Below are positions 1 through 64,000 of a stretch of 64,000 bases of DNA, in pieces. Each line of letters opens with the position of its first letter. Position 1 is the first letter of the stretch. Both the position numbers and the translations under genes were made by a program. This DNA comes from Tabrizicola sp. (GTDB lineage Bacteria > Pseudomonadota > Alphaproteobacteria > Rhodobacterales > Rhodobacteraceae): positions 62,001-126,000 of the forward strand of contig JAEULQ010000067.1 in NCBI GenBank assembly GCA_016792685.1, given 5' to 3'. The notes below the pieces were generated by a model. It was given only the letters and a program-made list of their open reading frames with translations. It made no database searches and had not been told where the DNA came from.

Positions 1-952
1 TGCCGAAGCCGAGCAGCATGGTGACGAGGCCGAGATGGCTTACGGTCGAAAAGGCCAGAAGCGCCTTCAGGTCATCCTTGAAAAGCGCGATCGCTGCGGC
101 GAGGACCATGGTGACGAGTCCGGTGGTGGCCACGATCCAGAACCATTCCGGCGTGCCCGCAAGGACCGGCCAGAGGCGGGCCATCAGGAAGATACCGGCT
201 TTCACCATGGTCGCCGAATGCAGATAGGCCGAGACCGGGGTGGGTGCGGCCATGGCATGGGGAAGCCAGAAGTGGAAGGGGAACTGCGCCGACTTGGTAA
301 AGGCGCCGATGAGGATCAGGATCAGGGCGGGCAGGTAATGGGGTGAGGCCTGGATCGCCGCTTTCTGCGTCAGGATCACGGTCAGGTCGCAGCTGCCCGC
401 GATGTTGCCGAGGATCAGCATGCCGGCGATCATCGCTAGGCCCCCTGCCCCGGTGACCGCCAGGGCCATCCTTGCCCCCTGACGGCCCTCGGGCAGATGT
501 TTCCAGTAGCCGATGAGCAGGAAAGAGGAGAGCGAGGTCAGCTCCCAGAAGATCAGGAGGAGGAGGATGTTGTCTGACAGCACGATCCCCAGCATCGCGC
601 CCTGGAAGAGCAGGAGATAGGTGAAGAAGAGCCCCATCGGGTCGGATTTCGCCAGGTAGAACCGGGCATAGAGGATGATGAGAAGGCCGATGCCTAGGAT
701 CAGGCCGGCAAACAGCAGGCCAAGGCCGTCGAGGAAGAAGGTAGCGTTCAGGCCGAGGGCGGGAAGCCAGTCGATCCGGGTCTGGACGATGCCGCCCGAC
801 AGGACCGTGGGCGCGTGACCGGCCAGAAGCAGCAGCGCCAGGGCCGTGACCGATCCGGCCGCGATGGCGCAGGCATTGCGGCCGCGACGGATCATCAGGC
901 CGGGAAGCATCGCACCCAGGAACGGCAGGGCAGCGATCAGGGCAAGGGACAT
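1..952 (-). CDS. mrpA: MrpA/PhaA-type Na+(K+)/H+ antiporter subunit A, N-terminal part (cut by window edge)
   Basis: First ~317 residues of a very hydrophobic protein of the MrpA/NuoL family, the large proton-channel subunit of the multisubunit cation/proton antiporter in the inner membrane. Diagnostic stretches include FFLDGLGLLF, YARFYLAKSDPMG, the transmembrane segment FWELTSLSSFLLIGYW with its conserved Glu, and KSAQFPFHFWLPHAMAAPTPVSA with the conserved Lys. The start at 952 follows an AAGGA about 10 nt upstream. The rest of the gene, and presumably mrpB-G, lie beyond the left edge. NuoL shares this fold, but the DPMG and FWELTSLSSFLLIGYW wording is that of MrpA. Confidence 0.85.
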   Translation of the reverse strand, partial: MSLALIAALPFLGAMLPGLMIRRGRNACAIAAGSVTALALLLLAGHAPTVLSGGIVQTRIDWLPALGLNATFFLDGLGLLFAGLILGIGLLIILYARFYLAKSDPMGLFFTYLLLFQGAMLGIVLSDNILLLLIFWELTSLSSFLLIGYWKHLPEGRQGARMALAVTGAGGLAMIAGMLILGNIAGSCDLTVILTQKAAIQASPHYLPALILILIGAFTKSAQFPFHFWLPHAMAAPTPVSAYLHSATMVKAGIFLMARLWPVLAGTPEWFWIVATTGLVTMVLAAAIALFKDDLKALLAFSTVSHLGLVTMLLGFG

Positions 953-1449
953 GCGGTCGGGATCCTTGTCGTGGCGCCCAGACAGTGCCGGGTTAGCGGG
1001 TTACAGGCGATCTTGGTGCCGGACGCAAGCCTTTCAAGACCCGAGTGCCCCGTTCGCAGTGCCTTTCCGGAGACGGGGAGCCATCCTCGTCGCATCGAAC
1101 CACTCGGATGGCGCTGCCGCCCGCGAGGAACCGGAGGGCAGGACAGGCGGTGCGGGCAGGGGCCCAGGCGGGAGTGTCTTGGGGCGCGAGCGAGAGGCTC
1201 AAGGCCTTGGCAGGCGTCCTGCGCCAAGGATCACCGGGCGGCAGAGCGCGGAGGTCCGATGATTGCTGGAGGGCAAGTCGCCCCGGCGGTGGGAACTTTC
1301 CCTTCGCACCGAAGGGGGTGGGGCGCGCCGCCAGTGATCCGCCAAACGGCGGTACAGGGCGGCGCGGAGACAAGCGGGCGCAAGCCCGCGCAGGCGACCT
1401 GAAAGGCGTGCCGCGGCACGCGGCTCCGCCTCGCAAGCGCAGGTCGCGG
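953..1449. other. Gene-free 497-bp interval with three strong hairpins
   Basis: No reading frame here looks like a protein; the open frames are low-complexity Arg/Pro/Ala translations of GC-rich DNA. The interval separates the end of frcA from the start of mrpA. Its right half holds three compact inverted repeats: CCGCC-AAAC-GGCGG at 1339-1352, GCGGGC-GCAA-GCCCGC at 1374-1389, and the 16-bp perfect palindrome GCGTGCCGCGGCACGC at 1406-1421. The last lies 28 bp past the frcA stop and could serve as its 3' end. The left part presumably carries the mrp promoter. No tRNA-like fold was seen. Confidence 0.5.
1406..1421 (-). terminator. Candidate frcA 3'-end hairpin
   Basis: A 16-bp perfect palindrome (GCGTGCCGCGGCACGC) 28 bp downstream of the frcA stop, followed on the minus strand by two further hairpins (1374-1389 and 1339-1352). 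There is no U-tract, so it may be a processing or Rho-related 3' structure rather than an intrinsic terminator. Confidence 0.35.
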
Positions 1450-2235
1450 TCAGGCGGGTTCGGTCACGCCTTCGGGCAGCTTGGCCCCGGTCATGAAGGC
1501 AACGGCATCCGACATCGTGTAATCCTTCGGATTGATCACGCAGAGCCTGCGGCCCAGCCGGTGGATGTGGATGCGGTCGGCCACTTCGAACACATGCGGC
1601 ATGTTGTGGCTGATCAGGATGATCGGGATGCCGCGCGCCCGGACGTCGCGGATCAGCTCCAGCACCCGCCGGCTTTCCTTGACGCCAAGCGCCGCCGTCG
1701 GTTCGTCGAGGATCACCACCTTCGAACCGAAGGCCGCCGCACGAGCCACAGCCACCCCCTGGCGTTGGCCGCCCGAGAGCGTCTCGACCGGCTGGGTGAT
1801 GTCCTGGATCGTCATCAGGCCCAACTCGTTCAGCTTGTCGCGGGCGAACTTCTGCATCCGGGCGTGGTCCATTTTGCGGAAGACCGAGCCCATGATGCCG
1901 GGAGCCCGCCATTCGCGGCCGAGGAACATGTTGTCCGAGATCGAAAGAGCCGGCGACATCGCCAAGTTCTGGTAGACCGTCTCGATCCCCAGCGCCCGCG
2001 CATCGTCGGGGCTGCGGAAGTGGACCGGCTTGCCGTCCAGAAGGATCTCGCCGTGGTCGGGGACGACGGCCCCCGAAAGGGCCTTGATCAGCGTCGACTT
2101 GCCCGCGCCGTTGTCGCCGATGACGGCGAGGATCTCGCCCGGCATCAGTTCGAAATCGGCGCCACTCATGGCCACGACAGTGCCGTAGCGCTTCATCAGG
2201 CCCTTTGCCTGAAGGATGGGTGTGACGTCACTCAT
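1450..2235 (-). CDS. frcA: Sugar ABC importer ATP-binding protein, FrcA-like
   Basis: 261-residue ATPase energising the FrcB/FrcC monosaccharide (probably fructose-type) importer at the inner membrane. Walker A GDNGAGKST at residues 40-48, signature LSGGQRQ from 153, Walker B VVILDE at 173-178, and the H-loop in LISHNMPH. It is a single-domain ATPase, as in FrcA, not the duplicated form of RbsA/XylG. The start at 2235 overlaps the frcC stop as ATGA. An upstream in-frame codon at 2256 would extend into frcC and is less likely. No frcK-like kinase follows, although one is common in this family of loci. Confidence 0.88.
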   Translation of the reverse strand: MSDVTPILQAKGLMKRYGTVVAMSGADFELMPGEILAVIGDNGAGKSTLIKALSGAVVPDHGEILLDGKPVHFRSPDDARALGIETVYQNLAMSPALSISDNMFLGREWRAPGIMGSVFRKMDHARMQKFARDKLNELGLMTIQDITQPVETLSGGQRQGVAVARAAAFGSKVVILDEPTAALGVKESRRVLELIRDVRARGIPIILISHNMPHVFEVADRIHIHRLGRRLCVINPKDYTMSDAVAFMTGAKLPEGVTEPA

Positions 2236-3311
2236 TGCGAGGCCCTCCGCAGCCATTGGTCAAGCGCCACGGCGATGATCACAAGGCATCCCGCCGCGAA
2301 TTTCTGCCAGTAGTCGTCGACCCCCGCGAGCGAGAGGCCGGTGATGAAGACGCCCACGATCATGGCGCCCAGGACCGAGCCGATGATCGAGCCGCGCCCG
2401 CCGAAGAGCGAGGTACCACCGATCACCACGGCGGTGATGGATGCAAGGTTCACGTCCTCGAAGGCGATGGGTGAGACGGAGCCCACGCGGCCGATGGCAA
2501 TCCAGGCGGCAAAGCCGCAGATCAGGCCCGCGACGGTGTAGACCGAAACGAGTGTCCGGTCGACCTTGATGCCTGAAAGCATGGCGGCATCGGGATCGTC
2601 ACCGATGGCATGGACATGTCGGCCCCATGCGGTGTGGTTCAGGACGTACCAGAGCACGGCGGCCAGCAGGATCAGGGTGATCCCGCCATAGCTGATGCTG
2701 GCGCCACCGAAGTTGAAGCCCTGCCCGAAGAAGAGCAGCCCGGGGGCATTTGCCTCGATGTCGACGTTGCGGATCGATTCGGACTGAGAATACCAGAGCT
2801 TGATCGATTCAAAGATCGAGAGCGTCCCGAGCGTGACGATGAAGGGCGGCAGGCGCATCTTGGTGACCAGAAGGCCATTGATGAGGCCCATGATGCCACC
2901 GACGGCAAAGCCGATGAGGACGGCGAAAAAGACCGGAACCCCGGAGAAGACCGCGAGGTTGCCCATGACGAGCGAGCTGAGGACCAGGATCGCGCCGACC
3001 GACAGGTCGATGCCCGCGGTCAGGATGATCAGGGTCTGGGCGAGTGCGATGAACCCGGTGACAGTGACCTGCTTGAGGACGGTCGACAGCGCGCCTACCC
3101 CAAGGAAGCGGGGCGCGATGATGCTGAAGGCCGCGATGGAAAGCAGCAGCACCAGGGCCGGAATCATGGTCGGGTTGCGGCGCAGGAAATTGCGCAGCTT
3201 GTGAATGAAGGTCTTGTCGTCCCGTTCGAAGCTGGCGACCGCGGTGTCGGCCTTGGCCAGGGTTGCCTCGAAATCGGAGATGATCTTGGTCGGCGCGTCG
3301 TCGCTGCTCAT
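2232..3311 (-). CDS. frcC: Sugar ABC importer permease, FrcC-like
   Basis: 359-residue polytopic permease of the BPD_transp_2 (RbsC/FrcC) family. After a cytosolic N-terminus of about 50 residues it has repeated hydrophobic segments. The family hallmarks LTAGIDLSVGAILVLSSLVMGN and GFAAWIAIGRVGSVSP are visible, as is the C-terminal VIGGTSLFGGRGSIIGSVLGAMIVGV. It pairs with FrcA (overlapping ATGA) and with the binding protein encoded upstream on the same strand. A G-rich ribosome site (GGGGGAAG) precedes the ATG. The substrate is inferred from family resemblance only. Confidence 0.88.
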   Translation of the reverse strand: MSSDDAPTKIISDFEATLAKADTAVASFERDDKTFIHKLRNFLRRNPTMIPALVLLLSIAAFSIIAPRFLGVGALSTVLKQVTVTGFIALAQTLIILTAGIDLSVGAILVLSSLVMGNLAVFSGVPVFFAVLIGFAVGGIMGLINGLLVTKMRLPPFIVTLGTLSIFESIKLWYSQSESIRNVDIEANAPGLLFFGQGFNFGGASISYGGITLILLAAVLWYVLNHTAWGRHVHAIGDDPDAAMLSGIKVDRTLVSVYTVAGLICGFAAWIAIGRVGSVSPIAFEDVNLASITAVVIGGTSLFGGRGSIIGSVLGAMIVGVFITGLSLAGVDDYWQKFAAGCLVIIAVALDQWLRRASQ

Positions 3312-3364
3312 GTGCGGTCTTCCCCCCGGATGACGCCGATGTCTGTTCCGGCATCGCTTATGAA

Positions 3365-3390
3365 GAAGGGCGACTGTAAAGCCGCCCTTC
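3365..3390 (-). terminator. Intercistronic hairpin between frcB and frcC
   Basis: Perfect 8-bp inverted repeat GAAGGGCG / CGCCCTTC with a 10-nt loop in the 107-bp gap between the binding-protein and permease genes. Such structures commonly stabilise the upstream binding-protein mRNA and reduce read-through, giving more binding protein than permease. Confidence 0.6.
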
Positions 3391-3418
3391 CACTAATCAA
3401 GCATTTGTCAAACCGGGA

Positions 3419-4432
3419 TCAGCCCCAGCAGAGTTCGGTGCCCTTGGTCGAGTCGATCGACGGTACGCCATCGACCGGCTTGTCGGTCACCAGGTTCACG
3501 CCGGTGTTGTAGAACGACAGGCCTTCGGTCACGGTCGGCTTGGTGCCGTCCTTGGCGTAGGCGGCAATCGCTTCGATGCCGAGCGAAGCCATCTTCAGCG
3601 GGTACTGCTGCGAGGTGGCGCCGATCACGCCCGATTTGACCGAGGCAACGCCCGGGCAGCCGCCGTCGACCGAGACGATGATCGCCTGGCCTTCCTTGCC
3701 GGCGTTCTTCAGGGCCTGGTAGGCGCCTTCAGCGGCCGGTTCGTTGATCGTGTAGACCACGTTGATGTCCGGGTCCTTGGCCAAGAGCGTTTCCATCGCG
3801 CGGAGGCCGCCTTCCGGGTTCGCATCCGACGATTCGTGACCGATGACGCGCGGATCGGTTTCCGAGCCCATCACGGTCAGGTCCGGAACTTCGATGCCGA
3901 AGCCGACGAGGAAGCCGGTGTCGCGGGCGACGTCGACCGAGATGTTGTCCTTGTTGATGTCGAGCATCGCGATCTTGGCGGTCGCAGCGCCTTCACCCAG
4001 GGTCGCCGCGGCCCACTTGCCGATCAGGAGGCCGGCTTCGAAGTTGTCGGTCGCAAAGGTGATGTCCTGGGCTTCAGCGTCGGCGAGCGGGGTGTCGAGC
4101 GCGATGACCAGGATGCCAGCAGCGCGGGCGTCCTTGAGGGCCGGGCCGACCGAGTCGTTCGAGGGCGTGATCAGGATACCCTTGGCGCCAGCGGCGACGC
4201 AGTTCTCGATCGCGGTGATCTGCGGGGCGGCGTCGCCGTCCTTTTCACCAGCATAGGCCTGGAAGTCGAGGCCCGCGGCGGTGGCGGCGGCTTCGGCGCC
4301 TTCCTTCATCTTCACGAAGAAGGGGTTGGTGTTGTTCTTGGTGATCAGGCAAGCCAGGTCTGCGGCCGAAGCCATGCCCGACATCAGCGCAAGCGCGCCC
4401 GCGCCCAGAAGGGCCTTCGTGGTGACTTTCAT
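3419..4432 (-). CDS. frcB: Periplasmic sugar-binding protein, FrcB-like
   Basis: 337-residue periplasmic binding protein of the RbsB/FrcB family (Peripla_BP_4). A Sec signal peptide (MKVTTKALL... to ASA) ends near residue 23, followed by the mature start [19 protein letters not shown] typical of FrcB. Further family stretches are [31 protein letters not shown] and [14 protein letters not shown]. The start at 4432 is chosen because GGGAGGA lies about 7 nt upstream; the frame stays open 10 codons further but without a ribosome site. It heads the frcBCA operon and faces the divergent fucU-frcR pair. Confidence 0.9.
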
Positions 4433-4545
4433 TGGTCTTCCTCCCAAGGTGGGGGCGTTCATGCCCCCGTTTCCGAATTCTGCGCGCCAGGCTGCAGGCC
4501 CTTGCGCCGTCGCTCAGAAAAGCTGATTCCCGAGGGCACGTCAAG

Positions 4546-4568
4546 ATAATTAAATCACTCTGAATTAT
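4546..4568. promoter_or_regulatory. Candidate operator in the frcB/fucU divergent promoter
   Basis: ATAATT-N11-AATTAT perfect inverted repeat in an AT-rich island within otherwise GC-rich sequence. It lies between the divergent frcB (start 4432) and fucU (start 4672). AT-rich palindromes are typical of operators for ROK-family repressors of the NagC/Mlc kind, and such a regulator is encoded at 5118. A TTGACA hexamer starts at 4571, immediately beside it. Confidence 0.45.
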
Positions 4569-4654
4569 TATTGACACAGATCGATTCCCTCTGCAGTCTG
4601 CGCTGTGTCGGTCTGGGCTCCTGGCTCTGAACGGACGAGTGAACCGCGGCTTGC

Positions 4655-4665
4655 AGGAGGGGAGG
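4655..4665 (+). promoter_or_regulatory. Ribosome-binding site fixing a TTG start for fucU
   Basis: AGGAGGGGAGG lies 6 nt before the TTG at 4672. An in-frame GTG at 4639 precedes this site and has no ribosome site of its own, so TTG is the better start. Confidence 0.65.
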
Positions 4666-4671
4666 CCAGTC

Positions 4672-5106
4672 TTGCTGATCGGTATTCCGCCCCTGCTTGG
4701 GCCCGAGCTTTTGGCGGTTCTGCGGGCCATGGGACATGGCGACGAGATCGCCATCGTCGACGGCAACTATCCTGCGGCAGAGCACGCGCGGCGGCTGGTC
4801 CGGGCCGACGGGCACGGACTGCTGCCGGTGATCGACGCGATCCTGTCAGTGCTGCCCCTGGATCGGTCCGTCGAAGTGGCTGTGTTCCGGGCAAGTCAGA
4901 ACAACGACCCGGCCCAGCGGGGCGACATCCATGATGCGATCGATGCGCTGATCGGCAGGAAAGCCCCTGGAATGCAGGTCGTCGCGCTGCCTGGTGAGGC
5001 GATCTATGCGCGAATCCGGGCGGCCCATGCCATCGTTGCCACCAGCGAAATGTCTCTCTTTGCCAATGTCATCCTCCGCAAGGGGGTGATTGGTCCCGCG
5101 ACATAG
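4672..5106 (+). CDS. fucU: RbsD/FucU-family sugar mutarotase
   Basis: 144-residue protein of the RbsD/FucU family, cytosolic enzymes that interconvert pyranose/furanose or alpha/beta forms of a sugar. Seen: start LIGIPPLLGPELLAVLRAMGHGDEI with the family's invariant MGHGDE (catalytic His region), VDGNYPA, and the C-terminal ATSEMSLFANVILRKGV. It starts with TTG at 4672 behind a strong ribosome site. It precedes the ROK regulator by 11 bp in the same direction and diverges from frcBCA, so it probably prepares the sugar imported by that system. Fucose or ribose cannot be distinguished by reading. Confidence 0.85.
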   Translation: MLIGIPPLLGPELLAVLRAMGHGDEIAIVDGNYPAAEHARRLVRADGHGLLPVIDAILSVLPLDRSVEVAVFRASQNNDPAQRGDIHDAIDALIGRKAPGMQVVALPGEAIYARIRAAHAIVATSEMSLFANVILRKGVIGPAT

Positions 5107-5117
5107 GCTGTGGCAGC

Positions 5118-6341
5118 ATGGCGATGCAGGACCTCACTCCAGACCGCAGCCAAACCGAAGCCGTAGCGTTGCGCGGCACCAACCAGTCGGGCATGCGCGA
5201 CCATAACGAGCGGCTGGTTCTGAGCCTGGTCCGGCGGCACACGGCACTGGCAAAGTCGGATATCGCCCGGATGACGGGGCTTTCGGCGCAAACCGTCAGC
5301 GTCATCATGCGGCAACTGGAGCAAGACGGATTGCTGGCGCGGGGCGAGCCGGTCAGGGGGCGGGTGGGCCAGCCCTCGGTCCCGATGTCGCTGTCGGCGG
5401 ACGGGGCCTTCTTCTACGGGCTCAAGGTCGGGCGGCGGTCGGCGGACCTGGTCCTGACAGACTTTCTTGGCCGGATCCGGGCCGCTCGGCGCCGGGTCTA
5501 TCGTTACCCGACGCCGGATGATGTGGTGGGATTCGTGGCCGAGGCGGCACCCGAGCTGCGCGATAGCCTGGATCCCCCCCTGCGCGGCCGAATCATGGGA
5601 ATGGGCGTGGCCATGCCGTTCCAGCTGTGGAACTGGGTGTCGATCATCGGGGCGCCACAGACCGAAATGGACGCCTGGCGCGCGCGCGACATTGGCGCCG
5701 AGCTGGGAGGCCGGCTTGGGCTTCCGGTCTATATCCAGAACGATGCGACCTCGGCCTGCGGGGCGGAGTTGATTTTCGGCACGGGTGAGCGGCCAAAGGA
5801 TTTCCTTTACTTCTATTTCGGCACCTTCATCGGGGGCGGCCTTGTCATGAATGGCCAGCTTTTCCTGGGCCGGACGGGCAATGCGGCGGCGGTCGGGACG
5901 ATGCAGGTTCCCGCTCCGGGTGGCGGGACGCGACGGCTGATCGACCTGGCCTCGATGTCAATCCTGGCTGCGGCGATGGACGCAGCGGGCGAGCCCAGCG
6001 ATCACCTGTGGAGCCAGCATGCGCGCTGGACTGTGTCGGATGACGTGCTTTCGCGGTGGTTGGATCAGGCGGCCGGGGCCCTGGCACATGCGACACTGGC
6101 GGCTGCGGCGCTGGTCGAAATCCAGGCAGTGCTGATCGACGGCTGGATGCCGGTCACGATCCGGGCCGAGCTTGTCCGGCGCACCGAGGCGGCGTTCCTG
6201 CGGCTCGATCTGGCCGGGATCGATCCGCCCGCCATCCGAGAGGGCACTGTTGGAGCCGATGCCCGGGCGCTGGGCGCAGCGGCGATTCCCCTGTCGCAGC
6301 GCTATCTGATCGACCAGAACGCAGCGATCCGCGAAGGCTGA
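5118..6341 (+). CDS. ROK-family transcriptional repressor (FrcR-like)
   Basis: 407-residue ROK protein with an N-terminal winged helix (about residues 30-75: NERLVLSLVRRHTALAKSDIARMTGLSAQTVS) followed by a sugar-binding ROK fold (GTFIGGGLVMNGQLFLGRTGNAA). The ATP-binding DxGGT motif of ROK kinases is degraded to LKVGRRSAD, and the CxCGxxGC zinc motif is absent, so this is a regulator and not a sugar kinase. Two candidate ATGs lie at 5118 and 5124. By position it most likely controls the divergent frcBCA and fucU, probably through the palindrome at 4546-4568. Confidence 0.85.
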   Translation: MAMQDLTPDRSQTEAVALRGTNQSGMRDHNERLVLSLVRRHTALAKSDIARMTGLSAQTVSVIMRQLEQDGLLARGEPVRGRVGQPSVPMSLSADGAFFYGLKVGRRSADLVLTDFLGRIRAARRRVYRYPTPDDVVGFVAEAAPELRDSLDPPLRGRIMGMGVAMPFQLWNWVSIIGAPQTEMDAWRARDIGAELGGRLGLPVYIQNDATSACGAELIFGTGERPKDFLYFYFGTFIGGGLVMNGQLFLGRTGNAAAVGTMQVPAPGGGTRRLIDLASMSILAAAMDAAGEPSDHLWSQHARWTVSDDVLSRWLDQAAGALAHATLAAAALVEIQAVLIDGWMPVTIRAELVRRTEAAFLRLDLAGIDPPAIREGTVGADARALGAAAIPLSQRYLIDQNAAIREG

Positions 6342-6371
6342 CGGGGGGCGGACCTTCGGCGCAAGCCGGCC

Positions 6372-7085
6372 TTAGGCTGACGTTCGGGCATCGGCGGCCC
6401 AGCGGCAGGCCGCGGCGCAGACCGGTCTTCCGCGGACGATTGCCGCAGCGATCAGGTCTGGCACGCGGGCATCTAGCCCTACAGGCGGCAGGATTCTGCC
6501 CTGAAACCCGGCTTCCATGAGCGCCTTCGGGATGTCCTCGCTGACATGGCCTCCGTCGGCAGCAAAGAAGGGCAGGCAGACCGCGTCCCGATCAAGCCCG
6601 GTCAGGGTCGAAAGCTGCGGGGCCTGATCGATGAACCCGGTCAGGACGCGCGCGCCGGTCTCGGCGGCGATGCGCCCGGCTACATGTCGGGCGATGTCGG
6701 AGGGAACCGCCGACTTGAACGAGCCATGCGCGGCCAGGAGCACGGTGCGGGCCTCTGCCTCGCTGGCCAGCGTGACGCAGAGATCATGCAGGGCAGGATC
6801 ACAGCCGAAGGGTTCAAGCACGGTCCAGCCCACGGCCCCAGCCTCGGCAAGTCGCGCGGGGATATGGACCTTGGTGAACCAGCCCCCGGCCATGAACATC
6901 GGGAAGACCAGACCGCTGCCGCCGTCGGCCGCGCGGGCAAGCGCACCGGGTTCGGCCAGAGTTGCCGCACCGATCGTCCAGCCTTCCATGCGGGCCTCGA
7001 CCTTTTTGGCCAGGGCGGCAAGGGACAAGGCTGCGGGTCCGGGATCCGAGGGCTGGCCGTGGGCGATGATCAGGGCGCGGGGCAT
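6372..7085 (-). CDS. CbiX/sirohydrochlorin ferrochelatase-like protein
   Basis: 237-residue two-domain protein of the CbiX/SirB chelatase family, which inserts a metal into sirohydrochlorin or related tetrapyrroles. The N-terminal PRALIIAHGQPSDPG carries the conserved His and GLVFPMFMAGGWFTKVHIPARL the middle motif. The second half repeats the pattern (TVLLAAHGSFKSAVPSDIARHVA, LPFFAADGGHVSEDIP). The start MPRALIIAHG at 7085 is preferred over an in-frame upstream codon at 7136. It stands alone, convergent with the ROK gene. Its partner pathway (siroheme or cobalamin) is not in the window, although corrinoid-linked MttB homologues are. Confidence 0.75.
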   Translation of the reverse strand: MPRALIIAHGQPSDPGPAALSLAALAKKVEARMEGWTIGAATLAEPGALARAADGGSGLVFPMFMAGGWFTKVHIPARLAEAGAVGWTVLEPFGCDPALHDLCVTLASEAEARTVLLAAHGSFKSAVPSDIARHVAGRIAAETGARVLTGFIDQAPQLSTLTGLDRDAVCLPFFAADGGHVSEDIPKALMEAGFQGRILPPVGLDARVPDLIAAAIVRGRPVCAAACRWAADARTSA

Positions 7086-7135
7086 GGCCCCAATGGTGCG
7101 ACCCTGACGCGCGCGGTCAAGCCCCGGGACCGCCA

Positions 7136-7183
7136 AATTCCTTAAGTAAAGAATTTGCCAAGGATTTTACTTAAAATCCTTGG
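7136..7183 (-). terminator. AT-rich terminator island after the Rieske gene
   Basis: CCAAGGATTTT-ACTT-AAAATCCTTGG, an 11-bp perfect stem with a 4-nt loop at 7158-7183, lies 3 bp beyond the Rieske stop. A second small stem (AAATTC/GAATTT) follows. The segment TTAAGTAAA at 7142-7150 can also pair with TTTACTTAA at 7166-7174, so alternative folds exist. The base composition contrasts sharply with the surroundings. Confidence 0.7.
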
Positions 7184-7186
7184 GCT

Positions 7187-8320
7187 TCACGGCATCCGTC
7201 CGGCAATGTAACGGGCGAAGTCGTAGTTCGGCCGTTCAAGATGGCTGAGCGCACCGGGGCCCGACAGGCCGGCGCAGAGCCCTTTCCAGACCCGCTCGAC
7301 ACAGCCCTTGTCTTCGACGTTCACCGCATCGAGCAGCGCCTTGACCCCGGCCAGATTCCGTTCGGCCTCGGGATCGGCCATCCACTCGGCACTCATCCCC
7401 CCACCAAAAAGGACGTTGACTGCGCCCGGCCCGTCGGGGGTCAGGGACAGATACCAGAAATACCCGGGCGTCAGGGTGATCAAGAGCGCCGGATAGATCG
7501 CCAAGAGCCAGGTGATCCGCCGGTCATCGCCTTGAAGCGTGGTGTTCGAGGGATGCGCCAGCGCAAGCGGCACCAGGTCGTTCTTGATGATCCAGTGATA
7601 GTTGAAGGCCTCTTCACCCTCGGGGCATTCCATCTTGTCGAGATCCGAGGCCCCGCCGATCGTGCCGGCATGGCAGACCGGCAGGTGATAGCTTTCCATG
7701 AAATTCTCGGCCAGGACCTTCCAGTTCGTGTCCCAGCGGAACTCTTCGCGGAAGACCTCGCGGTAGTCGGCCATCGGGAGGTGGCCGACAAGCTTCTCGA
7801 CCGCAGCCAGCCGCTGTGACGGTGGCGGTGCATCCGGGTTCAGGGTCACCATGATCCAGCCGTGCCAGTCCTCGACCCGCACTGCCGGAAGCCGGACGTC
7901 CTCTTTGCAGAAGCTTTCGTTGCGCGTCATCGCGGGCGCGCCCCGGAGGCTGCCGTCGAGATTGTAGGTCCAGGCATGGTAGGGACACACGATCGTGCGC
8001 ACATTGCCGCGACCCTGCAAGAGCGTGCTCATCCGGTGGCGGCACACATTCGACATGCCGCGCAGGACGCCGTCGCGGTCGCGCAGGATGATCACCGGCT
8101 CGCCCGCGATCTCCATCGTCAGATAGTCGCCCGGCCCCTTCAGGGCATCCGCACGTCCCGCGCAGAGCCATTCCTGCGCAAAGATGTGCCGTCGCTCGGC
8201 TTCGGCGAATTCAGGCGAGGTATAGACTGCCTTCGGCATTGCCTGTGCCCGCTCGAAGGGCACTGAGACATTGGCGCGAAGCTCGGCAATGGCGGAAAGA
8301 GCTGGGTCGTGGCGGGTCAT
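7187..8320 (-). CDS. Rieske non-heme iron oxygenase, alpha subunit
   Basis: 377-residue terminal oxygenase. Rieske [2Fe-2S] ligands are visible as C93-R-H95 and C112-P-Y-H115. The mononuclear-iron histidines lie in NFMESYHLPVCH (H212, H217), and the carboxylate region reads VNVEDKGCVERVWKGL. This sequence style fits both aromatic-ring hydroxylases and the quaternary-amine oxygenases (CntA, GbcA, stachydrine demethylase). With two MttB-type genes and an N-methyl-amine flavoprotein elsewhere in the window, an amine substrate is plausible but unproven. No reductase gene is adjacent. The ATG at 8320 is preceded by GGGAG, which decides it over a more upstream codon. Confidence 0.85.
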   Translation of the reverse strand: MTRHDPALSAIAELRANVSVPFERAQAMPKAVYTSPEFAEAERRHIFAQEWLCAGRADALKGPGDYLTMEIAGEPVIILRDRDGVLRGMSNVCRHRMSTLLQGRGNVRTIVCPYHAWTYNLDGSLRGAPAMTRNESFCKEDVRLPAVRVEDWHGWIMVTLNPDAPPPSQRLAAVEKLVGHLPMADYREVFREEFRWDTNWKVLAENFMESYHLPVCHAGTIGGASDLDKMECPEGEEAFNYHWIIKNDLVPLALAHPSNTTLQGDDRRITWLLAIYPALLITLTPGYFWYLSLTPDGPGAVNVLFGGGMSAEWMADPEAERNLAGVKALLDAVNVEDKGCVERVWKGLCAGLSGPGALSHLERPNYDFARYIAGRMP

Positions 8321-8388
8321 GGCGGTCTCCCGGTTGGGCCCCATCCTGCGCCGGACGCCCGGTCCTGCCAAGCGAAATGCGGCCGGGA

Positions 8389-9030
8389 TCAGCCGGGAAA
8401 ATGCGTCCGGATCGCCGCGGCGAAGGCCTGGGCGAGCGCGGGATTGGCCTCGGCATCGTAATGGATGCCGTCGATGGGCGAGACCTTGACCACTTGCCCG
8501 GCATCCAGAAACGGCACGCCAACCCGCGCGGCGGCGGCCTTGATCTCGGCGGTCAACGCACGGGATTTGGCGGCACCACCGGCAAACATGCCCGCAAGGC
8601 AGCCGACCTCGATGATGGGCGGCGGCGCGACGAGAAGGACGCCCGGCGCAGCGTTGCCCGGACCCGCTGCCGAAGAAAGGATCATCCGGACCAGCCGCTC
8701 GAGCGACAGGGCGATGTCGCAGGCGTTGACTGAGAAACGTTCCTTCAGGTCGTTCGTCCCGAGCATGACCAGCACGACATCGACCGGTCGGTGGCTTTCC
8801 AGCAGTGCGGGCAGGACCGACAAGCCATTGCGATGCGCCCCTTCGACCGGGTCGTCATGCACGGTGGTGCGGCCGGGATGCCCCTCGGCGATCACCTCCC
8901 AGTCGGGAAGCAGTTTCTGCAGCCGCCCGGACCACCGTTCGTCGCGGTCGAACCGGCCTGAAAAGCCCAGATCGGGCATGGGCATGGTGCCGTGGGTATT
9001 GCTGTCCCCGAAAAGCAGCAGCGTGCGCAT
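8389..9030 (-). CDS. SGNH/GDSL hydrolase (arylesterase-like)
   Basis: 213-residue serine esterase of the SGNH fold. Block I is FGDSNTHG (nucleophile Ser10), block III is VMLGTNDLK, and block V is SPIDGIHYDAEANPAL, with the catalytic Asp/His pair in DGIHYD. There is no signal peptide, so it is probably cytosolic. The natural ester is unknown; relatives deacylate carbohydrates or aryl esters. It diverges from the LacI-type regulator, sharing a 160-bp intergenic region that holds an operator-like site at 9135-9150, so it could belong to the same regulon. Confidence 0.82.
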   Translation of the reverse strand: MRTLLLFGDSNTHGTMPMPDLGFSGRFDRDERWSGRLQKLLPDWEVIAEGHPGRTTVHDDPVEGAHRNGLSVLPALLESHRPVDVVLVMLGTNDLKERFSVNACDIALSLERLVRMILSSAAGPGNAAPGVLLVAPPPIIEVGCLAGMFAGGAAKSRALTAEIKAAAARVGVPFLDAGQVVKVSPIDGIHYDAEANPALAQAFAAAIRTHFPG

Positions 9031-9134
9031 CCGATCATCCCCCTCGTTCCGGTCCGGAAGATCAAGGTTTACCCGGTTCGCGACAAAGGGAAAGCCGCGA
9101 TCTGCGCGCTTTCGACGGCAGTCCTGGGAATTCC

Positions 9135-9150
9135 TGATTGACGCACCTCA
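9135..9150. promoter_or_regulatory. Operator-like site 1 (upstream of the LacI-family gene)
   Basis: TGATTGACGCACCTCA matches 13 of 16 positions of the reverse complement of the palindrome at 10305-10320, including ten consecutive bases (ACGCACCTCA). It lies about 40 bp before the TTG start of the regulator, where an autoregulatory site is expected. Confidence 0.5.
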
Positions 9151-9191
9151 GGGCGCTGCCGATAGTTTGGCGAAAGGACCGGGGATCCGAC

Positions 9192-10235
9192 TTGCGGCCA
9201 ACAGTGAACGATATCGCACGCGAGGCCGGGGTCAGCCTCGCGACCGTCGACCGGGTTCTGAATGCCCGTCCCGGCGTTCGGGAAAAGACCATCCGCGCGG
9301 TGAACGATGCCATCGCCCGGATCGGCTATGTCCGGGACGTGGCGGCTGCAAATCTGGCCCGGCAGCGGGTCTATCGGTTTGTCTTTGCCTTGCCGGATGC
9401 CGGGTCGCAGTTCCTTCTGGCCTTGCGCGCGGCCATCGACGAGGCGGCGCAGGGCATGATCTCCGAACGTTCGGAGGTCCGCATCGTGACCTATCCGCTG
9501 CGCGATCCACATGTTCTGGTCGAGGCCTTTGCCGGTCGAAACCTGGACGGGGCGGCGATCATGGCCCCCGAGACGCCGGAGGTGCGCGACCTGATCCTGC
9601 GGCTGAAGGAAAAGGGCGTCGCGGTCGCAACGCTTGTTTCGGACCAGCCGCATGCCGCACGGGACCACTTCGTCGGGATCGACAACCTGGCGGCAGGGCG
9701 TACGGCGGGGGTGCTGATGGGGCGCTTTCTGGGCGGGCGGCCGGGGAAAGTAGCCGTCGTCGTGTCCTCGATCCTTGCGCGTGACATGGTGGATCGGCGT
9801 CTTGGCTTTGACGCGGTCCTGGCCGAACGCTTTCCGGAACTCGAGCCGCTGGCCTCGATCGAAGGCCATGACGATGCCGAACAGACGGCCCGGGTGCTGA
9901 GGGCCTGCCTGGCAGAAAACGGACCGGTGGCCGGGGTCTATGTGGCGGCGGCCGGAACCAGGGGGGTAACAGCCACGTTGGAAGCCATGGGACTTGCGGG
10001 CCGGGTCACTGTCATCGCGCATGACCTGACGCCGCATACCCGTTTGGCGCTGGAGTCGGGAGCCATCGACGCCGTCATTGCGCAGGACGTTGGCCACCTC
10101 GCGCGCTCGGCGTTGCGGGTACTACGGGCCCGAGTGGATGGGCGCGACATCCTGCCCGCACAAGAGCGGATCCGGATCGAAATCATGCTGCGCGAGAACC
10201 TGCCGCCGGTCGCTGATTCGGGCCCGTCCCCCTGA
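9192..10235 (+). CDS. LacI-family transcriptional regulator
   Basis: 347-residue regulator. The N-terminal helix-turn-helix reads RPTVNDIAREAGVSLATVDRVLNARPGVREKT and is followed by a periplasmic-binding-protein-like effector domain (VATLVSDQPHAARDHFVGIDNLAAGRTAGVLMGRFL), as in regulators of sugar and polyol uptake. The start is taken as TTG at 9192 because LacI proteins begin right before the HTH and GGGGA lies upstream; the frame is open back to 9138. It probably controls the ABC operon starting at 10422, and a shared operator-like sequence flanks both genes. Confidence 0.88.
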   Translation: MRPTVNDIAREAGVSLATVDRVLNARPGVREKTIRAVNDAIARIGYVRDVAAANLARQRVYRFVFALPDAGSQFLLALRAAIDEAAQGMISERSEVRIVTYPLRDPHVLVEAFAGRNLDGAAIMAPETPEVRDLILRLKEKGVAVATLVSDQPHAARDHFVGIDNLAAGRTAGVLMGRFLGGRPGKVAVVVSSILARDMVDRRLGFDAVLAERFPELEPLASIEGHDDAEQTARVLRACLAENGPVAGVYVAAAGTRGVTATLEAMGLAGRVTVIAHDLTPHTRLALESGAIDAVIAQDVGHLARSALRVLRARVDGRDILPAQERIRIEIMLRENLPPVADSGPSP

Positions 10236-10304
10236 TCGCGCGGGAAATCCAGCCGTTCCGTCGACCGCCCCCAAATCGCTTTGACCAAGGGGCTTTCGGC
10301 GAAA

Positions 10305-10320
10305 TGAGGTGCGTACCTCA
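10305..10320. promoter_or_regulatory. Operator-like site 2 (upstream of the ABC operon)
   Basis: TGAGGTGCGTACCTCA has perfect 6-bp arms around GCGT, the size and symmetry of a LacI-family operator. It shares ten bases with the site at 9135-9150 and sits just upstream of the putative promoter of the binding-protein gene. A second short inverted repeat, CAGCTC-GGCA-GAGCTG, follows at 10332-10347. Confidence 0.55.
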
Positions 10321-10327
10321 AAAACGC

Positions 10328-10357
10328 TTTACAGCTCGGCAGAGCTGAGCCTATCGT
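10328..10357 (+). promoter_or_regulatory. Putative promoter of the polyol-type ABC operon
   Basis: TTTACA (10328-10333) and TATCGT (10352-10357) are separated by 18 bp and resemble -35 and -10 hexamers. The start codon of the binding-protein gene is 65 bp downstream. Confidence 0.35.
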
Positions 10358-10421
10358 AGCGTCAAGGCAAGAAGGCCCGGCGTCTGCACGGGCCCGTAAT
10401 CATCAACCACGGGAGTTACGC

Positions 10422-11738
10422 ATGAAACGGACATCACTTGCCGCCTCTGCGGCGCTTGCACTGGCCTGGGCCGCGCAGGCCAATGCCCAGTCGGGAGAGC
10501 TGACCCTCTGCTGGGCGGCCTGGGACCCGGCAAACGCGCTGGTCGAACTGTCGAAGGATTTCGAGGCCCAGTCCGGCATCAAGATGAACTTCGAATTCGT
10601 TCCCTGGCCGAACTTTGCCGACCGCATCCTGAACGAGCTGAACTCGGGCGGCCAGCTTTGCGACCTTCTGATCGGCGACAGCCAGTGGATCGGGGGCGCG
10701 GCCGAGAACAACTGGTACGTCAAGCTGAACGACTTCTTCGACAAGGAAGGCATCAGCATGGACGACTTCGCCCCGGCGACCGTCTATGCCTATTCGACCT
10801 GGCCGAAGGGCACGCCGAACTATTACGCGCTGCCCGCCATGGGCGACGCGAACGGCTGGTTCTATCGCAAGGACTGGTTCGCCAAGCCCGAGATCCAGGC
10901 CGAGTTCAAGGAGAAGTACGGCCGCGATCTGGCCGAGCCCAAGACCCAGAAGGAGCTGCTTGAGATCGCGCAGTTCTTCCAGGGCAAGGAAATCGACGGC
11001 AAGACGGTCTACGGTGCCTCGATCTTCACCGAGCGCGGGTCGGAAGGCATCACCATGGGCGCGACCGGCGCGCTTTACGCCTGGGGCTTCAAGTACGAGA
11101 ACACCCCCGGCAAGTACGACATGGAAGGCGCCGTGAACTCGCCTGCTGCGGTGGAAGCCCTTGAATTCTATAAGGAGCTTTACAAGACCGCGACCCCGCC
11201 CGGCTATGACAACGCCTATATGGAACAGTCGCTGGACGCGTTCAAATCGGGTCAGGTCGCCATGGCGATGAACTGGTTCGCCTTCTTCCCCGGTCTTTAC
11301 GCCGACCCGAATACCGGCGGCGACAAGATCGACTTCTTCGTGAACCCCGCGCAGAATGTTGCGGCCTCCACCCTTGGCGGTCAGGGCATTTCGGTGGTGG
11401 CGAACACCGACAACATGGATGGGGCCCTGGCCTACATCAAATGGTTCGCAAACCCCGATGTGCAGAAGAAATGGTGGGCCGCCGGTGGCTATTCCTGCCA
11501 CAAGGCCGTGCTGGATGACCCGAACTTCGTGAACACCGCGCCCTTCGCCGGTGATTTCCTTGAAGCGATGGGCGGGGTGCAGGACTTCTGGCAGGAACCG
11601 GCCTACGCCCAGCTGCTGCTCGCCATGCAGGAGCGGCTGCACAACTACATCGTGGCCGATCAGGGCACGGCGCAGGAGGCACTCGACGGGCTGATTGCCG
11701 ACTGGACCGAAGTCTTCGAAGACGAAGGCAAGCTCTAG
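10422..11738 (+). CDS. ABC transporter extracellular solute-binding protein (family 1)
   Basis: 438-residue binding protein (SBP_bac_1) with a signal peptide (MKRTSLAASAALALAWAAQANA, cleavage near residue 22). The mature protein starts with SGELTLCWAAWDPANALVELSKDFEAQSGIKM. It is the periplasmic receptor of the operon that follows. The operon order (receptor, two permeases, small membrane protein, two ATPases, DHA kinase) resembles the rhizobial glycerol importer, but this receptor is shorter than GlpV, so another polyol or triose is possible. It is preceded by GGGAG and the promoter/operator region described above. Confidence 0.88.
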   Translation: MKRTSLAASAALALAWAAQANAQSGELTLCWAAWDPANALVELSKDFEAQSGIKMNFEFVPWPNFADRILNELNSGGQLCDLLIGDSQWIGGAAENNWYVKLNDFFDKEGISMDDFAPATVYAYSTWPKGTPNYYALPAMGDANGWFYRKDWFAKPEIQAEFKEKYGRDLAEPKTQKELLEIAQFFQGKEIDGKTVYGASIFTERGSEGITMGATGALYAWGFKYENTPGKYDMEGAVNSPAAVEALEFYKELYKTATPPGYDNAYMEQSLDAFKSGQVAMAMNWFAFFPGLYADPNTGGDKIDFFVNPAQNVAASTLGGQGISVVANTDNMDGALAYIKWFANPDVQKKWWAAGGYSCHKAVLDDPNFVNTAPFAGDFLEAMGGVQDFWQEPAYAQLLLAMQERLHNYIVADQGTAQEALDGLIADWTEVFEDEGKL

Positions 11739-11752
11739 GCCCCGCTCAAGCT

Positions 11753-11780
11753 TTCCCTCCCTCTGTCATGAGGGAGGGAA
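11753..11780 (+). terminator. Intercistronic hairpin after the binding-protein gene
   Basis: TTCCCTCCCTC-TGTCAT-GAGGGAGGGAA, an 11-bp perfect stem 14 bp after the stop codon. It probably protects the receptor mRNA and attenuates transcription into the permeases. Confidence 0.65.
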
Positions 11781-11799
11781 GATCATCACCAAGCCGCCG

Positions 11800-11834
11800 C
11801 CCTCTCCCTTTCGGGGGAGAGGGTAGGGTGAGGG
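11800..11834. repeat. REP-like palindromic repeat (CCCTCTCCC...GGGAGAGGGTAGGGTGAGGG)
   Basis: A 9-bp perfect stem CCCTCTCCC-TTTCGG-GGGAGAGGG followed by TAGGGTGAGGG. This wording closely resembles a palindromic repeat that I recall as dispersed in many proteobacterial genomes. It occurs once here, between the binding-protein and permease genes, 27 bp upstream of the permease start. Confidence 0.5.
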
Positions 11835-11861
11835 GCCCGTTGGCCCCGACGGGATCACGCC

Positions 11862-12806
11862 ATGACCAACCCCATCGACATTGCTGCAAAGGCCACGCCC
11901 GCCCCGGTTGCGCGCCGCCTGCGTGGTCTCAGCGATCGCGCCATCGCCTGGATCTTCGTCGCCCCGACGATCTTCCTGCTTCTGGCGATCAACATCTTCC
12001 CGCTGATCTGGACGGTCCGGCTGTCCTTTACCAACTATCGTGCGAACCGGCCGAACGAAGAGGTCGAATGGGTGGGCCTGCGCAATTACACCCGGATCCT
12101 GACCGACGACGGGATCTGGGCCACGATGCAGACCACGGCGCATTTCCTGATCTGGACGATCGTCCTGCAAGTGCTGATCGGCTTCACCCTGGCCTGGCTG
12201 ATCAACCGGAAATTCAAGGGCAATGACCTGCTGACGACGCTGATCGTGCTGCCGATGATGCTGTCGCCCGCCGTTGTCGGCAATTTCTGGACCTTCCTCT
12301 ACCAGCCGCAGATCGGCCTGGTGAACTATATGGTCGAGCTTTTCACCGGCACCCCGGCTTCAAGCTTCTCGATGCTGGGGCCGGGCGGGCTTGCACCCTG
12401 GTCGATCATCATCGTCGACACCTGGATGTGGACGCCGTTCGTGATGCTGATCTGCCTTGCAGGCCTGCGGTCGATCCCCGACTACATCTATGAGGCGGCC
12501 GAGGTCGACCGCGCCTCCAAATGGCGGCAGTTCTGGACCATCACGGTGCCGATGGTGTTGCCTTTTCTTATGTTGGCAGTGCTGTTCCGGGGCATCGAGA
12601 ACTTCAAGATGTTCGATATGGTCAATCTGCTGACCGGCGGCGGCCCCGGGAACGAGACACTTCTCACCTCAATCGACCTCAAGCGTGAGGCCTTCGAGAA
12701 GTGGCGGACGGGCTATTCCTCGGCCTATGCGATCATCCTCTTTGTGACGGTCTTCGGCCTGGCCTCGATCTACGTCAAGGCTCTGAACAAGGTGAAAGAA
12801 AGATGA
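11862..12806 (+). CDS. ABC transporter permease, UgpA/MalF type
   Basis: 314-residue inner-membrane permease of the carbohydrate-uptake-1 family. About six hydrophobic segments are visible (WIFVAPTIFLLLAINIFPLIWTV, TAHFLIWTIVLQVLIGFTLAWL, SIIIVDTWMWTPFVMLICLAGL and others). The cytoplasmic EAA loop reads YEAAEVDRASKWRQFWTITVPMVLPF. Its stop overlaps the next permease start as ATGA, so the two are translationally coupled. The transported solute is inferred from the operon only. Confidence 0.88.
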   Translation: MTNPIDIAAKATPAPVARRLRGLSDRAIAWIFVAPTIFLLLAINIFPLIWTVRLSFTNYRANRPNEEVEWVGLRNYTRILTDDGIWATMQTTAHFLIWTIVLQVLIGFTLAWLINRKFKGNDLLTTLIVLPMMLSPAVVGNFWTFLYQPQIGLVNYMVELFTGTPASSFSMLGPGGLAPWSIIIVDTWMWTPFVMLICLAGLRSIPDYIYEAAEVDRASKWRQFWTITVPMVLPFLMLAVLFRGIENFKMFDMVNLLTGGGPGNETLLTSIDLKREAFEKWRTGYSSAYAIILFVTVFGLASIYVKALNKVKER

Positions 12807-13744
12807 GCGCCTATTCCGTCACCGAGCCTTCGAAAGCGTCGAAATGGGTCGCTGCCGCCCTGGTCGCGCTCTACACGATCATCACGCTCTTGCCTCTGGT
12901 CTGGATCATCTCCACCAGCTTCAAGTCAGGGCCGGACTCGATCTCCTACCCGCCCAAAGTGGTGTTTGAGCCAAGCCTTGAAGGCTACGTCAACCTTTTC
13001 ACCACCCGCACCCGCATCGCGGCCGAGGATTTTGCGGCGCTCCCTCCGCCCGAAACCTGGGTGGACGAGATCGTCCGGGATCAGGGCATGGTCATCGCCG
13101 GCCCCTCGCGCTTTGGCGAGCGCTTCCTGAACTCGGTCATCATCGGCTTCGGCTCGACCGCGCTGTCGACCTTTCTGGGCACTCTGGCCGCCTATGCCTT
13201 CAGCCGCTTCAAGGTGCCGCTGAAGGATGACCTTCTGTTCTTCATCCTCTCGACCCGGATGATGCCGCCCATCGCCGTCGCGATCCCGATTTACCTGATG
13301 TACCGCGAGCTTGGCCTATCCGACACGCACCTTGGGATGATCCTGCTTTACACGGCGGTGAACATCTCGCTTGCCGTCTGGCTTCTGAAGGGCTTCATCG
13401 ACGAGATCCCCCGGGAATACGAGGAAGCGGCCCTTATCGACGGCTACACCCGTTTTCAGGCCTTTCGCAAAGTCGTGCTGCCGCAGGCCGCAACGGGCAT
13501 CGCAAGTACGGCGATCTTCTGTCTGATCTTTGCCTGGAACGAATATGCCTTCGCGGTGCTCCTCACCTCGGGCAATGCCCAGACCGCGCCGCCGTTCATC
13601 CCGACAATTATCGGTGTCGGCGGCCAGGACTGGCCTGCCGTGGCTGCGGGGGCGACGCTGTTCCTGCTGCCGGTGATGATCTTCACCATCCTTCTGCGCA
13701 AACACCTCTTGCGGGGGATCACTTTCGGAGCAGTGCGCAAATGA
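12803..13744 (+). CDS. ABC transporter permease, UgpE/MalG type
   Basis: 313-residue partner permease. It has N-terminal LYTIITLLPLVWIISTSFKSGPDSI, the EAA loop YEEAALIDGYTRFQAFRKVVLPQAATGI and a C-terminal segment ending LLRKHLLRGITFGAVRK, all characteristic of MalG-like subunits. The ATG at 12803 overlaps the previous stop by 4 bp, and its own stop overlaps the nitronate monooxygenase start in the same way. An insertion of about 40 residues between the first two membrane segments (TRTRIAAEDFAALPPPETWVDEI...) forms a large periplasmic loop, as in glycerol-type importers. Confidence 0.88.
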   Translation: MSAYSVTEPSKASKWVAAALVALYTIITLLPLVWIISTSFKSGPDSISYPPKVVFEPSLEGYVNLFTTRTRIAAEDFAALPPPETWVDEIVRDQGMVIAGPSRFGERFLNSVIIGFGSTALSTFLGTLAAYAFSRFKVPLKDDLLFFILSTRMMPPIAVAIPIYLMYRELGLSDTHLGMILLYTAVNISLAVWLLKGFIDEIPREYEEAALIDGYTRFQAFRKVVLPQAATGIASTAIFCLIFAWNEYAFAVLLTSGNAQTAPPFIPTIIGVGGQDWPAVAAGATLFLLPVMIFTILLRKHLLRGITFGAVRK

Positions 13745-14754
13745 CGATGCCTCCGCATGTCGCAGCGCTGCTGGCCCTTACCGGGCAACGTCTGCCAATT
13801 GTGCAGGCGCCCATCGAGTCGGCGGCCACGCCCGAGCTGGTCACCGCCGTCTGCAGGGCGGGGGGCCTTGGCGGGCTTGCCCTGACCTGGGACAGCCCGG
13901 ACGAGGCTGCCGCCAAGGTGACAGCCTTGCGCCATGCCCTGCCGGGCGCGGCCTTCTTCGCCAATTTCGTGCTGCACTTCCCCTGTGAGGGGTTGGAGGC
14001 CGCGCTCGACGCCGATGTGCCCATGGTCACATTTTCCTTTGGCATCGACGCGGCCCGCATCGCCCGGGCGCACCGCGCCGATGCGAAGGTTGGTGTCCAG
14101 GTCGGGTCCGTCGAAGGGGCGCGGCTGGCCATCGCTGCAGGGGCCGACGTCCTGATCGCGCAGGGGGTCGAGGCCGGGGGCCATGTTCAAAGCACCACGC
14201 CGCTTGCGACGTTGCTGCCGCAGGTGGTGGCCGTGGCGGGCGACCGCCCCGTCGTCGCTGCGGGCGGCATCGCCAGCGCTGCTGCCATCCTGCGGGTCAT
14301 CGCCGACGGTGCGGCGGGAACCATGCTTGGCACCCGCTTCCTGGCCACGCGAGAGGCCGCCGCGCATTCCGACCACAAGGCCGCCCTCGTCGCCGCCAAG
14401 GCCGAGGATACCGCCTTCACCAACTGCTTCGATATCGACTGGCCCCATGCCATGCACCGTGTCCTGCGCAACTCTACCTTCACGGCCTGGGAAGCGGCCG
14501 GGTCCCCGCAGCCACCCCATCGCCCGGGCGAGGGCGATGTCGTCTTCCGCCAGAATGGCGCCGATCACCTCCGCTATTGCGATATGCCGCCCGGACCCGA
14601 CGCCATCGGCGACCCACTGGGGGCTTGTCTCTATGCCGGGACCGGTGTTGGCGACATCGACAGCGTCGAAGCTGCAGGCGACCTCGTCGTGCGCTTCGGG
14701 GCCGAAGTCCTGGCGGGCTTCTCCAGCGCTCAGCATGAAAGGGTCACGGCATGA
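13741..14754 (+). CDS. Nitronate monooxygenase family protein embedded in a transport operon
   Basis: 337-residue FMN-dependent TIM-barrel protein of the NMO/2-nitropropane dioxygenase family. Seen: substrate/FMN loop IVQAPIESAATPELVTAVCRAGGLGGLA, the HAMMER-like segment ADVLIAQGVEAGGHVQ with the conserved His, and VVAAGGIASAAAILRVIADGAAGTMLGTRF. Family members oxidise alkyl nitronates, but many homologues have unknown substrates. It overlaps the preceding permease and the following small gene by 4 bp each, so it is co-translated with transporter parts, which suggests it acts on the imported compound or its product. There is no signal peptide. Confidence 0.82.
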   Translation: MTMPPHVAALLALTGQRLPIVQAPIESAATPELVTAVCRAGGLGGLALTWDSPDEAAAKVTALRHALPGAAFFANFVLHFPCEGLEAALDADVPMVTFSFGIDAARIARAHRADAKVGVQVGSVEGARLAIAAGADVLIAQGVEAGGHVQSTTPLATLLPQVVAVAGDRPVVAAGGIASAAAILRVIADGAAGTMLGTRFLATREAAAHSDHKAALVAAKAEDTAFTNCFDIDWPHAMHRVLRNSTFTAWEAAGSPQPPHRPGEGDVVFRQNGADHLRYCDMPPGPDAIGDPLGACLYAGTGVGDIDSVEAAGDLVVRFGAEVLAGFSSAQHERVTA

Positions 14755-14939
14755 CCTGGTTCCTCACTGGCCTCCTGCGCTTCCGCCGCGGCCCCTGGGA
14801 GTTCTTGGCCACCATCCTGATCGCGCTCGGCGTGGTGATGCTGATGCAGCCCTTTTTTCTCTGGGCCTATACCTGGTCCTTCCTTGTGACGCTTGTGGGC
14901 ACGGTGATGTTCATCGTCACCAGCCATTTCCCGGAGTGA
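14751..14939 (+). CDS. Small two-helix inner-membrane protein (DUF2160-like)
   Basis: 62 residues with two hydrophobic helices (WEFLATILIALGVVMLMQPFFLW and WSFLVTLVGTVMFIVTS). A protein of this size (DUF2160) accompanies glycerol-type ABC importers in other alphaproteobacteria. Here it sits at the same place, between permeases and ATPases, and overlaps the preceding gene by 4 bp. It is probably an accessory subunit; the family assignment is by length, topology and position. Confidence 0.7.
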   Translation: MTWFLTGLLRFRRGPWEFLATILIALGVVMLMQPFFLWAYTWSFLVTLVGTVMFIVTSHFPE

Positions 14940-14942
14940 ACC

Positions 14943-16037
14943 TTGGCCGAGATTGTCATCAGAAACCTCCGCAAGGAATTCGGCGCCTTCACTGCCGTGA
15001 AGGGCTCCAGTTTCACCATCAAGGACGGCGAGTTCTTCATGCTGCTTGGGCCATCGGGCTGCGGCAAGACCACGACGTTGCGGATGATTGCCGGGCTTGA
15101 GCTGCCGACGAGCGGCGAAATCCTGATCGACGGCGAAGATGTGTCGCAGCGCCCGGCCTCGCAGCGTGACATCGCCATGGTGTTCCAGATGTTCGCGCTC
15201 TACCCGCATATGAACGTGCGCAAGAACATCGCCTATCCCCTTGTGTCGCAGGGCGTTCCCAGGGCCGAAGTGCAGAAGAAGGTGGCCGAGGTCGCGCGGA
15301 TCCTGCGGATCGATCACCTTCTGGACAAGGGCGTCGGCGGCCTTTCCGGTGGCGACCGTCAGCGCGTGGCTTTGGGCCGCGCCATCGTGCGGAACCCAAA
15401 GGCCTTCATGATGGACGAGCCCTTGGGGGCGCTGGATGCAGAGTTCCGCGAGATCATGGCGGAAGAGCTGCGCGCGCTGCACGACCGGATGAAGGCAACC
15501 ACGGTCTATGTCACGCATGACCAGCTGGAAGCCATGCAGATGGGCGACAAGATCGTGGTGATGAACCACGGCGTCGTCGAACAGTTCGGCACCCCACAGG
15601 ACATCTACGACCATCCTGCGACGCTATTCGTCGCCGATTTCATCGGCAGTCCCGCGATGAATTTCCTGCGTTTCGAGGGCAGTGCTGCGGCTGGAACCGA
15701 GGTGGTGACGCTGGGCGACACCAGTGTTTCGCTGCCCCGGCTGCAGGAAGCGGCGGCGGGAAGCCTTGTTCTTGGCGTCCGGCCCGAGCATGTCGCGCTG
15801 TCGGACGCAGCCGCGCTGAGGGCGCGCGTCGAGGCGGTGGAATATCTGGGCACCACCCAGATTATCACTCTGTCGACGCCCTTCGGCACGGTGAAGGCCC
15901 GCACGCCTTCGACCCAGCCCGCCAAGCCAGGGGATCTGACCGGGCTATCGCTCGCCGCCCCGCGTCTGTCGCTTTTCGATGCCACGAGTGGCCGCGCCTT
16001 CCGCACCGCCGCCAATGCCGGGGTTTTCCATGGCTGA
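14943..16037 (+). CDS. ABC transporter ATP-binding protein 1 (UgpC/MalK family)
   Basis: 364-residue ATPase. Walker A is GPSGCGKTT (about residues 38-46), the signature is LSGGDRQRVALGRA, Walker B is FMMDEPLGALD, and the H-loop is VYVTHDQLEAMQMGD. A C-terminal OB-fold (TOBE) regulatory region includes LVLGVRPEHVALSD. It starts with TTG at 14943, three bases after the small gene. Its stop overlaps the second ATPase gene by 8 bp. Two distinct ATPases in one operon imply a heterodimeric motor, as in GlpS/GlpT. Confidence 0.88.
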   Translation: MAEIVIRNLRKEFGAFTAVKGSSFTIKDGEFFMLLGPSGCGKTTTLRMIAGLELPTSGEILIDGEDVSQRPASQRDIAMVFQMFALYPHMNVRKNIAYPLVSQGVPRAEVQKKVAEVARILRIDHLLDKGVGGLSGGDRQRVALGRAIVRNPKAFMMDEPLGALDAEFREIMAEELRALHDRMKATTVYVTHDQLEAMQMGDKIVVMNHGVVEQFGTPQDIYDHPATLFVADFIGSPAMNFLRFEGSAAAGTEVVTLGDTSVSLPRLQEAAAGSLVLGVRPEHVALSDAAALRARVEAVEYLGTTQIITLSTPFGTVKARTPSTQPAKPGDLTGLSLAAPRLSLFDATSGRAFRTAANAGVFHG

Positions 16038-17022
16038 AGTGATCCTCTCTGGCCTTTCCAAGGCCTTCGGTGCGACCCAGGCGCTGCAGGGCGTCGAGAT
16101 GACCATCCCCGATGGAGCCTTTGTCGTCCTTCTGGGGCCGACCGGTGCGGGAAAGACCACCACGCTGCGGTTGATCGCCGGGCTTGACCGTCCCGACAGC
16201 GGTGACATCCGCATTGGCGGCCGGTCCGTCCTGGCCGACACACCCGCGATGCGCGATGTCGCGATGGTGTTCCAGCAGTATTCGCTTTACCCCCATCTCA
16301 CGGTCCGTGAAAATCTGGCCTTTCCCTTGCGCTCGCCGATGATCGCGATGCCCGAGGACCAGATCGCCCGGCGCGTGCAGGAGGTGGCGGAGGTCCTGCG
16401 CATTCCGCACAAGCTGGACAACAAGGCCACGGCCCTATCCGGCGGCGAGATGCAGCGGGTTTCCATCGGCCGGGCCCTGGTGCGCAATCCCCGCATCTAC
16501 CTGATGGATGAGCCCCTGTCCTCGCTGGATGCGAAGTTGCGGGCCGACCTTCGGGTCGAGCTGAAGCGCATTCATCACGAGCTTGGCGCGACCTTTCTTT
16601 ATGTCACCCACGACCAGATCGAGGCGATGACCATGGCCAGCCATGTAGGCGTGCTGGATCGCGGGCGGCTGGTGCAGTTCGGCACCCCGCGCGAGATCTA
16701 TGAAGCCCCGGTCTCGACCTATGTTGCCTCGCGTCTGGGCCAGCCGCACATCAACCTGCTGCCCGCCGGGGTCTTTGGCGGAGGTCCGGAAGGCGCGGCG
16801 ACGATCGGGCTCAGGCCCGAACACATCCGGGTTGGCGAGGGTGCGCCTGCCACGATCACCCGGGTGGAACACCTGGGCGACCAGACGCGGCTGCATCTGG
16901 CGCTTGGGACCCACAGCCTGATCACGCTGACCGAGCCGCATACCCACCAGAAACCGGGTGAGACGCTGATGATCCGCCCGCATGAGCCACTTTGGTTTGA
17001 CGCCAACGGAAACCGCATCTGA
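16030..17022 (+). CDS. ABC transporter ATP-binding protein 2 (UgpC/MalK family)
   Basis: 330-residue second ATPase. Walker A is GPTGAGKTT, the signature is LSGGEMQRVSIGRA, Walker B is YLMDEPLSSLD, and the switch His is in LYVTHDQIEAMTM. A short TOBE region contains GLRPEHIRVGEG. The ATG at 16030 overlaps the upstream ATPase stop; an in-frame codon at 15979 lies well inside that gene. It resembles its neighbour and likely pairs with it to power the permeases. The DHA kinase gene follows after 12 bp. Confidence 0.88.
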   Translation: MAEVILSGLSKAFGATQALQGVEMTIPDGAFVVLLGPTGAGKTTTLRLIAGLDRPDSGDIRIGGRSVLADTPAMRDVAMVFQQYSLYPHLTVRENLAFPLRSPMIAMPEDQIARRVQEVAEVLRIPHKLDNKATALSGGEMQRVSIGRALVRNPRIYLMDEPLSSLDAKLRADLRVELKRIHHELGATFLYVTHDQIEAMTMASHVGVLDRGRLVQFGTPREIYEAPVSTYVASRLGQPHINLLPAGVFGGGPEGAATIGLRPEHIRVGEGAPATITRVEHLGDQTRLHLALGTHSLITLTEPHTHQKPGETLMIRPHEPLWFDANGNRI

Positions 17023-17034
17023 AAGGCCAGTCCC

Positions 17035-18657
17035 ATGAAACAGTTCATGAATACCCGCGACAGCCTGGTCACCGAAGCCATCGACGGGCTTCTGCGCACA
17101 TCGGGCGGCAAGCTGGCCCGGCTGGACGGCTATCCGCATATCCGCGTGGTGGTCCGCACGGATTGGGACCGGTCCAGGGTGGCGCTGGTGTCCGGGGGCG
17201 GTTCCGGGCATGAGCCGAGCCATGCGGGCTTCGTGGGCCAGGGCATGCTGACGGCGGCGGTTTGCGGCGATGTCTTTGCCTCACCTTCGGTGGATGCGGT
17301 GCTGGCAGGGATCCTTGCAGTGACGGGCAAGGCGGGCTGCCTTCTCATCGTCAAGAATTACACCGGTGACCGGTTGAACTTCGGCCTTGCCGCCGAACGG
17401 GCGCGGGCCTTCGGGCTGAAGGTCTCGATGGTGATTGTCGACGATGACGTGGCGCTGCCGGACCTGCCGCAGGCGCGCGGGGTAGCGGGGACGCTTTTTG
17501 TCCACAAGATCGCGGGCGCCATGGCCGAGGCCGGGGCCGATCTTGAAACCATCACTGCCGCCGCGCAGACCGTGATCCGTGGCGCGATCTCGATTGGCAT
17601 GTCGCTGGACACCTGCACCGTCCCCGGCAGCCCCAAGGAGGACCGTATCAGCGCGGGCAAGGCCGAGCTAGGCCTTGGCATTCATGGCGAGGCAGGGATC
17701 GAGCAGGTCGACTTTTCGGGCGCGCGGTCGGCCATGGCAATGGTGGCCGACAAGCTTCTGCCGCATACCGGGTCTGGCGACCATGTCGCTCTGTTGAACA
17801 ACCTTGGTTCCACGACACCGCTTGAGATGTCGGTCCTGGCCGAGGAACTGGCCCGGTCGCCCTTGGGAGCGAAGGTCAAGTGGATGATCGGCCCCGCGCC
17901 GCTGATGACTTCGCTCGACATGCATGGCTTTTCGGTTTCGCTGCTGCCGGTCGATCATGCGCAGGTCACCGGCCTTGCGGCGCCAGTGGCGCCGCATGCC
18001 TGGCCCGGGCTTTCGCCCTTTGGTGCCGTGGCTGTCCGGCCCTTGCCGGACGGGTTGACGCCGATCCAGCCGGTGCCCTCGGCCCACCCTGTCCGCCGCG
18101 CGCTGGTCGAACGCTGCTGCAAGGCGCTGATCGCCTGCGAGGCGGATCTGAACCAGCTGGACGCGAAGTCAGGGGATGGCGACACGGGCAGCACGCTTGC
18201 CGGGGCCGCCCGGGCATTGCTGGCCGCGCTTGACCGCCTGCCGCTGGCCGATCCGACGCAGCTTTACCGCGCGATCGGCATGGAACTGAGCCAGACCATG
18301 GGCGGCTCGTCCGGGGTTCTTCTGGCCATCTTCTTCGCGGCGGCAGGGGATGCGAGCGCCTCGGGCAAGACCTGGATCGGGGCGCTTTCCGCGGGCCTGG
18401 AACGCGTCATGCAGGTTGGGGGCGCAGCACCTGGTCACCGCACGATGATCGACGCGCTGGCCCCTGCGCTGGCTGCGCTGCCGAACGGAGCAGGTGCTGC
18501 CGCCAAGGCCGCGCGCGAAGGCGCGAATGCCACGGCCGGGATGACCCGCGCCAAGGCGGGGCGGGCAAGCTATCTGGCGGCCGACAAGCTCAAAGGGCAC
18601 AACGATCCGGGCGCCGAGGGCGTGGCGCGGCTTTTCGAGGACCTCGCGCGAGGCTGA
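17035..18657 (+). CDS. dhaKL: Dihydroxyacetone kinase, fused DhaK-DhaL (ATP-dependent)
   Basis: 540-residue fusion. The DhaK half (about 1-330) shows GGGSGHEPSHAGFVG at 54-68 and the covalent substrate His in LGLGIHGEAG (H217). The DhaL half (about 350-540) carries the nucleotide-Mg motif DAKSGDGDTGST (DGDTG at 381-385) and a Gly-rich lid near GGSSGVLLAIFF. Such fusions phosphorylate dihydroxyacetone or related short ketoses with ATP. As the last gene of the ABC operon, 12 bp after the second ATPase, it suggests that the imported polyol is converted to a triose and phosphorylated. No polyol dehydrogenase is adjacent. Confidence 0.88.
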   Translation: MKQFMNTRDSLVTEAIDGLLRTSGGKLARLDGYPHIRVVVRTDWDRSRVALVSGGGSGHEPSHAGFVGQGMLTAAVCGDVFASPSVDAVLAGILAVTGKAGCLLIVKNYTGDRLNFGLAAERARAFGLKVSMVIVDDDVALPDLPQARGVAGTLFVHKIAGAMAEAGADLETITAAAQTVIRGAISIGMSLDTCTVPGSPKEDRISAGKAELGLGIHGEAGIEQVDFSGARSAMAMVADKLLPHTGSGDHVALLNNLGSTTPLEMSVLAEELARSPLGAKVKWMIGPAPLMTSLDMHGFSVSLLPVDHAQVTGLAAPVAPHAWPGLSPFGAVAVRPLPDGLTPIQPVPSAHPVRRALVERCCKALIACEADLNQLDAKSGDGDTGSTLAGAARALLAALDRLPLADPTQLYRAIGMELSQTMGGSSGVLLAIFFAAAGDASASGKTWIGALSAGLERVMQVGGAAPGHRTMIDALAPALAALPNGAGAAAKAAREGANATAGMTRAKAGRASYLAADKLKGHNDPGAEGVARLFEDLARG

Positions 18658-18873
18658 GTCTGGTCTAAGCGAACCGCCCACGCGCCCGGCGCTTGCTCGG
18701 GGCGGGCCTGCTTTGGACGGGCCCTTGCGTTTGCCTTGCCGGCAGGGTCCATCGAGCCTGGCGCCGCGCCTGGGGCGGTCCGGTGTTGCCGTCGCGGCCT
18801 GGGCGCGCCGATGCGGGTCACATCGACTTTTCCGGCGCGCCTATCCCAGCAATCCGGTTGATCGACCGCTCGC

Positions 18874-20382
18874 TCAGTTCGTTGGCGCCCCGCCCTCGGC
18901 CTTGCGGCGGGCGACGAAGGCCTCGAGCGCCTCGCGGATGCCCGGGTCAAGGGGCGGCTCTTCATAGGCGGCCAGCAGGTCTTTCCAGATCCGGTTCGCC
19001 CGGGCCGGGGCCTCTTCGGCGCCCTTGGCAAGCCAGGTCGGGTAATTGTCCCAGTTCGACAGCATCGGCGGGTGGAAGGCGGTCTCGTACTGGGCCATGG
19101 TCTGGGCGGTGCCAAAGAAATGCCCGCCCACCCCGGCCTCGATGATGGCGTCAAGGGACAGGCTTTCCTCGCTCACCCGGATGGGTTCGAAATAGGCCTG
19201 CATCATCCCCAGTAGCTCGGCGTCGAGGATCAGCTTCTCGAAGCTCGCGGTCAGCCCGCCATGCATCCAGCCCGCGCCATGGATCACCAGATGCGCGCCG
19301 CCCATCAGGCAGCCCCACAGGGACATCATGGATTCGTAGGCCGCCTGGGCGTCGATGGCGTTGGCCGCGGTGGTGTTCGAGGAGCGGAAGGGCACCCCGA
19401 TCCGGCGGGCAAGCTGGCCCGAGGCCTGGGCGGCCTTGGCGTATTCGGGCGTCCCGAAAGCGGGCGCCCCGGTCTTCATGTCGACGTTCGAGGTGAAGCC
19501 GCCGTACATCACCGGCACGCCGGGACGCACGATCTGGGTGAGCATGATCCCGAACATAGCCTCGGCATGCTGCAGGACCAGCGCCCCGGCAAGGCTGACC
19601 GGGGCCATGGCGCCGGCCAGCGTGAAGGGCGTGACGATGGCGACCTGACCGTGTTCGGCGAGCGCGATCAGACCCTGGCTCATCGGGTCATCAAGCTGTC
19701 GGGGCGAGTTGGTGTTGATCACCCCCATCATCATCGGCTGGCGGGCCAGATCGTCCAGCGACCAGCCCATGCAGAGCGCCGCCATGTGGATGCCGTCCAT
19801 GGTGCGTTCGGTGCCAAGCGCGTTCAGGTTCCAGCTTTTATCCAGAAGCGTGCATTGCGACAGGTAAAGATCGAGATGCCGCGTGCTTGGGGGCAGGTCC
19901 ATCGGTTCGAGCGGCCCGCCAGATTCCTGCTGGAGTACGTTCAGGCTTTGGCAAAGGCGCAGGAAATCCTGCATGTCCTGCAGAGTCCCGTCACGCCGGC
20001 CCCGGTCGAGGTCCATCACATAGGCCGGACCGCCGACCGTCGAAAAGACCACGTCATTGCCGCCAAAGCGCAGGTCCTTTGCGCGGTTGCGGGCGGCGAT
20101 GGTGAAGGTGCGGGGGACAGTGGCCAATCGTTCTTCGACAAGACCGGCGTCGGGATAGACCATGTTTCCCTCGACCCGTGCCCCGGCACGGCGGAAATGG
20201 TCGATGGCGCGGGCGTTCAGGACGCGCATGCCCTGATGGGCCAATAGCTGCAGGGCCGCCTGATGGATCGCCTCGACATGGTCCTCGGACAAGACGCGGA
20301 TCGGATCATAGGGTCGGGGGCGCTGTCCGAAGGGCGGCTGCGGGATGGCGTTCGGGGCCCGGGTTGGACGGCGTTGGCGCAT
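18874..20382 (-). CDS. MttB-family (pyrrolysine-free) methylamine/betaine:corrinoid methyltransferase, copy 1
   Basis: 502-residue TIM-barrel methyltransferase of the MttB superfamily. It has NAIDAQAAYESMMSLWGCLMGG, VTPFTLAGAMAPVSLAGAL and GGFTSNVDMKTGAPAFGTPEY. The frame is continuous with no in-frame amber codon, so it is the Pyl-less type, like MtgB/MtpB, which demethylate glycine betaine or proline betaine to a corrinoid protein. It overlaps the upstream flavoprotein by one base (TGATG), so the two are co-translated. No MttC-like corrinoid protein is adjacent. The C-terminal RRKAEGGAPTN is shared with copy 2 at 56297. Confidence 0.85.
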   Translation of the reverse strand: MRQRRPTRAPNAIPQPPFGQRPRPYDPIRVLSEDHVEAIHQAALQLLAHQGMRVLNARAIDHFRRAGARVEGNMVYPDAGLVEERLATVPRTFTIAARNRAKDLRFGGNDVVFSTVGGPAYVMDLDRGRRDGTLQDMQDFLRLCQSLNVLQQESGGPLEPMDLPPSTRHLDLYLSQCTLLDKSWNLNALGTERTMDGIHMAALCMGWSLDDLARQPMMMGVINTNSPRQLDDPMSQGLIALAEHGQVAIVTPFTLAGAMAPVSLAGALVLQHAEAMFGIMLTQIVRPGVPVMYGGFTSNVDMKTGAPAFGTPEYAKAAQASGQLARRIGVPFRSSNTTAANAIDAQAAYESMMSLWGCLMGGAHLVIHGAGWMHGGLTASFEKLILDAELLGMMQAYFEPIRVSEESLSLDAIIEAGVGGHFFGTAQTMAQYETAFHPPMLSNWDNYPTWLAKGAEEAPARANRIWKDLLAAYEEPPLDPGIREALEAFVARRKAEGGAPTN

Positions 20383-22406
20383 CAGTATGGCCTTTCGGGC
20401 GCGCGCTCGCGGCGCGGAGGAAGGTCGGGCTCGCCCAGGAGGCGGGCGAAGCGGTGGGCAGAGTGGACCGCATCTGCGATGGAGGAAGGCGCAAGGCAGT
20501 CACCAACCCGTGTGGCCTGAACCCCCGTGGCGGCAAGCGCGGTCCAGAGCCCAAGCTCTGGCAGGCGGCCAGTTGCAAGGACCAGCGTGCCGCAAGGCAG
20601 TGCTTCCTCGCACCCTGTGTAGACGCAAGACAGGGTGATGTGGTCGGACGCTTGCCCCTTCAGCGCCTTAAGGGGATGGATGCTGACCCCGGCTTCGATC
20701 AGCCTTGCCTGCAGGAAATCCTGCTCGTTGGTCAGGGCCGTCCAGGACGAGGCAACGGCGGCGGTGGTGACGTAATGGACCGCATGGCCCTGGCCCGCCA
20801 GACGTTCGGCCAGCGCCCCGGCCATGAAGTAATGCTCGTCGTCGTAGATCACCACGGGGCCCGTCACCTGGGCGCCCGCGAAGATGTCGTCCGGGGTCAG
20901 TGCCTGGGGATAGGCGCCCGGACGGATCGCATAGACCCCGACTGCGTCCCGCCGCCAGCGTGAACCGGTGGCAAGGACGACATGGTCCGCCCCGAATTCG
21001 GCGATGTCGGCAGCCTCCATCCGGCTGCCGGGAAAGATCTGCAAATTTGAAAGCTTGCCGATCATGTGGACCCGCCAGTCGCGGACCCGCATCCAGGTCT
21101 GCAGGCCGGGAAGCGTCGCCTCGTGCAGGAGCCGTCCGCCAAGGGCGGTGCCGGCCTCGGCCAGCGTGACTTCAAGGCCCCGGCGGCCGAGGGTCAGCGC
21201 CGCCTCCAGCCCCGCCGGTCCGCCGCCGATCACCAGCGCCTTTTCGCGCCTGGGGTAGGTCGCGATCCGCTCGGGATGCCAGCCGCGCCGCCATTCCTCG
21301 CCCATCGTGGGGTTCTGGGTGCAGCGCAGGCCCACGCCTTCGTTGTTCGCGGCCCGGCAGATGTTGCAGCCGATGCATTCGCGGATCTCGTCCTCGCGCC
21401 CTTCACGGATCTTCTGCGGCAGGAAAGGGTCGGCGATGGAGGGCCTTGCCGCGCCGATGAAATCCTGGATGCCGCGCTTGATCTGGCTGACCATTCGGTC
21501 GGGCGAGGTGAAGCGGCCGACCGAGACGACGGGCTTGGTCGTGAGGCTTTTCACGAAGGCGACGTTCGCCTCCTGAAAGCCTTCGGGCGAAAACCGGGCC
21601 GAACGGCTGTCATTGCCCAGGGCGCCTGCGACATTGACGTCCCAGAGGTCGGGCAGTTCCGCGAGCATTGCGATGATCTCGCGGCCTTCGCCTTCTGATG
21701 TGATGCCGTCCGGCCCATGAAGCTCATCAACGGCCAGACGGACGGCCACGGCGCAGGTGTCGCCGACGGCGTCGCGCGTGTCTTCGATCATTTCGCGCAG
21801 CAGGCGGACACGGTTTTCCAGCGACCCACCATAGGCATCGCCGCGATGGTTGGTGCGGCGGGAAAGGAACTGGAAGGGCAGGTAGTCGTGGCCGGCATAG
21901 ACATAGACGATGTCGAAGCCTGCCTGTTTCGCCCGGATCGCCGCTGCCCGCTGCCAGCTGCGGAAGTCGCGGATGTCGCTCAGGTCCATGGCCCGCGCGG
22001 TTGCGGGCAGGTGGTAAAGCGCAGGCTGCACGTCCGGCGCGATCCCCGGAACGCGGGTCATCCGGTTCGATGCATGGGCGCCGCCGTGCCAAAGCTCGAT
22101 CCCGGCCAGGGCGCCATGCTTGTGGATCGCCTCGGCTGTCAGGGCCAGGGGGGCGATGTCGCTGTCGTCCCAGAGGGTGAGGAACGCATAGGGGCTGTCG
22201 TCCGAACTGGGATGGATCGAGCAGTATTCGGTGCAGACGACGCCCCAGCCGCCCTCGGCCTTCACCCCCCGCAATGCCGCGCCGGACTGTGGGCGCTGCC
22301 AACCGAAGCCGGTGGCATGCGGGGTCTGGTAAAACCGGTTGGGGGCGGTGACGGGTCCGATCCGCACCGGCTGGAACAGGATATCGTAGCTGGGGTTGCG
22401 GGGCAT
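20382..22406 (-). CDS. Trimethylamine-dehydrogenase-like flavoprotein (N-methyl amine demethylase)
   Basis: 674 residues. An FMN TIM barrel (1-340), [4Fe-4S] Cys ligands C344, C347, C350 and C362, and a C-terminal NAD(P)/FAD-type domain starting with VIGGGPAGLEAA (about 393) match the TMADH/dimethylglycine/N-methylproline demethylase family. The Cys that binds FMN covalently in TMADH is replaced (PHATG, Ala31), and the TMA aromatic bowl is not recognisable, so the substrate is probably a bulkier N-methyl compound. The start at 22406 fits the family N-terminus (PSYDILFQPVRIGPVTAPNRFYQTPH). The frame stays open far upstream, antisense to the next gene, but only this part resembles protein. It is translationally coupled to the MttB gene. 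Confidence 0.87.
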   Translation of the reverse strand: MPRNPSYDILFQPVRIGPVTAPNRFYQTPHATGFGWQRPQSGAALRGVKAEGGWGVVCTEYCSIHPSSDDSPYAFLTLWDDSDIAPLALTAEAIHKHGALAGIELWHGGAHASNRMTRVPGIAPDVQPALYHLPATARAMDLSDIRDFRSWQRAAAIRAKQAGFDIVYVYAGHDYLPFQFLSRRTNHRGDAYGGSLENRVRLLREMIEDTRDAVGDTCAVAVRLAVDELHGPDGITSEGEGREIIAMLAELPDLWDVNVAGALGNDSRSARFSPEGFQEANVAFVKSLTTKPVVSVGRFTSPDRMVSQIKRGIQDFIGAARPSIADPFLPQKIREGREDEIRECIGCNICRAANNEGVGLRCTQNPTMGEEWRRGWHPERIATYPRREKALVIGGGPAGLEAALTLGRRGLEVTLAEAGTALGGRLLHEATLPGLQTWMRVRDWRVHMIGKLSNLQIFPGSRMEAADIAEFGADHVVLATGSRWRRDAVGVYAIRPGAYPQALTPDDIFAGAQVTGPVVIYDDEHYFMAGALAERLAGQGHAVHYVTTAAVASSWTALTNEQDFLQARLIEAGVSIHPLKALKGQASDHITLSCVYTGCEEALPCGTLVLATGRLPELGLWTALAATGVQATRVGDCLAPSSIADAVHSAHRFARLLGEPDLPPRRERAPERPY

Positions 22407-22419
22407 GTGCGGGCCTTGC

Positions 22420-22433
22420 TGAACGGTTGTACA
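22420..22433. promoter_or_regulatory. Candidate TetR-type operator, flavoprotein side
   Basis: TGAACGGTTGTACA, 13 bp upstream of the flavoprotein ATG. It shares TGAACG-N4-T-N-CA with the site at 22490-22503 in opposite orientation. A TetR-family gene lies in the divergent operon. Confidence 0.4.
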
Positions 22434-22489
22434 GTAGGGTCGCGGGACGGCTTCGGTCAAGCGGCGTTTGACAGGTGGCTCGGGCTTGT

Positions 22490-22503
22490 TGCATGGTCGT
22501 TCA
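22490..22503. promoter_or_regulatory. Candidate TetR-type operator, hydrolase side
   Basis: TGCATGGTCGTTCA on the plus strand (TGAACGACCATGCA on the minus strand), 14 bp upstream of the TTG start of the S15/CocE hydrolase. It sits within the wider imperfect palindrome TGTTGCATGGTCGTTCAACA. Confidence 0.4.
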
Positions 22504-22517
22504 ACAGGGAGAGTCGC

Positions 22518-24530
22518 TTGCCAGCCATACGGACCGAATTTCCGCATGAAGTGGAGGTCGTCGAGAACCTCTTCATCCCGCTGCCCGATGGCACGCGGCT
22601 TGCGGCCAAGCTCTGGCGGCCAAAGGGGCAGGGGCGGTATCCGGCGATCCTGGAATACCTGCCCTATCGCAAGCATGACGGAACGCGGGGCCGCGATCAG
22701 GGCCTGCACATGTATCTCGCCGGGCATGGCTATGCCTGCCTGCGCGTCGACATCCGTGGTTGCGGTGAAAGCGAAGGGGTGATCGACGACGAATACTCCG
22801 AAGTCGAGCTTGCCGATGGCTGCGACGTGATCGGCTGGATCGCGGGGCAGGGCTGGTGCGACGGGCAGGTCGCGATGATCGGGATCAGCTGGGGCGGATT
22901 CAACGGCCTGCAGATTGCGGCGCGCCAGCCTCCGGCGCTGAAGACCGTGATCGCCGTGGGGTTCACCGACGACCGCTATGCCACGGATGTCCATTACGTT
23001 GGCGGCTGTCTGTCGAAGGACAATCTGGACTGGTCCGGGACCATGGTGGCGGGCATGGACCTGCCGCCGGACCCGGCGATCCACGGCGAGGGTTGGCGGG
23101 AGATCTGGCTTCAGCGGATCGCGGCGAACCGGCCCTGGGGGTTGACCTGGATGAGGCACCAGCGCCGGGACGACTACTGGCGGCACGGCTCGGTCTGCGA
23201 GGACTTTGCCGCGATCAGGGTGCCGGTCTATGCAGTCTCGGGCTGGGCGGACAATTATTCGGAAGCGGTGCCAAGGCTTCTGGCCGGAATGACCGCGCCT
23301 TGCCGGGGGCTGATCGGGCCCTGGGCGCACAGTTTCCCGCAGGATGTGACGGTCGAGCCCGCCATCGGCTGGCTGCAAGAGGTGGTGCGCTGGTGTGACC
23401 ACTGGATGAAGGGCCGCGAGACCGGGATCATGGCGGAACCGGCGCTGCGGGTCTGGATGCAGGAAAGCCTGCCCCCCCGGACCTGCTACCACGAGAGACC
23501 GGGGCGCTGGGTGGGTGAAGAGCACTGGCCCTCGCCCCGCATCCTCGATTTGCCGCTTTGCCCGGTGGGCGGGGCCTTGCGCGAAGGGCCCGAGCCGGGC
23601 CAGGCGCGGATCGCCTCGCCGCTTTGGGTCGGCATGGCCGCGGGCGAGGTCGGTCGCTATGGCGACGATGCCGACTGGCCGACCGACCAGCGCGAGGATG
23701 ACGCGGGCTCGCTGGTCTGGGTGGGCGAACCCCTGGCCGAGCGGGTGGAGATCCTTGGCGCGCCAAGGCTGCGGCTGCGCGTTGCATCGGACAAGCCGCT
23801 GGCGCTGGTCGCAGTGCGGCTGAACGATGTGGCGCCGGACGGGGCCTCGACCCGGGTGACGGTCGGGCTGATGAATCTTACGCATCATCTGGGCCATGAC
23901 CGCCCGCAGCCACTGGTGCCGGGGCAGCCGGTGGAGGTGGAGGTCGAGCTTGACGACATCGCCCATGCCTTTCCACCGGGCCACCGGATTGCCTTGTCGC
24001 TGTCCTCGACCTACTGGCCGATTGCCTGGCCCTCGCCCGAGGCCGCGACGCTGACGCTGGACCTTGGGGCGACGGTCCTGACCTTGCCGGTCCGTCCGCC
24101 CCGGGCCGAGGACGCGCGCCTTCGGGCCTTTGAACCGCCCGAAGCTGCGCCCGATACGCCGGTCCTGCATCACTCCGCCCCGCAGGCCCACCCGCGCCGG
24201 GTGACGCGCGATCTGCTGTCCGGGCGGATCACGGTGGATTTCCCGCGCTGGACCTATGATCACGAGATGACCGATATCGGCATCCGCCAGCGCTCGACCG
24301 GACATGCGCGATACGAGATCACCGAGGGTGACCCGCTGAGTGCGGCGATGGAGACGGCCTACAGGGTCGAGCAGATCAGGGCGGATGGTGTCTTCGTGCA
24401 TGAAAGCACAGGGCGCATGACCTGCGACCTGACCCATTTCCATGTCGGGGCCGAGGTGGTGATCCTGGAAAACGGTCAGGAAATTCACCGCCGGAGTTGG
24501 CAGGAGGCGATCCCCCGTGACCATATCTGA
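22518..24530 (+). CDS. CocE/NonD-type (X-Pro dipeptidyl-peptidase S15 family) hydrolase
   Basis: 670-residue alpha/beta hydrolase. The nucleophile motif GISWGGF gives Ser124. Catalytic Asp245 is in VSGWADNYSE and catalytic His271 in GPWAHSF. A C-terminal jelly-roll domain (about 380-560) ends with extra beta-rich sequence. Family members cleave X-Pro dipeptides, cocaine-like esters or acyl-amino-acid esters; there is no signal peptide, so it is intracellular. The start is TTG at 22518 behind AGGGAGAG. It is the first gene of a nine-gene operon with a Dpp-type importer, and its stop overlaps the TetR gene start. Confidence 0.85.
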   Translation: MPAIRTEFPHEVEVVENLFIPLPDGTRLAAKLWRPKGQGRYPAILEYLPYRKHDGTRGRDQGLHMYLAGHGYACLRVDIRGCGESEGVIDDEYSEVELADGCDVIGWIAGQGWCDGQVAMIGISWGGFNGLQIAARQPPALKTVIAVGFTDDRYATDVHYVGGCLSKDNLDWSGTMVAGMDLPPDPAIHGEGWREIWLQRIAANRPWGLTWMRHQRRDDYWRHGSVCEDFAAIRVPVYAVSGWADNYSEAVPRLLAGMTAPCRGLIGPWAHSFPQDVTVEPAIGWLQEVVRWCDHWMKGRETGIMAEPALRVWMQESLPPRTCYHERPGRWVGEEHWPSPRILDLPLCPVGGALREGPEPGQARIASPLWVGMAAGEVGRYGDDADWPTDQREDDAGSLVWVGEPLAERVEILGAPRLRLRVASDKPLALVAVRLNDVAPDGASTRVTVGLMNLTHHLGHDRPQPLVPGQPVEVEVELDDIAHAFPPGHRIALSLSSTYWPIAWPSPEAATLTLDLGATVLTLPVRPPRAEDARLRAFEPPEAAPDTPVLHHSAPQAHPRRVTRDLLSGRITVDFPRWTYDHEMTDIGIRQRSTGHARYEITEGDPLSAAMETAYRVEQIRADGVFVHESTGRMTCDLTHFHVGAEVVILENGQEIHRRSWQEAIPRDHI

Positions 24531-25122
24531 CGCTCCGAAATTCCGCCGCTATGCCGCCGAGGAGCGGGCCGCAATGCTGGTACAGGCGGGGTTGGACTGC
24601 CTGGCCGAAGGTGGGATCACGGCCTTCACGGTCGACAACGTCTGCAAACGCGCCGGGGCCTCGCGCGGGCTGATCGCCCATCACTTCGGCTCGAAGGACG
24701 GGCTTCTGGCGGCGGTCTATGAGGCGGCCTATGCGCCCATGCTGGCCAAGATCGCACCCGAGACTGGGGCGCTGGCGCTGGGGCAACTGATCGACACGAT
24801 GTTCGACGCCGAGGCGCATGATCTGCCGACCCTGCGGACCTGGCTTGCGCTTTGGGGCGAGATTGCCGTGAACCCGGCGCTGAAGGCGGCGCATCGGCGG
24901 AACTACGGACAGTACCGCGCCATCGTCGAGGGCGCCATTGCCGCGCATGGCCGGAGCCGGGGCCTGAAGCTTGATGCAGGACCGCTGGCGGCCAGCGTCA
25001 TCGCGCTGGTCGACGGGCTGTGGCTTGAGCAATGCATCGACCCGGAAGGCTTTGACAGCCAGCGGGCGCGGACTGCCTGCCTTGGAATGCTGGAACCGGT
25101 ACTTGGTCCATTGGACCCGTGA
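24517..25122 (+). CDS. TetR/AcrR-family regulator (BetI-like)
   Basis: 201-residue regulator. The N-terminal HTH (about 15-60) reads MLVQAGLDCLAEGGITAFTVDNVCKRAGASRGLIAHHFGSKDGLL. The ligand domain resembles the BetI-type C-terminus (RTWLALWGEIAVNPALKAAHRRNYGQYR), which in BetI responds to choline. It starts with GTG at 24517, overlapping the hydrolase gene by 14 bp. The two divergent sites at 22420 and 22490 are the likely operators. This supports an amine- or betaine-related inducer, by inference. Confidence 0.87.
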   Translation: MTISDAPKFRRYAAEERAAMLVQAGLDCLAEGGITAFTVDNVCKRAGASRGLIAHHFGSKDGLLAAVYEAAYAPMLAKIAPETGALALGQLIDTMFDAEAHDLPTLRTWLALWGEIAVNPALKAAHRRNYGQYRAIVEGAIAAHGRSRGLKLDAGPLAASVIALVDGLWLEQCIDPEGFDSQRARTACLGMLEPVLGPLDP

Positions 25123-25189
25123 GACTTGACAGGCCCGAAAGCGCGGGCGCAGAGTTTTGATCATATGGCCGACAGGGCCAGAGGTGCGG

Positions 25190-26302
25190 ATGAAGACCGA
25201 GACAGTGCCCCTTGCGGGGCCAAGTCCAGGGACGACGCGAAGCCTGACCCGGCACCACTGGGGCCATGGGGATGCAAGGCCGAAGGTCTATCTGCAAGGC
25301 GGTCTTCATGCCGACGAGATGCCGGGCCCGCTTGCGCTATATCACCTGATGGCGCTGCTGGATGAGGCCGAGGCCGAAGGGCGGATCACCGGGCATATAG
25401 TGGTCGTTCCGCTGGCCAATCCGATCGGGCTTTCGGAATGGCTTTTGCACAAGCCGGTCGGGCGGCGCGACCTGGAAGGGGCGCAGAACTTCAACCGAGG
25501 CTATCCGGATCTGGCTGCCCTGGCGGGCGGGGCTCTGGCGGGCAAGCTTGGCGCGGATGCGGCGGCAAATGTCCGGGCGATCCGAAAGGCCTTTGCGGAA
25601 AGCCTTTCTGACCTGCGTCCCGAGACCGAAGTCGATGAGCTGCGCCTGCGCCTGATCGAGGGCTCGTTCGACGCTGACCATGTACTTGATCTGCATTGCG
25701 ACCACCATGCGGTGATGCACCACTACACCTCATCCGCCCAGGCCGGGATCGGCGAGCTTCTGGGCCGCGCGGTCGGCTCGAAACTGGCGCTGATCGCGGA
25801 CCTTTCGGGTGGCAACGCTTTTGACGAGGCGCATACCGCCCCGTGGCGGGACCTGCGCGCGCGGTTTCCGGATCATCCGATCCCCGATCCCTGCTTTGCC
25901 ACGACGCTGGAATATCGCGGCCAGCAAGATGTATCGGACCCGCTGGCCCTGGCCGATGCCGAGGGGCTGATGGCGTTCATTTCTGCCGTAGGTGCCATCA
26001 TCGACGGCCCGCAACTGCTGCATCCGCCTGCCGAGACGGCACCTCTGGCCGGAGCGGTGGAGTTCTTTGCGCCCATTGGCGGGATCGTCAGCTGGATCAC
26101 GGTTCCGGGCGACCGGGTCGAGGAGGGGCAGGTTCTGGGCCATATCACCGATGCAGCCTTGCGCCGTCGCCTGCCGATCACGGCGCCCACCACCGGACTT
26201 CTGTTCCGGCAAGAGCTTTGGACTTCCTGCCTGAAAGGGCAGGGGTTGTGCCATGTGGCCGGGACCGAGATCCGACGACAGGGCGACCTTCTGTCGAACT
26301 GA
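25190..26302 (+). CDS. Succinylglutamate desuccinylase/aspartoacylase-like zinc deacylase
   Basis: 370-residue M14-related amidohydrolase (AstE/AspA/DoeB family). Zinc ligands are recognisable in QGGLHADEMPG (His and Glu) and VLDLHCDHH. A family-typical C-terminal barrel-sandwich part reads VEFFAPIGGIVSWITVPGDRVEEGQVLGHI. Such enzymes remove an acyl group from an N-acyl amino acid. The ATG at 25190 has GAGG 5 nt upstream; an earlier in-frame codon exists at 25157. Between the TetR gene and the Dpp transporter genes, it probably deacylates an imported N-acyl compound. Confidence 0.82.
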   Translation: MKTETVPLAGPSPGTTRSLTRHHWGHGDARPKVYLQGGLHADEMPGPLALYHLMALLDEAEAEGRITGHIVVVPLANPIGLSEWLLHKPVGRRDLEGAQNFNRGYPDLAALAGGALAGKLGADAAANVRAIRKAFAESLSDLRPETEVDELRLRLIEGSFDADHVLDLHCDHHAVMHHYTSSAQAGIGELLGRAVGSKLALIADLSGGNAFDEAHTAPWRDLRARFPDHPIPDPCFATTLEYRGQQDVSDPLALADAEGLMAFISAVGAIIDGPQLLHPPAETAPLAGAVEFFAPIGGIVSWITVPGDRVEEGQVLGHITDAALRRRLPITAPTTGLLFRQELWTSCLKGQGLCHVAGTEIRRQGDLLSN

Positions 26303-26330
26303 ACCAATAAGACCAACGGGGAGAGACAAG

Positions 26331-27932
26331 ATGATGAGACAAGGAAAGGGATGGGCGCGCTGGCTCGCCGGGGCCGCCATGACTCTGGCGCTGGCGACGG
26401 GCCCCGCGCTGGCCGATGACACGCTGGATCGGGGCGTGGGATCGGAATGGTCCTCGCTTGACCCGCAGGTGAACTTCGACGCGGCGGCGGGCTGGATCCT
26501 GGCGGATGCCTATGAGGGGCTGGTGAACTTCGATCCCTCAGGCAAGATCATCCCGGGCGCCGCCGAGAGCTGGGAGGCGAGCGCGGACGGCAAGACCTAT
26601 ACTTTCCGCCTGCGTGAGGGGCTGAAATGGTCGAACGGGGACCCGCTGGTGGCGCAGGACTTTGTCAACGGCGTGCTGCGGACGCTGAACCCCGACACGA
26701 TTTCCGAGAAGGGCTATTATTTCTATTCGACCATCAAGGTGAAGGGCGCCGAGGCGCTGGCGAATGGCGAGACCAAGGATCCTGCTGTCCTGGGGATGAC
26801 CGCGCCGGATGACCGGACCGTGGTCGTCGAGATGGAGACCCCTGCGCCACATATCCTTGACCTCATGGGGTCGTTCCAGTTGGCGCCGCTGCATTCGCCC
26901 AGCTTTCAGGCCGACGGGGCCGGCGTCTTCATCGATCCCGGCAAGGTCGTGTCGAACGGGGCCTATGTCATCAAGGAGGTCGTGCCACAAAGCCATGTGC
27001 TGCTTGAGCGGAACCCGAACTACTGGGATGCAGCGAATGTTAAGATCCCCTTCGTCAAATATCATGTGACCGAGGACGTGGGCACCGAACTCAAGCGCTA
27101 TCAGGCCGGCGAGATCGACATCACTTATGACATTCCCCTGGCCGATCTGGAGCGGCTCTCGGCGGAAACGCCGGACGAGGTCTTCATCTTCCCCTCGACC
27201 TATCTGATCTACTACAGCTTCAACCTGTCACATCCCGACCTGTCGAACCTGGACCTGCGGCGGGCCCTGTCGCTGGCCATCGACCGCGAGGTCCTGGAAG
27301 GCAAGATCGTCAAGGGCGGCGGGGTACCGACGCTGTCCTATGGCGGCGGCTTTGACGCGGACTATCCCGCGCCGCAGATCGCCGAGGCCAGCATGAGCCA
27401 GGCCGAGCGCGAAGCCTTGGCGCAAGAGCTTTATGCCAAGGCAGGATATGGGCCGGACAATCCGCTGAAACTGTCGATTGCCACGACGGTGGCCGAGATC
27501 AACATCCGCCGGGCCCAGGGTGCGGCGCTGATGTGGAAGAAGGTGCTGGGCGCCGAGGTCGAGATCAACTCGATGGAACGCAAGGCCTGGCTGGATCTCT
27601 TCTACACCGATGACTGGTCGATCTTTGCCGACAACCTGGTCGGCGATTTTGCGGGGCCAGAGACCTTCCTGTCCTACATGCGTCCCTCGGCGGAACCCGG
27701 TTATGGGTGGGAAAAGCCGGAATACGATGCGGCAATGGACGAGGCGGCGCAGGTCCCGGACAAGGCCGGCCGCTACGTCGGGCTGGCCAAGGCCGAACGG
27801 ATCCTGCTGGACGACTATATCTTCGCGCCCATGGCGATCGAGCCCTACCGCCATCTTGTCAAAGCCAACGTCAAGGGCTTCGCGCCATCGGTCGCGGGCT
27901 ATCACAACAGCCAGTTCATGACGCTGGAATGA
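26331..27932 (+). CDS. Dpp/Opp-type ABC binding protein (SBP family 5)
   Basis: 533-residue periplasmic receptor with a signal peptide (RWLAGAAMTLALATGPALA, cleavage near residue 28). The mature protein starts DDTLDRGVGSEWSSLDPQVNFDAAAGWILADAYEGL. Family 5 motifs are SWEASADGKTYTFRLREGLKWSNGDPLVAQDFV and LDLRRALSLAIDREVLEGKIV. It binds oligopeptides or similarly sized solutes. GGGGAGAGA precedes the ATG at 26331. It feeds the four transporter genes that follow. Confidence 0.9.
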   Translation: MMRQGKGWARWLAGAAMTLALATGPALADDTLDRGVGSEWSSLDPQVNFDAAAGWILADAYEGLVNFDPSGKIIPGAAESWEASADGKTYTFRLREGLKWSNGDPLVAQDFVNGVLRTLNPDTISEKGYYFYSTIKVKGAEALANGETKDPAVLGMTAPDDRTVVVEMETPAPHILDLMGSFQLAPLHSPSFQADGAGVFIDPGKVVSNGAYVIKEVVPQSHVLLERNPNYWDAANVKIPFVKYHVTEDVGTELKRYQAGEIDITYDIPLADLERLSAETPDEVFIFPSTYLIYYSFNLSHPDLSNLDLRRALSLAIDREVLEGKIVKGGGVPTLSYGGGFDADYPAPQIAEASMSQAEREALAQELYAKAGYGPDNPLKLSIATTVAEINIRRAQGAALMWKKVLGAEVEINSMERKAWLDLFYTDDWSIFADNLVGDFAGPETFLSYMRPSAEPGYGWEKPEYDAAMDEAAQVPDKAGRYVGLAKAERILLDDYIFAPMAIEPYRHLVKANVKGFAPSVAGYHNSQFMTLE

Positions 27933-27976
27933 GGAGCAGGGCCCGGGCGCGACGGTCCGCCCGGGCCTGACACATC

Positions 27977-28900
27977 ATGTTGCGGTTCATCGGCAAAAGA
28001 TTGTGGCACGGAGGGCTGACGCTGGCGGCGCTGGTCACGCTGACCTTCTTCGTCATGCGTCTGGCCCCGGGCGGACCCTTTTCGCGCAATCGCAAGATCA
28101 GCCCGGAGGTTCAGGCCAATATCGAGGCCGCCTTCCACCTGGATGAGCCGCTCTGGCAGCAGTTCGGCCGCTTTGTCTGGGGGGTCTTGCGGCTGGACCT
28201 TGGCCCCTCGACCCGGCATCGGGATTATTCGGTCAATGACCTGATCGCTTCGGGGCTGCCCTATTCACTGACAATCGGCTTCTGGGCCATCGTCATCGCC
28301 GCACTGGTCGGGGTCGCCTTTGGCCTTGCCGGCGCGCTTCGCCGCAATTCGGCGACCGATTACCTGGCCGGAACCATCGGCGTCGTCGGGATCGCCGTTC
28401 CGATCTTCGTCATTGGCCCGCTCGCCCAGGCCTTCTTTTCGCTGCGCCTCGAATGGCTGCCCGTGGGGGGGATCACCGAGGGTTGGCGGTCCTTGGTCCT
28501 GCCGATCCTCGTGCTGGCCCTGCCCAACATCGCCTATATCAGCCGCATCACCCGCACTTCGATGATCGAGACCCTGCGGGAAAATCATGTCCGCACCGCT
28601 CGGGCCAAGGGGGTGGGCTGGCGTCGGGTGCTGACCTCGCATGTCCTGACCGGCGCGCTGCTGCCGGTCATCGCCTATCTTGGCCCGGCGACAGCCGCGG
28701 TCATCACCGGTTCCATCCTGATCGAGACCGTCTTTGCCGTTCCCGGCATCGGGCGGCATTTCGTAGATGCGGCGCTGAACCGGGACTACCCGTTGGTCAT
28801 GGGGATCACCTTGCTTTACGGAAGCCTCCTGATCCTGTTCAACATCGCGACCGATGTCGTTCGCGCGATCCTTGACCCGAGGATCCGGCATGAGCGTTGA
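27977..28900 (+). CDS. dppB: Dpp/Opp-type permease B
   Basis: 307-residue inner-membrane permease. The N-terminal LRFIGKRLWHGGLTLAALVTLTFFVMRLAPGGPF is diagnostic of DppB/OppB. The conserved loop reads RITRTSMIETLRENHVRTARAKGVGWRRVL, followed by GSILIETVFAVPGIGRHFVDAAL. Its stop overlaps the permease C start by 11 bp. It is one of five transporter genes in the operon. Confidence 0.9.
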   Translation: MLRFIGKRLWHGGLTLAALVTLTFFVMRLAPGGPFSRNRKISPEVQANIEAAFHLDEPLWQQFGRFVWGVLRLDLGPSTRHRDYSVNDLIASGLPYSLTIGFWAIVIAALVGVAFGLAGALRRNSATDYLAGTIGVVGIAVPIFVIGPLAQAFFSLRLEWLPVGGITEGWRSLVLPILVLALPNIAYISRITRTSMIETLRENHVRTARAKGVGWRRVLTSHVLTGALLPVIAYLGPATAAVITGSILIETVFAVPGIGRHFVDAALNRDYPLVMGITLLYGSLLILFNIATDVVRAILDPRIRHER

Positions 28901-29777
28901 CCTCTCCACGCCCGAGGCCGCCCCGCCGCGCGGTGTTTCGACCCTGCGACTGCAGGTCCGCCGCTTTGCCGCGAACCGCCTGGCCATGGCTTCGGTCGTC
29001 GTCCTGACGCTGATCGTCCTGGCCTGCTTCTTCGGGCCCTATGCCTTCCCCTTCACTGGCGAGGATGCAGATTTCGACTTCATCTCGGCCCCGGCCGAGC
29101 TGTCCTGGCCGCATCTCTTCGGCACGGACGAATACGGCCGCGACCTCCTGGTCCGGGTGCTGGAGGGCGGGCAGGTGTCGCTGACCATCGGCTTTCTGGG
29201 CGCGCTGGCGGCCGGGGGGATCGGCGTGATCTATGGGGCGGTCGCGGGATATGCGGGGGGACGGGTCGACGGGTTGATGATGCGTCTCGTCGAGATCCTT
29301 TACGGCTTTCCCTATGTGATCCTGGTGATTTTGCTCAGCCTTCTGCTTGGCGGTGGCAACATGGCGCTTTTCGCCGCCATCGTCTTCACGCTCTGGCTGA
29401 CCCCGGCCGTCATCGTCAGGGCGCAGGCGCAGAGCCTTGCGCGGAAGGAGTTCGTCGAGGCGGCCCGCGCGGGCGGCATGACCGGCAGCCGGATCGTGCT
29501 GCAGCATATCGTGCCGAACTGCATCTCGGTGGTGATCGTCTATGGCAGCCTGCTGGTGCCCGAGGTGATCCTGTCGGAAAGCTTTCTCTCCTTCCTTGGC
29601 ATCGGCATCAAGGAGCCGCAGGCCAGCTGGGGCAACCTGATTTCCTCTGGCACGTCGGCCATGGACAGCGACCTCAGGCTTCTGCTTCTGCCCGGCACGA
29701 TGCTGGCCATTGTGCTGCTCTGCCTCAACTTCATCGCCGATGGCTTGAGGGATGCCTTTGACCCCAATGACCGCTGA
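28890..29777 (+). CDS. dppC: Dpp/Opp-type permease C
   Basis: 295-residue permease. The DppC/OppC signature LFGTDEYGRDLLVRVLEGGQVSLTIGFLGALAAG and the EAA-like loop RKEFVEAARAGGMTGSRIVLQHIVPNC are visible, with C-terminal LCLNFIADGLRDAFDPNDR. The start at 28890 overlaps the dppB stop, and the gene end overlaps the next ATPase gene. Confidence 0.9.
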   Translation: MSVDLSTPEAAPPRGVSTLRLQVRRFAANRLAMASVVVLTLIVLACFFGPYAFPFTGEDADFDFISAPAELSWPHLFGTDEYGRDLLVRVLEGGQVSLTIGFLGALAAGGIGVIYGAVAGYAGGRVDGLMMRLVEILYGFPYVILVILLSLLLGGGNMALFAAIVFTLWLTPAVIVRAQAQSLARKEFVEAARAGGMTGSRIVLQHIVPNCISVVIVYGSLLVPEVILSESFLSFLGIGIKEPQASWGNLISSGTSAMDSDLRLLLLPGTMLAIVLLCLNFIADGLRDAFDPNDR

Positions 29778-30753
29778 ACCGCTGCTTTCGCTGCAGGACC
29801 TGACCGTCCGCTTCCGCCTGCCCGCCGGCGAAACGGTGGCCGTGGATGGGGTGTCGCTGGACCTGGCGCCGGGCGAGGTTCTGGGCATCGTCGGTGAAAG
29901 CGGGTCGGGGAAAAGCCAGATCCTTTATGCGCTGATGGGGCTTCTAGCCTCGAACGGTCGGGCGGGTGGTCGCGCGCTCTTCCAGGGGCAGGACCTTCTT
30001 TCGCTGACCGAAGCGCAGCTTGACCGGGTACGGGGGCAGGCGGTCTCGATGATCTTCCAGGACCCGATGACCTCGCTCAATCCCTACATGCGGGTCGTGG
30101 ACCAGCTGGCCGAGGGGCTGGTGGTCCACAAGGGAATGTCCTGGGCTTCCGCGCGGGCCGAAGGGGTGCGCATGCTTGACCGGGTGCGCATTCCCGATGC
30201 AGCCCGCCGCGCCAGGCTTTACCCGCATGAGTTTTCCGGCGGCATGCGGCAGCGGGTGATGATCGCTATGGCGCTTCTGGCCCGGCCACGCCTTCTTTTG
30301 GCAGACGAGCCCACGACGGCGCTGGATGTGACGATCCAGGCCCAGGTGCTTGACCTGATGGCCGAACTGGGGCGCGAGACGGGGGCGGCGATCGTGCTTG
30401 TCACCCACGACCTGGGCGTCGTCGCCCGGCTTTGCGACCGGGTGGCGGTTCTTTACGGCGGGCGGGTGATGGAGGAAGGCGCGGCCGAGGCGCTGTTCGA
30501 TGCCCCCGCACATCCCTATACCCGCGGGCTTCTCGCCGCCATGCCGCGGCTTGAGACCACGCTGACCCCGCGGCTTGGCACCATTCCCGGCACGCCGAGA
30601 TCCGGAGGCGCGATGCTTGCCGGCTGCCCTTTCGCGCCCCGGTGCGAGGCCCGGTTCGACCGCTGCACGCACGAACGTCCGGCGCTGCACCCCTTGCGCA
30701 GTCAGGGCCCGGGTCGCCGCGCTGCCTGCCACCTGTCGGAGCCCGCGACATGA
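29767..30753 (+). CDS. dppD: Dpp/Opp-type ATP-binding protein D
   Basis: 328-residue ATPase. Walker A is GESGSGKSQ, where the usual Thr is replaced by Gln after the Ser. The signature FSGGMRQRVMIAMAL and Walker [13 protein letters not shown] are present, with LVTHDLGVVARL. The C-terminal peptide-transporter Cys region GCPFAPRCEARFDRCTHERP (Fe-S-like) is intact. The start is taken as 29767, overlapping dppC; an in-frame ATG lies at 29752. Its end overlaps dppF as ATGA. Confidence 0.88.
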   Translation: MTAEPLLSLQDLTVRFRLPAGETVAVDGVSLDLAPGEVLGIVGESGSGKSQILYALMGLLASNGRAGGRALFQGQDLLSLTEAQLDRVRGQAVSMIFQDPMTSLNPYMRVVDQLAEGLVVHKGMSWASARAEGVRMLDRVRIPDAARRARLYPHEFSGGMRQRVMIAMALLARPRLLLADEPTTALDVTIQAQVLDLMAELGRETGAAIVLVTHDLGVVARLCDRVAVLYGGRVMEEGAAEALFDAPAHPYTRGLLAAMPRLETTLTPRLGTIPGTPRSGGAMLAGCPFAPRCEARFDRCTHERPALHPLRSQGPGRRAACHLSEPAT

Positions 30754-31718
30754 GCCTGCTGGAAGCCCGTCATCTTGCAGTCGGCTACAAGGTGCCTGGC
30801 CCGGGCCTCTTCTCGGCCCCGCGTCTTCTGCCCATTGTCCATGACGTCTCGCTGTCGCTCGAGGCCGGACGGACACTGGGCGTCGTGGGCGAAAGCGGTT
30901 GCGGCAAGTCGACGCTTGGCCGTGCGCTTCTGCGGCTGATCCGGCCATCGGGTGGCACGGTCCTCTGGCAGGGCGAGGATATGGCTGGGATCCCCGATCT
31001 GCGCCGCCGCCGGGCCGAGATGCAGATCATCTTCCAGGATCCCATTGCGGCACTTGATCCCCGGATGACCCTGGCCCGCATCGTCAGCCGCCCGCTGGCC
31101 ACTTTCGAGCCCGGGCTGTCACGCAAGGACGCCCGTGCCCGCGCGGTCGAGGCCTTGCAACAGGTCGGCCTGTCGGCCGATTTCGCCGACCGCTACCCGC
31201 ATGAGCTGTCGGGCGGGCAGGCGCAGAGGGTGGGCATCGCCCGGGCCATTGTCGGGCGCCCCAAACTGATCATCTGCGACGAACCTGTCTCGGCTCTCGA
31301 TGTCTCGATCCAGGCGCAGGTGATCAACCTCTTGATGGAATTGCAGGAACGGATGGGACTGGCCTTGGTCTTCATCTCGCACAACCTGGCCGTGGTCCGG
31401 CACATCAGCCATGATGTGATGGTGATGTGCCTTGGCCGCGTGGTCGAGCAGGCGCCGCGCAGTTCCTTTTATGCAAGGCCCCTTCATCCCTATTCGCAGG
31501 CGTTGATGGCGGCCGTCCCCGAACCCGACCCGCGCCGTGAAAAGGGCCGGGTCGGCACCGCGCTGCAGGGAGAGCTTCCCTCGGTCCTGAAACCGCCCCC
31601 GGGTTGCGTCTTTGCCAGCCGCTGCCCAAAGGCTGCGGACCTTTGCCGCCAGACCCGCCCTGAGCTGCGCGAGGTCGCGCCAGGCCGCCTTGCCGCCTGC
31701 CATTTCGTCGAGGTGTAG
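30750..31718 (+). CDS. dppF: Dpp/Opp-type ATP-binding protein F
   Basis: 322-residue ATPase. Walker A is GESGCGKST, the signature LSGGQAQRVGIARA, Walker B LIICDEPVSALD, and the switch FISHNLAVVRH. The C-terminal motif PPGCVFASRCPKAADLCRQTRPEL with conserved cysteines is present. The start at 30750 overlaps the dppD stop. It is followed after one base by the S9 peptidase gene, so all nine genes read as one operon. Confidence 0.9.
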   Translation: MSLLEARHLAVGYKVPGPGLFSAPRLLPIVHDVSLSLEAGRTLGVVGESGCGKSTLGRALLRLIRPSGGTVLWQGEDMAGIPDLRRRRAEMQIIFQDPIAALDPRMTLARIVSRPLATFEPGLSRKDARARAVEALQQVGLSADFADRYPHELSGGQAQRVGIARAIVGRPKLIICDEPVSALDVSIQAQVINLLMELQERMGLALVFISHNLAVVRHISHDVMVMCLGRVVEQAPRSSFYARPLHPYSQALMAAVPEPDPRREKGRVGTALQGELPSVLKPPPGCVFASRCPKAADLCRQTRPELREVAPGRLAACHFVEV

Positions 31719-31719
31719 G

Positions 31720-33531
31720 ATGACCGACCTTGCCGCACTCTGGGCCGCCTGCCCGCAACTGTCCTGCGTCCACGCCAGTGCGGATGGCAGATGGGCCTTC
31801 TGGTGCTGGCAGGGCGTGACCGAGACGGATGAAGTCTGGTGCGCGCCCCTCGACGGCTCCGAACCGCCCCGGCGGCTGACCCATGGCTCTGACCACTTCC
31901 TGATCCGCGATGTCACGCCCGATGGTGCGCGCCTTTTGCTTGCCCAGTCAGTGAATGCCAACGAACACGACCATCTGTTGCTGCTCGACCGTGTCAGTGG
32001 CGAGCTGACCCAACTGACGCCGACGCAATCCACCCATTACGTCTATGGTGGCTGCTTTTCGGCGGATGGCGGGCGCATCTTCTTCCAGGCCGATTACGAC
32101 TATGACCGGGACGAGGTCACCCTGGGTTCCTGGCTCTGGGCGCAGGACCTGGCAACTGGAGCCCGCACTTGCCTTGCGCGCGCAGACACCCCGCCGCACT
32201 ACTATGTCGGCCCCCGCCTGTCCCCCGATGGCACAAGGCTTCTGTGGCACCGCAGCGAAGGCGCGCCGGGGCTTTACCAGCTTTGGGTCGTATGGGTCGA
32301 CGGCCAGACCCCGCAGGAGGTGCTGAACCTCGGACCCGAAAACAGCGCGACCGGCACATGGGTCAGCGATGACCGCATCGCCTTTGTCGGTGATCGGGAC
32401 GGGGCCGACCGGCTGGGTGTCCTGACCCTTTCCACCGGGCAGATCGACTGGATCGCGGGAGAACCGGCGCTTTGCCCGCATGATGTGCTGGCCGGGACCG
32501 GGCCGACCTTTGCCTGCATTCATCACGACCAGTCGAACACGCGCGCCGCACTGGTAGAAGGCGGCGTGATCCGTCCCTTGCCGAACGCTTCGGGTCGCCG
32601 CAGCCTGCTGCCCCACGCCGCTTTGCCTGAAGGCGGCTGGCTGGCCGAAGCCTATGACGCCGATGCCCCGCATGATCTGGTTGCCGTCGCCGCCGATGGC
32701 ACCTGCCGCACAATTGCCCGTGCCGCGGCGAACCCCGGCCGCCAGTTCATTGCGCCCAGGGATTTTCGCTGGAATGCCCCGGACGGGATGGCGATGCAGG
32801 GCTGGCTTTACCGTCCGGAAGGTCGCTGCAAAGGCCTGATCGGATACATCCATGGCGGGCCGACCTGGCATTCGGAGGATTGGGTCAATCCGCGCATCCA
32901 GTATCTGCTGGCGCTGGGCTATGCCGTCCTGGACCCCAACTATCGCGGCTCCACCGGTTTTGGCCGCGCTCACCGCGAGGCGGTGAAGGATGATGGCTGG
33001 GGCGGGCGGGAGCAGTCCGACATTCGCAGCGGTCTGGAGGCGGCGCTGGCTGCAGGCGTGCCCGGCCCGGTGGCGGTGATGGGCAACAGTTATGGCGGGT
33101 TCTCCAGCTGGTTTGCGATCACCCGCCACGCTGATCTGGTCACGGCAGCCATTCCGATGTGCGGGATGTACCGGCTGGACATCGACTATCATGCGACCGA
33201 GATGCCGCATGGCCGCGCCTATAGCGAAGAGATGATGGGCGGCACGCCCGAGGAATTCCCCGAGAAATACGCCAATGCCTCGCCCGGTCGCTTCATCGAC
33301 CGGATCCGTGGCCATGTGATGATCGTCCACGGGCTCGCCGACAGCAATGTGGGCCCCGAGAACACCCATGTCGCCATCCGCGAACTGACGGTGGCGGGTA
33401 TCCCGCATGAGGCGATGCTTTTCGACAATGAAGGCCACGGCATCTTCCGGCGCGGGAATGTCGAAGCCTATCTCGACCGCGTAGCTGGCTTTCTTGACCG
33501 GGCGTTCCGCGCCGGGATGCGGAGTGGGTGA
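31720..33531 (+). CDS. S9 prolyl-oligopeptidase-like hydrolase
   Basis: 603 residues: an N-terminal beta-propeller (about 10-340, repeated LSPDGTRLL-type blades) and a C-terminal alpha/beta hydrolase domain. The triad is Ser457 in GNSYGGF, Asp541 in HGLADSN and His573 in NEGHGIF. The propeller limits access to small peptides or amino-acid esters. There is no signal peptide. It is the last gene of the Dpp operon; a second Pro-directed hydrolase fold (S15) opens the same operon, which hints at Pro-containing or N-acylated imported substrates. Confidence 0.87.
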   Translation: MTDLAALWAACPQLSCVHASADGRWAFWCWQGVTETDEVWCAPLDGSEPPRRLTHGSDHFLIRDVTPDGARLLLAQSVNANEHDHLLLLDRVSGELTQLTPTQSTHYVYGGCFSADGGRIFFQADYDYDRDEVTLGSWLWAQDLATGARTCLARADTPPHYYVGPRLSPDGTRLLWHRSEGAPGLYQLWVVWVDGQTPQEVLNLGPENSATGTWVSDDRIAFVGDRDGADRLGVLTLSTGQIDWIAGEPALCPHDVLAGTGPTFACIHHDQSNTRAALVEGGVIRPLPNASGRRSLLPHAALPEGGWLAEAYDADAPHDLVAVAADGTCRTIARAAANPGRQFIAPRDFRWNAPDGMAMQGWLYRPEGRCKGLIGYIHGGPTWHSEDWVNPRIQYLLALGYAVLDPNYRGSTGFGRAHREAVKDDGWGGREQSDIRSGLEAALAAGVPGPVAVMGNSYGGFSSWFAITRHADLVTAAIPMCGMYRLDIDYHATEMPHGRAYSEEMMGGTPEEFPEKYANASPGRFIDRIRGHVMIVHGLADSNVGPENTHVAIRELTVAGIPHEAMLFDNEGHGIFRRGNVEAYLDRVAGFLDRAFRAGMRSG

Positions 33532-33538
33532 AACGCAA

Positions 33539-33563
33539 ACGGCCCGGGAAGACCCCGGGCCGT
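33539..33563. terminator. Bidirectional terminator between the S9 peptidase and katG
   Basis: ACGGCCCGGG-AAGAC-CCCGGGCCGT, a 10-bp perfect stem in the 51-bp gap between convergent genes, flanked by A-rich sequence on the peptidase side. It can serve both transcripts. Confidence 0.75.
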
Positions 33564-33582
33564 CGCAAAGCCTTTCGTCGGA

Positions 33583-36807
<3,225 letters not shown>

Positions 36808-36864
36808 GCTTCCTCGTTGCCGGCGCTGTGCGAGGCGCGACGAAGTCGCAAGCGGGCGGCTCGG

Positions 36865-37926
36865 TCAGGCGCCCCAGGTCCGCTCCAGAACCCGAAGCCA
36901 GTTGCCATGGGCGATCTTGGCGATCAGCGCCTCGCCCAGACCCATTTCGCGCATGGCCTCGATCAGAACCGGCAGACCCTCGGCACCGCCGATGGGATTG
37001 GGGGTCGGACAGCCATCATAGTCGGAGCCAATGCCCACACAGTCTTCCCCGGCGACCTTCAACATGTGGCCGATGTGCTGCTTGACAGGCTCGAGCGTCA
37101 TGTCGGTGTTCTCGCGCCCGTCGGGGCGCAGGAAACAGGCCCCGAGGTTCAGCCCCGCAATCCCGCCGCTTTCGGCAATGGCTCGGAGCTGATCATCGGT
37201 CAGGTTGCGGGTGGATGTCGTCATGGCATGCGCGTTGGAATGGGTCGCGACCAGGGGCGCGTCGGAAAGCTTTGCCACATCAAAGAACCCCGCTTCGTTC
37301 AGGTGGCTGAGGTCGATCATCACCCTGAGCTTGTTGCATTCCCGGACCAGGTCCTTGCCAAGCGGGGTCAGACCGGGCCCGGTATCGGGCGTGCCGGGGT
37401 AGCGGAAGGGGACGCCGTGGCCGAAGATTGTCGGGCGGCTCCAGACCGGACCGACCGAGCGGAGACCCATGGCGTGGAAGACATGCAGCGCATCGAGGTT
37501 CGGGCCGATCGCCTCGGCGCCCTCGAAATGCATAACCCCGGCGACGACGCCTTCCGCCATCGCCTTGCGAATCTCGCCCGCGCTGCGGCACCAACGGAAG
37601 CGACCGCCCGCGACCCGCTCCATCCAGAGGAGTTGGCCGAGGAGGTCGACAGCCATGGCCTGGGCTTCCTTGAGCGGCAGTGGCGCGGGCAGGGGCAGGT
37701 CGTAAGTCGGAGCGGACATCGGGTGGTCATCGGGCCCGTCCGTGTGGGGCGAAGGCAGGAAGATCGCGAAGAGCCCCCCGGCAAAGCCGCCTTTCAGCAT
37801 ACGGGGCAGGTCGAGATGCCAGGCGCCCTTGCCCTCAAGCCAAAGCTTGTCGCGGTCCGCCCCCGCCTCGGCGAGTTTCAGCACAAGGTCGTTGTGGCCA
37901 TCGAAGACGGGGACAAGCTTGGTCAT
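36865..37926 (-). CDS. Membrane-dipeptidase-like peptidase, family M19
   Basis: 353-residue zinc amidohydrolase. Metal motifs are VFDGHNDL (His/Asp), GVMHFEGAEA (bridging Glu), DLSHLNEAG, and VGIGSDYDGCP, as in renal-dipeptidase relatives. There is no signal peptide despite the family name, so it is cytosolic. It cleaves dipeptides, including D-residue types, in characterised members. The start at 37926 matches the family N-terminus, but no strong ribosome site is visible. It is convergent with oxyR and stands alone. Confidence 0.87.
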   Translation of the reverse strand: MTKLVPVFDGHNDLVLKLAEAGADRDKLWLEGKGAWHLDLPRMLKGGFAGGLFAIFLPSPHTDGPDDHPMSAPTYDLPLPAPLPLKEAQAMAVDLLGQLLWMERVAGGRFRWCRSAGEIRKAMAEGVVAGVMHFEGAEAIGPNLDALHVFHAMGLRSVGPVWSRPTIFGHGVPFRYPGTPDTGPGLTPLGKDLVRECNKLRVMIDLSHLNEAGFFDVAKLSDAPLVATHSNAHAMTTSTRNLTDDQLRAIAESGGIAGLNLGACFLRPDGRENTDMTLEPVKQHIGHMLKVAGEDCVGIGSDYDGCPTPNPIGGAEGLPVLIEAMREMGLGEALIAKIAHGNWLRVLERTWGA

Positions 37927-38061
37927 GGGAAGGGTCCGGAGGTTGCGGCAAAGCCTGGGGGGAAAACTGGCGGCACTCTTCTGCTTTTGCGGGAAAGGTG
38001 CAAGCGGGCTGCGGCGCACTGACCGGTTGACCAAGGCGCGCTGCGGGCCTATCCCGACGAC

Positions 38062-38427
38062 ATGCTGGTCAACGCCCTTCTCAGCCTGCACCGGATGGCG
38101 CTTCTTGCTGCCTTGACCGTCGCGCTGGTCGCGACCGGCTTTGCGCATCGCATGCCCGCGCCGCAGGATGAGACCCTGGCCTTCGCCCTGGCCAATGGCG
38201 TGACGCTGGCCGATTTCTGCGGCGATCCGGAAGATGGCCACGCGCGGGGGCGGGTTCATTGTCCGGCCTGCCAGTTGACCGGATCCGCCGATCTGCCTGG
38301 TGCGACAGGGGCGTTGATCGACCTTGAACTGGCCTTCCTGGGTGCGGATTTCGTAGCGCGGAACCAACCGACGCCTTCACGGAAGCTTGACCCCTCCCAC
38401 AGCCCGCAAGGCCCGCCTGCCGTCTGA
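38062..38427 (+). CDS. DUF2946-like small exported protein (possible copper-sensing leader ORF)
   Basis: 121 residues. A hydrophobic N-terminal segment (ALLAALTVALVATGFA) suggests export or a membrane anchor. A CPAC motif at 67-70 plus C53 could bind metal, and the C-terminal 20 residues are Pro-rich (P103, P105, P111, P115, P118, P119). DUF2946 proteins of this design (CruR in Bordetella, CutF in Rhodobacter capsulatus) act as copper-responsive upstream ORFs whose translation controls the next gene. Here the next gene is a PCuAC copper chaperone 138 bp downstream. An alternative start is 38095. Assignment is by motif and context. Confidence 0.65.
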   Translation: MLVNALLSLHRMALLAALTVALVATGFAHRMPAPQDETLAFALANGVTLADFCGDPEDGHARGRVHCPACQLTGSADLPGATGALIDLELAFLGADFVARNQPTPSRKLDPSHSPQGPPAV

Positions 38428-38465
38428 GGGTGGTGGCAGTTCCAGCGGGTTGCGGGGCCAGTCCT

Positions 38466-38560
38466 GTCTCCCCGAAGGGTTACTGCCTTCGCCAAAGACC
38501 GCAGACCCGCCCGGTCCGGCACCCTGCCGGAAGGGGGCCATTCCAATCCATCAAGGAGAC
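38466..38560 (+). promoter_or_regulatory. Structured leader able to sequester the PCuAC ribosome site
   Basis: GTCTCC at 38466-38471 is the exact complement of GGAGAC at 38555-38560, which contains most of the Shine-Dalgarno sequence of the chaperone gene. Between them lie two further hairpins: CGAAGG-GTTACTG-CCTTCG (38473-38491) and CCGGCA-CCC-TGCCGG (38516-38530). The whole element lies after the DUF2946 stop. A translation-coupled switch is inferred; the pairing is seen. Confidence 0.4.
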
Positions 38561-38565
38561 TCTCG

Positions 38566-39054
38566 ATGTCCCGTATCATGGCCGTTCTGGCCGCACTTTT
38601 CCTGACCGCGCCCGCGATGGCGCATAGCGTAACCGTCGGTGATCTTGAAATAATCCACCCCCATATCCCGCAACCCGCAGCCAGCGCCAAAGCCGCCGGG
38701 GGCTTCATGGCCATCGTCAACAATGGCGCCGAGGCCGAACGCCTTATCGGCATCGAAAGCGACATTGCGATGAAAGTGGAGGTGCATGAAAGCAAGGTCG
38801 ATGCGAACGGCCTCGGCACCATGACCCACGTCGATGTCATCGAGATTGCACCCGGCGAGACGGTCAATCTGGAACACGGCGGCTATCACATCATGTTCAT
38901 GGGGCTGAAGGGAAAACTGGTCGAGGGCGAGATGCACAAGGCCGTGCTGGTCTTTGAACGCGCGGGCCGGGTGGAGATCGAGTTCATGATCGACCCGCCG
39001 ATGGGGCAGGGCGGAAGTCATGAAGGAATGGATCATTCCAAGATGAATCCCTGA
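38566..39054 (+). CDS. pcuC: Periplasmic copper chaperone PCu(A)C
   Basis: 162 residues with a signal peptide (MAVLAALFLTAPAMA). Copper ligands of the PCuAC fold are visible as H74, M86, H108 and M110 (YHIMFMGLK), and a Met/His-rich tail (HEGMDHSKM) is added. The family delivers Cu(I) to cytochrome oxidase in the periplasm. AAGGAG lies 7 nt before the ATG, inside the foldable leader described at 38466. It follows the DUF2946 ORF in the same direction. Confidence 0.9.
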   Translation: MSRIMAVLAALFLTAPAMAHSVTVGDLEIIHPHIPQPAASAKAAGGFMAIVNNGAEAERLIGIESDIAMKVEVHESKVDANGLGTMTHVDVIEIAPGETVNLEHGGYHIMFMGLKGKLVEGEMHKAVLVFERAGRVEIEFMIDPPMGQGGSHEGMDHSKMNP

Positions 39055-39148
39055 CCTTCCGCTTGTCCACGATCCCGGACCCACACTCGGCGCTTGCGCA
39101 GGGAAAGTTGCGGTCGCAGCATGCGGGAGCTTCCGGCAGGAGAGCGGA

Positions 39149-39640
39149 ATGACGATCCCGAGGAAACCCCTTCGACCGGGCGAGCTGGCCTTGCCCTTCG
39201 ACCCGGCGCTTCAAGCGGGACTGGCGCAACTGCAGGCCATTGGCCGGTTGCGCAGCCCCTGGTCGCGGGGGAACTGCCCGAAGAACCTGCGCGAGGCGCG
39301 GGAGCGGGGCGGGGCGTTCCGGGCGGAAATCGACTTGCCGTTCCGGCCCGCGTTGCTTGGGCTTTCGGCGGGCATGGCGGTGATCCTGCTTTACTGGACC
39401 GGGCAGGCGCGGCGGGACCTTGCCGTGCTGAACCCACCCCATCGGGATGGGCCAACCGGCGTCTTTGCCCTGCGCGCGCCAAGTCGGCCCAACCCGATTG
39501 CCCTGGGCGTCGTGCGGCTTCTGGCGGTCGACCATAAGGCAGGCGTGCTGGAACTTGACGCGCTTGATGCCTTCGACGGGACCCCGCTTCTGGACATCAA
39601 ACCCTGGCTGCCTTCGGTGGACGTCCCGCCGGAGCGTTGA
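39149..39640 (+). CDS. TrmO-like tRNA m6t6A37 methyltransferase (TsaA family)
   Basis: 163-residue SAM-dependent beta-barrel protein. Family wording: LQAIGRLRSPW near residue 30, RPALLGLSAGMAVILLYW, APSRPNPIALGVVRLLAVD and LDALDAFDGTPLLDIKPW. TrmO methylates N6-threonylcarbamoyl-A37 of tRNA. It is shorter than E. coli TrmO, lacking the C-terminal extension, as is usual in alphaproteobacteria. GGAGAG lies upstream of the ATG. Confidence 0.8.
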   Translation: MTIPRKPLRPGELALPFDPALQAGLAQLQAIGRLRSPWSRGNCPKNLREARERGGAFRAEIDLPFRPALLGLSAGMAVILLYWTGQARRDLAVLNPPHRDGPTGVFALRAPSRPNPIALGVVRLLAVDHKAGVLELDALDAFDGTPLLDIKPWLPSVDVPPER

Positions 39641-39709
39641 GGACCACCTGCATTTACCCTTCCGGCAAGCTGCGCTACACCCCGGGCGAGAGCTTGTGGC
39701 AGGACGGAA

Positions 39710-40918
39710 ATGCTGGGATTTCAGACGGAACCAAAGCACGACACCTATGATGTCGTGATCATCGGCGGCGCGATCATGGGATCTTCGACCGCCTGGTGGC
39801 TGACCCGTATGGGCTTCACCGGCCGGGTTCTGGTGGTCGAACGTGATCCGTCCTATGAAAAGGCGGCGACAACGCTGAGTTTTTCCTGCATCCGCCAGCA
39901 GTTTTCGACCGAGCTCAACATCCGCATCTCGCAATTCGGCGCCGATTTCGTGCAATCCCTGCGGAGCCAGATGGGCGACGATGACCGGGTGCCAGAGCTG
40001 AAGATCCAGAACTTCGGCTATCTCTACCTCGCCGACAGTGACGATTTCGCCAAGGTGCTGCGCGCCAACCATGCTGTGCAGCAGGCGGCGGGGGCAGGGA
40101 CGCGCCTGCTTTCGCCCGAGGAGATCAAGGCCGAGTTTCCGTTCTACATGGTTGACGATCTGGTCCTGGGCAGCCTGAACACGAAGGACGAGGGCTATTT
40201 CGACGGCTCGACCGTGTTCGACTGGTTCCGCCGCAAGGCGCGCGAGGCCGGGGTGGACTATGTCGCGGACGAGGTGTCGGGGCTGGACATGTCGGGCGGG
40301 CAAGTCACGGGAGTCCGGCTGAAATCCGGCCGTCGGGTCGGCTGTGGAACGGTGGTCAATGCCTCCGGAACCCGGGGGGCGCAGGTGGCCGCCATGGCCG
40401 GGATCGCCATTCCGATTGAGCCGCGGAAGCGGTTCAACTGGGTGATCCAGGCGGAAAGCCCGCTCGACCGGCCCCTGCCGCTGACCATCGACCCATCCGG
40501 CGTTTTCGTGCGGGAAGTGGGCGGCGGGACCTATATGGCCGGGGGTCATGCGGATATCGACCCGGCAGTGGATTTCGACGATTTCGCAATGGATTACGGG
40601 CTCTGGATGGACAAGATCTGGCCCTATATCGCCACCCGCATTCCGGCTTTCGAGGCGGTGAAGGTGATCAGCGAATGGGTTGGACAGTACGATTACAACA
40701 CGCTGGACCAGAACGCGATTACCGGTCCGCACCCCGAAGTCGGCAACTTCCTGTTCCTGAACGGCTTTTCAGGTCACGGCCTGCAGCAATCCCCGGCCAT
40801 GGGGCGCGCCACGGCAGAGCTGATCGTCCATGGCGGATATCGCACGCTTGACCTGTCGGAATTCCACTATGAGCGCATCGCCAAGGGGCGCGCGCTGGTG
40901 GAGGGGGCGATTATTTAA
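39710..40918 (+). CDS. FAD-dependent amine/amino-acid oxidoreductase (DAO family)
   Basis: 402-residue flavoprotein. The N-terminal dinucleotide motif reads YDVVIIGGAIMGSSTAWWL, and the C-terminal FAD-binding segment is FLFLNGFSGHGLQQSPAMGRA. It resembles sarcosine/dimethylglycine dehydrogenases and FOXRED1-like proteins and probably oxidises a secondary or tertiary amine. It has no folate-binding domain. It is a single gene with weak contextual evidence; other N-methyl-amine enzymes in the window make an amine substrate reasonable. Confidence 0.82.
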   Translation: MLGFQTEPKHDTYDVVIIGGAIMGSSTAWWLTRMGFTGRVLVVERDPSYEKAATTLSFSCIRQQFSTELNIRISQFGADFVQSLRSQMGDDDRVPELKIQNFGYLYLADSDDFAKVLRANHAVQQAAGAGTRLLSPEEIKAEFPFYMVDDLVLGSLNTKDEGYFDGSTVFDWFRRKAREAGVDYVADEVSGLDMSGGQVTGVRLKSGRRVGCGTVVNASGTRGAQVAAMAGIAIPIEPRKRFNWVIQAESPLDRPLPLTIDPSGVFVREVGGGTYMAGGHADIDPAVDFDDFAMDYGLWMDKIWPYIATRIPAFEAVKVISEWVGQYDYNTLDQNAITGPHPEVGNFLFLNGFSGHGLQQSPAMGRATAELIVHGGYRTLDLSEFHYERIAKGRALVEGAII

Positions 40919-40924
40919 GCCAGA

Positions 40925-41080
40925 TCAGTCGCTTGCAAGAAGCGCAGTCGGCGACTGGGCGGAAATCATGTCCTTGGGTGCGAAGACGAAGGCCAGAACC
41001 CCCAGATAGACGACCAGAAACAAGGCTACGGCTGCGTAAGTTCTGGCAGGGCGGGTGCGCGAAGGCAGAACATGTGGCAT
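40925..41080 (-). CDS. Short single-pass membrane protein
   Basis: 51 residues beginning MPHVLPSRTRPARTYAAVAL with one transmembrane helix (YAAVALFLVVYLGVLAFVFA). The start at 41080 is supported by AGGAGAG 6 nt upstream, which makes a real gene more likely than chance. I do not recognise a family. It is convergent with the FAD oxidoreductase, 6 bp apart. Confidence 0.5.
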   Translation of the reverse strand: MPHVLPSRTRPARTYAAVALFLVVYLGVLAFVFAPKDMISAQSPTALLASD

Positions 41081-41493
41081 CTCGGGCTCTCCTGACGTGG
41101 CAGCGACTCGGGTCCGATGGCGGCAAGATACCACTCATGCTTGTGGCGCGGCTCCCCAAGATTCAGGGGTCGGCGGAATTTCTTCCCGAAAACTGTCGGT
41201 ATCGGCAGAAAATCGCCCGTACGGGAGTGGTTTCTGCGGTTGCAAACGAAATCTGTTCTGCCTTGCGGCGGGATCAGGGTCGAGCGGAGGATTGGCCGGG
41301 CCGCAAGGGCTTGGGAACGCGGGGTTAATCCCGCGAATTTCCGGCAAAGGGACGATCCTCTTTGCGTCTTCTTTCCATCTTCCTTCCGTCTCTACGCACG
41401 GAGAGACGAAAGGCCGTTAATCACGAACGGCGAATCGTGGGGTGGCGGCAGGGCGTGGGCGGTATGGCCGGCCCTGCGCGGCACGGCCGAGGA
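41081..41493. other. Gene-free 413-bp interval with hairpins
   Basis: No convincing reading frame. It should contain the promoter of the short membrane protein and the 3' region of metG. Inverted repeats: CCCGTACGGG at 41216-41225, CGCGGG-GTTAAT-CCCGCG at 41318-41335, and CGTCTCT-N8-AGAGACG at 41387-41408. The last lies about 85 bp past the metG stop and could be its terminator, though it lacks a U-run. Confidence 0.45.
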
Positions 41494-43212
41494 TCAGCTC
41501 CGCACGCCGGAGAAGCGGGTTTGCCAGTCGGTGCGCTCTTCGTCGGTGATCTTGCGGAAGAGGTTTTCCGGCACGGTGAAGCCATGGCCCGGAGGCAGGG
41601 CGCGCATCGCTTCCGAGATGTCATGCGGCCAGCTTTGGTCCTTCGTGCCCATGGCCTGCAGCATCGCGGCCGAGGCGTCGGGGATGAAGGGGGAGGAAAG
41701 CACGGCATAGACGCGGATCAGGTTCAGGGCGAGGCGGATGATGGCCTGGGCCTGCTCGGGGTCGGTCTTGACCACCGACCAGGGTGCCGCGCTTTGCAGG
41801 TATTCGTTCCCGATGACCCAGATCGCGCGGAGCTCGGACGCAGCTTTGCGGACCTCCATGGCCTTCATGTAGGCGGTGTAATCGGCGATCCGGGCGCCAA
41901 GGTCGGCGATGAGGGCGGTTTCCAGCGGGCCGAAGGTGCCGCCCGCCGGGATTTCGTTGCCGAATTTCGAGACGGCGAATTTGGTCACGCGGGAGACGAG
42001 GTTGCCGAGGACATCGGCGAGGTCCTTGTTCACGGAGGTCTGGAAGTTTTCCCAGGTGAACTCGCTGTCCGAAGATTCCGGCGCATGGGAAAGGAGCCAC
42101 CAGCGCCAATAATCGGCGGGCAGGATCGAAAGCGCCTGGTCCATGAAGACACCACGGCCTTGGCTCGTCGAGAACTGGCCGCCGTCATAGTTCAGGTAGT
42201 TGAAGCTTTTCAGGTAGTCGACAAGCTTCCAGGGCTCACCGGACCCCAGGATCGTGGCGGGGAAGGAAAGGGTGTGGAAGGGGACGTTGTCCTTGCCCAT
42301 GAACTGGTAATAGGTGACGTCCGACGCGCCCTTGTCAGTGCGCCACCAGCGTTCCCAGGCGGCATCGTCGAGGCCATTGGCGTCGGCCCATTCGGCGGTC
42401 CCGGCGATGTATTCGATGGGGGCGTCGAACCAGACGTAGAAGACTTTGCCCTCCATCCCGGGCCAGGGCTGGTCGCCTTTCTTGACCGGAATGCCCCAGT
42501 GAAGGTCACGGGTGATGCCGCGGTCTTGCAGTCCGTCGCCGTCGTTCAGCCATTTCTTGGCGATCGAGGTTGTGAGGATCGGCCAGTCGGTCTTGCTGTC
42601 GATCCAGGCTTCAAGCTTGTCCTTCAGCGCGCGCTGCTTGAGGTAGAGATGCTTGGTTTCACGGACTTCGAGGTTGGTGGAGCCCGAGATCGAGGAGCGC
42701 GGATTGATCAGGTCGGTCGGGTCAAGCTGCTTGGTGCAGTTTTCGCACTGGTCGCCGCGCGCAGCCTCATACCCGCAGTTCGGGCAGGTGCCGGTGATGT
42801 AGCGGTCGGGCAGGAAGCGGTTGTCGTCGATCGAGAAGACCTGCTTTTCCGACACTTCGGCGATGAGGCCCGCCTCGGCCAGTTTCCCGGCGAAATGTTG
42901 GGTCAGCTTGTGGTTCCGCTGGCTGGAGGAGCGGCCGAAATGGTCGAAGGAGAGGCGGAAGCCCCGGGCGATCTCGGCCTGGATCTCATGCATCTCGGCG
43001 CAGTATTCGGCGACGGGTTTGCCGGCCTTGGCGGCGGCAAGCTCGGCGGGGGTGCCGTGTTCGTCAGTGGCGCAGATGAACATCACCTCATGCCCCATCG
43101 CGCGGTTGAAGCGGGCAAAGAGGTCGGCGGGCAACTGGCTGCCCACGAGGTTGCCCAGGTGCTTGATCCCGTTGATGTAGGGAATGGCCGAGGTGATGAG
43201 AATGCGTGCCAT
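41494..43212 (-). CDS. metG: Methionyl-tRNA synthetase
   Basis: 572-residue class I synthetase. The HIGH-type motif is in [17 protein letters not shown], and the zinc knuckle has four Cys in [17 protein letters not shown]. The catalytic domain includes [19 protein letters not shown]. The KMSKS loop reads [15 protein letters not shown], so both usual lysines are replaced. The anticodon domain follows ([16 protein letters not shown]). No C-terminal dimerisation domain is present. It is the last of four minus-strand genes (imuA, yceI, b561, metG). Confidence 0.93.
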
Positions 43213-43274
43213 GTCTGCGCCTTGCCGTTAAGTCCGGCGATTGATTAGCCCAAGCGCGAGGAAAGGGCCAGCGT

Positions 43275-43814
43275 TCAGGCCTTGCCGCGCAACATCCGGG
43301 TCAGAGTGCCGTCGCCCGCCATTCCACGCCTAAGGGCGGCCAGCATGTGAATGATCACCATGCCTAAAAGGGTCTTGGCAAAGATCTCGTGCAGGATGAA
43401 CCAGACGAATTCCGAGGTCTCGTCAGCCTCGACCAGGGGCGGGACCACGAAGGTTTCGGCGTAAAGCGTATCGATGCCGCTGGCCGACGAACCGGCCCAG
43501 CCCGCGATGGGGGTGGCGATCATCAGGGCGTAGAGCGTCCAGTGCCAAGCCTTGATGAAAAGTCGCTCCCATCCGGTGGCCATCGGTCCGGGCGGGGGCG
43601 AGATCAGGTGCCAGAGGATGCGGAGGAGAACGAGGCCAAGTGCAGTCAGGCCCAGGGTCTTGTGCAACCCGTAAAGCCAGAGGTTGGAGAGGCCCGGTTC
43701 CATCGACGAGAGTCGCAGGCCAAGGGCGATCAGCGACAGGACCAGGATCGCCATGAGCCAGTGAAACAGGCGCGAGACCAAGCCAAAGCTCTCGGGTCCG
43801 TTGCGCAGTCCCAT
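43275..43814 (-). CDS. Cytochrome b561-family membrane protein
   Basis: 179 residues with four transmembrane helices. Heme-ligand histidines are in FGLVSRLFHWLMAILVL, LYGLHKTLGLTALGLVLLRI, KAWHWTLYALMIATPIAGW and LHEIFAKTLLGMVIIHMLAAL. It is a di-heme quinol-linked electron carrier (CybB/YceJ type). Its start is 3 bp after the yceI stop, the usual YceI/YceJ pairing. Confidence 0.88.
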   Translation of the reverse strand: MGLRNGPESFGLVSRLFHWLMAILVLSLIALGLRLSSMEPGLSNLWLYGLHKTLGLTALGLVLLRILWHLISPPPGPMATGWERLFIKAWHWTLYALMIATPIAGWAGSSASGIDTLYAETFVVPPLVEADETSEFVWFILHEIFAKTLLGMVIIHMLAALRRGMAGDGTLTRMLRGKA

Positions 43815-43817
43815 CTC

Positions 43818-44384
43818 TCAGCCCTTGGCGTCGATATGGGCGGTGATGATGATGCGGACCTCGTCCCCGACCATGTCTGCCCAGCCGGTGGCGCCAAAGT
43901 CGCTGCGGTTGACGCGGCCGGTGAGCTTTACGGTGAGGTGGCTGAAGTCGCCGGCGGCGCTGCCTTGTGGGCGGAAGAGTTGCGCCTTCAGCGTGACGGG
44001 CCGGGTCACGCCTCGGATGGTGAGGTTGCCGGTGACATCGGCCGCATCGCCCGCGCGCCGGACCGAGGTGCTTGCAAAGGTCATGCGGGGATGCGCCTTG
44101 GCGTCCAGCACCTTGGGGCCTTTCAGCGCCTGGGCGGCAAAGGGAAAGCTCGCCTTGGCGCCGGTCACGTCCAGCGCGACTTCGACGGTGCAGTTCGCGA
44201 CATTGTCGAAGTCGAGGCTGAGATCGGCAAGTTCAAGCGGGATGGTGCCGGTGATCAGGTCGGGGCCGAAATCGGTCTCGAAGGCGACGGTAGAGGCGAT
44301 GGGGTCAAGCTGGTAGTCGACCACGGCGGCGGAAGCGGGTGCGGCAAGCAGGGCAAGCAAGGCTAGATGTCTGGGTCGAAGCAT
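43818..44384 (-). CDS. YceI-family periplasmic lipocalin-like protein
   Basis: 188 residues with a signal peptide (LALLALLAAPASA). The YceI beta-barrel motifs are YQLDPIASTVAFE, LDAKAHPRMTFASTSV, GNLTIRGVTRPVTL and RVNRSDFGATGW. Characterised relatives bind polyisoprenoids such as quinone derivatives in the periplasm. GGGGGAT precedes the ATG at 44384. It is paired with cytochrome b561 downstream. Confidence 0.9.
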   Translation of the reverse strand: MLRPRHLALLALLAAPASAAVVDYQLDPIASTVAFETDFGPDLITGTIPLELADLSLDFDNVANCTVEVALDVTGAKASFPFAAQALKGPKVLDAKAHPRMTFASTSVRRAGDAADVTGNLTIRGVTRPVTLKAQLFRPQGSAAGDFSHLTVKLTGRVNRSDFGATGWADMVGDEVRIIITAHIDAKG

Positions 44385-44437
44385 CGGTGGATCCCCCTTG
44401 ATCGGCGAGCGTAGCAGCCGGGGGATGGTTCGCAAAA

Positions 44438-45094
44438 TCAAGCCGTCGTGCTTGCGGGATCGCCCAGCGGAACCGGCTCCAGCGTGTCGGTCCCCCGGGC
44501 CATGCGGCGCAGGCGCCAGGCGGCGGGCGGCAAAAGCCGCGCGCGCAGGCGGGTGAGGGTCCAGGCGTCCTCGTCCGACCAGAGGAGCGAGCGGCTGGGC
44601 GCGGGGGCCATGTGCCAGCGGCTTTCCACGCCCTGCGCGCCCCCGGACCCCGGCAGGAGGAGGAGCCCGAGCGGAGCCATCTGCCCCTCGCGCCGGGCGG
44701 CGGTGGCCCCGGCCTCGGCGGCAAGATGCAGGCGGCGGGTGGGGGTGAGGGCGGGGGGCGTGAGCAGTTCGGCCACCACCAGCGGTGCCGCGCCCGAGCG
44801 CAGCGCCTCTTCCGCAGCCCAGAGCAGGCTTTCGTCCCGGTCACCCTGCACGAGGATCAGCCGGGCGGGATCGGCCAGCGGCTGGAGGCCCGCGGCATTC
44901 AGCCGGTCCGTCCCCCAGCCGGGGCGGATCCAGAGCACCGGACCCTGGGCCCTGGCCATGATCCGGGCCGCCAGCATCACCCGCGATGGCCCGCAAAGCT
45001 CATGCACCCTTCCCCGCCGCAGGGTCAGCCCTTCCGCGAGCGGTTGCAGCTCTTCGGGGCGGCGTGGGGTATGGTGCTGGATCGGCAGACTCAT
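44438..45094 (-). CDS. imuA: ImuA-like mutagenesis cassette protein (RecA/SulA-like fold)
   Basis: 218 residues resembling ImuA, the RecA-related partner of ImuB and DnaE2 in SOS-induced translesion synthesis. Seen: RVHELCGPSRVMLAARIMARAQGPVLWIRPGWGTDRLNAAGL and a second strand region LILVQGDRDESLLWAAEEALRSG. A Walker A lysine is absent, as in other ImuA proteins. A LexA box and a -10 element lie immediately upstream. Neither imuB nor dnaE2 is adjacent; yceI follows after 53 bp. It may be leaderless, since no ribosome site is seen and the -10 lies 9 bp from the ATG. Confidence 0.7.
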   Translation of the reverse strand: MSLPIQHHTPRRPEELQPLAEGLTLRRGRVHELCGPSRVMLAARIMARAQGPVLWIRPGWGTDRLNAAGLQPLADPARLILVQGDRDESLLWAAEEALRSGAAPLVVAELLTPPALTPTRRLHLAAEAGATAARREGQMAPLGLLLLPGSGGAQGVESRWHMAPAPSRSLLWSDEDAWTLTRLRARLLPPAAWRLRRMARGTDTLEPVPLGDPASTTA

Positions 45095-45103
45095 GCAGAA
45101 ATG

Positions 45104-45109
45104 CTATAG
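45104..45109 (-). promoter_or_regulatory. imuA -10 element (possible leaderless mRNA)
   Basis: TATAGC on the minus strand, 9 nt before the imuA ATG and next to the LexA box. Transcription would start at or near the start codon. Confidence 0.4.
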
Positions 45110-45110
45110 T

Positions 45111-45125
45111 GTTCCTGTAATGTTC
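45111..45125 (-). promoter_or_regulatory. LexA (SOS) box
   Basis: GTTCCTGTAATGTTC is a perfect GTTC-N7-GTTC direct repeat, the LexA recognition sequence of alphaproteobacteria (GAAC-N7-GAAC on the other strand). It lies 16 bp upstream of the imuA start and abuts the -10 element, a repressing position. Confidence 0.75.
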
Positions 45126-45190
45126 TCAAGTGGGACCCTTTGCCCGGCGGCCGATCCGCCCTAGTTTCCCCTCGACAGAAGGAGCCCCCG

Positions 45191-46231
45191 ATGAAAACGC
45201 TGATGCTGGGAAAGACGGGCCTCAAGGTCTCGGAACTGTGCCTCGGCACCATGACCTGGGGTAGCCACAACACGGAAAGCGAGGGCCATGCCCAGGCCGA
45301 TCTGGCCGTGGAGCACGGCGTGACCTTCTGGGATACGGCAGAGATGTATCCGACGAACCCGGTTCTGGCCGAGCGGGTGGGCCGGACCGAAGAAATCATC
45401 GGCAGCTGGCTTTCCGCACGTGGTGGGCGTGACCGGCTGCAACTGGCGACCAAGGTGACCGGCAAGGGGCAGATCGTCCGCCCGGGCCAGCCGATCAGCG
45501 GCGCCACGATGCGGGCGGCCCTGGAAGGATCACTTCGCCGGATGAAGACCGACTATGTCGATCTTTACCAGCTGCACTGGCCGAACCGGGGCAGCTACCA
45601 CTTCCGTCAGGCCTGGCGCTATGCCCCGACCGGCACCGACAAGGTCGCCGAGACCGCGCATATGACCGATGTGCTGACGACCGCGCAGGCCCTGATCGCA
45701 GAGGGCAAGATCCGGGCGATCGGACTGTCCAACGAAAGCGTCTGGGGGGCGGCGCGCTGGCTGCATCTGGCCGATACGCTGGGCCTTCCGCGCATGGGAT
45801 CGGTGCAGAACGAATACAGCCTGCTCTGCCGCCAGTTCGACACCGACTGGGCCGAGTTCAGCCTGATCGAGGACATGCCGCTTCTGGCTTTTTCGCCGCT
45901 CGCCACGGGGCTCCTGTCCGGCAAATATGCCGGTGACGTGACGCCCGAGGGCACAAGGCGCATGCATACGCCGGATCTGGGCGGGCGCATCACGCCCCAG
46001 GTCTTTCCCGCTGTCGCGGCCTATCTGGGGATTGCCGCGCGCCATGGGCTGGACCCCTGCCAGATGGCGATTGCCTTCTGCCGGTCGCGCCCGTTCCAGA
46101 CCGTCCCGATCATCGGCGCGACCACGCTGGCGCAATTGCGCACGAATATCGGAGCCGCAGGGATCACCCTTGGCCCGGAGGTGCTGGCGGACATAGCGGA
46201 AACCCACCGGGCCCACCCTGCGCCCTACTGA
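45191..46231 (+). CDS. Tas-like aldo/keto reductase
   Basis: 346-residue (beta/alpha)8 NADPH-dependent reductase. AKR motifs: LGTMTWG, FWDTAEMYPTNPV (catalytic Asp/Tyr), QLATKVTG (Lys), and YQLHWPNRG (His). The long loop after DLYQLHWPNRGSYHF and the C-terminal PIIGATTLAQLRTN match the Tas group. AGAAGGAG precedes the ATG at 45191. The substrate is unknown; it is a single gene. Confidence 0.9.
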   Translation: MKTLMLGKTGLKVSELCLGTMTWGSHNTESEGHAQADLAVEHGVTFWDTAEMYPTNPVLAERVGRTEEIIGSWLSARGGRDRLQLATKVTGKGQIVRPGQPISGATMRAALEGSLRRMKTDYVDLYQLHWPNRGSYHFRQAWRYAPTGTDKVAETAHMTDVLTTAQALIAEGKIRAIGLSNESVWGAARWLHLADTLGLPRMGSVQNEYSLLCRQFDTDWAEFSLIEDMPLLAFSPLATGLLSGKYAGDVTPEGTRRMHTPDLGGRITPQVFPAVAAYLGIAARHGLDPCQMAIAFCRSRPFQTVPIIGATTLAQLRTNIGAAGITLGPEVLADIAETHRAHPAPY

Positions 46232-46288
46232 CGGGACTTGCGGCGGGCGGCGGTTCAAGGCACTTCTTTCCCCCAACCGGAGAACCCG

Positions 46289-46858
46289 ATGCGCCGCCTG
46301 TTCCGTCTTGTCCTGTTCGTCAGTGTGACCGGCCTTCTCGCGGCTTGCCAGACCGGCGGTCCCGGCAAGGGTCCTGTCGGGGCGGCCGGGGGCGTGACGC
46401 CCAATGCCGTGACCGGCGACCCGATCGAGGTCACGCCGCTTGATGCCCCGCCAGAGGCGGGCGCCGAAGCCCCGGACGAGACGGAGGCTGCCGGTGCGGA
46501 ACGGGCTGCGCCTCAAGTGACGCCCCCGGGCCCGGAGGCCGAGGCCGAACCCGCAGCAGAGGTTGCCCCGCCAGACCCGGCGCCCAAGGCGGACCTGGAA
46601 GAGGTGCCCGAGACGCCCAAGTCGGAACGGCAGCTTGCTTGCGAGAAGAAGAAGGGCGTCTGGTCCAAGATCGGCAAAGGCGACTTGCGGGCCTGTGTCT
46701 TCATGACCAAGGACAGCGGCAAGAGCTGCGACAAGGAAAGCGATTGCGAAGGGGTGTGCCTCGCGCGGTCGCGGACCTGTTCCCCGGCTAAGCCGCTGTT
46801 CGGCTGCAACGAGGTTCTGCAGGACAATGGTGCGCGGGTGACCCTGTGCATCGAGTGA
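46289..46858 (+). CDS. Pro/Ala/Glu-rich lipoprotein with Cys-rich C-terminus
   Basis: 189 residues. The signal peptide ends in the lipobox LLAAC. The middle (about 40-115) is a low-complexity Pro-Glu-Ala spacer. The C-terminus has paired cysteines (QLACEKKKGVW, CVFMTKDSGKSCDKESDCEGVCLARSRTCSPAKPLFGC) that probably form disulfides in the periplasm. It overlaps the next lipoprotein gene by 13 bp. I do not know its function. Confidence 0.7.
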   Translation: MRRLFRLVLFVSVTGLLAACQTGGPGKGPVGAAGGVTPNAVTGDPIEVTPLDAPPEAGAEAPDETEAAGAERAAPQVTPPGPEAEAEPAAEVAPPDPAPKADLEEVPETPKSERQLACEKKKGVWSKIGKGDLRACVFMTKDSGKSCDKESDCEGVCLARSRTCSPAKPLFGCNEVLQDNGARVTLCIE

Positions 46859-47340
46859 TCCTTGCGGCAGTGCTTGCCCTGTCGGCCTGCGCGGTAAAGC
46901 CGACCGGGACAGGATCCTTCCGTCCGTCCGATGCGCCGATCTGGTCGTCGGCAGGCTTGCAGCCCGGTCAACTGGCCGGGGTCTGGCAGCAGGTGGCAGC
47001 CTTCCAGTCTGGTGCTGCCGACTGTCCCGCCGGGCAGATCGACATCCAGCCCGCGGCCGGGGGGCTGAGCCTTGACGGCAATCTCTGCCTGAACGGTGTG
47101 GTCCAGCGGATATCCGGTCTGGCCAAACCCATCGGCCCCGGTCGGCTGGGCATCAAGGGGCAGGAAGACTGGTGGGTGCTCTGGGTGGATTCGGGCTATC
47201 GGACCATGGCCATCGGCACACCGTCCGGGCGCTTCGGCTTTGTCCTGGATCGCGGGCCGATCCCGGCAGACCGGCTTGAAGCCGCGCGCGAGATCTTCGA
47301 CTTCAACAGCTACGCCGTGGGGGCGCTGCGGGCATTCTAG
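46846..47340 (+). CDS. Lipocalin-like lipoprotein
   Basis: 164 residues starting with GTG. The lipobox LALSAC follows a short signal. LQPGQLAGVWQQVAAF resembles the first lipocalin strand (GxW), with WWVLWVDSGYRTMAIGTPSGRFGFVLDR later on, as in apolipoprotein D/Blc-like proteins. It is translationally coupled to the preceding lipoprotein. Confidence 0.65.
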   Translation: MHRVILAAVLALSACAVKPTGTGSFRPSDAPIWSSAGLQPGQLAGVWQQVAAFQSGAADCPAGQIDIQPAAGGLSLDGNLCLNGVVQRISGLAKPIGPGRLGIKGQEDWWVLWVDSGYRTMAIGTPSGRFGFVLDRGPIPADRLEAAREIFDFNSYAVGALRAF

Positions 47341-47418
47341 CCCCCGACACGTCGCTGCGTTCATGTGATTTGCGCGGTGCGGTTCGACAGGAAGCGCATT
47401 CGCCTGAAGACGGGTCGT

Positions 47419-48276
47419 CTATCGCACGCGTTCGATCAGGCCCTGAAGGTGGTCCACGATGTCGCGCGCGCCGATTTCTGCCTCGCGGACCAGCAGGTCG
47501 AAATGCTGGGTGATGGTCTCGACCCGCGCGCTGTCGCGGAAGGCGAGGTAGTGGCGGCCCAGGTACACAACGGCGAGAAGCGGCCCGAAGACCGTGATGG
47601 GGGCCGAGAAGAGCTTGCGCGCGTCAAAGAGGCAAAGCCGGAGCGAGGGATAAAGCTGGGCGCAAAGCCGCTTCAGGTGGTCAAGCTGCGCAAGGCGGAT
47701 TTCGGCGGACAGGCCCTCGTAATAGCCCGAGGCGGTGGCGAAAGCGGTCAGTTCGTGCAGGGGCAGGGCGATCTCGTAGTCTGACCCCGCGCCGCGCATC
47801 CATTTCAGCCGGTCCTCGAAGGCCCCGATCGCCTGTTCGGCGGTACGGCCAAGCTGGGGGGTATATTCCCATTCGACCATGGCGCGCGTCTTCAGCATGT
47901 CGGGCAGCGTCGCCGGGACATGGCGGATCTTGTAGCCGGCCGCTTCCTGGTGCCAGCCGAAGATGCGTTCGTCGATCAGGGCCCGGGGGGCCTCGGTCAG
48001 CGAAAGCGAGGCGGCGAGGAGGTCGGCAATGGGTTCGGGGCGCCCGGAAAGGCCAAGAAGCCAGTCGGCGCTGATCCCCAGGGCACGGGCGCAATCGGCA
48101 GCGAGCTGGGCATTGGGCAACCGTGTGCCGGGCTGGAGCAGCGCCGAGATCGTGGACCGGTCGACCCCGGTCTGCCGCGCGAGTTCGGCCTGGCTGACCT
48201 TGCGGCTGGCCATGGCCTCGGCGAGCCGGGTCCGGAACACCGGGGCGCGATCCCGTTTGTCGATTTTTTCCATCAT
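47419..48276 (-). CDS. Xre-family transcriptional regulator
   Basis: 285 residues. The N-terminal Cro/C1 HTH (about 15-70) reads RLAEAMASRKVSQAELARQTGVDRSTISALLQPGTRLPNAQLAADCARALGISADWLLG. A C-terminal domain of about 200 residues is without a recognised motif. It diverges from a fatty acid desaturase gene, with direct repeats between, so it probably regulates it. TATAAA ends 8 bp before the start codon, so the mRNA may be leaderless. Confidence 0.8.
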   Translation of the reverse strand: MMEKIDKRDRAPVFRTRLAEAMASRKVSQAELARQTGVDRSTISALLQPGTRLPNAQLAADCARALGISADWLLGLSGRPEPIADLLAASLSLTEAPRALIDERIFGWHQEAAGYKIRHVPATLPDMLKTRAMVEWEYTPQLGRTAEQAIGAFEDRLKWMRGAGSDYEIALPLHELTAFATASGYYEGLSAEIRLAQLDHLKRLCAQLYPSLRLCLFDARKLFSAPITVFGPLLAVVYLGRHYLAFRDSARVETITQHFDLLVREAEIGARDIVDHLQGLIERVR

Positions 48277-48304
48277 AGTTCGACTTTATACAGCAATAGT
48301 TGGA
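48275..48304. promoter_or_regulatory. Direct repeats, candidate Xre operator
   Basis: ATAGTTCGA (48275-48283) and ATAGTTGGA (48296-48304) are 21 bp apart, two helical turns, in an AT-rich patch between the Xre and desaturase genes. The left copy overlaps the Xre start region. Confidence 0.45.
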
Positions 48305-48384
48305 TTAAGTTTACAATATCCCAAATTCACGGCAGATGGCGGATTTGCTACCGTCACGCAGAATTTATCCTGTCGAGGACCATC

Positions 48385-49299
48385 TTGCCGACCGATACCC
48401 GGACCATCGAATGGCCCACCCTGTTCATCTTCGCTGCAACCTACGCCCTTTGGGCGCTTGCCACGACCGTTCTCTGGGGCCTTTCCCCGACGCTGGCGGT
48501 GCTGGTCGCCGCCCTTGCCATCGGACAGTACTCCTCGCTGACCCATGAGGTGCTGCACGGCCATCCCCTGCCATCGCAGACCCTGTCCGAAGCGCTGGTC
48601 TTTCCAGGCCTGACGGTTTTCGTGCCCTACCTGCGTTTCAGGGACCTGCATCTGCAGCATCATTTCGACCCCAACCTGACCGACCCCTACGACGACCCGG
48701 AGTCCAACTACATGGACCCAGAGGTCTGGGCGCGGCTGACACGTCCGATGCAGATGCTGCTGCGCTTCAACAATACGCTTTTCGGGAGGATGCTGGTCGG
48801 ACCGGCGATCTCGATCTGGGCGTTGCTGAAGGGCGATGCGCAGGCCATCGCCAGGGGCGACCGCCGCGTGGCGCTGGGCTGGGGGCTGCATGCGCTGGGG
48901 ATGATACCGGTCGGGCTTTGGCTCTGGGCTGTCGGGTCGATGCCGGTCTGGGCCTATCTGCTTGCGGCCTATCTGGGGTGGAGCCTCCTGAAGATCCGCA
49001 CCTATCTGGAACACCGCGCCCATGAAGCTGCGCGGGCCCGCACGGTCGTGATCGAAAGCCGGGGTCCATTGTCGCTGTTGTTCCTGAACAACAACTTCCA
49101 TGTCGTGCACCACATGCACCCCACGGTGGCCTGGTATGCGCTGCCCGCGCTCTACCGGTCGCGGCGCGACCATTACCTGCGCCGCAACGACTCCTACGTC
49201 TATCGCAGCTATACCGAGATATTCCGGCGTCACCTCTTCCGCGCCAAGGACCCGGTGCCGCATCCGATCTGGCCGGTGCAGAAGTCCGGCTCGGATTGA
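48385..49299 (+). CDS. Membrane fatty acid desaturase
   Basis: 304-residue di-iron membrane enzyme. The three His boxes are THEVLHGHP, RDLHLQHHFD and NNFHVVHHMHP, with hydrophobic helices between. It introduces a double bond (or hydroxyl) into an acyl chain or related lipid. The start is TTG at 48385 because GAGGA lies 5 nt upstream and no ATG fits. It is probably controlled by the divergent Xre regulator. Confidence 0.87.
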   Translation: MPTDTRTIEWPTLFIFAATYALWALATTVLWGLSPTLAVLVAALAIGQYSSLTHEVLHGHPLPSQTLSEALVFPGLTVFVPYLRFRDLHLQHHFDPNLTDPYDDPESNYMDPEVWARLTRPMQMLLRFNNTLFGRMLVGPAISIWALLKGDAQAIARGDRRVALGWGLHALGMIPVGLWLWAVGSMPVWAYLLAAYLGWSLLKIRTYLEHRAHEAARARTVVIESRGPLSLLFLNNNFHVVHHMHPTVAWYALPALYRSRRDHYLRRNDSYVYRSYTEIFRRHLFRAKDPVPHPIWPVQKSGSD

Positions 49300-49348
49300 C
49301 GACCCGGCGGCCGCTGCCAATAGTGGCACGGCAGTCGAGGAGGTCAGA

Positions 49349-50335
49349 ATGGGCAAGGATGTCGGGGAAGCGTTGCCGGATGCGGGCTTTCGGCGCGAGA
49401 CGTTGCGGGGTTCGTACTTCGAGTCGAGCTATGCCGGGGCCTTGTCCTTCTTTCGCCGGAAATACAGCCGCGATCTGGCGGGTGTCGATGTCGCGGTGAC
49501 CGGCATTCCGCTGGACCTGACCGTCTCGAACCGCCCCGGGACCCGGTTCGGCCCCGAAGCCATCCGCAAGGCCAGCGCTCAGCATGCCTGGGGACCGATC
49601 TGGCCCTGGAGGTTCGACCCGTTCGATACGTTGGCCTGCGTCGACTATGGCGATTGCGCTTTTGACTGGGGCGCGCCGCTGGAGATTCCGGCGGCTATCA
49701 CGGCGCATGTGGCCGAGATCCTGGCGGCTGGGGCATCGACCCTTGTGCTGGGCGGCGACCATTTCATCACCTATCCGATCCTGCGCGCCTATGCCGCGAA
49801 GCATGGGCCGCTGGCCATCGTCCAGTTCGACGCGCATCGCGATGTCGAGGAGGGCGCGGCGGGACGGCTCGATCACGGGGCGATGTTCACCTATGCGGTC
49901 AACGAAGGGTTGGTCGATCCCAAGCGTTCGGTCCAGGTCGGGATCCGGACCTGCTTCAATGGCGAGAAGAGCCACGGGATGACGATCCTGCATGCCGACG
50001 AGGTGCAGCGGATGTCGGCCGAAGACGTGGCTGCGGTGATCCGCAAGGCGGTAGGCACCGGGCCTGCCTATCTCACCTTCGACATCGACTGCCTTGATCC
50101 CTCGGCCGCGCCGGGCACAGGAACGCCGGTCCCGGGCGGACTGTCGAGCTATCAGGCCCTGGCAATCCTGCGGGCGATGCGGGGGATGGACTTCGCGGGG
50201 ATGGATGTGGTCGAGGTCTCGCCACCCTATGACCATGCCGAGATGACGGCCAATGCGGCGGCGATCATCGCGATCGAGCTTTTGTGCCTCAAGGCCTATG
50301 CCCGCGGGGCAAAGCCAACCGCCGTACCGGTCTGA
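49349..50335 (+). CDS. speB: Agmatinase / ureohydrolase family enzyme
   Basis: 328-residue Mn-dependent ureohydrolase. Metal ligands are LVLGGDHFITYP, VQFDAHRDVE and YLTFDIDCLDPSAAPGTGTPVPGG; C-terminal DVVEVSPPYDHAEMTA. The conserved second metal motif DAHxD is intact. Agmatine is the usual substrate, although guanidinobutyrate or other guanidino compounds are handled by close relatives. GAGGAGG precedes the ATG at 49349. Confidence 0.87.
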   Translation: MGKDVGEALPDAGFRRETLRGSYFESSYAGALSFFRRKYSRDLAGVDVAVTGIPLDLTVSNRPGTRFGPEAIRKASAQHAWGPIWPWRFDPFDTLACVDYGDCAFDWGAPLEIPAAITAHVAEILAAGASTLVLGGDHFITYPILRAYAAKHGPLAIVQFDAHRDVEEGAAGRLDHGAMFTYAVNEGLVDPKRSVQVGIRTCFNGEKSHGMTILHADEVQRMSAEDVAAVIRKAVGTGPAYLTFDIDCLDPSAAPGTGTPVPGGLSSYQALAILRAMRGMDFAGMDVVEVSPPYDHAEMTANAAAIIAIELLCLKAYARGAKPTAVPV

Positions 50336-50360
50336 AACCTGGCCGCTCATTGCAGGACGG

Positions 50361-50376
50361 CGTCGTCTCGACGACG
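50361..50376. terminator. Hairpin between convergent agmatinase and NUDIX genes
   Basis: CGTCGT-CTCG-ACGACG, a 6-bp perfect stem with a tetraloop in the 57-bp gap. It is a plausible bidirectional terminator. Confidence 0.45.
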
Positions 50377-50392
50377 GCCTCGCCGGGCGTAG

Positions 50393-51001
50393 TCAGACGA
50401 TGCGTCGGAACTGCGGCGTGTCGGTGGAATTGTCGAAGAAAGGCACGCCCGGCTGATCGCCACCCGTCACCAGGGCGGCGACTTCGGCCAGGACCACCTC
50501 GGTGATGAACGGCAGGTCCAGCGCGCGGGCCTCGGGCAGAGGCAGCCAGCGCAGGTGCTGCAACTCTCCCGAGGCGGCGGCGAAATCCTCGCGGTTGCCG
50601 TCGAGCCCGGAGGCATGGGCCAGGAAGAACCGCGCGTCAAAGCGGCGGGTCCGGCCCGGCGGCGTGATCGCGCGGAAGAAAAAGCGCAGCGCGGGTCCGG
50701 CCATAAGCGCCAGGTTCAATCCGGTTTCCTCGGTCAACTCGCGCAGGGCGGCGGCCACAAGGACCTCGGGTCCGGGGGCATCCTCCGGGACCAGAAGAGC
50801 GAGCCTGCGCAGACAGACGTCGGTCAGGAAACCCGGGCGGGGTTGGCCGTGGTCCTCGGCATCGACACCGCCGCCGGGGAAGACGAATTTCGAGGGCATG
50901 AAGGCCGCACCGGCGCCGCGTTGTCCCATGAGCACTTCGGGACCTCCGGCACCCTCGCGCCAGAGCACGACAGTAGCGGCCGGGCGGATCGGTTCAGTCA
51001 T
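50393..51001 (-). CDS. NUDIX hydrolase
   Basis: 202 residues. The NUDIX box is split by an insertion: VFPGGGVDAEDHG with AAALRELTEETGLNL (REx2EExGL-type) some 35 residues later, as in the NUDT7/19-like CoA-pyrophosphatase group. It hydrolyses a nucleoside diphosphate derivative of unknown identity. The start at 51001 overlaps the DUF983 gene end by 8 bp. Confidence 0.85.
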   Translation of the reverse strand: MTEPIRPAATVVLWREGAGGPEVLMGQRGAGAAFMPSKFVFPGGGVDAEDHGQPRPGFLTDVCLRRLALLVPEDAPGPEVLVAAALRELTEETGLNLALMAGPALRFFFRAITPPGRTRRFDARFFLAHASGLDGNREDFAAASGELQHLRWLPLPEARALDLPFITEVVLAEVAALVTGGDQPGVPFFDNSTDTPQFRRIV

Positions 51002-51401
51002 GCGGCTGCGCGCCGAAGCCATGCATCCGGTTGGCCCATTGCAGGGCCACCATCGCCCCCTTCAGGCGGGGCAGAAGATAAAGCGACAAGGCCACCGTCC
51101 CGACCGTGAACCCCACGGCAAGAACCATCGGCTCGGGGCGCCACTTGGTGTAGGTGAAAAGCAGGATCGGCGCGAGCAGGTGTCCGACGATCAAGATCGT
51201 CAGATAGGCCGGGCCGTCATCCGCCCGCTGGTGGTGCAGATCCTCGCCACAGGCCGGGCAGGCGTCGCGCACCTTGAGATAGCCGCTGAACATCGACCCC
51301 GCGCCGCAGTTCGGGCAGCGCCGCCGCCAGCCGCGCAGAAGCGCGGGCTTCAGCGGACGGTCTTCGGTGTCGTGGTGGGAATGGCTAACGGTCATCGTCA
51401 T
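50994..51401 (-). CDS. DUF983 membrane protein
   Basis: 135 residues. Two zinc-ribbon-like Cys pairs (RRCPNCGAGSMF, DACPACGEDLHH) are followed by two transmembrane helices (YLTILIVGHLLAPILLF and MVLAVGFTVGTVALSLYLL). Function unknown. The start at 51401 has AAGGA upstream. It is translated just ahead of the NUDIX gene, with which it is paired in many alphaproteobacteria. Confidence 0.82.
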   Translation of the reverse strand: MTMTVSHSHHDTEDRPLKPALLRGWRRRCPNCGAGSMFSGYLKVRDACPACGEDLHHQRADDGPAYLTILIVGHLLAPILLFTYTKWRPEPMVLAVGFTVGTVALSLYLLPRLKGAMVALQWANRMHGFGAQPHD

Positions 51402-51500
51402 CAACAGCGGTCCTTTGCGCCGGGCCTTCGGGCCGGGCGAGGCGGAACATAGCCGCAGGCCGAGGCCTTTCACAGGGGAAAGACCGGGCTGTGTCGGGAT

Positions 51501-51518
51501 GTCGCGAATATCCGCGAC
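51501..51518. promoter_or_regulatory. Palindrome upstream of the EF-hand gene
   Basis: GTCGCG-N6-CGCGAC in the 187-bp divergent region between DUF983 and the EF-hand gene. It could be an operator or part of a promoter; no assignment is possible. Confidence 0.3.
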
Positions 51519-51588
51519 GGAAACCGGCGGCCCGACCGTGTGAGAGGCAGATGGGTCGGCAATGCGACCCCGCATCAAGGAGATGGAA

Positions 51589-52101
51589 ATGTCTGCATCG
51601 AAGAAATCCGCGATTGCCGGTCTGGCGCTGATGGCCGCACTTCTGGGCACTGCGGCGCTGGCCGAAAAGGGCGGCATGGGCGGTATGGGTGGCATGGGCG
51701 ACGGCGAGGGTCGCGGCGCCATGATGATGGAAATGTTCGACGCCATGGATGCCGACAAGGATGGCAAGCTGAGCCTCGCCGAGATGGAAGCGCATCGCGC
51801 GGCCGAGTTCGCCGCCGCTGACACCAATGGCGACGGGGCGCTGAGCGCCGACGAGCTTTCGGCCCGCTCTCTGGCGCGGTTCCAGGAAAAGCAGGCGGAG
51901 CGCACGCAGCACATGCTCGACAACATGGACAATGACGGCAATGGCAGCCTGTCGGAAGACGAGCTGGGCGAAGGGCCGGGTCAGCGGCATTTCGCGCGGC
52001 TCGACACGGACAATGACGGAGCGATCTCGAAAGAGGAGATCGAGGCCGGCATGAAGCACCGCAAGAAGCGTGGCCACGGCTGGGGCATGGGCGACAACTG
52101 A
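51589..52101 (+). CDS. Periplasmic EF-hand calcium-binding protein
   Basis: 170 residues with a signal peptide (AIAGLALMAALLGTAALA). Four EF-hand loops are at residues 54-65, 78-89, 114-125 and 139-150 (for example DADKDGKLSLAE, DTNGDGALSADE). It has a Gly/Met-rich linker after the signal and a His/Lys-rich tail. The start at 51589 has AAGGAG 6 nt upstream. It lies 102 bp upstream of an ECF sigma factor gene in the same direction, so it may be a target or sensor of that system. Confidence 0.85.
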   Translation: MSASKKSAIAGLALMAALLGTAALAEKGGMGGMGGMGDGEGRGAMMMEMFDAMDADKDGKLSLAEMEAHRAAEFAAADTNGDGALSADELSARSLARFQEKQAERTQHMLDNMDNDGNGSLSEDELGEGPGQRHFARLDTDNDGAISKEEIEAGMKHRKKRGHGWGMGDN

Positions 52102-52144
52102 GCCTGTGCTGCAGAACCCGCCTGGGTTTGAATTCCAGGTGGTC

Positions 52145-52185
52145 GCCTGTCCGGCAAAACCAGTTTCCACTTTTGTCGGGCAGGC
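52145..52185 (+). terminator. Long hairpin between the EF-hand and sigma-factor genes
   Basis: GCCTGTCCGGCAAAA and TTTTGTCGGGCAGGC pair over 15 positions (two G-U) around an 11-nt loop. It ends 18 bp before the sigma factor start. It may attenuate read-through or fold into the sigma mRNA leader. Confidence 0.6.
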
Positions 52186-52203
52186 TCTATTGCAGTTCGT
52201 GGG

Positions 52204-52812
52204 ATGACAATGGCCTTCGATGCAAGTGGTGATACCTCGGACGAGGCGCTGATGGTGCTCTATGCCAATGGAGACCGGTATGCGGCGCTTGCCTTGACGC
52301 AGCGCATCACCCCTCGCGTCCTGGCCTATGCCTCGCGTCTCCTAGGGGGGGATCGGGCCGAGGCCGAGGATGTGGCGCAGGAAACCATGCTTCGGCTGTG
52401 GAAGGTTGCCCCGAACTGGCGGCAAGGCGAAACCAAGGTGACGACCTGGGCCTACCGGGTCGCGACAAACCTTTGCATCGACCGGCAGCGTGCCCGGGGA
52501 CGCAAGCGCCAGCTGGCGCTGGAGGACGCACCGGAGATCGCGGATGGCGCGCCGGGGGCGGAAGGTCAGTTGATTGACCGTGGCCGCCTTGTCGCCCTTG
52601 AGGCGGCATTGGCCGAACTTCCCGACCGGCAGCGTCAGGCTGTTGTTTTGCGGCATCTGGAAGGGATGACGAACCCCGAAATTGCGGCGATCATGGAGAT
52701 CGGGGTCGAAGCGGTGGAAATCCTGACCGCGCGCGGCAAACGCGCGCTGTCGGCCATTCTGGCGGGCCGGAAGGAGGCCCTTGGCTATGAGGATGACGGG
52801 CATGCAGGATGA
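52204..52812 (+). CDS. ECF-type RNA polymerase sigma factor
   Basis: 202 residues. The sigma-2 region is RVLAYASRLLGGDRAEAEDVAQETMLRLWKVAPNWR with TWAYRVATNLCIDRQRARGRK. The sigma-4 region is LPDRQRQAVVLRHLEGMTNPEIAAIMEIGVEAVEILTARGKRALSAIL. It likely recruits polymerase to stress promoters, including its own operon. Its end overlaps the next small gene, a putative membrane-bound anti-sigma factor. Confidence 0.9.
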   Translation: MTMAFDASGDTSDEALMVLYANGDRYAALALTQRITPRVLAYASRLLGGDRAEAEDVAQETMLRLWKVAPNWRQGETKVTTWAYRVATNLCIDRQRARGRKRQLALEDAPEIADGAPGAEGQLIDRGRLVALEAALAELPDRQRQAVVLRHLEGMTNPEIAAIMEIGVEAVEILTARGKRALSAILAGRKEALGYEDDGHAG

Positions 52813-53140
52813 TGACCTTGACCGCCTGTTGGCGGAGGCTGCGAAACACCCCCCCGTGCCGTCGGCGGCCTTGATGGAACGGGTGCTGGCCGACGGACTG
52901 GCCCTGCAACCTGCGGCTCCGGGATTACGCCCGGCGGTGGCTCCGTCGCGCCCTGGTCTTCTGTCACGGCTGGCCGCCGTCTTCGGCGGGCCGCCTGCGC
53001 TGGCGGGCCTTGGCACGGCCGCCGTCTTCGGACTGGCGCTGGGTTACCTCAGCCCCTCGACCCTGGATTACCTGACGGGCGCTACGGCCGAGGCCGCCGA
53101 ATTCTTCCCCGAGGCCGATTTTCTGACGACGGAAGGCTGA
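52787..53140 (+). CDS. Putative membrane-anchored anti-sigma factor
   Basis: 117 residues. A cytosolic N-terminal part (DDDLDRLLAEAAKHPPVPSAALMERVLADGLA) and one transmembrane helix (LAGLGTAAVFGLALGYL) are followed by a short periplasmic tail. It overlaps the sigma gene. This position and topology suggest an anti-sigma factor, though no ZAS or other known motif is visible. The start is chosen for AAGGAGG 9 nt upstream of 52787. Confidence 0.55.
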   Translation: MRMTGMQDDDLDRLLAEAAKHPPVPSAALMERVLADGLALQPAAPGLRPAVAPSRPGLLSRLAAVFGGPPALAGLGTAAVFGLALGYLSPSTLDYLTGATAEAAEFFPEADFLTTEG

Positions 53141-53145
53141 TCCCG

Positions 53146-53643
53146 ATGAGCGACCCCCAGACCCCTGTCCCGGTTCCGACCCCTGCGGCCACGACCTCGC
53201 GAGGGGTGAAGATCGCGCTGGCGATATCGGTCGCGCTGAACCTCGCCGTCGCCGGGCTGGTGCTGGGCGCCAGGCTGGGGGACGGTCCGTCGCGTGGCAT
53301 GCCGCGAGACATGTCCTTCGGCCCCTTCAGCGAGGCCCTGAGCGACAGTGACCGCCGCGCGCTGCGCCGGGCGCTGATGGACCGCGTCGGCGAATTCCGC
53401 ACCTCACGCGAGGCGGCGCGTGCCGAGTTCGAGACGCTGCTTGCCAGCCTGCGCGCCGAACCTTTTGACCCCGAGGCGATGAAATCCGCGCTGGCAGCGC
53501 TTGAGGCCCGCAATGCCGAGAGGCTGGAGCTTGGCCGCAGCCTGATCGAGACGCGGCTGCTGGAGATGACGTCCGAGGAACGCCAGGCCTTCGCGGACCG
53601 CCTGGAGCGCGGTTTGCGGCGGGGGGGCCGGAACGGCGACTGA
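53146..53643 (+). CDS. Periplasmic heavy-metal-sensor-like protein (Spy/CnrX family)
   Basis: 165 residues. An N-terminal anchor (KIALAISVALNLAVAGLVLGARL) precedes a helical periplasmic domain with LSDSDRRALRRALMDRVGEFRTSREAARAEFETLLASLRAEPFD and LLEMTSEERQAFADRLERGL, the pattern of CpxP/Spy/CnrX proteins. It follows the anti-sigma gene by 5 bp. It probably modulates release of the sigma factor in response to an envelope signal. Confidence 0.75.
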   Translation: MSDPQTPVPVPTPAATTSRGVKIALAISVALNLAVAGLVLGARLGDGPSRGMPRDMSFGPFSEALSDSDRRALRRALMDRVGEFRTSREAARAEFETLLASLRAEPFDPEAMKSALAALEARNAERLELGRSLIETRLLEMTSEERQAFADRLERGLRRGGRNGD

Positions 53644-53679
53644 CGAGGGTCCGGGTTGAATGTGTCGACCCCCGGAATT

Positions 53680-55071
53680 CTAGGCAGCGCTCAGCCGGTA
53701 GGTGACCTGGTTGCGACCAGAGCCCTTCGATTCCAGAAGGGCCAGGTCGGCCTGTTCGACCAGCCGATCGACGGCAAAACTGCCTTCGCCCGAAGTGCCG
53801 GCCACGGCCACGCCGATCGAGACCGTCACATGAAGCTCTTGTCCCGAATGCAGGCGGATCGGTTGGTCCTGCATGACCTGACACAGCCGTTCGGCCACCC
53901 GGCGCGCGACCGCAAGGCTGCTGCGGGGCAGGATAGCGAGGAACTCTTCGCCGCCGATCCGGGCGAGGATGTCGCTTTCGCGCAGATGGGCGGTCAGACG
54001 TCGTGCCACTTCGACCAGCACCTGATCCCCTGCAGCATGGCCGTATAGGTCATTGACCAGCTTGAACCGGTCGAGGTCCATGACCATCACGGCAAACTGG
54101 GTCCGTTCGGCCCGCGCCCGGTCGGCGATCAGCCCCAGCTGGGGGACGGCGTAGCGGCGGTTGTAAAGCCCGGTCAGCGGGTCAAGCATGGCCAGCCGCA
54201 GTTCATCCTGCATGCGCGCGCGCCGCCGGTCGGCCTGGCGCTTGCGCCGGATCAGGCCGCGGGTCCGCATCGCCAGTTCCTCGGCCGTGACGCCTGGCCC
54301 GACGGCATCGTCGGCGCCAAGGTCGAAAGCCATCGCGGCCTCGTCCCCGGCCCCGGCGGGGCCTACGACGCAGACCGCCGCATGGCGGGTGGCTTGGTGG
54401 CTTTTCAGTTCGGACAGAAGGCGCAGGATGCCGGACGGATTGCGCCCGTCATCCTGCAGGATGAAGACCTCGGGCACAGTGGCGCGGTCCTGTCCAGGGA
54501 AGATGTCGGCCAGCGCCTCGCGCCGGGTGACGACGATCAGCCGGTCGCGCAAGAGACCGGAGAGCGCGCCACACAGCGTCTCGGCCTGGGCGGTGTCGGC
54601 GGCAGCGACGACGGCGACGGTTCCCTGCGGCTCATAGGGGATGGGCACCTCGGCCAGGCCGGCAAGGACCGGATCGCCGGTGGTCGGATACTCGACCTCG
54701 GCCCTTGTGCGAAGGAGGTTGCGCAGGCGGGCAAGCAGCACCCTTTCGGCTGCGGGTCGGTCCATCACGTCATCCGCCCCGGCGGCAAAGGCGGCCAGGC
54801 GTTCTGCGGTTGTCCCGCTTGCCGTGAGGGCGATGACCGGGACGTCCCGGCTGCAGGGATCGCGCCGAAGCTCGGCCAGCACCTCAAGCCCGGACCTGTC
54901 CGGCAGCCCCAGATCAAGCAGGACAAGATCGGGGCGTTCGTCGCGCAGCATGGCCAGGCAGGACGCGCCGTCGTTGGCAAGGAGCGGTTCGTAGAAGGCG
55001 GCGGACAGCCGCGCCTGCTGGACGATCCGGTTCGCGGCCACGTCATCGACGATGAGGATCCGTGCGGTCAT
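53680..55071 (-). CDS. pleD: PleD-type response regulator diguanylate cyclase
   Basis: 463 residues. Receiver 1 carries D9/D10 and the phospho-acceptor D53 (LVLLDLGLPD), the position used in Caulobacter PleD. Receiver 2 (about 155-280) is degenerate. The GGDEF domain reads MDLDRFKLVNDLYGHAAGDQVLVEVARRL and IGGEEFLAIL, with the inhibitory RxxD site (RESD) five residues before. It makes cyclic di-GMP when phosphorylated. The start at 55071 gives the family N-terminus MTARILIVDDVAANR; a GTG at 55092 is possible. It is convergent with the Spy-like gene. Confidence 0.9.
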   Translation of the reverse strand: MTARILIVDDVAANRIVQQARLSAAFYEPLLANDGASCLAMLRDERPDLVLLDLGLPDRSGLEVLAELRRDPCSRDVPVIALTASGTTAERLAAFAAGADDVMDRPAAERVLLARLRNLLRTRAEVEYPTTGDPVLAGLAEVPIPYEPQGTVAVVAAADTAQAETLCGALSGLLRDRLIVVTRREALADIFPGQDRATVPEVFILQDDGRNPSGILRLLSELKSHQATRHAAVCVVGPAGAGDEAAMAFDLGADDAVGPGVTAEELAMRTRGLIRRKRQADRRRARMQDELRLAMLDPLTGLYNRRYAVPQLGLIADRARAERTQFAVMVMDLDRFKLVNDLYGHAAGDQVLVEVARRLTAHLRESDILARIGGEEFLAILPRSSLAVARRVAERLCQVMQDQPIRLHSGQELHVTVSIGVAVAGTSGEGSFAVDRLVEQADLALLESKGSGRNQVTYRLSAA

Positions 55072-55207
55072 CTTGTGTTGCGGTTCCTTCACCCCTCCAG
55101 ATGCAGATAGTCTGGCGGCAAGAAGGTTAAGAAATCCTTTCCGTTTGTATGCGAGTGATCATATTTCACGGGTTAGGCAGGGTGCCGGCAACAGAAGGAC
55201 GACCAAG

Positions 55208-55486
55208 ATGCAACCAGAGGCTGCACAGGTTCTGGCACTGGAAGCCCTGGGGTGGATTGCCGCGGACGATGAGGTCTTCCCGCTGTTCGTGGCGGCGACC
55301 GGTGCGAATCTCGGCGCGCTGCAGGCACAGGCGTCAGATCCGGACTTTCTGGCGGCCGTGCTGGATTTCCTGCTGCAGGATGACCGATGGGTGGTTGCCT
55401 TCTGCGACGCTCAGGGTCATCCCTACACCGCCCCGCAATCGGCCCGTGCGGCCTTGCCCGGGGGCGCGGTGGTGAACTGGACCTGA
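55208..55486 (+). CDS. DUF3572 protein
   Basis: 92 residues, ALEALGWIAADDEVFPLFVAATGANLGALQAQASDPDFLAAVLDFLLQDD, a conserved alphaproteobacterial family of unknown function. It often lies beside pleD, as here (divergent). AGGA precedes the ATG at 55208. The HAD gene follows 14 bp downstream in the same direction. Confidence 0.8.
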   Translation: MQPEAAQVLALEALGWIAADDEVFPLFVAATGANLGALQAQASDPDFLAAVLDFLLQDDRWVVAFCDAQGHPYTAPQSARAALPGGAVVNWT

Positions 55487-55500
55487 GGGAAGGGAATGCG

Positions 55501-56193
55501 ATGATCGACGGCCTCTTGTTCGACAAGGATGGAACGCTCTTCGATTTCCGGCAAAGCTGGGGACGTTGGGCGGCCGCTTTCCTGAAGCGCATTGCTGCAG
55601 ACGAGGCCCATGCCGACCGCCTGGGCCGCGCCATCGGCTACGATGTTCAGACCGGCAGTTTCGCCAAGGACAGCCCGGTGATCGCCGCGACAGCCGCCGA
55701 CATCGCCGCGGCACTGGCCCCGCATCTGCCCGGAGGAACGGTTGCCGACCTGACGGACGAGATCAACGATACCGCGGCATCGGCGCCGATGTCGGAGGCG
55801 GTGCCGCTTCGCCCGCTCTTGTCGGCGCTCCGGGCGCGTGGCCTGCGGCTGGGCGTCGCGACCAATGACACTGAGGTCCCTGCGCGGCAGCATCTGGCGA
55901 ACCACGGGATCACCGAATGCTTCGACTTCATCGCGGGCTACGATTCCGGCTATGGCGCGAAGCCCGGGCCCGGCATGTGCCTGGCCTTTGCGCAGCAACT
56001 GGCGCTCGAGCCGTCCCGGGTTGCCATGGTGGGCGACAGTCGGCATGATCTGGAAGCAGGTCGCGCGGCCGGAATGCGGACGGTCGCGGTGCTGACCGGC
56101 ATCGCCCGGCGCGAGGAACTGGCGCCACATGCCGACGTCGTTCTGGATGATATTGGGGCAATCCCGGCGTGGCTTTCCAGCCTGAAAGCCTGA
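55501..56193 (+). CDS. HAD-superfamily phosphatase (Gph-like)
   Basis: 230 residues. HAD motif I is LLFDKDGTLFDF, motif II is LGVATNDTEVPA (Thr replaced by Asn-Asp), motif III is the Lys in YGAKPGPGM, and motif IV is VAMVGDSRHDLEAG. It has a helical cap as in phosphoglycolate phosphatases. The substrate is not determined. GAGGGAAGGGA precedes the ATG. It is translationally adjacent to the DUF3572 gene. Confidence 0.88.
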   Translation: MIDGLLFDKDGTLFDFRQSWGRWAAAFLKRIAADEAHADRLGRAIGYDVQTGSFAKDSPVIAATAADIAAALAPHLPGGTVADLTDEINDTAASAPMSEAVPLRPLLSALRARGLRLGVATNDTEVPARQHLANHGITECFDFIAGYDSGYGAKPGPGMCLAFAQQLALEPSRVAMVGDSRHDLEAGRAAGMRTVAVLTGIARREELAPHADVVLDDIGAIPAWLSSLKA

Positions 56194-56296
56194 TCGGGCG
56201 ACAGGAAGCACGAAAAACGACGCACTTGCGTCGCAAATGCGGTGACCACTTTTGGTCGGCTTCCGTCATCTTCTCTGCAAGCAACGGAGAGAGACC

Positions 56297-57853
56297 ATGA
56301 CCGAGGAGCCAACCCGGAGAAAGCGCGCAGGCGGGCGGGCGGGGATGAAAGTCCGCGCGGGATCGGCCGTGATCGACCAGATGCCCTGGCGCATCCCGGT
56401 GAACCCCGACAGGCCGATCGAGCCGCTGGATGCCGAAGGGGTGCAGAAGGTCCACAAGACGGCGATGCGCATCCTGCGCGACATCGGGATCGAGTTCCTG
56501 AACCCCGAGGCCGTGGAGCATCTGCGTCGCGCGGGTTGCACGGTGAACGGAACCAACGTCCGGATGGACGAGGATTTCGTGATGGAAATGGTCGCCCGTG
56601 CGCCCGAGACCTTCACGATCACGCCACGGAACCCCGAGCGCGAACTCATCATGGGCGGCAAGCACATGCTGTTCGTGAACGTTTCCTCGCCGCCGAACGC
56701 CTGGGACCTTGAACGCGGCAAGCGGTCGGGCGACTTCGAGACGTTCAAGGAATTCATGAAGCTGACGCAGTATTTCAACTGCATCCACATCGCGGGCGGC
56801 TATCCAGTCGAGCCAGTGGATATCCATGCCTCGGTCCGCCATCTGGATTGCCTTTATGAAAAGCTCACGCTGACCGACAAGGTCGTCCATGCCTACAGCC
56901 TGGGTGCCGAGCGGGTCGAGGACGTGATGGAGATGGTGCGCATCGCGGGCGGGCTGACCGAGGAGGAGTTCCAAGCGAAGCCGCGGATGTACACCAACAT
57001 CAACTCGGTGTCGCCGCTGAAGCATGACTACCCGATGCTTGACGGGGCGATGCGGATGGCCAAGCGCGGCCAGCCGGTGGTGGTGACGCCCTTCACGCTG
57101 GCCGGCGCGATGGCGCCGGTCACGATGTCGGGGGCGGTGGCCTTGTCGATTGCCGAGGCTTTGGCTGCGGTGGCCCTCCTGCAATACATCGCGCCGGGGT
57201 GCCCGGTGGCGATCGGCACCTTCACCTCGAACGTCGACATGAAATCGGGGGCTCCGGCCTTCGGGACGCCGGAATACATGCGGGCGACGCAGATGACGGG
57301 GCAGTTGGTGCGCTTCTACGGCGTGCCGATGCGGGCGTCCGGGGTCTGCGCGGCGAACGTGCCGGACGGGCAGGCGATGTGGGAAACCTCGAACAGCCTC
57401 TGGTCGGCGGTCCAGAGCCAGACCAACATGGTCTACCACGCGGCGGGCTGGCTGGAGGGCGGGCTTATCGCGAGCCCCGAGAAGTTCATCATGGACTGCG
57501 AAGTCCTGCAGATGATCCAGCGCTACTTCGAGGAGGTCACCTGGGCCACGCGGGACGAGGATCTGGCCTTCGATGCGATCAAGGAGGTCGGCGCCGGCGG
57601 GCATTACTTCGGCATCCAGCATACCCAGGACCGCTACCAGCATGCCTTCTATGCGCCCTTCGTTTCAGACTGGCGCAACTATGAGGCCTGGCAGGCGGAC
57701 GGGTCGGTCTGGACGGTGGAGCGGGCGCATCGGATCTACAAGCAGATCCTGGCCGAGTTCGAGGCCCCCGAGATGAACGGCGACCATCAGGAAGACCTGC
57801 GCCGTTTCGTTGCGAAGCGGAAGCAGGAGGGTGGGGCGCCCACGGATTTCTGA
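56297..57853 (+). CDS. MttB-family (pyrrolysine-free) methyltransferase, copy 2
   Basis: 518 residues, paralogous to the gene at 18874 with the same central wording (VVVTPFTLAGAMAPVTMSGAV, GTFTSNVDMKSGAPAFGTPEY) and the same end (KQEGGAPTD). The continuous frame shows no in-frame amber. It probably transfers a methyl group from a quaternary amine to a corrinoid protein, but no corrinoid protein or reductive activase is near. GGAGAGAG precedes the ATG at 56297. It stands alone, which suggests a separate substrate from copy 1. Confidence 0.85.
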   Translation: MTEEPTRRKRAGGRAGMKVRAGSAVIDQMPWRIPVNPDRPIEPLDAEGVQKVHKTAMRILRDIGIEFLNPEAVEHLRRAGCTVNGTNVRMDEDFVMEMVARAPETFTITPRNPERELIMGGKHMLFVNVSSPPNAWDLERGKRSGDFETFKEFMKLTQYFNCIHIAGGYPVEPVDIHASVRHLDCLYEKLTLTDKVVHAYSLGAERVEDVMEMVRIAGGLTEEEFQAKPRMYTNINSVSPLKHDYPMLDGAMRMAKRGQPVVVTPFTLAGAMAPVTMSGAVALSIAEALAAVALLQYIAPGCPVAIGTFTSNVDMKSGAPAFGTPEYMRATQMTGQLVRFYGVPMRASGVCAANVPDGQAMWETSNSLWSAVQSQTNMVYHAAGWLEGGLIASPEKFIMDCEVLQMIQRYFEEVTWATRDEDLAFDAIKEVGAGGHYFGIQHTQDRYQHAFYAPFVSDWRNYEAWQADGSVWTVERAHRIYKQILAEFEAPEMNGDHQEDLRRFVAKRKQEGGAPTDF

Positions 57854-58280
57854 AGCCGGACTGTCCACGGTGGACAAGGCCAGGGACTCCTTTGTTAGCA
57901 AGGGCTTGTCTGCGCGCGTCAACGCTATCTTAACTTGTGCCCGGTCGCCGTTGTGCCGAGGGAAGCGCATTCGACGGGCTTTCGGACTGCGCCGCCGCCG
58001 GTGGGCGCAGGTCGGGACGTGTGGCCCTTCCCCTGCCGATTGGGGTGAGGCCGGGCGCCCAGCCTCATGTGGCATCGCTTGCCGGGGCGGCTTTCAAATA
58101 GTGCGCGTTCCGCGCAAGCCTTTGTCTCGCCCCGGCGCTTTAAGAACGCGCAGGGGCTCGGGCGGCGCGCCGCGCGGGGATATTTGGGTCAAGGTGAAAG
58201 GCTGGGGCGCAGACTGCCTGTCCGCTTCGCGAATGGGGTGGTGGTCAATCCCGGGTTGGCCAGTTGGCAAGCGTTACCGG
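57854..58280. other. Gene-free 427-bp interval
   Basis: No protein-like frame is seen. It contains the palindrome TGTCCAC-G-GTGGACA at 57862-57876, 9 bp past the MttB stop. Near its centre is a GGCGCGCC-type palindromic patch followed by a GATATTTGGGTCAAGGTGAAAGG stretch that looks like a dispersed Rhodobacterales motif. Both flanking genes end here (convergent), so it may be mainly 3' sequence. Nothing tRNA-like is seen. Confidence 0.45.
57862..57876. promoter_or_regulatory. 15-bp perfect palindrome after mttB-2
   Basis: TGTCCAC-G-GTGGACA, with a one-base centre. The loop is too small for a good terminator stem, so protein binding is more likely. No regulator for it is known to me in this window. 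Confidence 0.35.
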
Positions 58281-58760
58281 TCAGTCGGGGATCGGCAGGG
58301 CGTCGAGCTTGCCGTAGACTTCGGCCATGCCGTCGGTCATGTCGGTGGCGATGGCTGCGGCGCGGGCCTCGGCGCTGTCATAGCGCATCCGCATGATCAT
58401 CCTCGTGCCGCTGCCCTGATCCTCAAGGTCGGTCGTGATCGTCGCACCCGAGGACGTGTCGCCGTTGAAATACTCAACATGCGTCATGTGGTGCGGAGCC
58501 GAGACCGCGACGACAGGTCCGGAAAAGAAGAAGGCGTTTCCGTCCGGACCGGACCATGCGTAGTGGAAGCTTCCGCCCACGCGCGGGTCGATCTCGCAGC
58601 GGGTCATCGGGAAGCCTTCGATCGCCATCCATTGCCGGATGAGCTGAGGTTCGGTGAGCGCGCGCCAGACCTTGGCAGGAGGATGTGCGAAGTCACGGCG
58701 GATGACGATGTCGGTATCGCCGTCGAGGACGGTTTGCAGCGGGCGCAGGTCGAGGGACAT
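58281..58760 (-). CDS. SRPBCC/AHSA1-domain protein
   Basis: 159 residues of the START-like AHSA1 fold: DIVIRRDFAHPPAKVWRALTEPQLIRQWM, GGSFHYAW and a C-terminal DGMAEVYGKLDAL. Its start overlaps the ArsR gene stop by one base. Such pairs of an ArsR-type regulator and an SRPBCC protein are frequent in alphaproteobacteria; their ligand is generally unknown. Confidence 0.82.
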   Translation of the reverse strand: MSLDLRPLQTVLDGDTDIVIRRDFAHPPAKVWRALTEPQLIRQWMAIEGFPMTRCEIDPRVGGSFHYAWSGPDGNAFFFSGPVVAVSAPHHMTHVEYFNGDTSSGATITTDLEDQGSGTRMIMRMRYDSAEARAAAIATDMTDGMAEVYGKLDALPIPD

Positions 58761-59116
58761 CAGGGTTTCCTTTCGGTGTCGGGGGATGGGGCTGCGGCCT
58801 GATCGTCAAGACTGTCGAGCAAGTCATCGAGGCGCTGGAACTGGGCCTCCCACAGTGCGCGGTATTGGCCAAGCCAGTCCCAGAGCTGCGCCATCGTGTC
58901 GGGCTTCAGGCGGCGCGGGCGTGCTGTGCCCTGGATGCGGGTTTCGATCAGGCCCGCCTCCTCCAGCACCTTGAGGTGGCGACTGATCGCGGGCTGGCTG
59001 ATGGCGAATGGGCGGGCGAGGTCCTGCACGGTGGCCTCGCCCTCGGCCAGGCGCGCGAGGATGGCGCGGCGGGTCGGGTCGGCAAGGGCGGCGAAGGGAA
59101 GGTCGAGCGGGGGCAT
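58760..59116 (-). CDS. ArsR-family HTH regulator
   Basis: 118 residues. The winged helix reads LADPTRRAILARLAEGEATVQDLARPFAISQPAISRHLKVLEEAGLIETR. There are no metal-binding Cys, so it is unlikely to sense arsenite. It is overlapped with the SRPBCC gene. Repeats at 59126-59153 just upstream are likely its operator. Confidence 0.87.
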   Translation of the reverse strand: MPPLDLPFAALADPTRRAILARLAEGEATVQDLARPFAISQPAISRHLKVLEEAGLIETRIQGTARPRRLKPDTMAQLWDWLGQYRALWEAQFQRLDDLLDSLDDQAAAPSPDTERKP

Positions 59117-59125
59117 TGGCGAGTC

Positions 59126-59153
59126 CGTTATGTAACGAATCGCTTATATAACG
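59126..59153. promoter_or_regulatory. Candidate ArsR operator
   Basis: CGTTATGTAACG (59126-59137) and TTATATAACG (59144-59153) are two copies of TTAT(G/A)TAACG 16 bp apart, the first with palindromic arms. They lie 10-37 bp upstream of the ArsR start in an AT-rich patch. Confidence 0.45.
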
Positions 59154-59278
59154 AAATTTTTAATTTTGGAAGCCCGGCGTGACCACGCCTGCGGATTGCG
59201 CCGGGCGTAGCGTGGCGCGCCCGGTGTTCCCGCGAAAGGGAAGGGGTCCGGGCCGTGCCAGGCCCGGACCGAGGGCCG

Positions 59279-59548
59279 TCACTTCGACAGTTCGGCCATC
59301 ATCTCGTCCAGGGCCTTGCAGGTGGCCTGCAGGTCCTCGCCGCCGGCAGCGGCCTTGGTGGCCAGTTCCTGCACCTTTGGCATCAGTTCGGCGAGCTTTG
59401 CCGGATCGGTGGCGGCAACTTCCTGGATCTTCGTGGTCAGCTCGGTGGCCTTCTTGGTGGCAAGTTCCTCGGTGCAGGCCTCTTCGCTGTTGCAGGCGGC
59501 CAGAAAGCCCGTGGCGGCAAGGGCCAGAATGGTGGAGGCAAAACGCAT
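59279..59548 (-). CDS. Small lipoprotein
   Basis: 89 residues. The lipobox FLAAC (Cys19) follows a short signal. The mature protein is a mostly helical, Lys/Glu-rich segment (ACTEELATKKATELTTKIQEVAATDPAKLAELMPKVQEL) with two more cysteines. GAGGGAT precedes the start. Function unknown. It is divergent from lolC. Confidence 0.65.
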   Translation of the reverse strand: MRFASTILALAATGFLAACNSEEACTEELATKKATELTTKIQEVAATDPAKLAELMPKVQELATKAAAGGEDLQATCKALDEMMAELSK

Positions 59549-59745
59549 GGTATCCCTCGTCTTATGTCATGGATGTGGCGACAGAACAAAGTCGCGCTGG
59601 AAGGGTAACGCATGCTGCAGCGGCCCGCACGGCAAGCTGCGGCGGATCGCGGATTTCCGCCCGGCCGCCCCCATCGCTTGACCTTTGGGCCCCGGTCGCT
59701 CAGGTTGCGCGTCAAACAAAGGGCCCGGGAAGCGGGCAGAGGCAG

Positions 59746-61032
59746 ATGGCAAAGAGCACGGCACCCTTCGCGGGATTCGAATTCATGATCGCCTGGCGCT
59801 ACCTGCGCGCAAGGCGGGCCGAGGGCGGGGTCAGCGTGATGACCTGGATCAGCCTCATCGGGATCACCTTGGCAGTCTTCGCGCTGATCCTGACGCTGGC
59901 GGTGCGGGCGGGGTTCCGGGCGGAGTTCGTGGACACGATCCTGGGGGCCAATGCGCATGTGACGGTCTATTCGGCCGGAGAGATCGGGGCCGAGGGGCAG
60001 CTTGTCCGCGGTTTCACGGCGCCCGATGCGATGGCGGCGGCGATCCGGGAAGTTCCGGGCGTGACGCGGGCGGCCCCGTTGATCAAGGGCAAGCTGATGG
60101 TCTCGGACGGCGAGGACACGACCGGCGCCGAGGTCTACGGCCTTTTGCCAGAGGATTTCGCCACGATCCCCCGGATCGGAGCGGGGTCCGGGGCGCTTGG
60201 CGATCTGGCGCGGTTCCCCGAAGGAATTGCCCTTGGCTCGGGCATCGCGCGGGAGCTTGGGGTCACGCTGGGCGACAGGGTCAGGCTGATCGCGCCGGGT
60301 GGTGTCAAGACGGCGTTGGGCACCAGCCCGCGCGTCAACGCCTACGAGGTCGTCTACATCTTCACGGCCGGGCGTTATGACATCGACACGACCCGCATCT
60401 ACATGCCCTTTGTCGAGGCGCAGAGCTTCTTCAACAAGGAGGGCCGCGCGGACGAGATCGAGGTGATGGTCGAAACGCCGGACGCGATCGAGAGCTATGG
60501 GGAGGCGATCTTGCAGGCCGCGGGGCCGACGGCGATGCTCTGGACCTGGAAGGACAGCTCGGGTGCCTTCCTGCGCGCGCTCGACATCGAGGACAACGTG
60601 ATGTTCGTGATCCTTTCGGTCCTGGTGCTGATCGCGGCGATGAACATCGTGTCGGGCCTGATCATGCTGGTGAAGAACAAGGGCCGCGACATCGGCATCC
60701 TGCGGACCATGGGTCTGACGGAAGGGTCGGTGCTGCGGGTATTCTTCATCTGCGGCGCCTTCACCGGGGTCATCGGGACGGTCGCGGGTGTGGTGCTAGG
60801 CTGCCTTACCGCGCTGAACATCGACCAGATCATGAGCTTCATCAACTGGATGAACGGGGCCGAGGTCTGGGATCCTTCGATCCGCGGGATTTATTCGCTG
60901 CCAGCAAAGCTGCAGCTGGGCGACGTGCTGTCGGCGGTGGCCCTGTCGCTGGGGCTGTCCTTTGTCGTCACCCTTCTGCCGGCCCGGCGGGCGGCGCGGA
61001 TGAACCCGGTCGAGGCGTTGCGCTATGAGTGA
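59746..61032 (+). CDS. lolC: Lipoprotein-releasing system transmembrane protein LolC/LolE
   Basis: 428 residues. An N-terminal [43 protein letters not shown], a large periplasmic domain, and three C-terminal helices ([39 protein letters not shown] is diagnostic; then [13 protein letters not shown] and [12 protein letters not shown]) are visible. It extracts outer-membrane lipoproteins from the inner membrane for LolA. Only one Lol permease is present, as is usual in alphaproteobacteria. It overlaps lolD by 8 bp. Confidence 0.92.
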
Positions 61033-61702
61033 GACGATGCTGGAGCTGGCAGGGGTCACCAAGGGCTATAACCGGGGCAAGCCGTCGGAAGTGCTGGTGC
61101 TGCAGGGCGCGACGCTGTCGGTTGCCCGGGGCGAGGTGGTGGCGCTGGTGGCGCCGTCAGGGGCGGGGAAATCGACGCTTCTGCATATCGCGGGGCTTCT
61201 GGATGTGCCCGACAGCGGGACCGTCCGGCTGGACGGGCGCGAGATGGGCGGTCTGTCCGACAAGGCACGGACCGAGGCGCGGAGGGGTGAGGTCGGTTTC
61301 ATCTACCAGTTCCACCACCTTCTGCCCGAGTTCAGCGCGCTGGAGAATGTGGTGATCCCTCAGCTGGCCAATGGCGTGCCGCGTGCTTCGGCCGAGGCAC
61401 GGGCAAGGGATCTTCTGGAACGGGTCGGTCTTGCTGCGCGGGCGGGGCATCGGCCCGCGGCGCTGTCGGGGGGCGAGCAGCAGCGCGTGGCCTTTTGCCG
61501 GGCGCTCGCCAATGCGCCGAAGCTTCTTCTGGCCGATGAGCCGACGGGCAATCTCGACCCCGCGACGTCGGATCAGGTGTTCGGGGTGTTGATGGAGCTG
61601 GTGCGGTCGACGGGTCTGTCGGCGCTGATCGCGACGCATAACCTGGAGCTCGCCGCGCGGATGGACCGCGTGGTGCGGCTTTCGGCGGGCCAGGTGACCT
61701 GA
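61025..61702 (+). CDS. lolD: Lipoprotein-releasing ATPase LolD
   Basis: 225 residues. Walker A is APSGAGKST, the signature [14 protein letters not shown], Walker [13 protein letters not shown], and the H-loop [11 protein letters not shown]. The LolD-specific [18 protein letters not shown] is present. It energises LolC; its start overlaps lolC. Confidence 0.93.
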
Positions 61703-61756
61703 ATCAAGGCGGGCGGGCGGCGGGTCTGGTTGGCTATGGCACGAGGAGGACTGAGA

Positions 61757-62146
61757 ATGCGTCTTGGATGGATGATGCTGCCCCTGGCTCTGGTGGCCTG
61801 CGTCGAACGTGACGAGCCAACCGGGCGCGAGGATTTCGCAACCTTTTGTGCCGCCTGCCACGGCACCTCGGGCCGGGGCGACGGGCCTGCGGCCGCGGGG
61901 CTGGACCGGAAACCGGCGGACCTGACCGGGCTTTCTGCGCGCAATGGCGGCGCTTTCCCGGGCACGAAAGTGATGGCCAAGATCTGGGGCTATACGGGTG
62001 GCCATGACGGAGCGTCGCCCATGCCCGCCTTCGGGCCGCTGCTGCAGGGCGATCTGGTGCCCTATGACGGCGGCGATGGGATCGCGACACCGACGCCGGT
62101 GCGGCTGGTCGGAATCGCGGAATATCTGCGGTCGCTGCAGGAATAG
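61757..62146 (+). CDS. Class I cytochrome c, lipoprotein-like
   Basis: 129 residues. The heme motif CAACH is at 31-35 and the axial-Met region is GASPMPAFGPLL. The N-terminus LPLALVAC has a lipobox-like Cys15, so it may be membrane-tethered. It is a single-heme electron carrier with an unknown partner. GAGGAGGA precedes the ATG at 61757. It lies 54 bp after lolD. Confidence 0.85.
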   Translation: MRLGWMMLPLALVACVERDEPTGREDFATFCAACHGTSGRGDGPAAAGLDRKPADLTGLSARNGGAFPGTKVMAKIWGYTGGHDGASPMPAFGPLLQGDLVPYDGGDGIATPTPVRLVGIAEYLRSLQE

Positions 62147-62211
62147 AGCGTCTCGCCCCGCAAGAGTTGGGGACGAGGGGGCGAGGACCGACGAGAAGCG
62201 GGGCCGGGCGG

Positions 62212-62733
62212 TCAGTCCTCCCAGACATCCGTGCGTGGCAGGCCCAGCCGGTCGCGCACCGCATCCATGATCTGCTGCACGAAGGCGGTCTTTGCCCGCG
62301 TATAGGCGGCCATGTCATCGCCATGGACCTCAGCCAGTCGGCGCTTGAGGGTCGCATATTCGGCCGCCGCTTCGGGGTCGGCGATGAGGGTGTCGCGCAT
62401 CAGGCGTTCCTTGCGGTCTGGCCAGGTTGCAAGCGTGACGATGTGGAGGTTGAACCCGGGCGTCCCCCCGCGTTGCAGGAAGATCCGCTCGCGCATCCCG
62501 GTTTCCACCAGGGCATAGCCGCGCTGCCCGAGGGCAGGGAGAATGGGTGCGACCTCGTCAAGCGCAGGCACTGCGGCCATCATGTCGATGATCGGTTTGG
62601 CGGCAAGACCTGGCACGGCGGTGCTGCCGACATGTTCAAGCGCCACGAATGCAGGCACCAGAACACGGAGGGCTTGGGCTTCGGTCGCGAAGGCCTCTGG
62701 CCAACTGGTCTGGTATGGCGTGATCTCGATCAT
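62212..62733 (-). CDS. GrpB/UPF0157 family protein
   Basis: 173 residues: IEITPYQTSWPEAFATEAQALR, the conserved VALEHVGSTAVPGLAAKPIIDMMAAV and FNLHIVTLATWPDRKERLMRD. It is a nucleotidyltransferase-fold family of uncertain activity; the name GrpB is historical and does not indicate GrpE. It follows the GNAT gene by 5 bp. Confidence 0.85.
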   Translation of the reverse strand: MIEITPYQTSWPEAFATEAQALRVLVPAFVALEHVGSTAVPGLAAKPIIDMMAAVPALDEVAPILPALGQRGYALVETGMRERIFLQRGGTPGFNLHIVTLATWPDRKERLMRDTLIADPEAAAEYATLKRRLAEVHGDDMAAYTRAKTAFVQQIMDAVRDRLGLPRTDVWED

Positions 62734-62738
62734 CGCGA

Positions 62739-63185
62739 TCAGAGCGGCCGGTTGTACCGGATGAAGGGGGTGACCTTGGCGATCCGGTCGTAAAGGAGCC
62801 GCGCCTCGTGGTTGAAGTCCTGCGTCAGCCAATAGACGGCGGGCGCGCCTGCCGCATCGGCGCGGGCATAGACCGCCTCGATCAAGGCGCGGCCAAGGCC
62901 GGTGCCGCGGGCTTCGGGGTCGACGTAGAGGTCTTGCAGGTAGCAGACGTCCTCCACCTTCCAGCAATGGCGGTGAAAGAGGAAATGGGTCAGCCCGACA
63001 AGGCGTCCGTCGACTTCGGCCACAAGGGCAGAGAAGTCGCGCGGATCGTCACCGAGGAGGCGCGCGAAGGTCGAGCGATAGACGGCCTCGGGCACCGAAG
63101 TCTTGTAGAAGGCAAGGTATCCAGACCAGAGGCGGCGCCAGTCAGTCTCGTCCTCAGGGCGAAGCGGGCGAATCTTTGCTGGCAT
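62739..63185 (-). CDS. GNAT-family N-acetyltransferase
   Basis: 148 residues. Acetyl-CoA motif A reads VCYLQDLYVDPEARGTGLGRALIEAVYARADAAG (RGTGLGRAL), followed by a typical motif B. The start MPAKIRPLRPEDETDWRRLW at 63185 has AAAGGA upstream. The acceptor is unknown. It is co-directional with grpB. Confidence 0.87.
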   Translation of the reverse strand: MPAKIRPLRPEDETDWRRLWSGYLAFYKTSVPEAVYRSTFARLLGDDPRDFSALVAEVDGRLVGLTHFLFHRHCWKVEDVCYLQDLYVDPEARGTGLGRALIEAVYARADAAGAPAVYWLTQDFNHEARLLYDRIAKVTPFIRYNRPL

Positions 63186-63312
63186 CGGCGTTCCTTTCGA
63201 CAGGCCGGTTAAAGCTTGACCCGGGCCAAGACCCTTGGCAAGCGAGCGGAAATCCTGACTATGCGGCGCAATGCGCCTCGTCATAACGAACGGCGTATTG
63301 CGTGAGGGGACG

Positions 63313-64000
63313 ATGACCAGCCAGATCGCGGCAAGGCTGCAGCTTGCCAGTGCCGGAGCCTTGGGCGGCGCCCTGCTCTGGGCCGTTTTCGAGGCAACCG
63401 ACCGGGACTGGATCGGTGACTATCCGGCCTTGGTGCTGACCGGCCTGCTTCTGACCTTCTTCGGCGCGCTTCTGGCCATGGCAGGGCCCATCGGCCTTGT
63501 GCGGTCCCTGCCAAGGGCCCTGCTGCTTGCCGTGGTCACCGCCGCCCTGCTGGCGCTGACCGCCTTGCGCTATGACGAGGCTGGCGATTTCTTCCACAAT
63601 CCGATCCAGGCGCTGGCCGGCTTCATCGTTGCGGCCCTGCCGGTGCCGTTCCTGATCGCCCAGGCGCGGACCGGATGGCGGGACTATCCGGCCCTGTTCC
63701 TCGAGGCCTGGTCGATCGTCCTGCGGCTGGCGGCGGCGGGGGCCTTTACCGGGCTGGTCTGGCTGGTGATCTACCTGTCTGACGAGGTGTTGCGCATCGT
63801 CGGCATTGACGTGATCGGCAAGCTTCTTGAGCATGAAGTAGTGGTGATGGCGCTGACGGGTGGGGTTCTCGGCCTTGGCATGGCGGTGGTCCATGATCTG
63901 GCCGAACTGCTGTCGCCCTATGTGGTCCTGCGCCTTTTCCGCTTGTTCCTGCCGGTGGTCCTTGGGGTCATGGTCATCTTTCTGGTGGCCCTGCCGTTCC
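63313..64000 (+). CDS. DUF4153 membrane protein, N-terminal part (cut by window edge)
   Basis: At least 229 residues, many hydrophobic helices (LQLASAGALGGALLWAVFE, LVLTGLLLTFFGALLAMAG, ALLLAVVTAALLALTAL, GVLGLGMAVVHDLAELLSPYVV...). It resembles the DUF4153 family of polytopic inner-membrane proteins of unknown function. GAGGGGACG precedes the ATG at 63313. The 3' end lies beyond the right edge. Confidence 0.75.
   Translation, partial: MTSQIAARLQLASAGALGGALLWAVFEATDRDWIGDYPALVLTGLLLTFFGALLAMAGPIGLVRSLPRALLLAVVTAALLALTALRYDEAGDFFHNPIQALAGFIVAALPVPFLIAQARTGWRDYPALFLEAWSIVLRLAAAGAFTGLVWLVIYLSDEVLRIVGIDVIGKLLEHEVVVMALTGGVLGLGMAVVHDLAELLSPYVVLRLFRLFLPVVLGVMVIFLVALPF

Follow-up and report, generated by a model that had tools for sequence, protein, structure and literature searches.

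A putative TetR-controlled regulon of Tabrizicola sp. that may join import and hydrolysis of a conjugated quaternary amine to its N-demethylation

The locus lies in a 64,000-nucleotide stretch of Tabrizicola sp. DNA, here called the window. It consists of two divergent arms. Genes for an MttB-superfamily methyltransferase and a flavoprotein occupy the minus strand and have base 20382 in common. Nine collinear plus-strand genes, from an S15-type to an S9-type hydrolase, are spaced by -14, 67, 28, 44, -11, -26, -4 and 1 bases in that order (table 1). Gene coordinates and family matches bear out the genes and the order described in an earlier note on this DNA. Two palindromes between the arms were absent from that note. 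Neither a sigma-70 consensus promoter nor a terminator turned up at 22250-22700, and the folding of the intergenic strand is not unusual. Open-licence papers in PubMed Central yielded no description of this gene set. Genomes (G), contigs (C) and loci (L) are numbered below where they must be told apart; G000 is the genome of the window.

Table 1. Features of the two arms and the region between them, numbered by position in the window.
Feature	Position	Strand	Basis
MttB-superfamily methyltransferase without pyrrolysine	18874..20382	-	PF06253 625.9 bits; 4yyc, 9yce, 2qne; Thr at Pyl position
TMADH/histamine-dehydrogenase-like FMN/4Fe-4S flavoprotein, Ala for FMN-linking Cys	20382..22406	-	PF00724 + PF07992; 3k30/6de6/6l6j/1djn; active-site comparison
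Putative operator 1, 24-bp imperfect palindrome, upstream of flavoprotein-MttB arm	22415..22438	+	
Putative operator 2, 24-bp imperfect palindrome, upstream of S15-to-S9 arm	22485..22508	+	
S15/CocE-NonD alpha/beta hydrolase, TTG start, nucleophile motif GISWG	22518..24530	+	PF02129, PF08530, TIGR00976
BetI-like TetR regulator, likely repressor of both arms	24517..25122	+	PF13977 69.9 bits
AstE/AspA-type zinc hydrolase (deacylase or carboxypeptidase-like)	25190..26302	+	PF24827; 8ein 223.3, 8eip 220.6 bits
SBP5 binding protein, OppA/MppA-like	26331..27932	+	PF00496; conserved Asp in (V/C)(G/A)DxxxPxxFL stretch
OppB-type permease	27977..28900	+	family and curated-model matches
OppC-type permease	28890..29777	+	family and curated-model matches
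OppD-type ATPase	29752..30753	+	family and curated-model matches
OppF-type ATPase	30750..31718	+	family match
S9-type (prolyl-oligopeptidase clan) hydrolase, GNSYG	31720..33531	+	weak Dpp5 match, under cut-off

The PF06253 match of MttB covers positions 7-500 of 500 and places the protein in the MttB superfamily. Its score against the model for trimethylamine methyltransferase proper (TIGR02369) is 287.5 bits, under the cut-off of 525. The residue aligned with the pyrrolysine of MttB 7xcl is threonine and the frame holds no in-frame stop, which confirms the absence of pyrrolysine claimed earlier. One of the three best solved relatives, 9yce, is named glycine betaine methyltransferase. No dedicated corrinoid partner adjoining MttB was seen within the window. 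The G000 assembly (88.9% complete) contains one B12-binding_2 (PF02607) protein, the only corrinoid protein that its sequence revealed. Genes close to it look by eye like DUF1638 and MtgE genes, and the genome also encodes one RACo-like protein.

The flavoprotein carries an OYE-like FMN domain, an FAD/NAD-type domain and the 4Fe-4S cysteines of the trimethylamine dehydrogenase (TMADH)/histamine dehydrogenase family. The earlier note likened it to TMADH, but histamine dehydrogenase scores higher than TMADH (649.7 against 526.6 bits). The cysteine that bears 6-S-cysteinyl FMN is replaced by alanine in the window and in all 19 of the 19 type A and B rows of the alignment; 6l6j likewise has alanine. 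All 3 rows whose MttB partner is more distant keep the cysteine, as do all 33 other rows. In the tree, the MttB-paired flavoproteins lie on one side of a branch with 100/97 support, which separates 22 rows from 33. The aromatic cation bowl of TMADH, which we take to be Tyr60, Trp264 and Trp355, is incomplete: the tyrosine is kept, and the two tryptophans align with leucine and asparagine. Domain order is as in TMADH, histamine dehydrogenase and 6-hydroxypseudooxynicotine oxidase (3k30, 6de6, 1djn; Pno, PMC5500553). The four cysteines of the Cys-x2-Cys-x2-Cys...Cys stretch are also shared with this family, as are, in type A, the tyrosine and histidine of the YxYxxHxYLP stretch. The lost FMN-linking cysteine and both missing bowl tryptophans set the present protein apart from it.

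An SBP5 binding protein, two permeases and two ATPases with oligo_HPY form a complete importer. The earlier note had called it Dpp/Opp; completeness holds, but the Dpp label does not. Among solved structures the binding protein is nearest to MppA and OppA. Among curated models the permeases and the ATPase compared score highest with OppB, OppC and OppD, in each case below the cut-off (OppF was left out of that comparison). With 274.9 of 947 bits, the binding protein does not reach the OppA equivalog model. Among the hydrolases, the S15 protein scores 246.5 bits against the CocE/NonD subfamily model TIGR00976 (cut-off 66.3). It stays under the cut-offs of the three X-Pro dipeptidyl-peptidase models that it touched (95.2/642, 48.7/711 and 30.1/881 bits), and the S9 protein passes no curated model. 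The statement that two of the hydrolase folds are proline-linked therefore comes down to clan names. S15 proteins at 60% identity or more occur in 3 of the 244 genomes surveyed (its own, G211 and G062), in two of them beside the MttB-flavoprotein pair. Those of Mesorhizobium are 43-44% identical and no nearer than many unlinked S15 proteins.

Conservation was assessed over 18 loci of named genomes whose MttB is at least 59% identical. Of these, 17/18 have the flavoprotein, 16/18 the TetR regulator, 15/18 an S15 hydrolase and 14/18 an SBP5/Opp importer. The earlier note had made its reading depend on whether the two arms are co-conserved, and in Rhodobacteraceae and Mesorhizobium they are. The exact set of eleven genes is present here but is one of several forms among relatives. 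L051 lacks flavoprotein and TetR and retains both operators; L052 is without S15 and without this type of TetR; L061 is without S15 and Opp. In G110 and G227, with MttB at 56-57%, a Rieske gene and an SBP5 gene adjoin MttB but neither flavoprotein nor S15 does, the G227 contig being only 9.6 kb long.

The TetR regulator shares a BetI-type C-terminal domain with the repressor of choline genes, but it falls short of the BetI repressor models (77.4/201.3 and 73.4/118 bits) and stands among other genes. The helix SRGLI(T/A/N/G)HHF recurs in 12 aligned TetRs of the module. The half-sites of the palindromes, TTGAAC/GTTCAA, presumably resemble BetI sites. The 3.58-Mb assembly of G000 holds two zero-mismatch sites, both of which had shaped the search pattern, against none for a reversed-pattern control. 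A third G000 site (three mismatches, C67) falls within a gene that by eye looks like folK and was taken as chance. With up to three mismatches, 13 of 16 module genomes gave 22 distinct sites, against one reversed-control match. Module promoters account for 17 of these, the separate importer arm of G250 being counted among them; several of the 17 had shaped the pattern. Five lie elsewhere, one of them (G253) before a gene that is porin-like by eye and without an NCBIfam match. In a leave-one-locus-out matrix scan of the 18 loci, the top match of 15 sits at a module promoter and outscores each of 20 shuffles of the same locus. The palindrome is weak and not above shuffles in L056, L052 and L037 (G211); the scan gave no match in L070 and L073; and in L082 the best match (21.5, above shuffles) precedes a Rieske gene away from the MttB pair. 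A strict form of the pattern matched none of 132 loci and was too strict. Over 244 genomes of the order, with up to two mismatches, a site was found in nine and at the module in three; the reversed pattern gave six matches, which puts the remaining six genomes at background. Four of these six were inspected, and the G225 site precedes a BetI-like TetR gene near a Rieske gene. Each arm has a site ahead of it in the Mesorhizobium loci L062-L065 and L067, with about 12 kb between the two. In Xinfangfangia (G250), the pattern search found the AstE-Opp-S9 arm, with its site, on a separate contig. Common control of both arms, which the earlier note deduced from gene overlaps and a shared promoter, is well supported with TetR as its agent, which would act by binding the putative operators.

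On this sequence evidence the two arms very likely form one pathway for a quaternary-amine compound. The sequence of import, hydrolysis and N-demethylation put forward in the earlier note accounts best for the genes present. We somewhat favour a single TetR-controlled regulon in which a quaternary amine masked as an ester, amide or peptide is imported, hydrolysed and demethylated. Against it stand the loci that lack parts of the set, the import arm of G062 with no demethylase pair beside it, the loci with a weak palindrome, the low identity of the Mesorhizobium S15 proteins and the two unlike binding proteins. The mechanism might be as follows. (i) The Opp-type importer would bring the conjugate to the cytoplasm. 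(ii) The S15/CocE-like hydrolase, here aided by the AstE-like and S9-like enzymes, would free the quaternary amine and probably expose the acid group needed by non-Pyl MttB enzymes. (iii) MttB would transfer one N-methyl group to the cell's shared MtgC-like corrinoid protein, and thence to folate. (iv) The flavoprotein would oxidatively strip a methyl group from the resulting tertiary amine. (v) General enzymes would complete the remainder. (vi) The BetI-like TetR would bind the palindromes before both arms and be released by substrate or product.

Known corrinoid systems offer parallels for several of these steps. Glycine betaine demethylation by MtgBCDE of Ruegeria pomeroyi is aerobic and runs from an MttB-superfamily enzyme to an MtgC-type corrinoid protein that methionine synthesis also uses (PMC12478193), and the B12-binding_2, RACo-like, DUF1638 and MtgE-like genes of G000 are Ruegeria-like parts. 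Here, a dedicated flavoprotein, hydrolases, an Opp importer and TetR stand beside MttB, a set not reported in the available part of that paper. Eubacterium limosum uses MttB-superfamily systems for proline betaine (MtpB), carnitine (MtcB), gamma-butyrobetaine (MtyB) and phosphocholine (MthBCAK), and the substrates known for non-Pyl members carry an acid group (PMC12155760). A Pyl-free MttB is predicted to demethylate a quaternary amine here too. In MthBCAK the kinase MthK first adds the acid group, and S15 hydrolysis may be the counterpart in Tabrizicola. Unlike the Eubacterium systems, the present operon has no kinase, corrinoid or folate methyltransferase gene; its host is of aerobic type, and it has a hydrolase and an Opp importer instead. 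The locus could, tentatively, represent a new type of corrinoid pathway for aerobic bacteria. In it a CocE-like hydrolase would be the gate, unmasking esterified or amidated (peptidyl) betaines from the Opp importers for demethylation by MttB; a clade of amine dehydrogenases would hold FMN non-covalently, and a single BetI-like repressor would govern the whole through a 24-bp operator of its own. A regulon this compact, with regulator, operator, importer and hydrolase all in one place, should lead directly to the substrate once the compound that induces TetR and the one bound by the binding protein are found. Were the masked-betaine reading true, Rhodobacteraceae and rhizobia would have a route to the pool of conjugated quaternary amines, and the flavoproteins without the FMN-linking cysteine would gain a setting.

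A regulon for a free betaine (glycine betaine or proline betaine, for example) or another simple quaternary osmolyte seems unlikely. MttB would then resemble MtgB or MtpB, the flavoprotein would be a demethylase of the dimethylglycine or N-methylproline type, and the hydrolases would serve co-imported peptides. The relationship of MttB to 9yce agrees with this, and the two N-methyl groups of proline betaine would match the two enzymes exactly. TmpA and TmpB, presumably makers of glycine betaine, exceed their curated cut-offs beside MttB in L055. Upstream of the pair in L063, the alpha subunit of a sarcosine oxidase exceeds its cut-off and a gamma-like protein stays under its own; L061 shares most of the rest of that block. 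These single-locus neighbours hint at trimethylammonium or glycine-betaine chemistry, but TmpA/TmpB occur in one locus only of those examined. Free betaines need neither Opp importers nor S15, yet S15 is in most of the loci, in several differing gene orders. A further glycine betaine enzyme would moreover be redundant, because, among 244 genomes of the order, 182 yield an MttB-family match at E<=1e-120, and G000 itself has six MttB genes.

Salvage of peptides with methylated residues (N-terminal trimethylalanine or dimethylproline, or trimethyl-lysine) is improbable; the residue freed by import and trimming would be demethylated by MttB and the flavoprotein. The OppA/MppA-like binding protein retains the aspartate of the (V/C)(G/A)DxxxPxxFL stretch, which we take to hold the peptide N-terminus. 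In the window, G062, L051 and L157 this importer type comes with AstE and S9, and in L058, where the contig ends before S9, with AstE; S15 adjoins it in all of these but L157, where it is on another contig (L060). Against this, the module's second importer type has a binding protein nearest to 6tfq, presumably an opine binder, and is found without AstE and S9; S15, moreover, is CocE/NonD-like by model rather than an X-Pro peptidase. The two binding proteins serve the same core but are only distantly related, and so may not carry the same ligand.

That the two arms have unrelated functions, peptide import with hydrolysis on one side and demethylation on the other, and no more than a promoter region in common, is highly improbable: G062 does keep S15, AstE, Opp and S9 with no MttB, flavoprotein, TetR or operator beside them, so that the import arm has a use without the pair, and in the stretch examined no import arm accompanies the pair of L052, L069, L070, L073 or L082, but S15 recurs across rearranged loci and the same putative operator precedes both arms even where they are far apart or on different contigs. 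A chance neighbourhood was rejected on the strength of conservation and the shared palindromes.

The earlier guess at proline betaine or N-methylproline gained no support, given a CocE-like S15 that fails the X-Pro models and, over the 29 loci examined, recurring neighbour groups of which none was recognised as proline-specific; the proline-specific reading was set aside rather than excluded. An M24 protein common to L053 and L072 is DddP-like, with a score under the cut-off.

The module lies in an assembly of 3.58 Mb (136 contigs, 88.9% complete) and comprises an MttB-flavoprotein pair, an S15 hydrolase, a TetR regulator and an importer. In the window, the MttB and flavoprotein genes share one base, and 111 bases separate the flavoprotein end of the pair from a divergent run that encodes the S15 hydrolase, TetR, AstE, a solute-binding protein (SBP5), OppBCDF and an S9 hydrolase. 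Gene content and order had been described correctly in the earlier note, details apart. The importer, called Dpp there, is instead of the Opp type, the best solved relatives of its SBP being MppA and OppA. The S15 protein had been taken as proline-linked; it groups with CocE/NonD hydrolases and falls short of the X-Pro dipeptidyl-peptidase models. The flavoprotein does resemble TMADH, as proposed, with a histamine dehydrogenase match scoring higher. A KatG catalase-peroxidase gene immediately follows the S9 gene, and KatG (63%) also adjoins the module in locus L059. This is possibly a tie to flavoprotein-derived hydrogen peroxide, or else an ancestral neighbourhood.

Positions of genes and candidate operator sites; entries with an L-number refer to loci cut from genome contigs, all others to the window
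Feature	Position	Strand	Remark
Rieske oxygenase alpha subunit	7187-8344	-	GbcA-like, below cut-off (135.9/670)
MttB	18874-20382	-	
Flavoprotein	20382-22406	-	
Candidate operator	22415-22438		
Candidate operator	22485-22508		
Nine collinear genes, S15 to S9 hydrolase	22518-33531	+	TTG start (S15)
KatG	33583-35853	-	
Second MttB	56252-57853	+	44% identity to first MttB
Acetyltransferase-like and histone-deacetylase-like genes	L052:5531-6984		
Acetyltransferase-like and histone-deacetylase-like genes	L157:162-1648		
M24 hydrolase	L053:19714-20838		
TmpB and TmpA	L055:11671-13415		above curated cut-offs
Rieske gene	L082:16627-17697		
Porin-like gene	L158:15346-16563		by eye; no NCBIfam match

Five aligned MttB proteins, used to scan genome contigs, returned at least 593 relatives, of which the best 80, ranked by similarity, were taken as loci; the core set is the 18 with MttB at 59% identity or more (L051-L068). 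Several Mesorhizobium loci in these counts are close relatives of each other, and many neighbour genes across the loci were named by eye. The flavoprotein is present in 17 of the 18 (not L051; interrupted by masked bases in L058, truncated by the contig end in L068), the module TetR in 16 (not L051 or L052; incomplete at the edge of L055), S15 in 15 (the L066 copy sits in L158) and the SBP5/Opp importer in 14 (the L060 copy sits on a separate contig, L157). S15 was not found in L052, L061 or the 8.5-kb L068, nor the importer near L052, L059, L061 and L068. MttB, flavoprotein, S15 and TetR are the most constant part of the module. The importer is of two types that alternate among loci. The window type is accompanied by AstE and S9 (window, L051, L157 and genome G062; the contig of L058, which has this type, stops before S9). 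The second, with an SBP nearest to 6tfq, is seen without AstE and S9 (L053-L057, L062-L067). Two flavoprotein types, A and B, alternate too, and all four pairings with the importer types occur. A gene pair, acetyltransferase-like and histone-deacetylase-like (the latter named by eye, 73% identity between copies), lies near flavoprotein-MttB in one genome (L052) and beside the importer arm in another (L157).

Among 244 genomes of the order, our own included, the MttB family is widespread (182 genomes, E<=1e-120); MttB at 55% or more occurs in five, again counting our own. AstE-like proteins were found in six (E<=1e-30), the S9 protein in two (E<=1e-60) and S15 at 60% identity or more in three, the next best being 50%. 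In two of the five close-MttB genomes, G211 and G042, the flavoprotein adjoins MttB; in G110 and G227 a Rieske gene and SBP5 stand there instead. G211 carries a single run, flavoprotein-MttB-S15-OppBCDF-SBP-TetR, and G062 the import arm only (S15-AstE-SBP-Opp-S9). G042 has the pair with HalD-like, Rieske, SBP5 and Opp genes and a module-type TetR; S15 was not found in the stretches examined. The window's own Rieske protein shares 32-34% identity with those adjoining MttB in L038 and L039.

A 24-bp imperfect palindrome near CTTGTTGAACGATCGTTCAACAAG, a candidate TetR site, recurs in the upstream regions compared side by side. With zero mismatches, a degenerate pattern found the two window sites and no third in the assembly, and the reversed pattern gave 0 matches; both sites went into writing the pattern and therefore cannot serve as a test of it. 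In a leave-one-locus-out scan, with each matrix built from the remaining loci and near relatives kept in, the top match fell at a module promoter, above all 20 own-locus shuffles, in 15 of 18 loci. Module-promoter matches in L052, L056 and L037 (G211) were weak and not above the largest shuffle, and the scan gave no operator match in L068. The site is also present in loci used for no matrix (L062, L064-L067, L069, L039). In Mesorhizobium L062-L065 and L067, sites about 12 kb apart precede the flavoprotein and the S15-importer operon. In a Xinfangfangia genome (G250) the pair and S15-TetR stand without the importer, and the pattern search led to an AstE-SBP-OppBCDF-S9 run on a second contig (65-83% identity, AstE 53%). 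There a site lies about 30 bases upstream of the likely AstE start, which was set by length, the open frame continuing further. No site in G062, where no TetR accompanies the import arm, scores above shuffles. Across the 244 genomes, forward matches occurred in nine, three of them at the module, against a background of six matches for the reversed pattern. The helix SRGLI(T/A/N/G)HHF is common to 12/12 aligned module TetRs and is not shared by a more distant BetI-like protein. We read both arms as one regulon under one repressor, with operator binding predicted from sequence. In the Rhizobiales genome of L158, an operator-like site with three mismatches lies about 110 bases upstream of a porin-like gene, which may supply the regulon with an outer-membrane component in that one genome. 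In L082 the best operator-like match (matrix score 21.5 versus 9.2 for the largest shuffle) precedes a Rieske gene, not the flavoprotein-MttB pair.

The flavoprotein was compared over 55 rows: 19 of type A or B, three found with more distant MttBs, and 33 others, most of which were assessed for MttB within 1.5 kb only (in L020 and L022 a very distant relative of MttB, at 24%, lies close by). Ala replaces the FMN-linking Cys of TMADH and histamine dehydrogenase in every one of the 19 rows of types A and B; Cys is kept in 3/3 and 33/33 of the remaining groups. A branch supported at 100/97 separates the 22 MttB-paired rows from the 33 others. The 4Fe-4S cysteines are conserved, the His of YxYxxHxYLP is kept in type A and is Met in type B, and both Trp residues that belong to the cation bowl of TMADH are missing from the window protein. 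From Ala in place of Cys and the missing bowl Trp, FMN is predicted to be non-covalent and the pocket not made for trimethylamine. Elsewhere (L008-L018, L036, L047), two or three TMADH/histamine-dehydrogenase-like genes stand in tandem; next to the L047 run are a TetR and a transporter, by eye of the polyamine type.

The assembly has one B12-binding_2 protein and one RACo-like activator, with DUF1638 and MtgE-like genes, read by eye, near the former. A similar set, with a shared MtgC, is described for Ruegeria pomeroyi in PMC12478193. The window MttB presumably uses the shared B12-binding_2 protein, unless the 11% missing from the assembly holds a second one. Six MttB-family genes are present in the assembly, versus the single B12-binding_2 protein found.

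According to PMC12155760, the quaternary amines on which non-pyrrolysine MttB enzymes are known to act are acidic; for choline, the acid group is first put on by a kinase. A conserved hydrolase beside MttB would fit the same logic as that kinase: acting on an ester or amide, it would set a carboxylate free. If the substrate were methylated peptides, the hydrolases and the OppA-like SBP, whose Asp is conserved, would fit, whereas the second importer type would not. Single-locus neighbours lean towards trimethylammonium or glycine-betaine chemistry. In L055, TmpB and TmpA, which serve 2-trimethylaminoethylphosphonate breakdown, directly adjoin the module MttB. Upstream of the pair in L063 is a sarcosine oxidase alpha subunit above cut-off, with a gamma-like protein below it, and L061 shares most of this block. 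Nothing in the evidence favours proline betaine, which with N-methylproline had been the earlier guess, though it may still be the substrate. An M24 hydrolase, DddP-like and below cut-off (374.7/600), is found in the neighbourhood of MttB in 18 of the loci examined (L053, L072, L079, L081, L085 and others), 14 of these 18 also having a dimethylglycine-dehydrogenase-like protein, and is another hydrolase-plus-MttB association.
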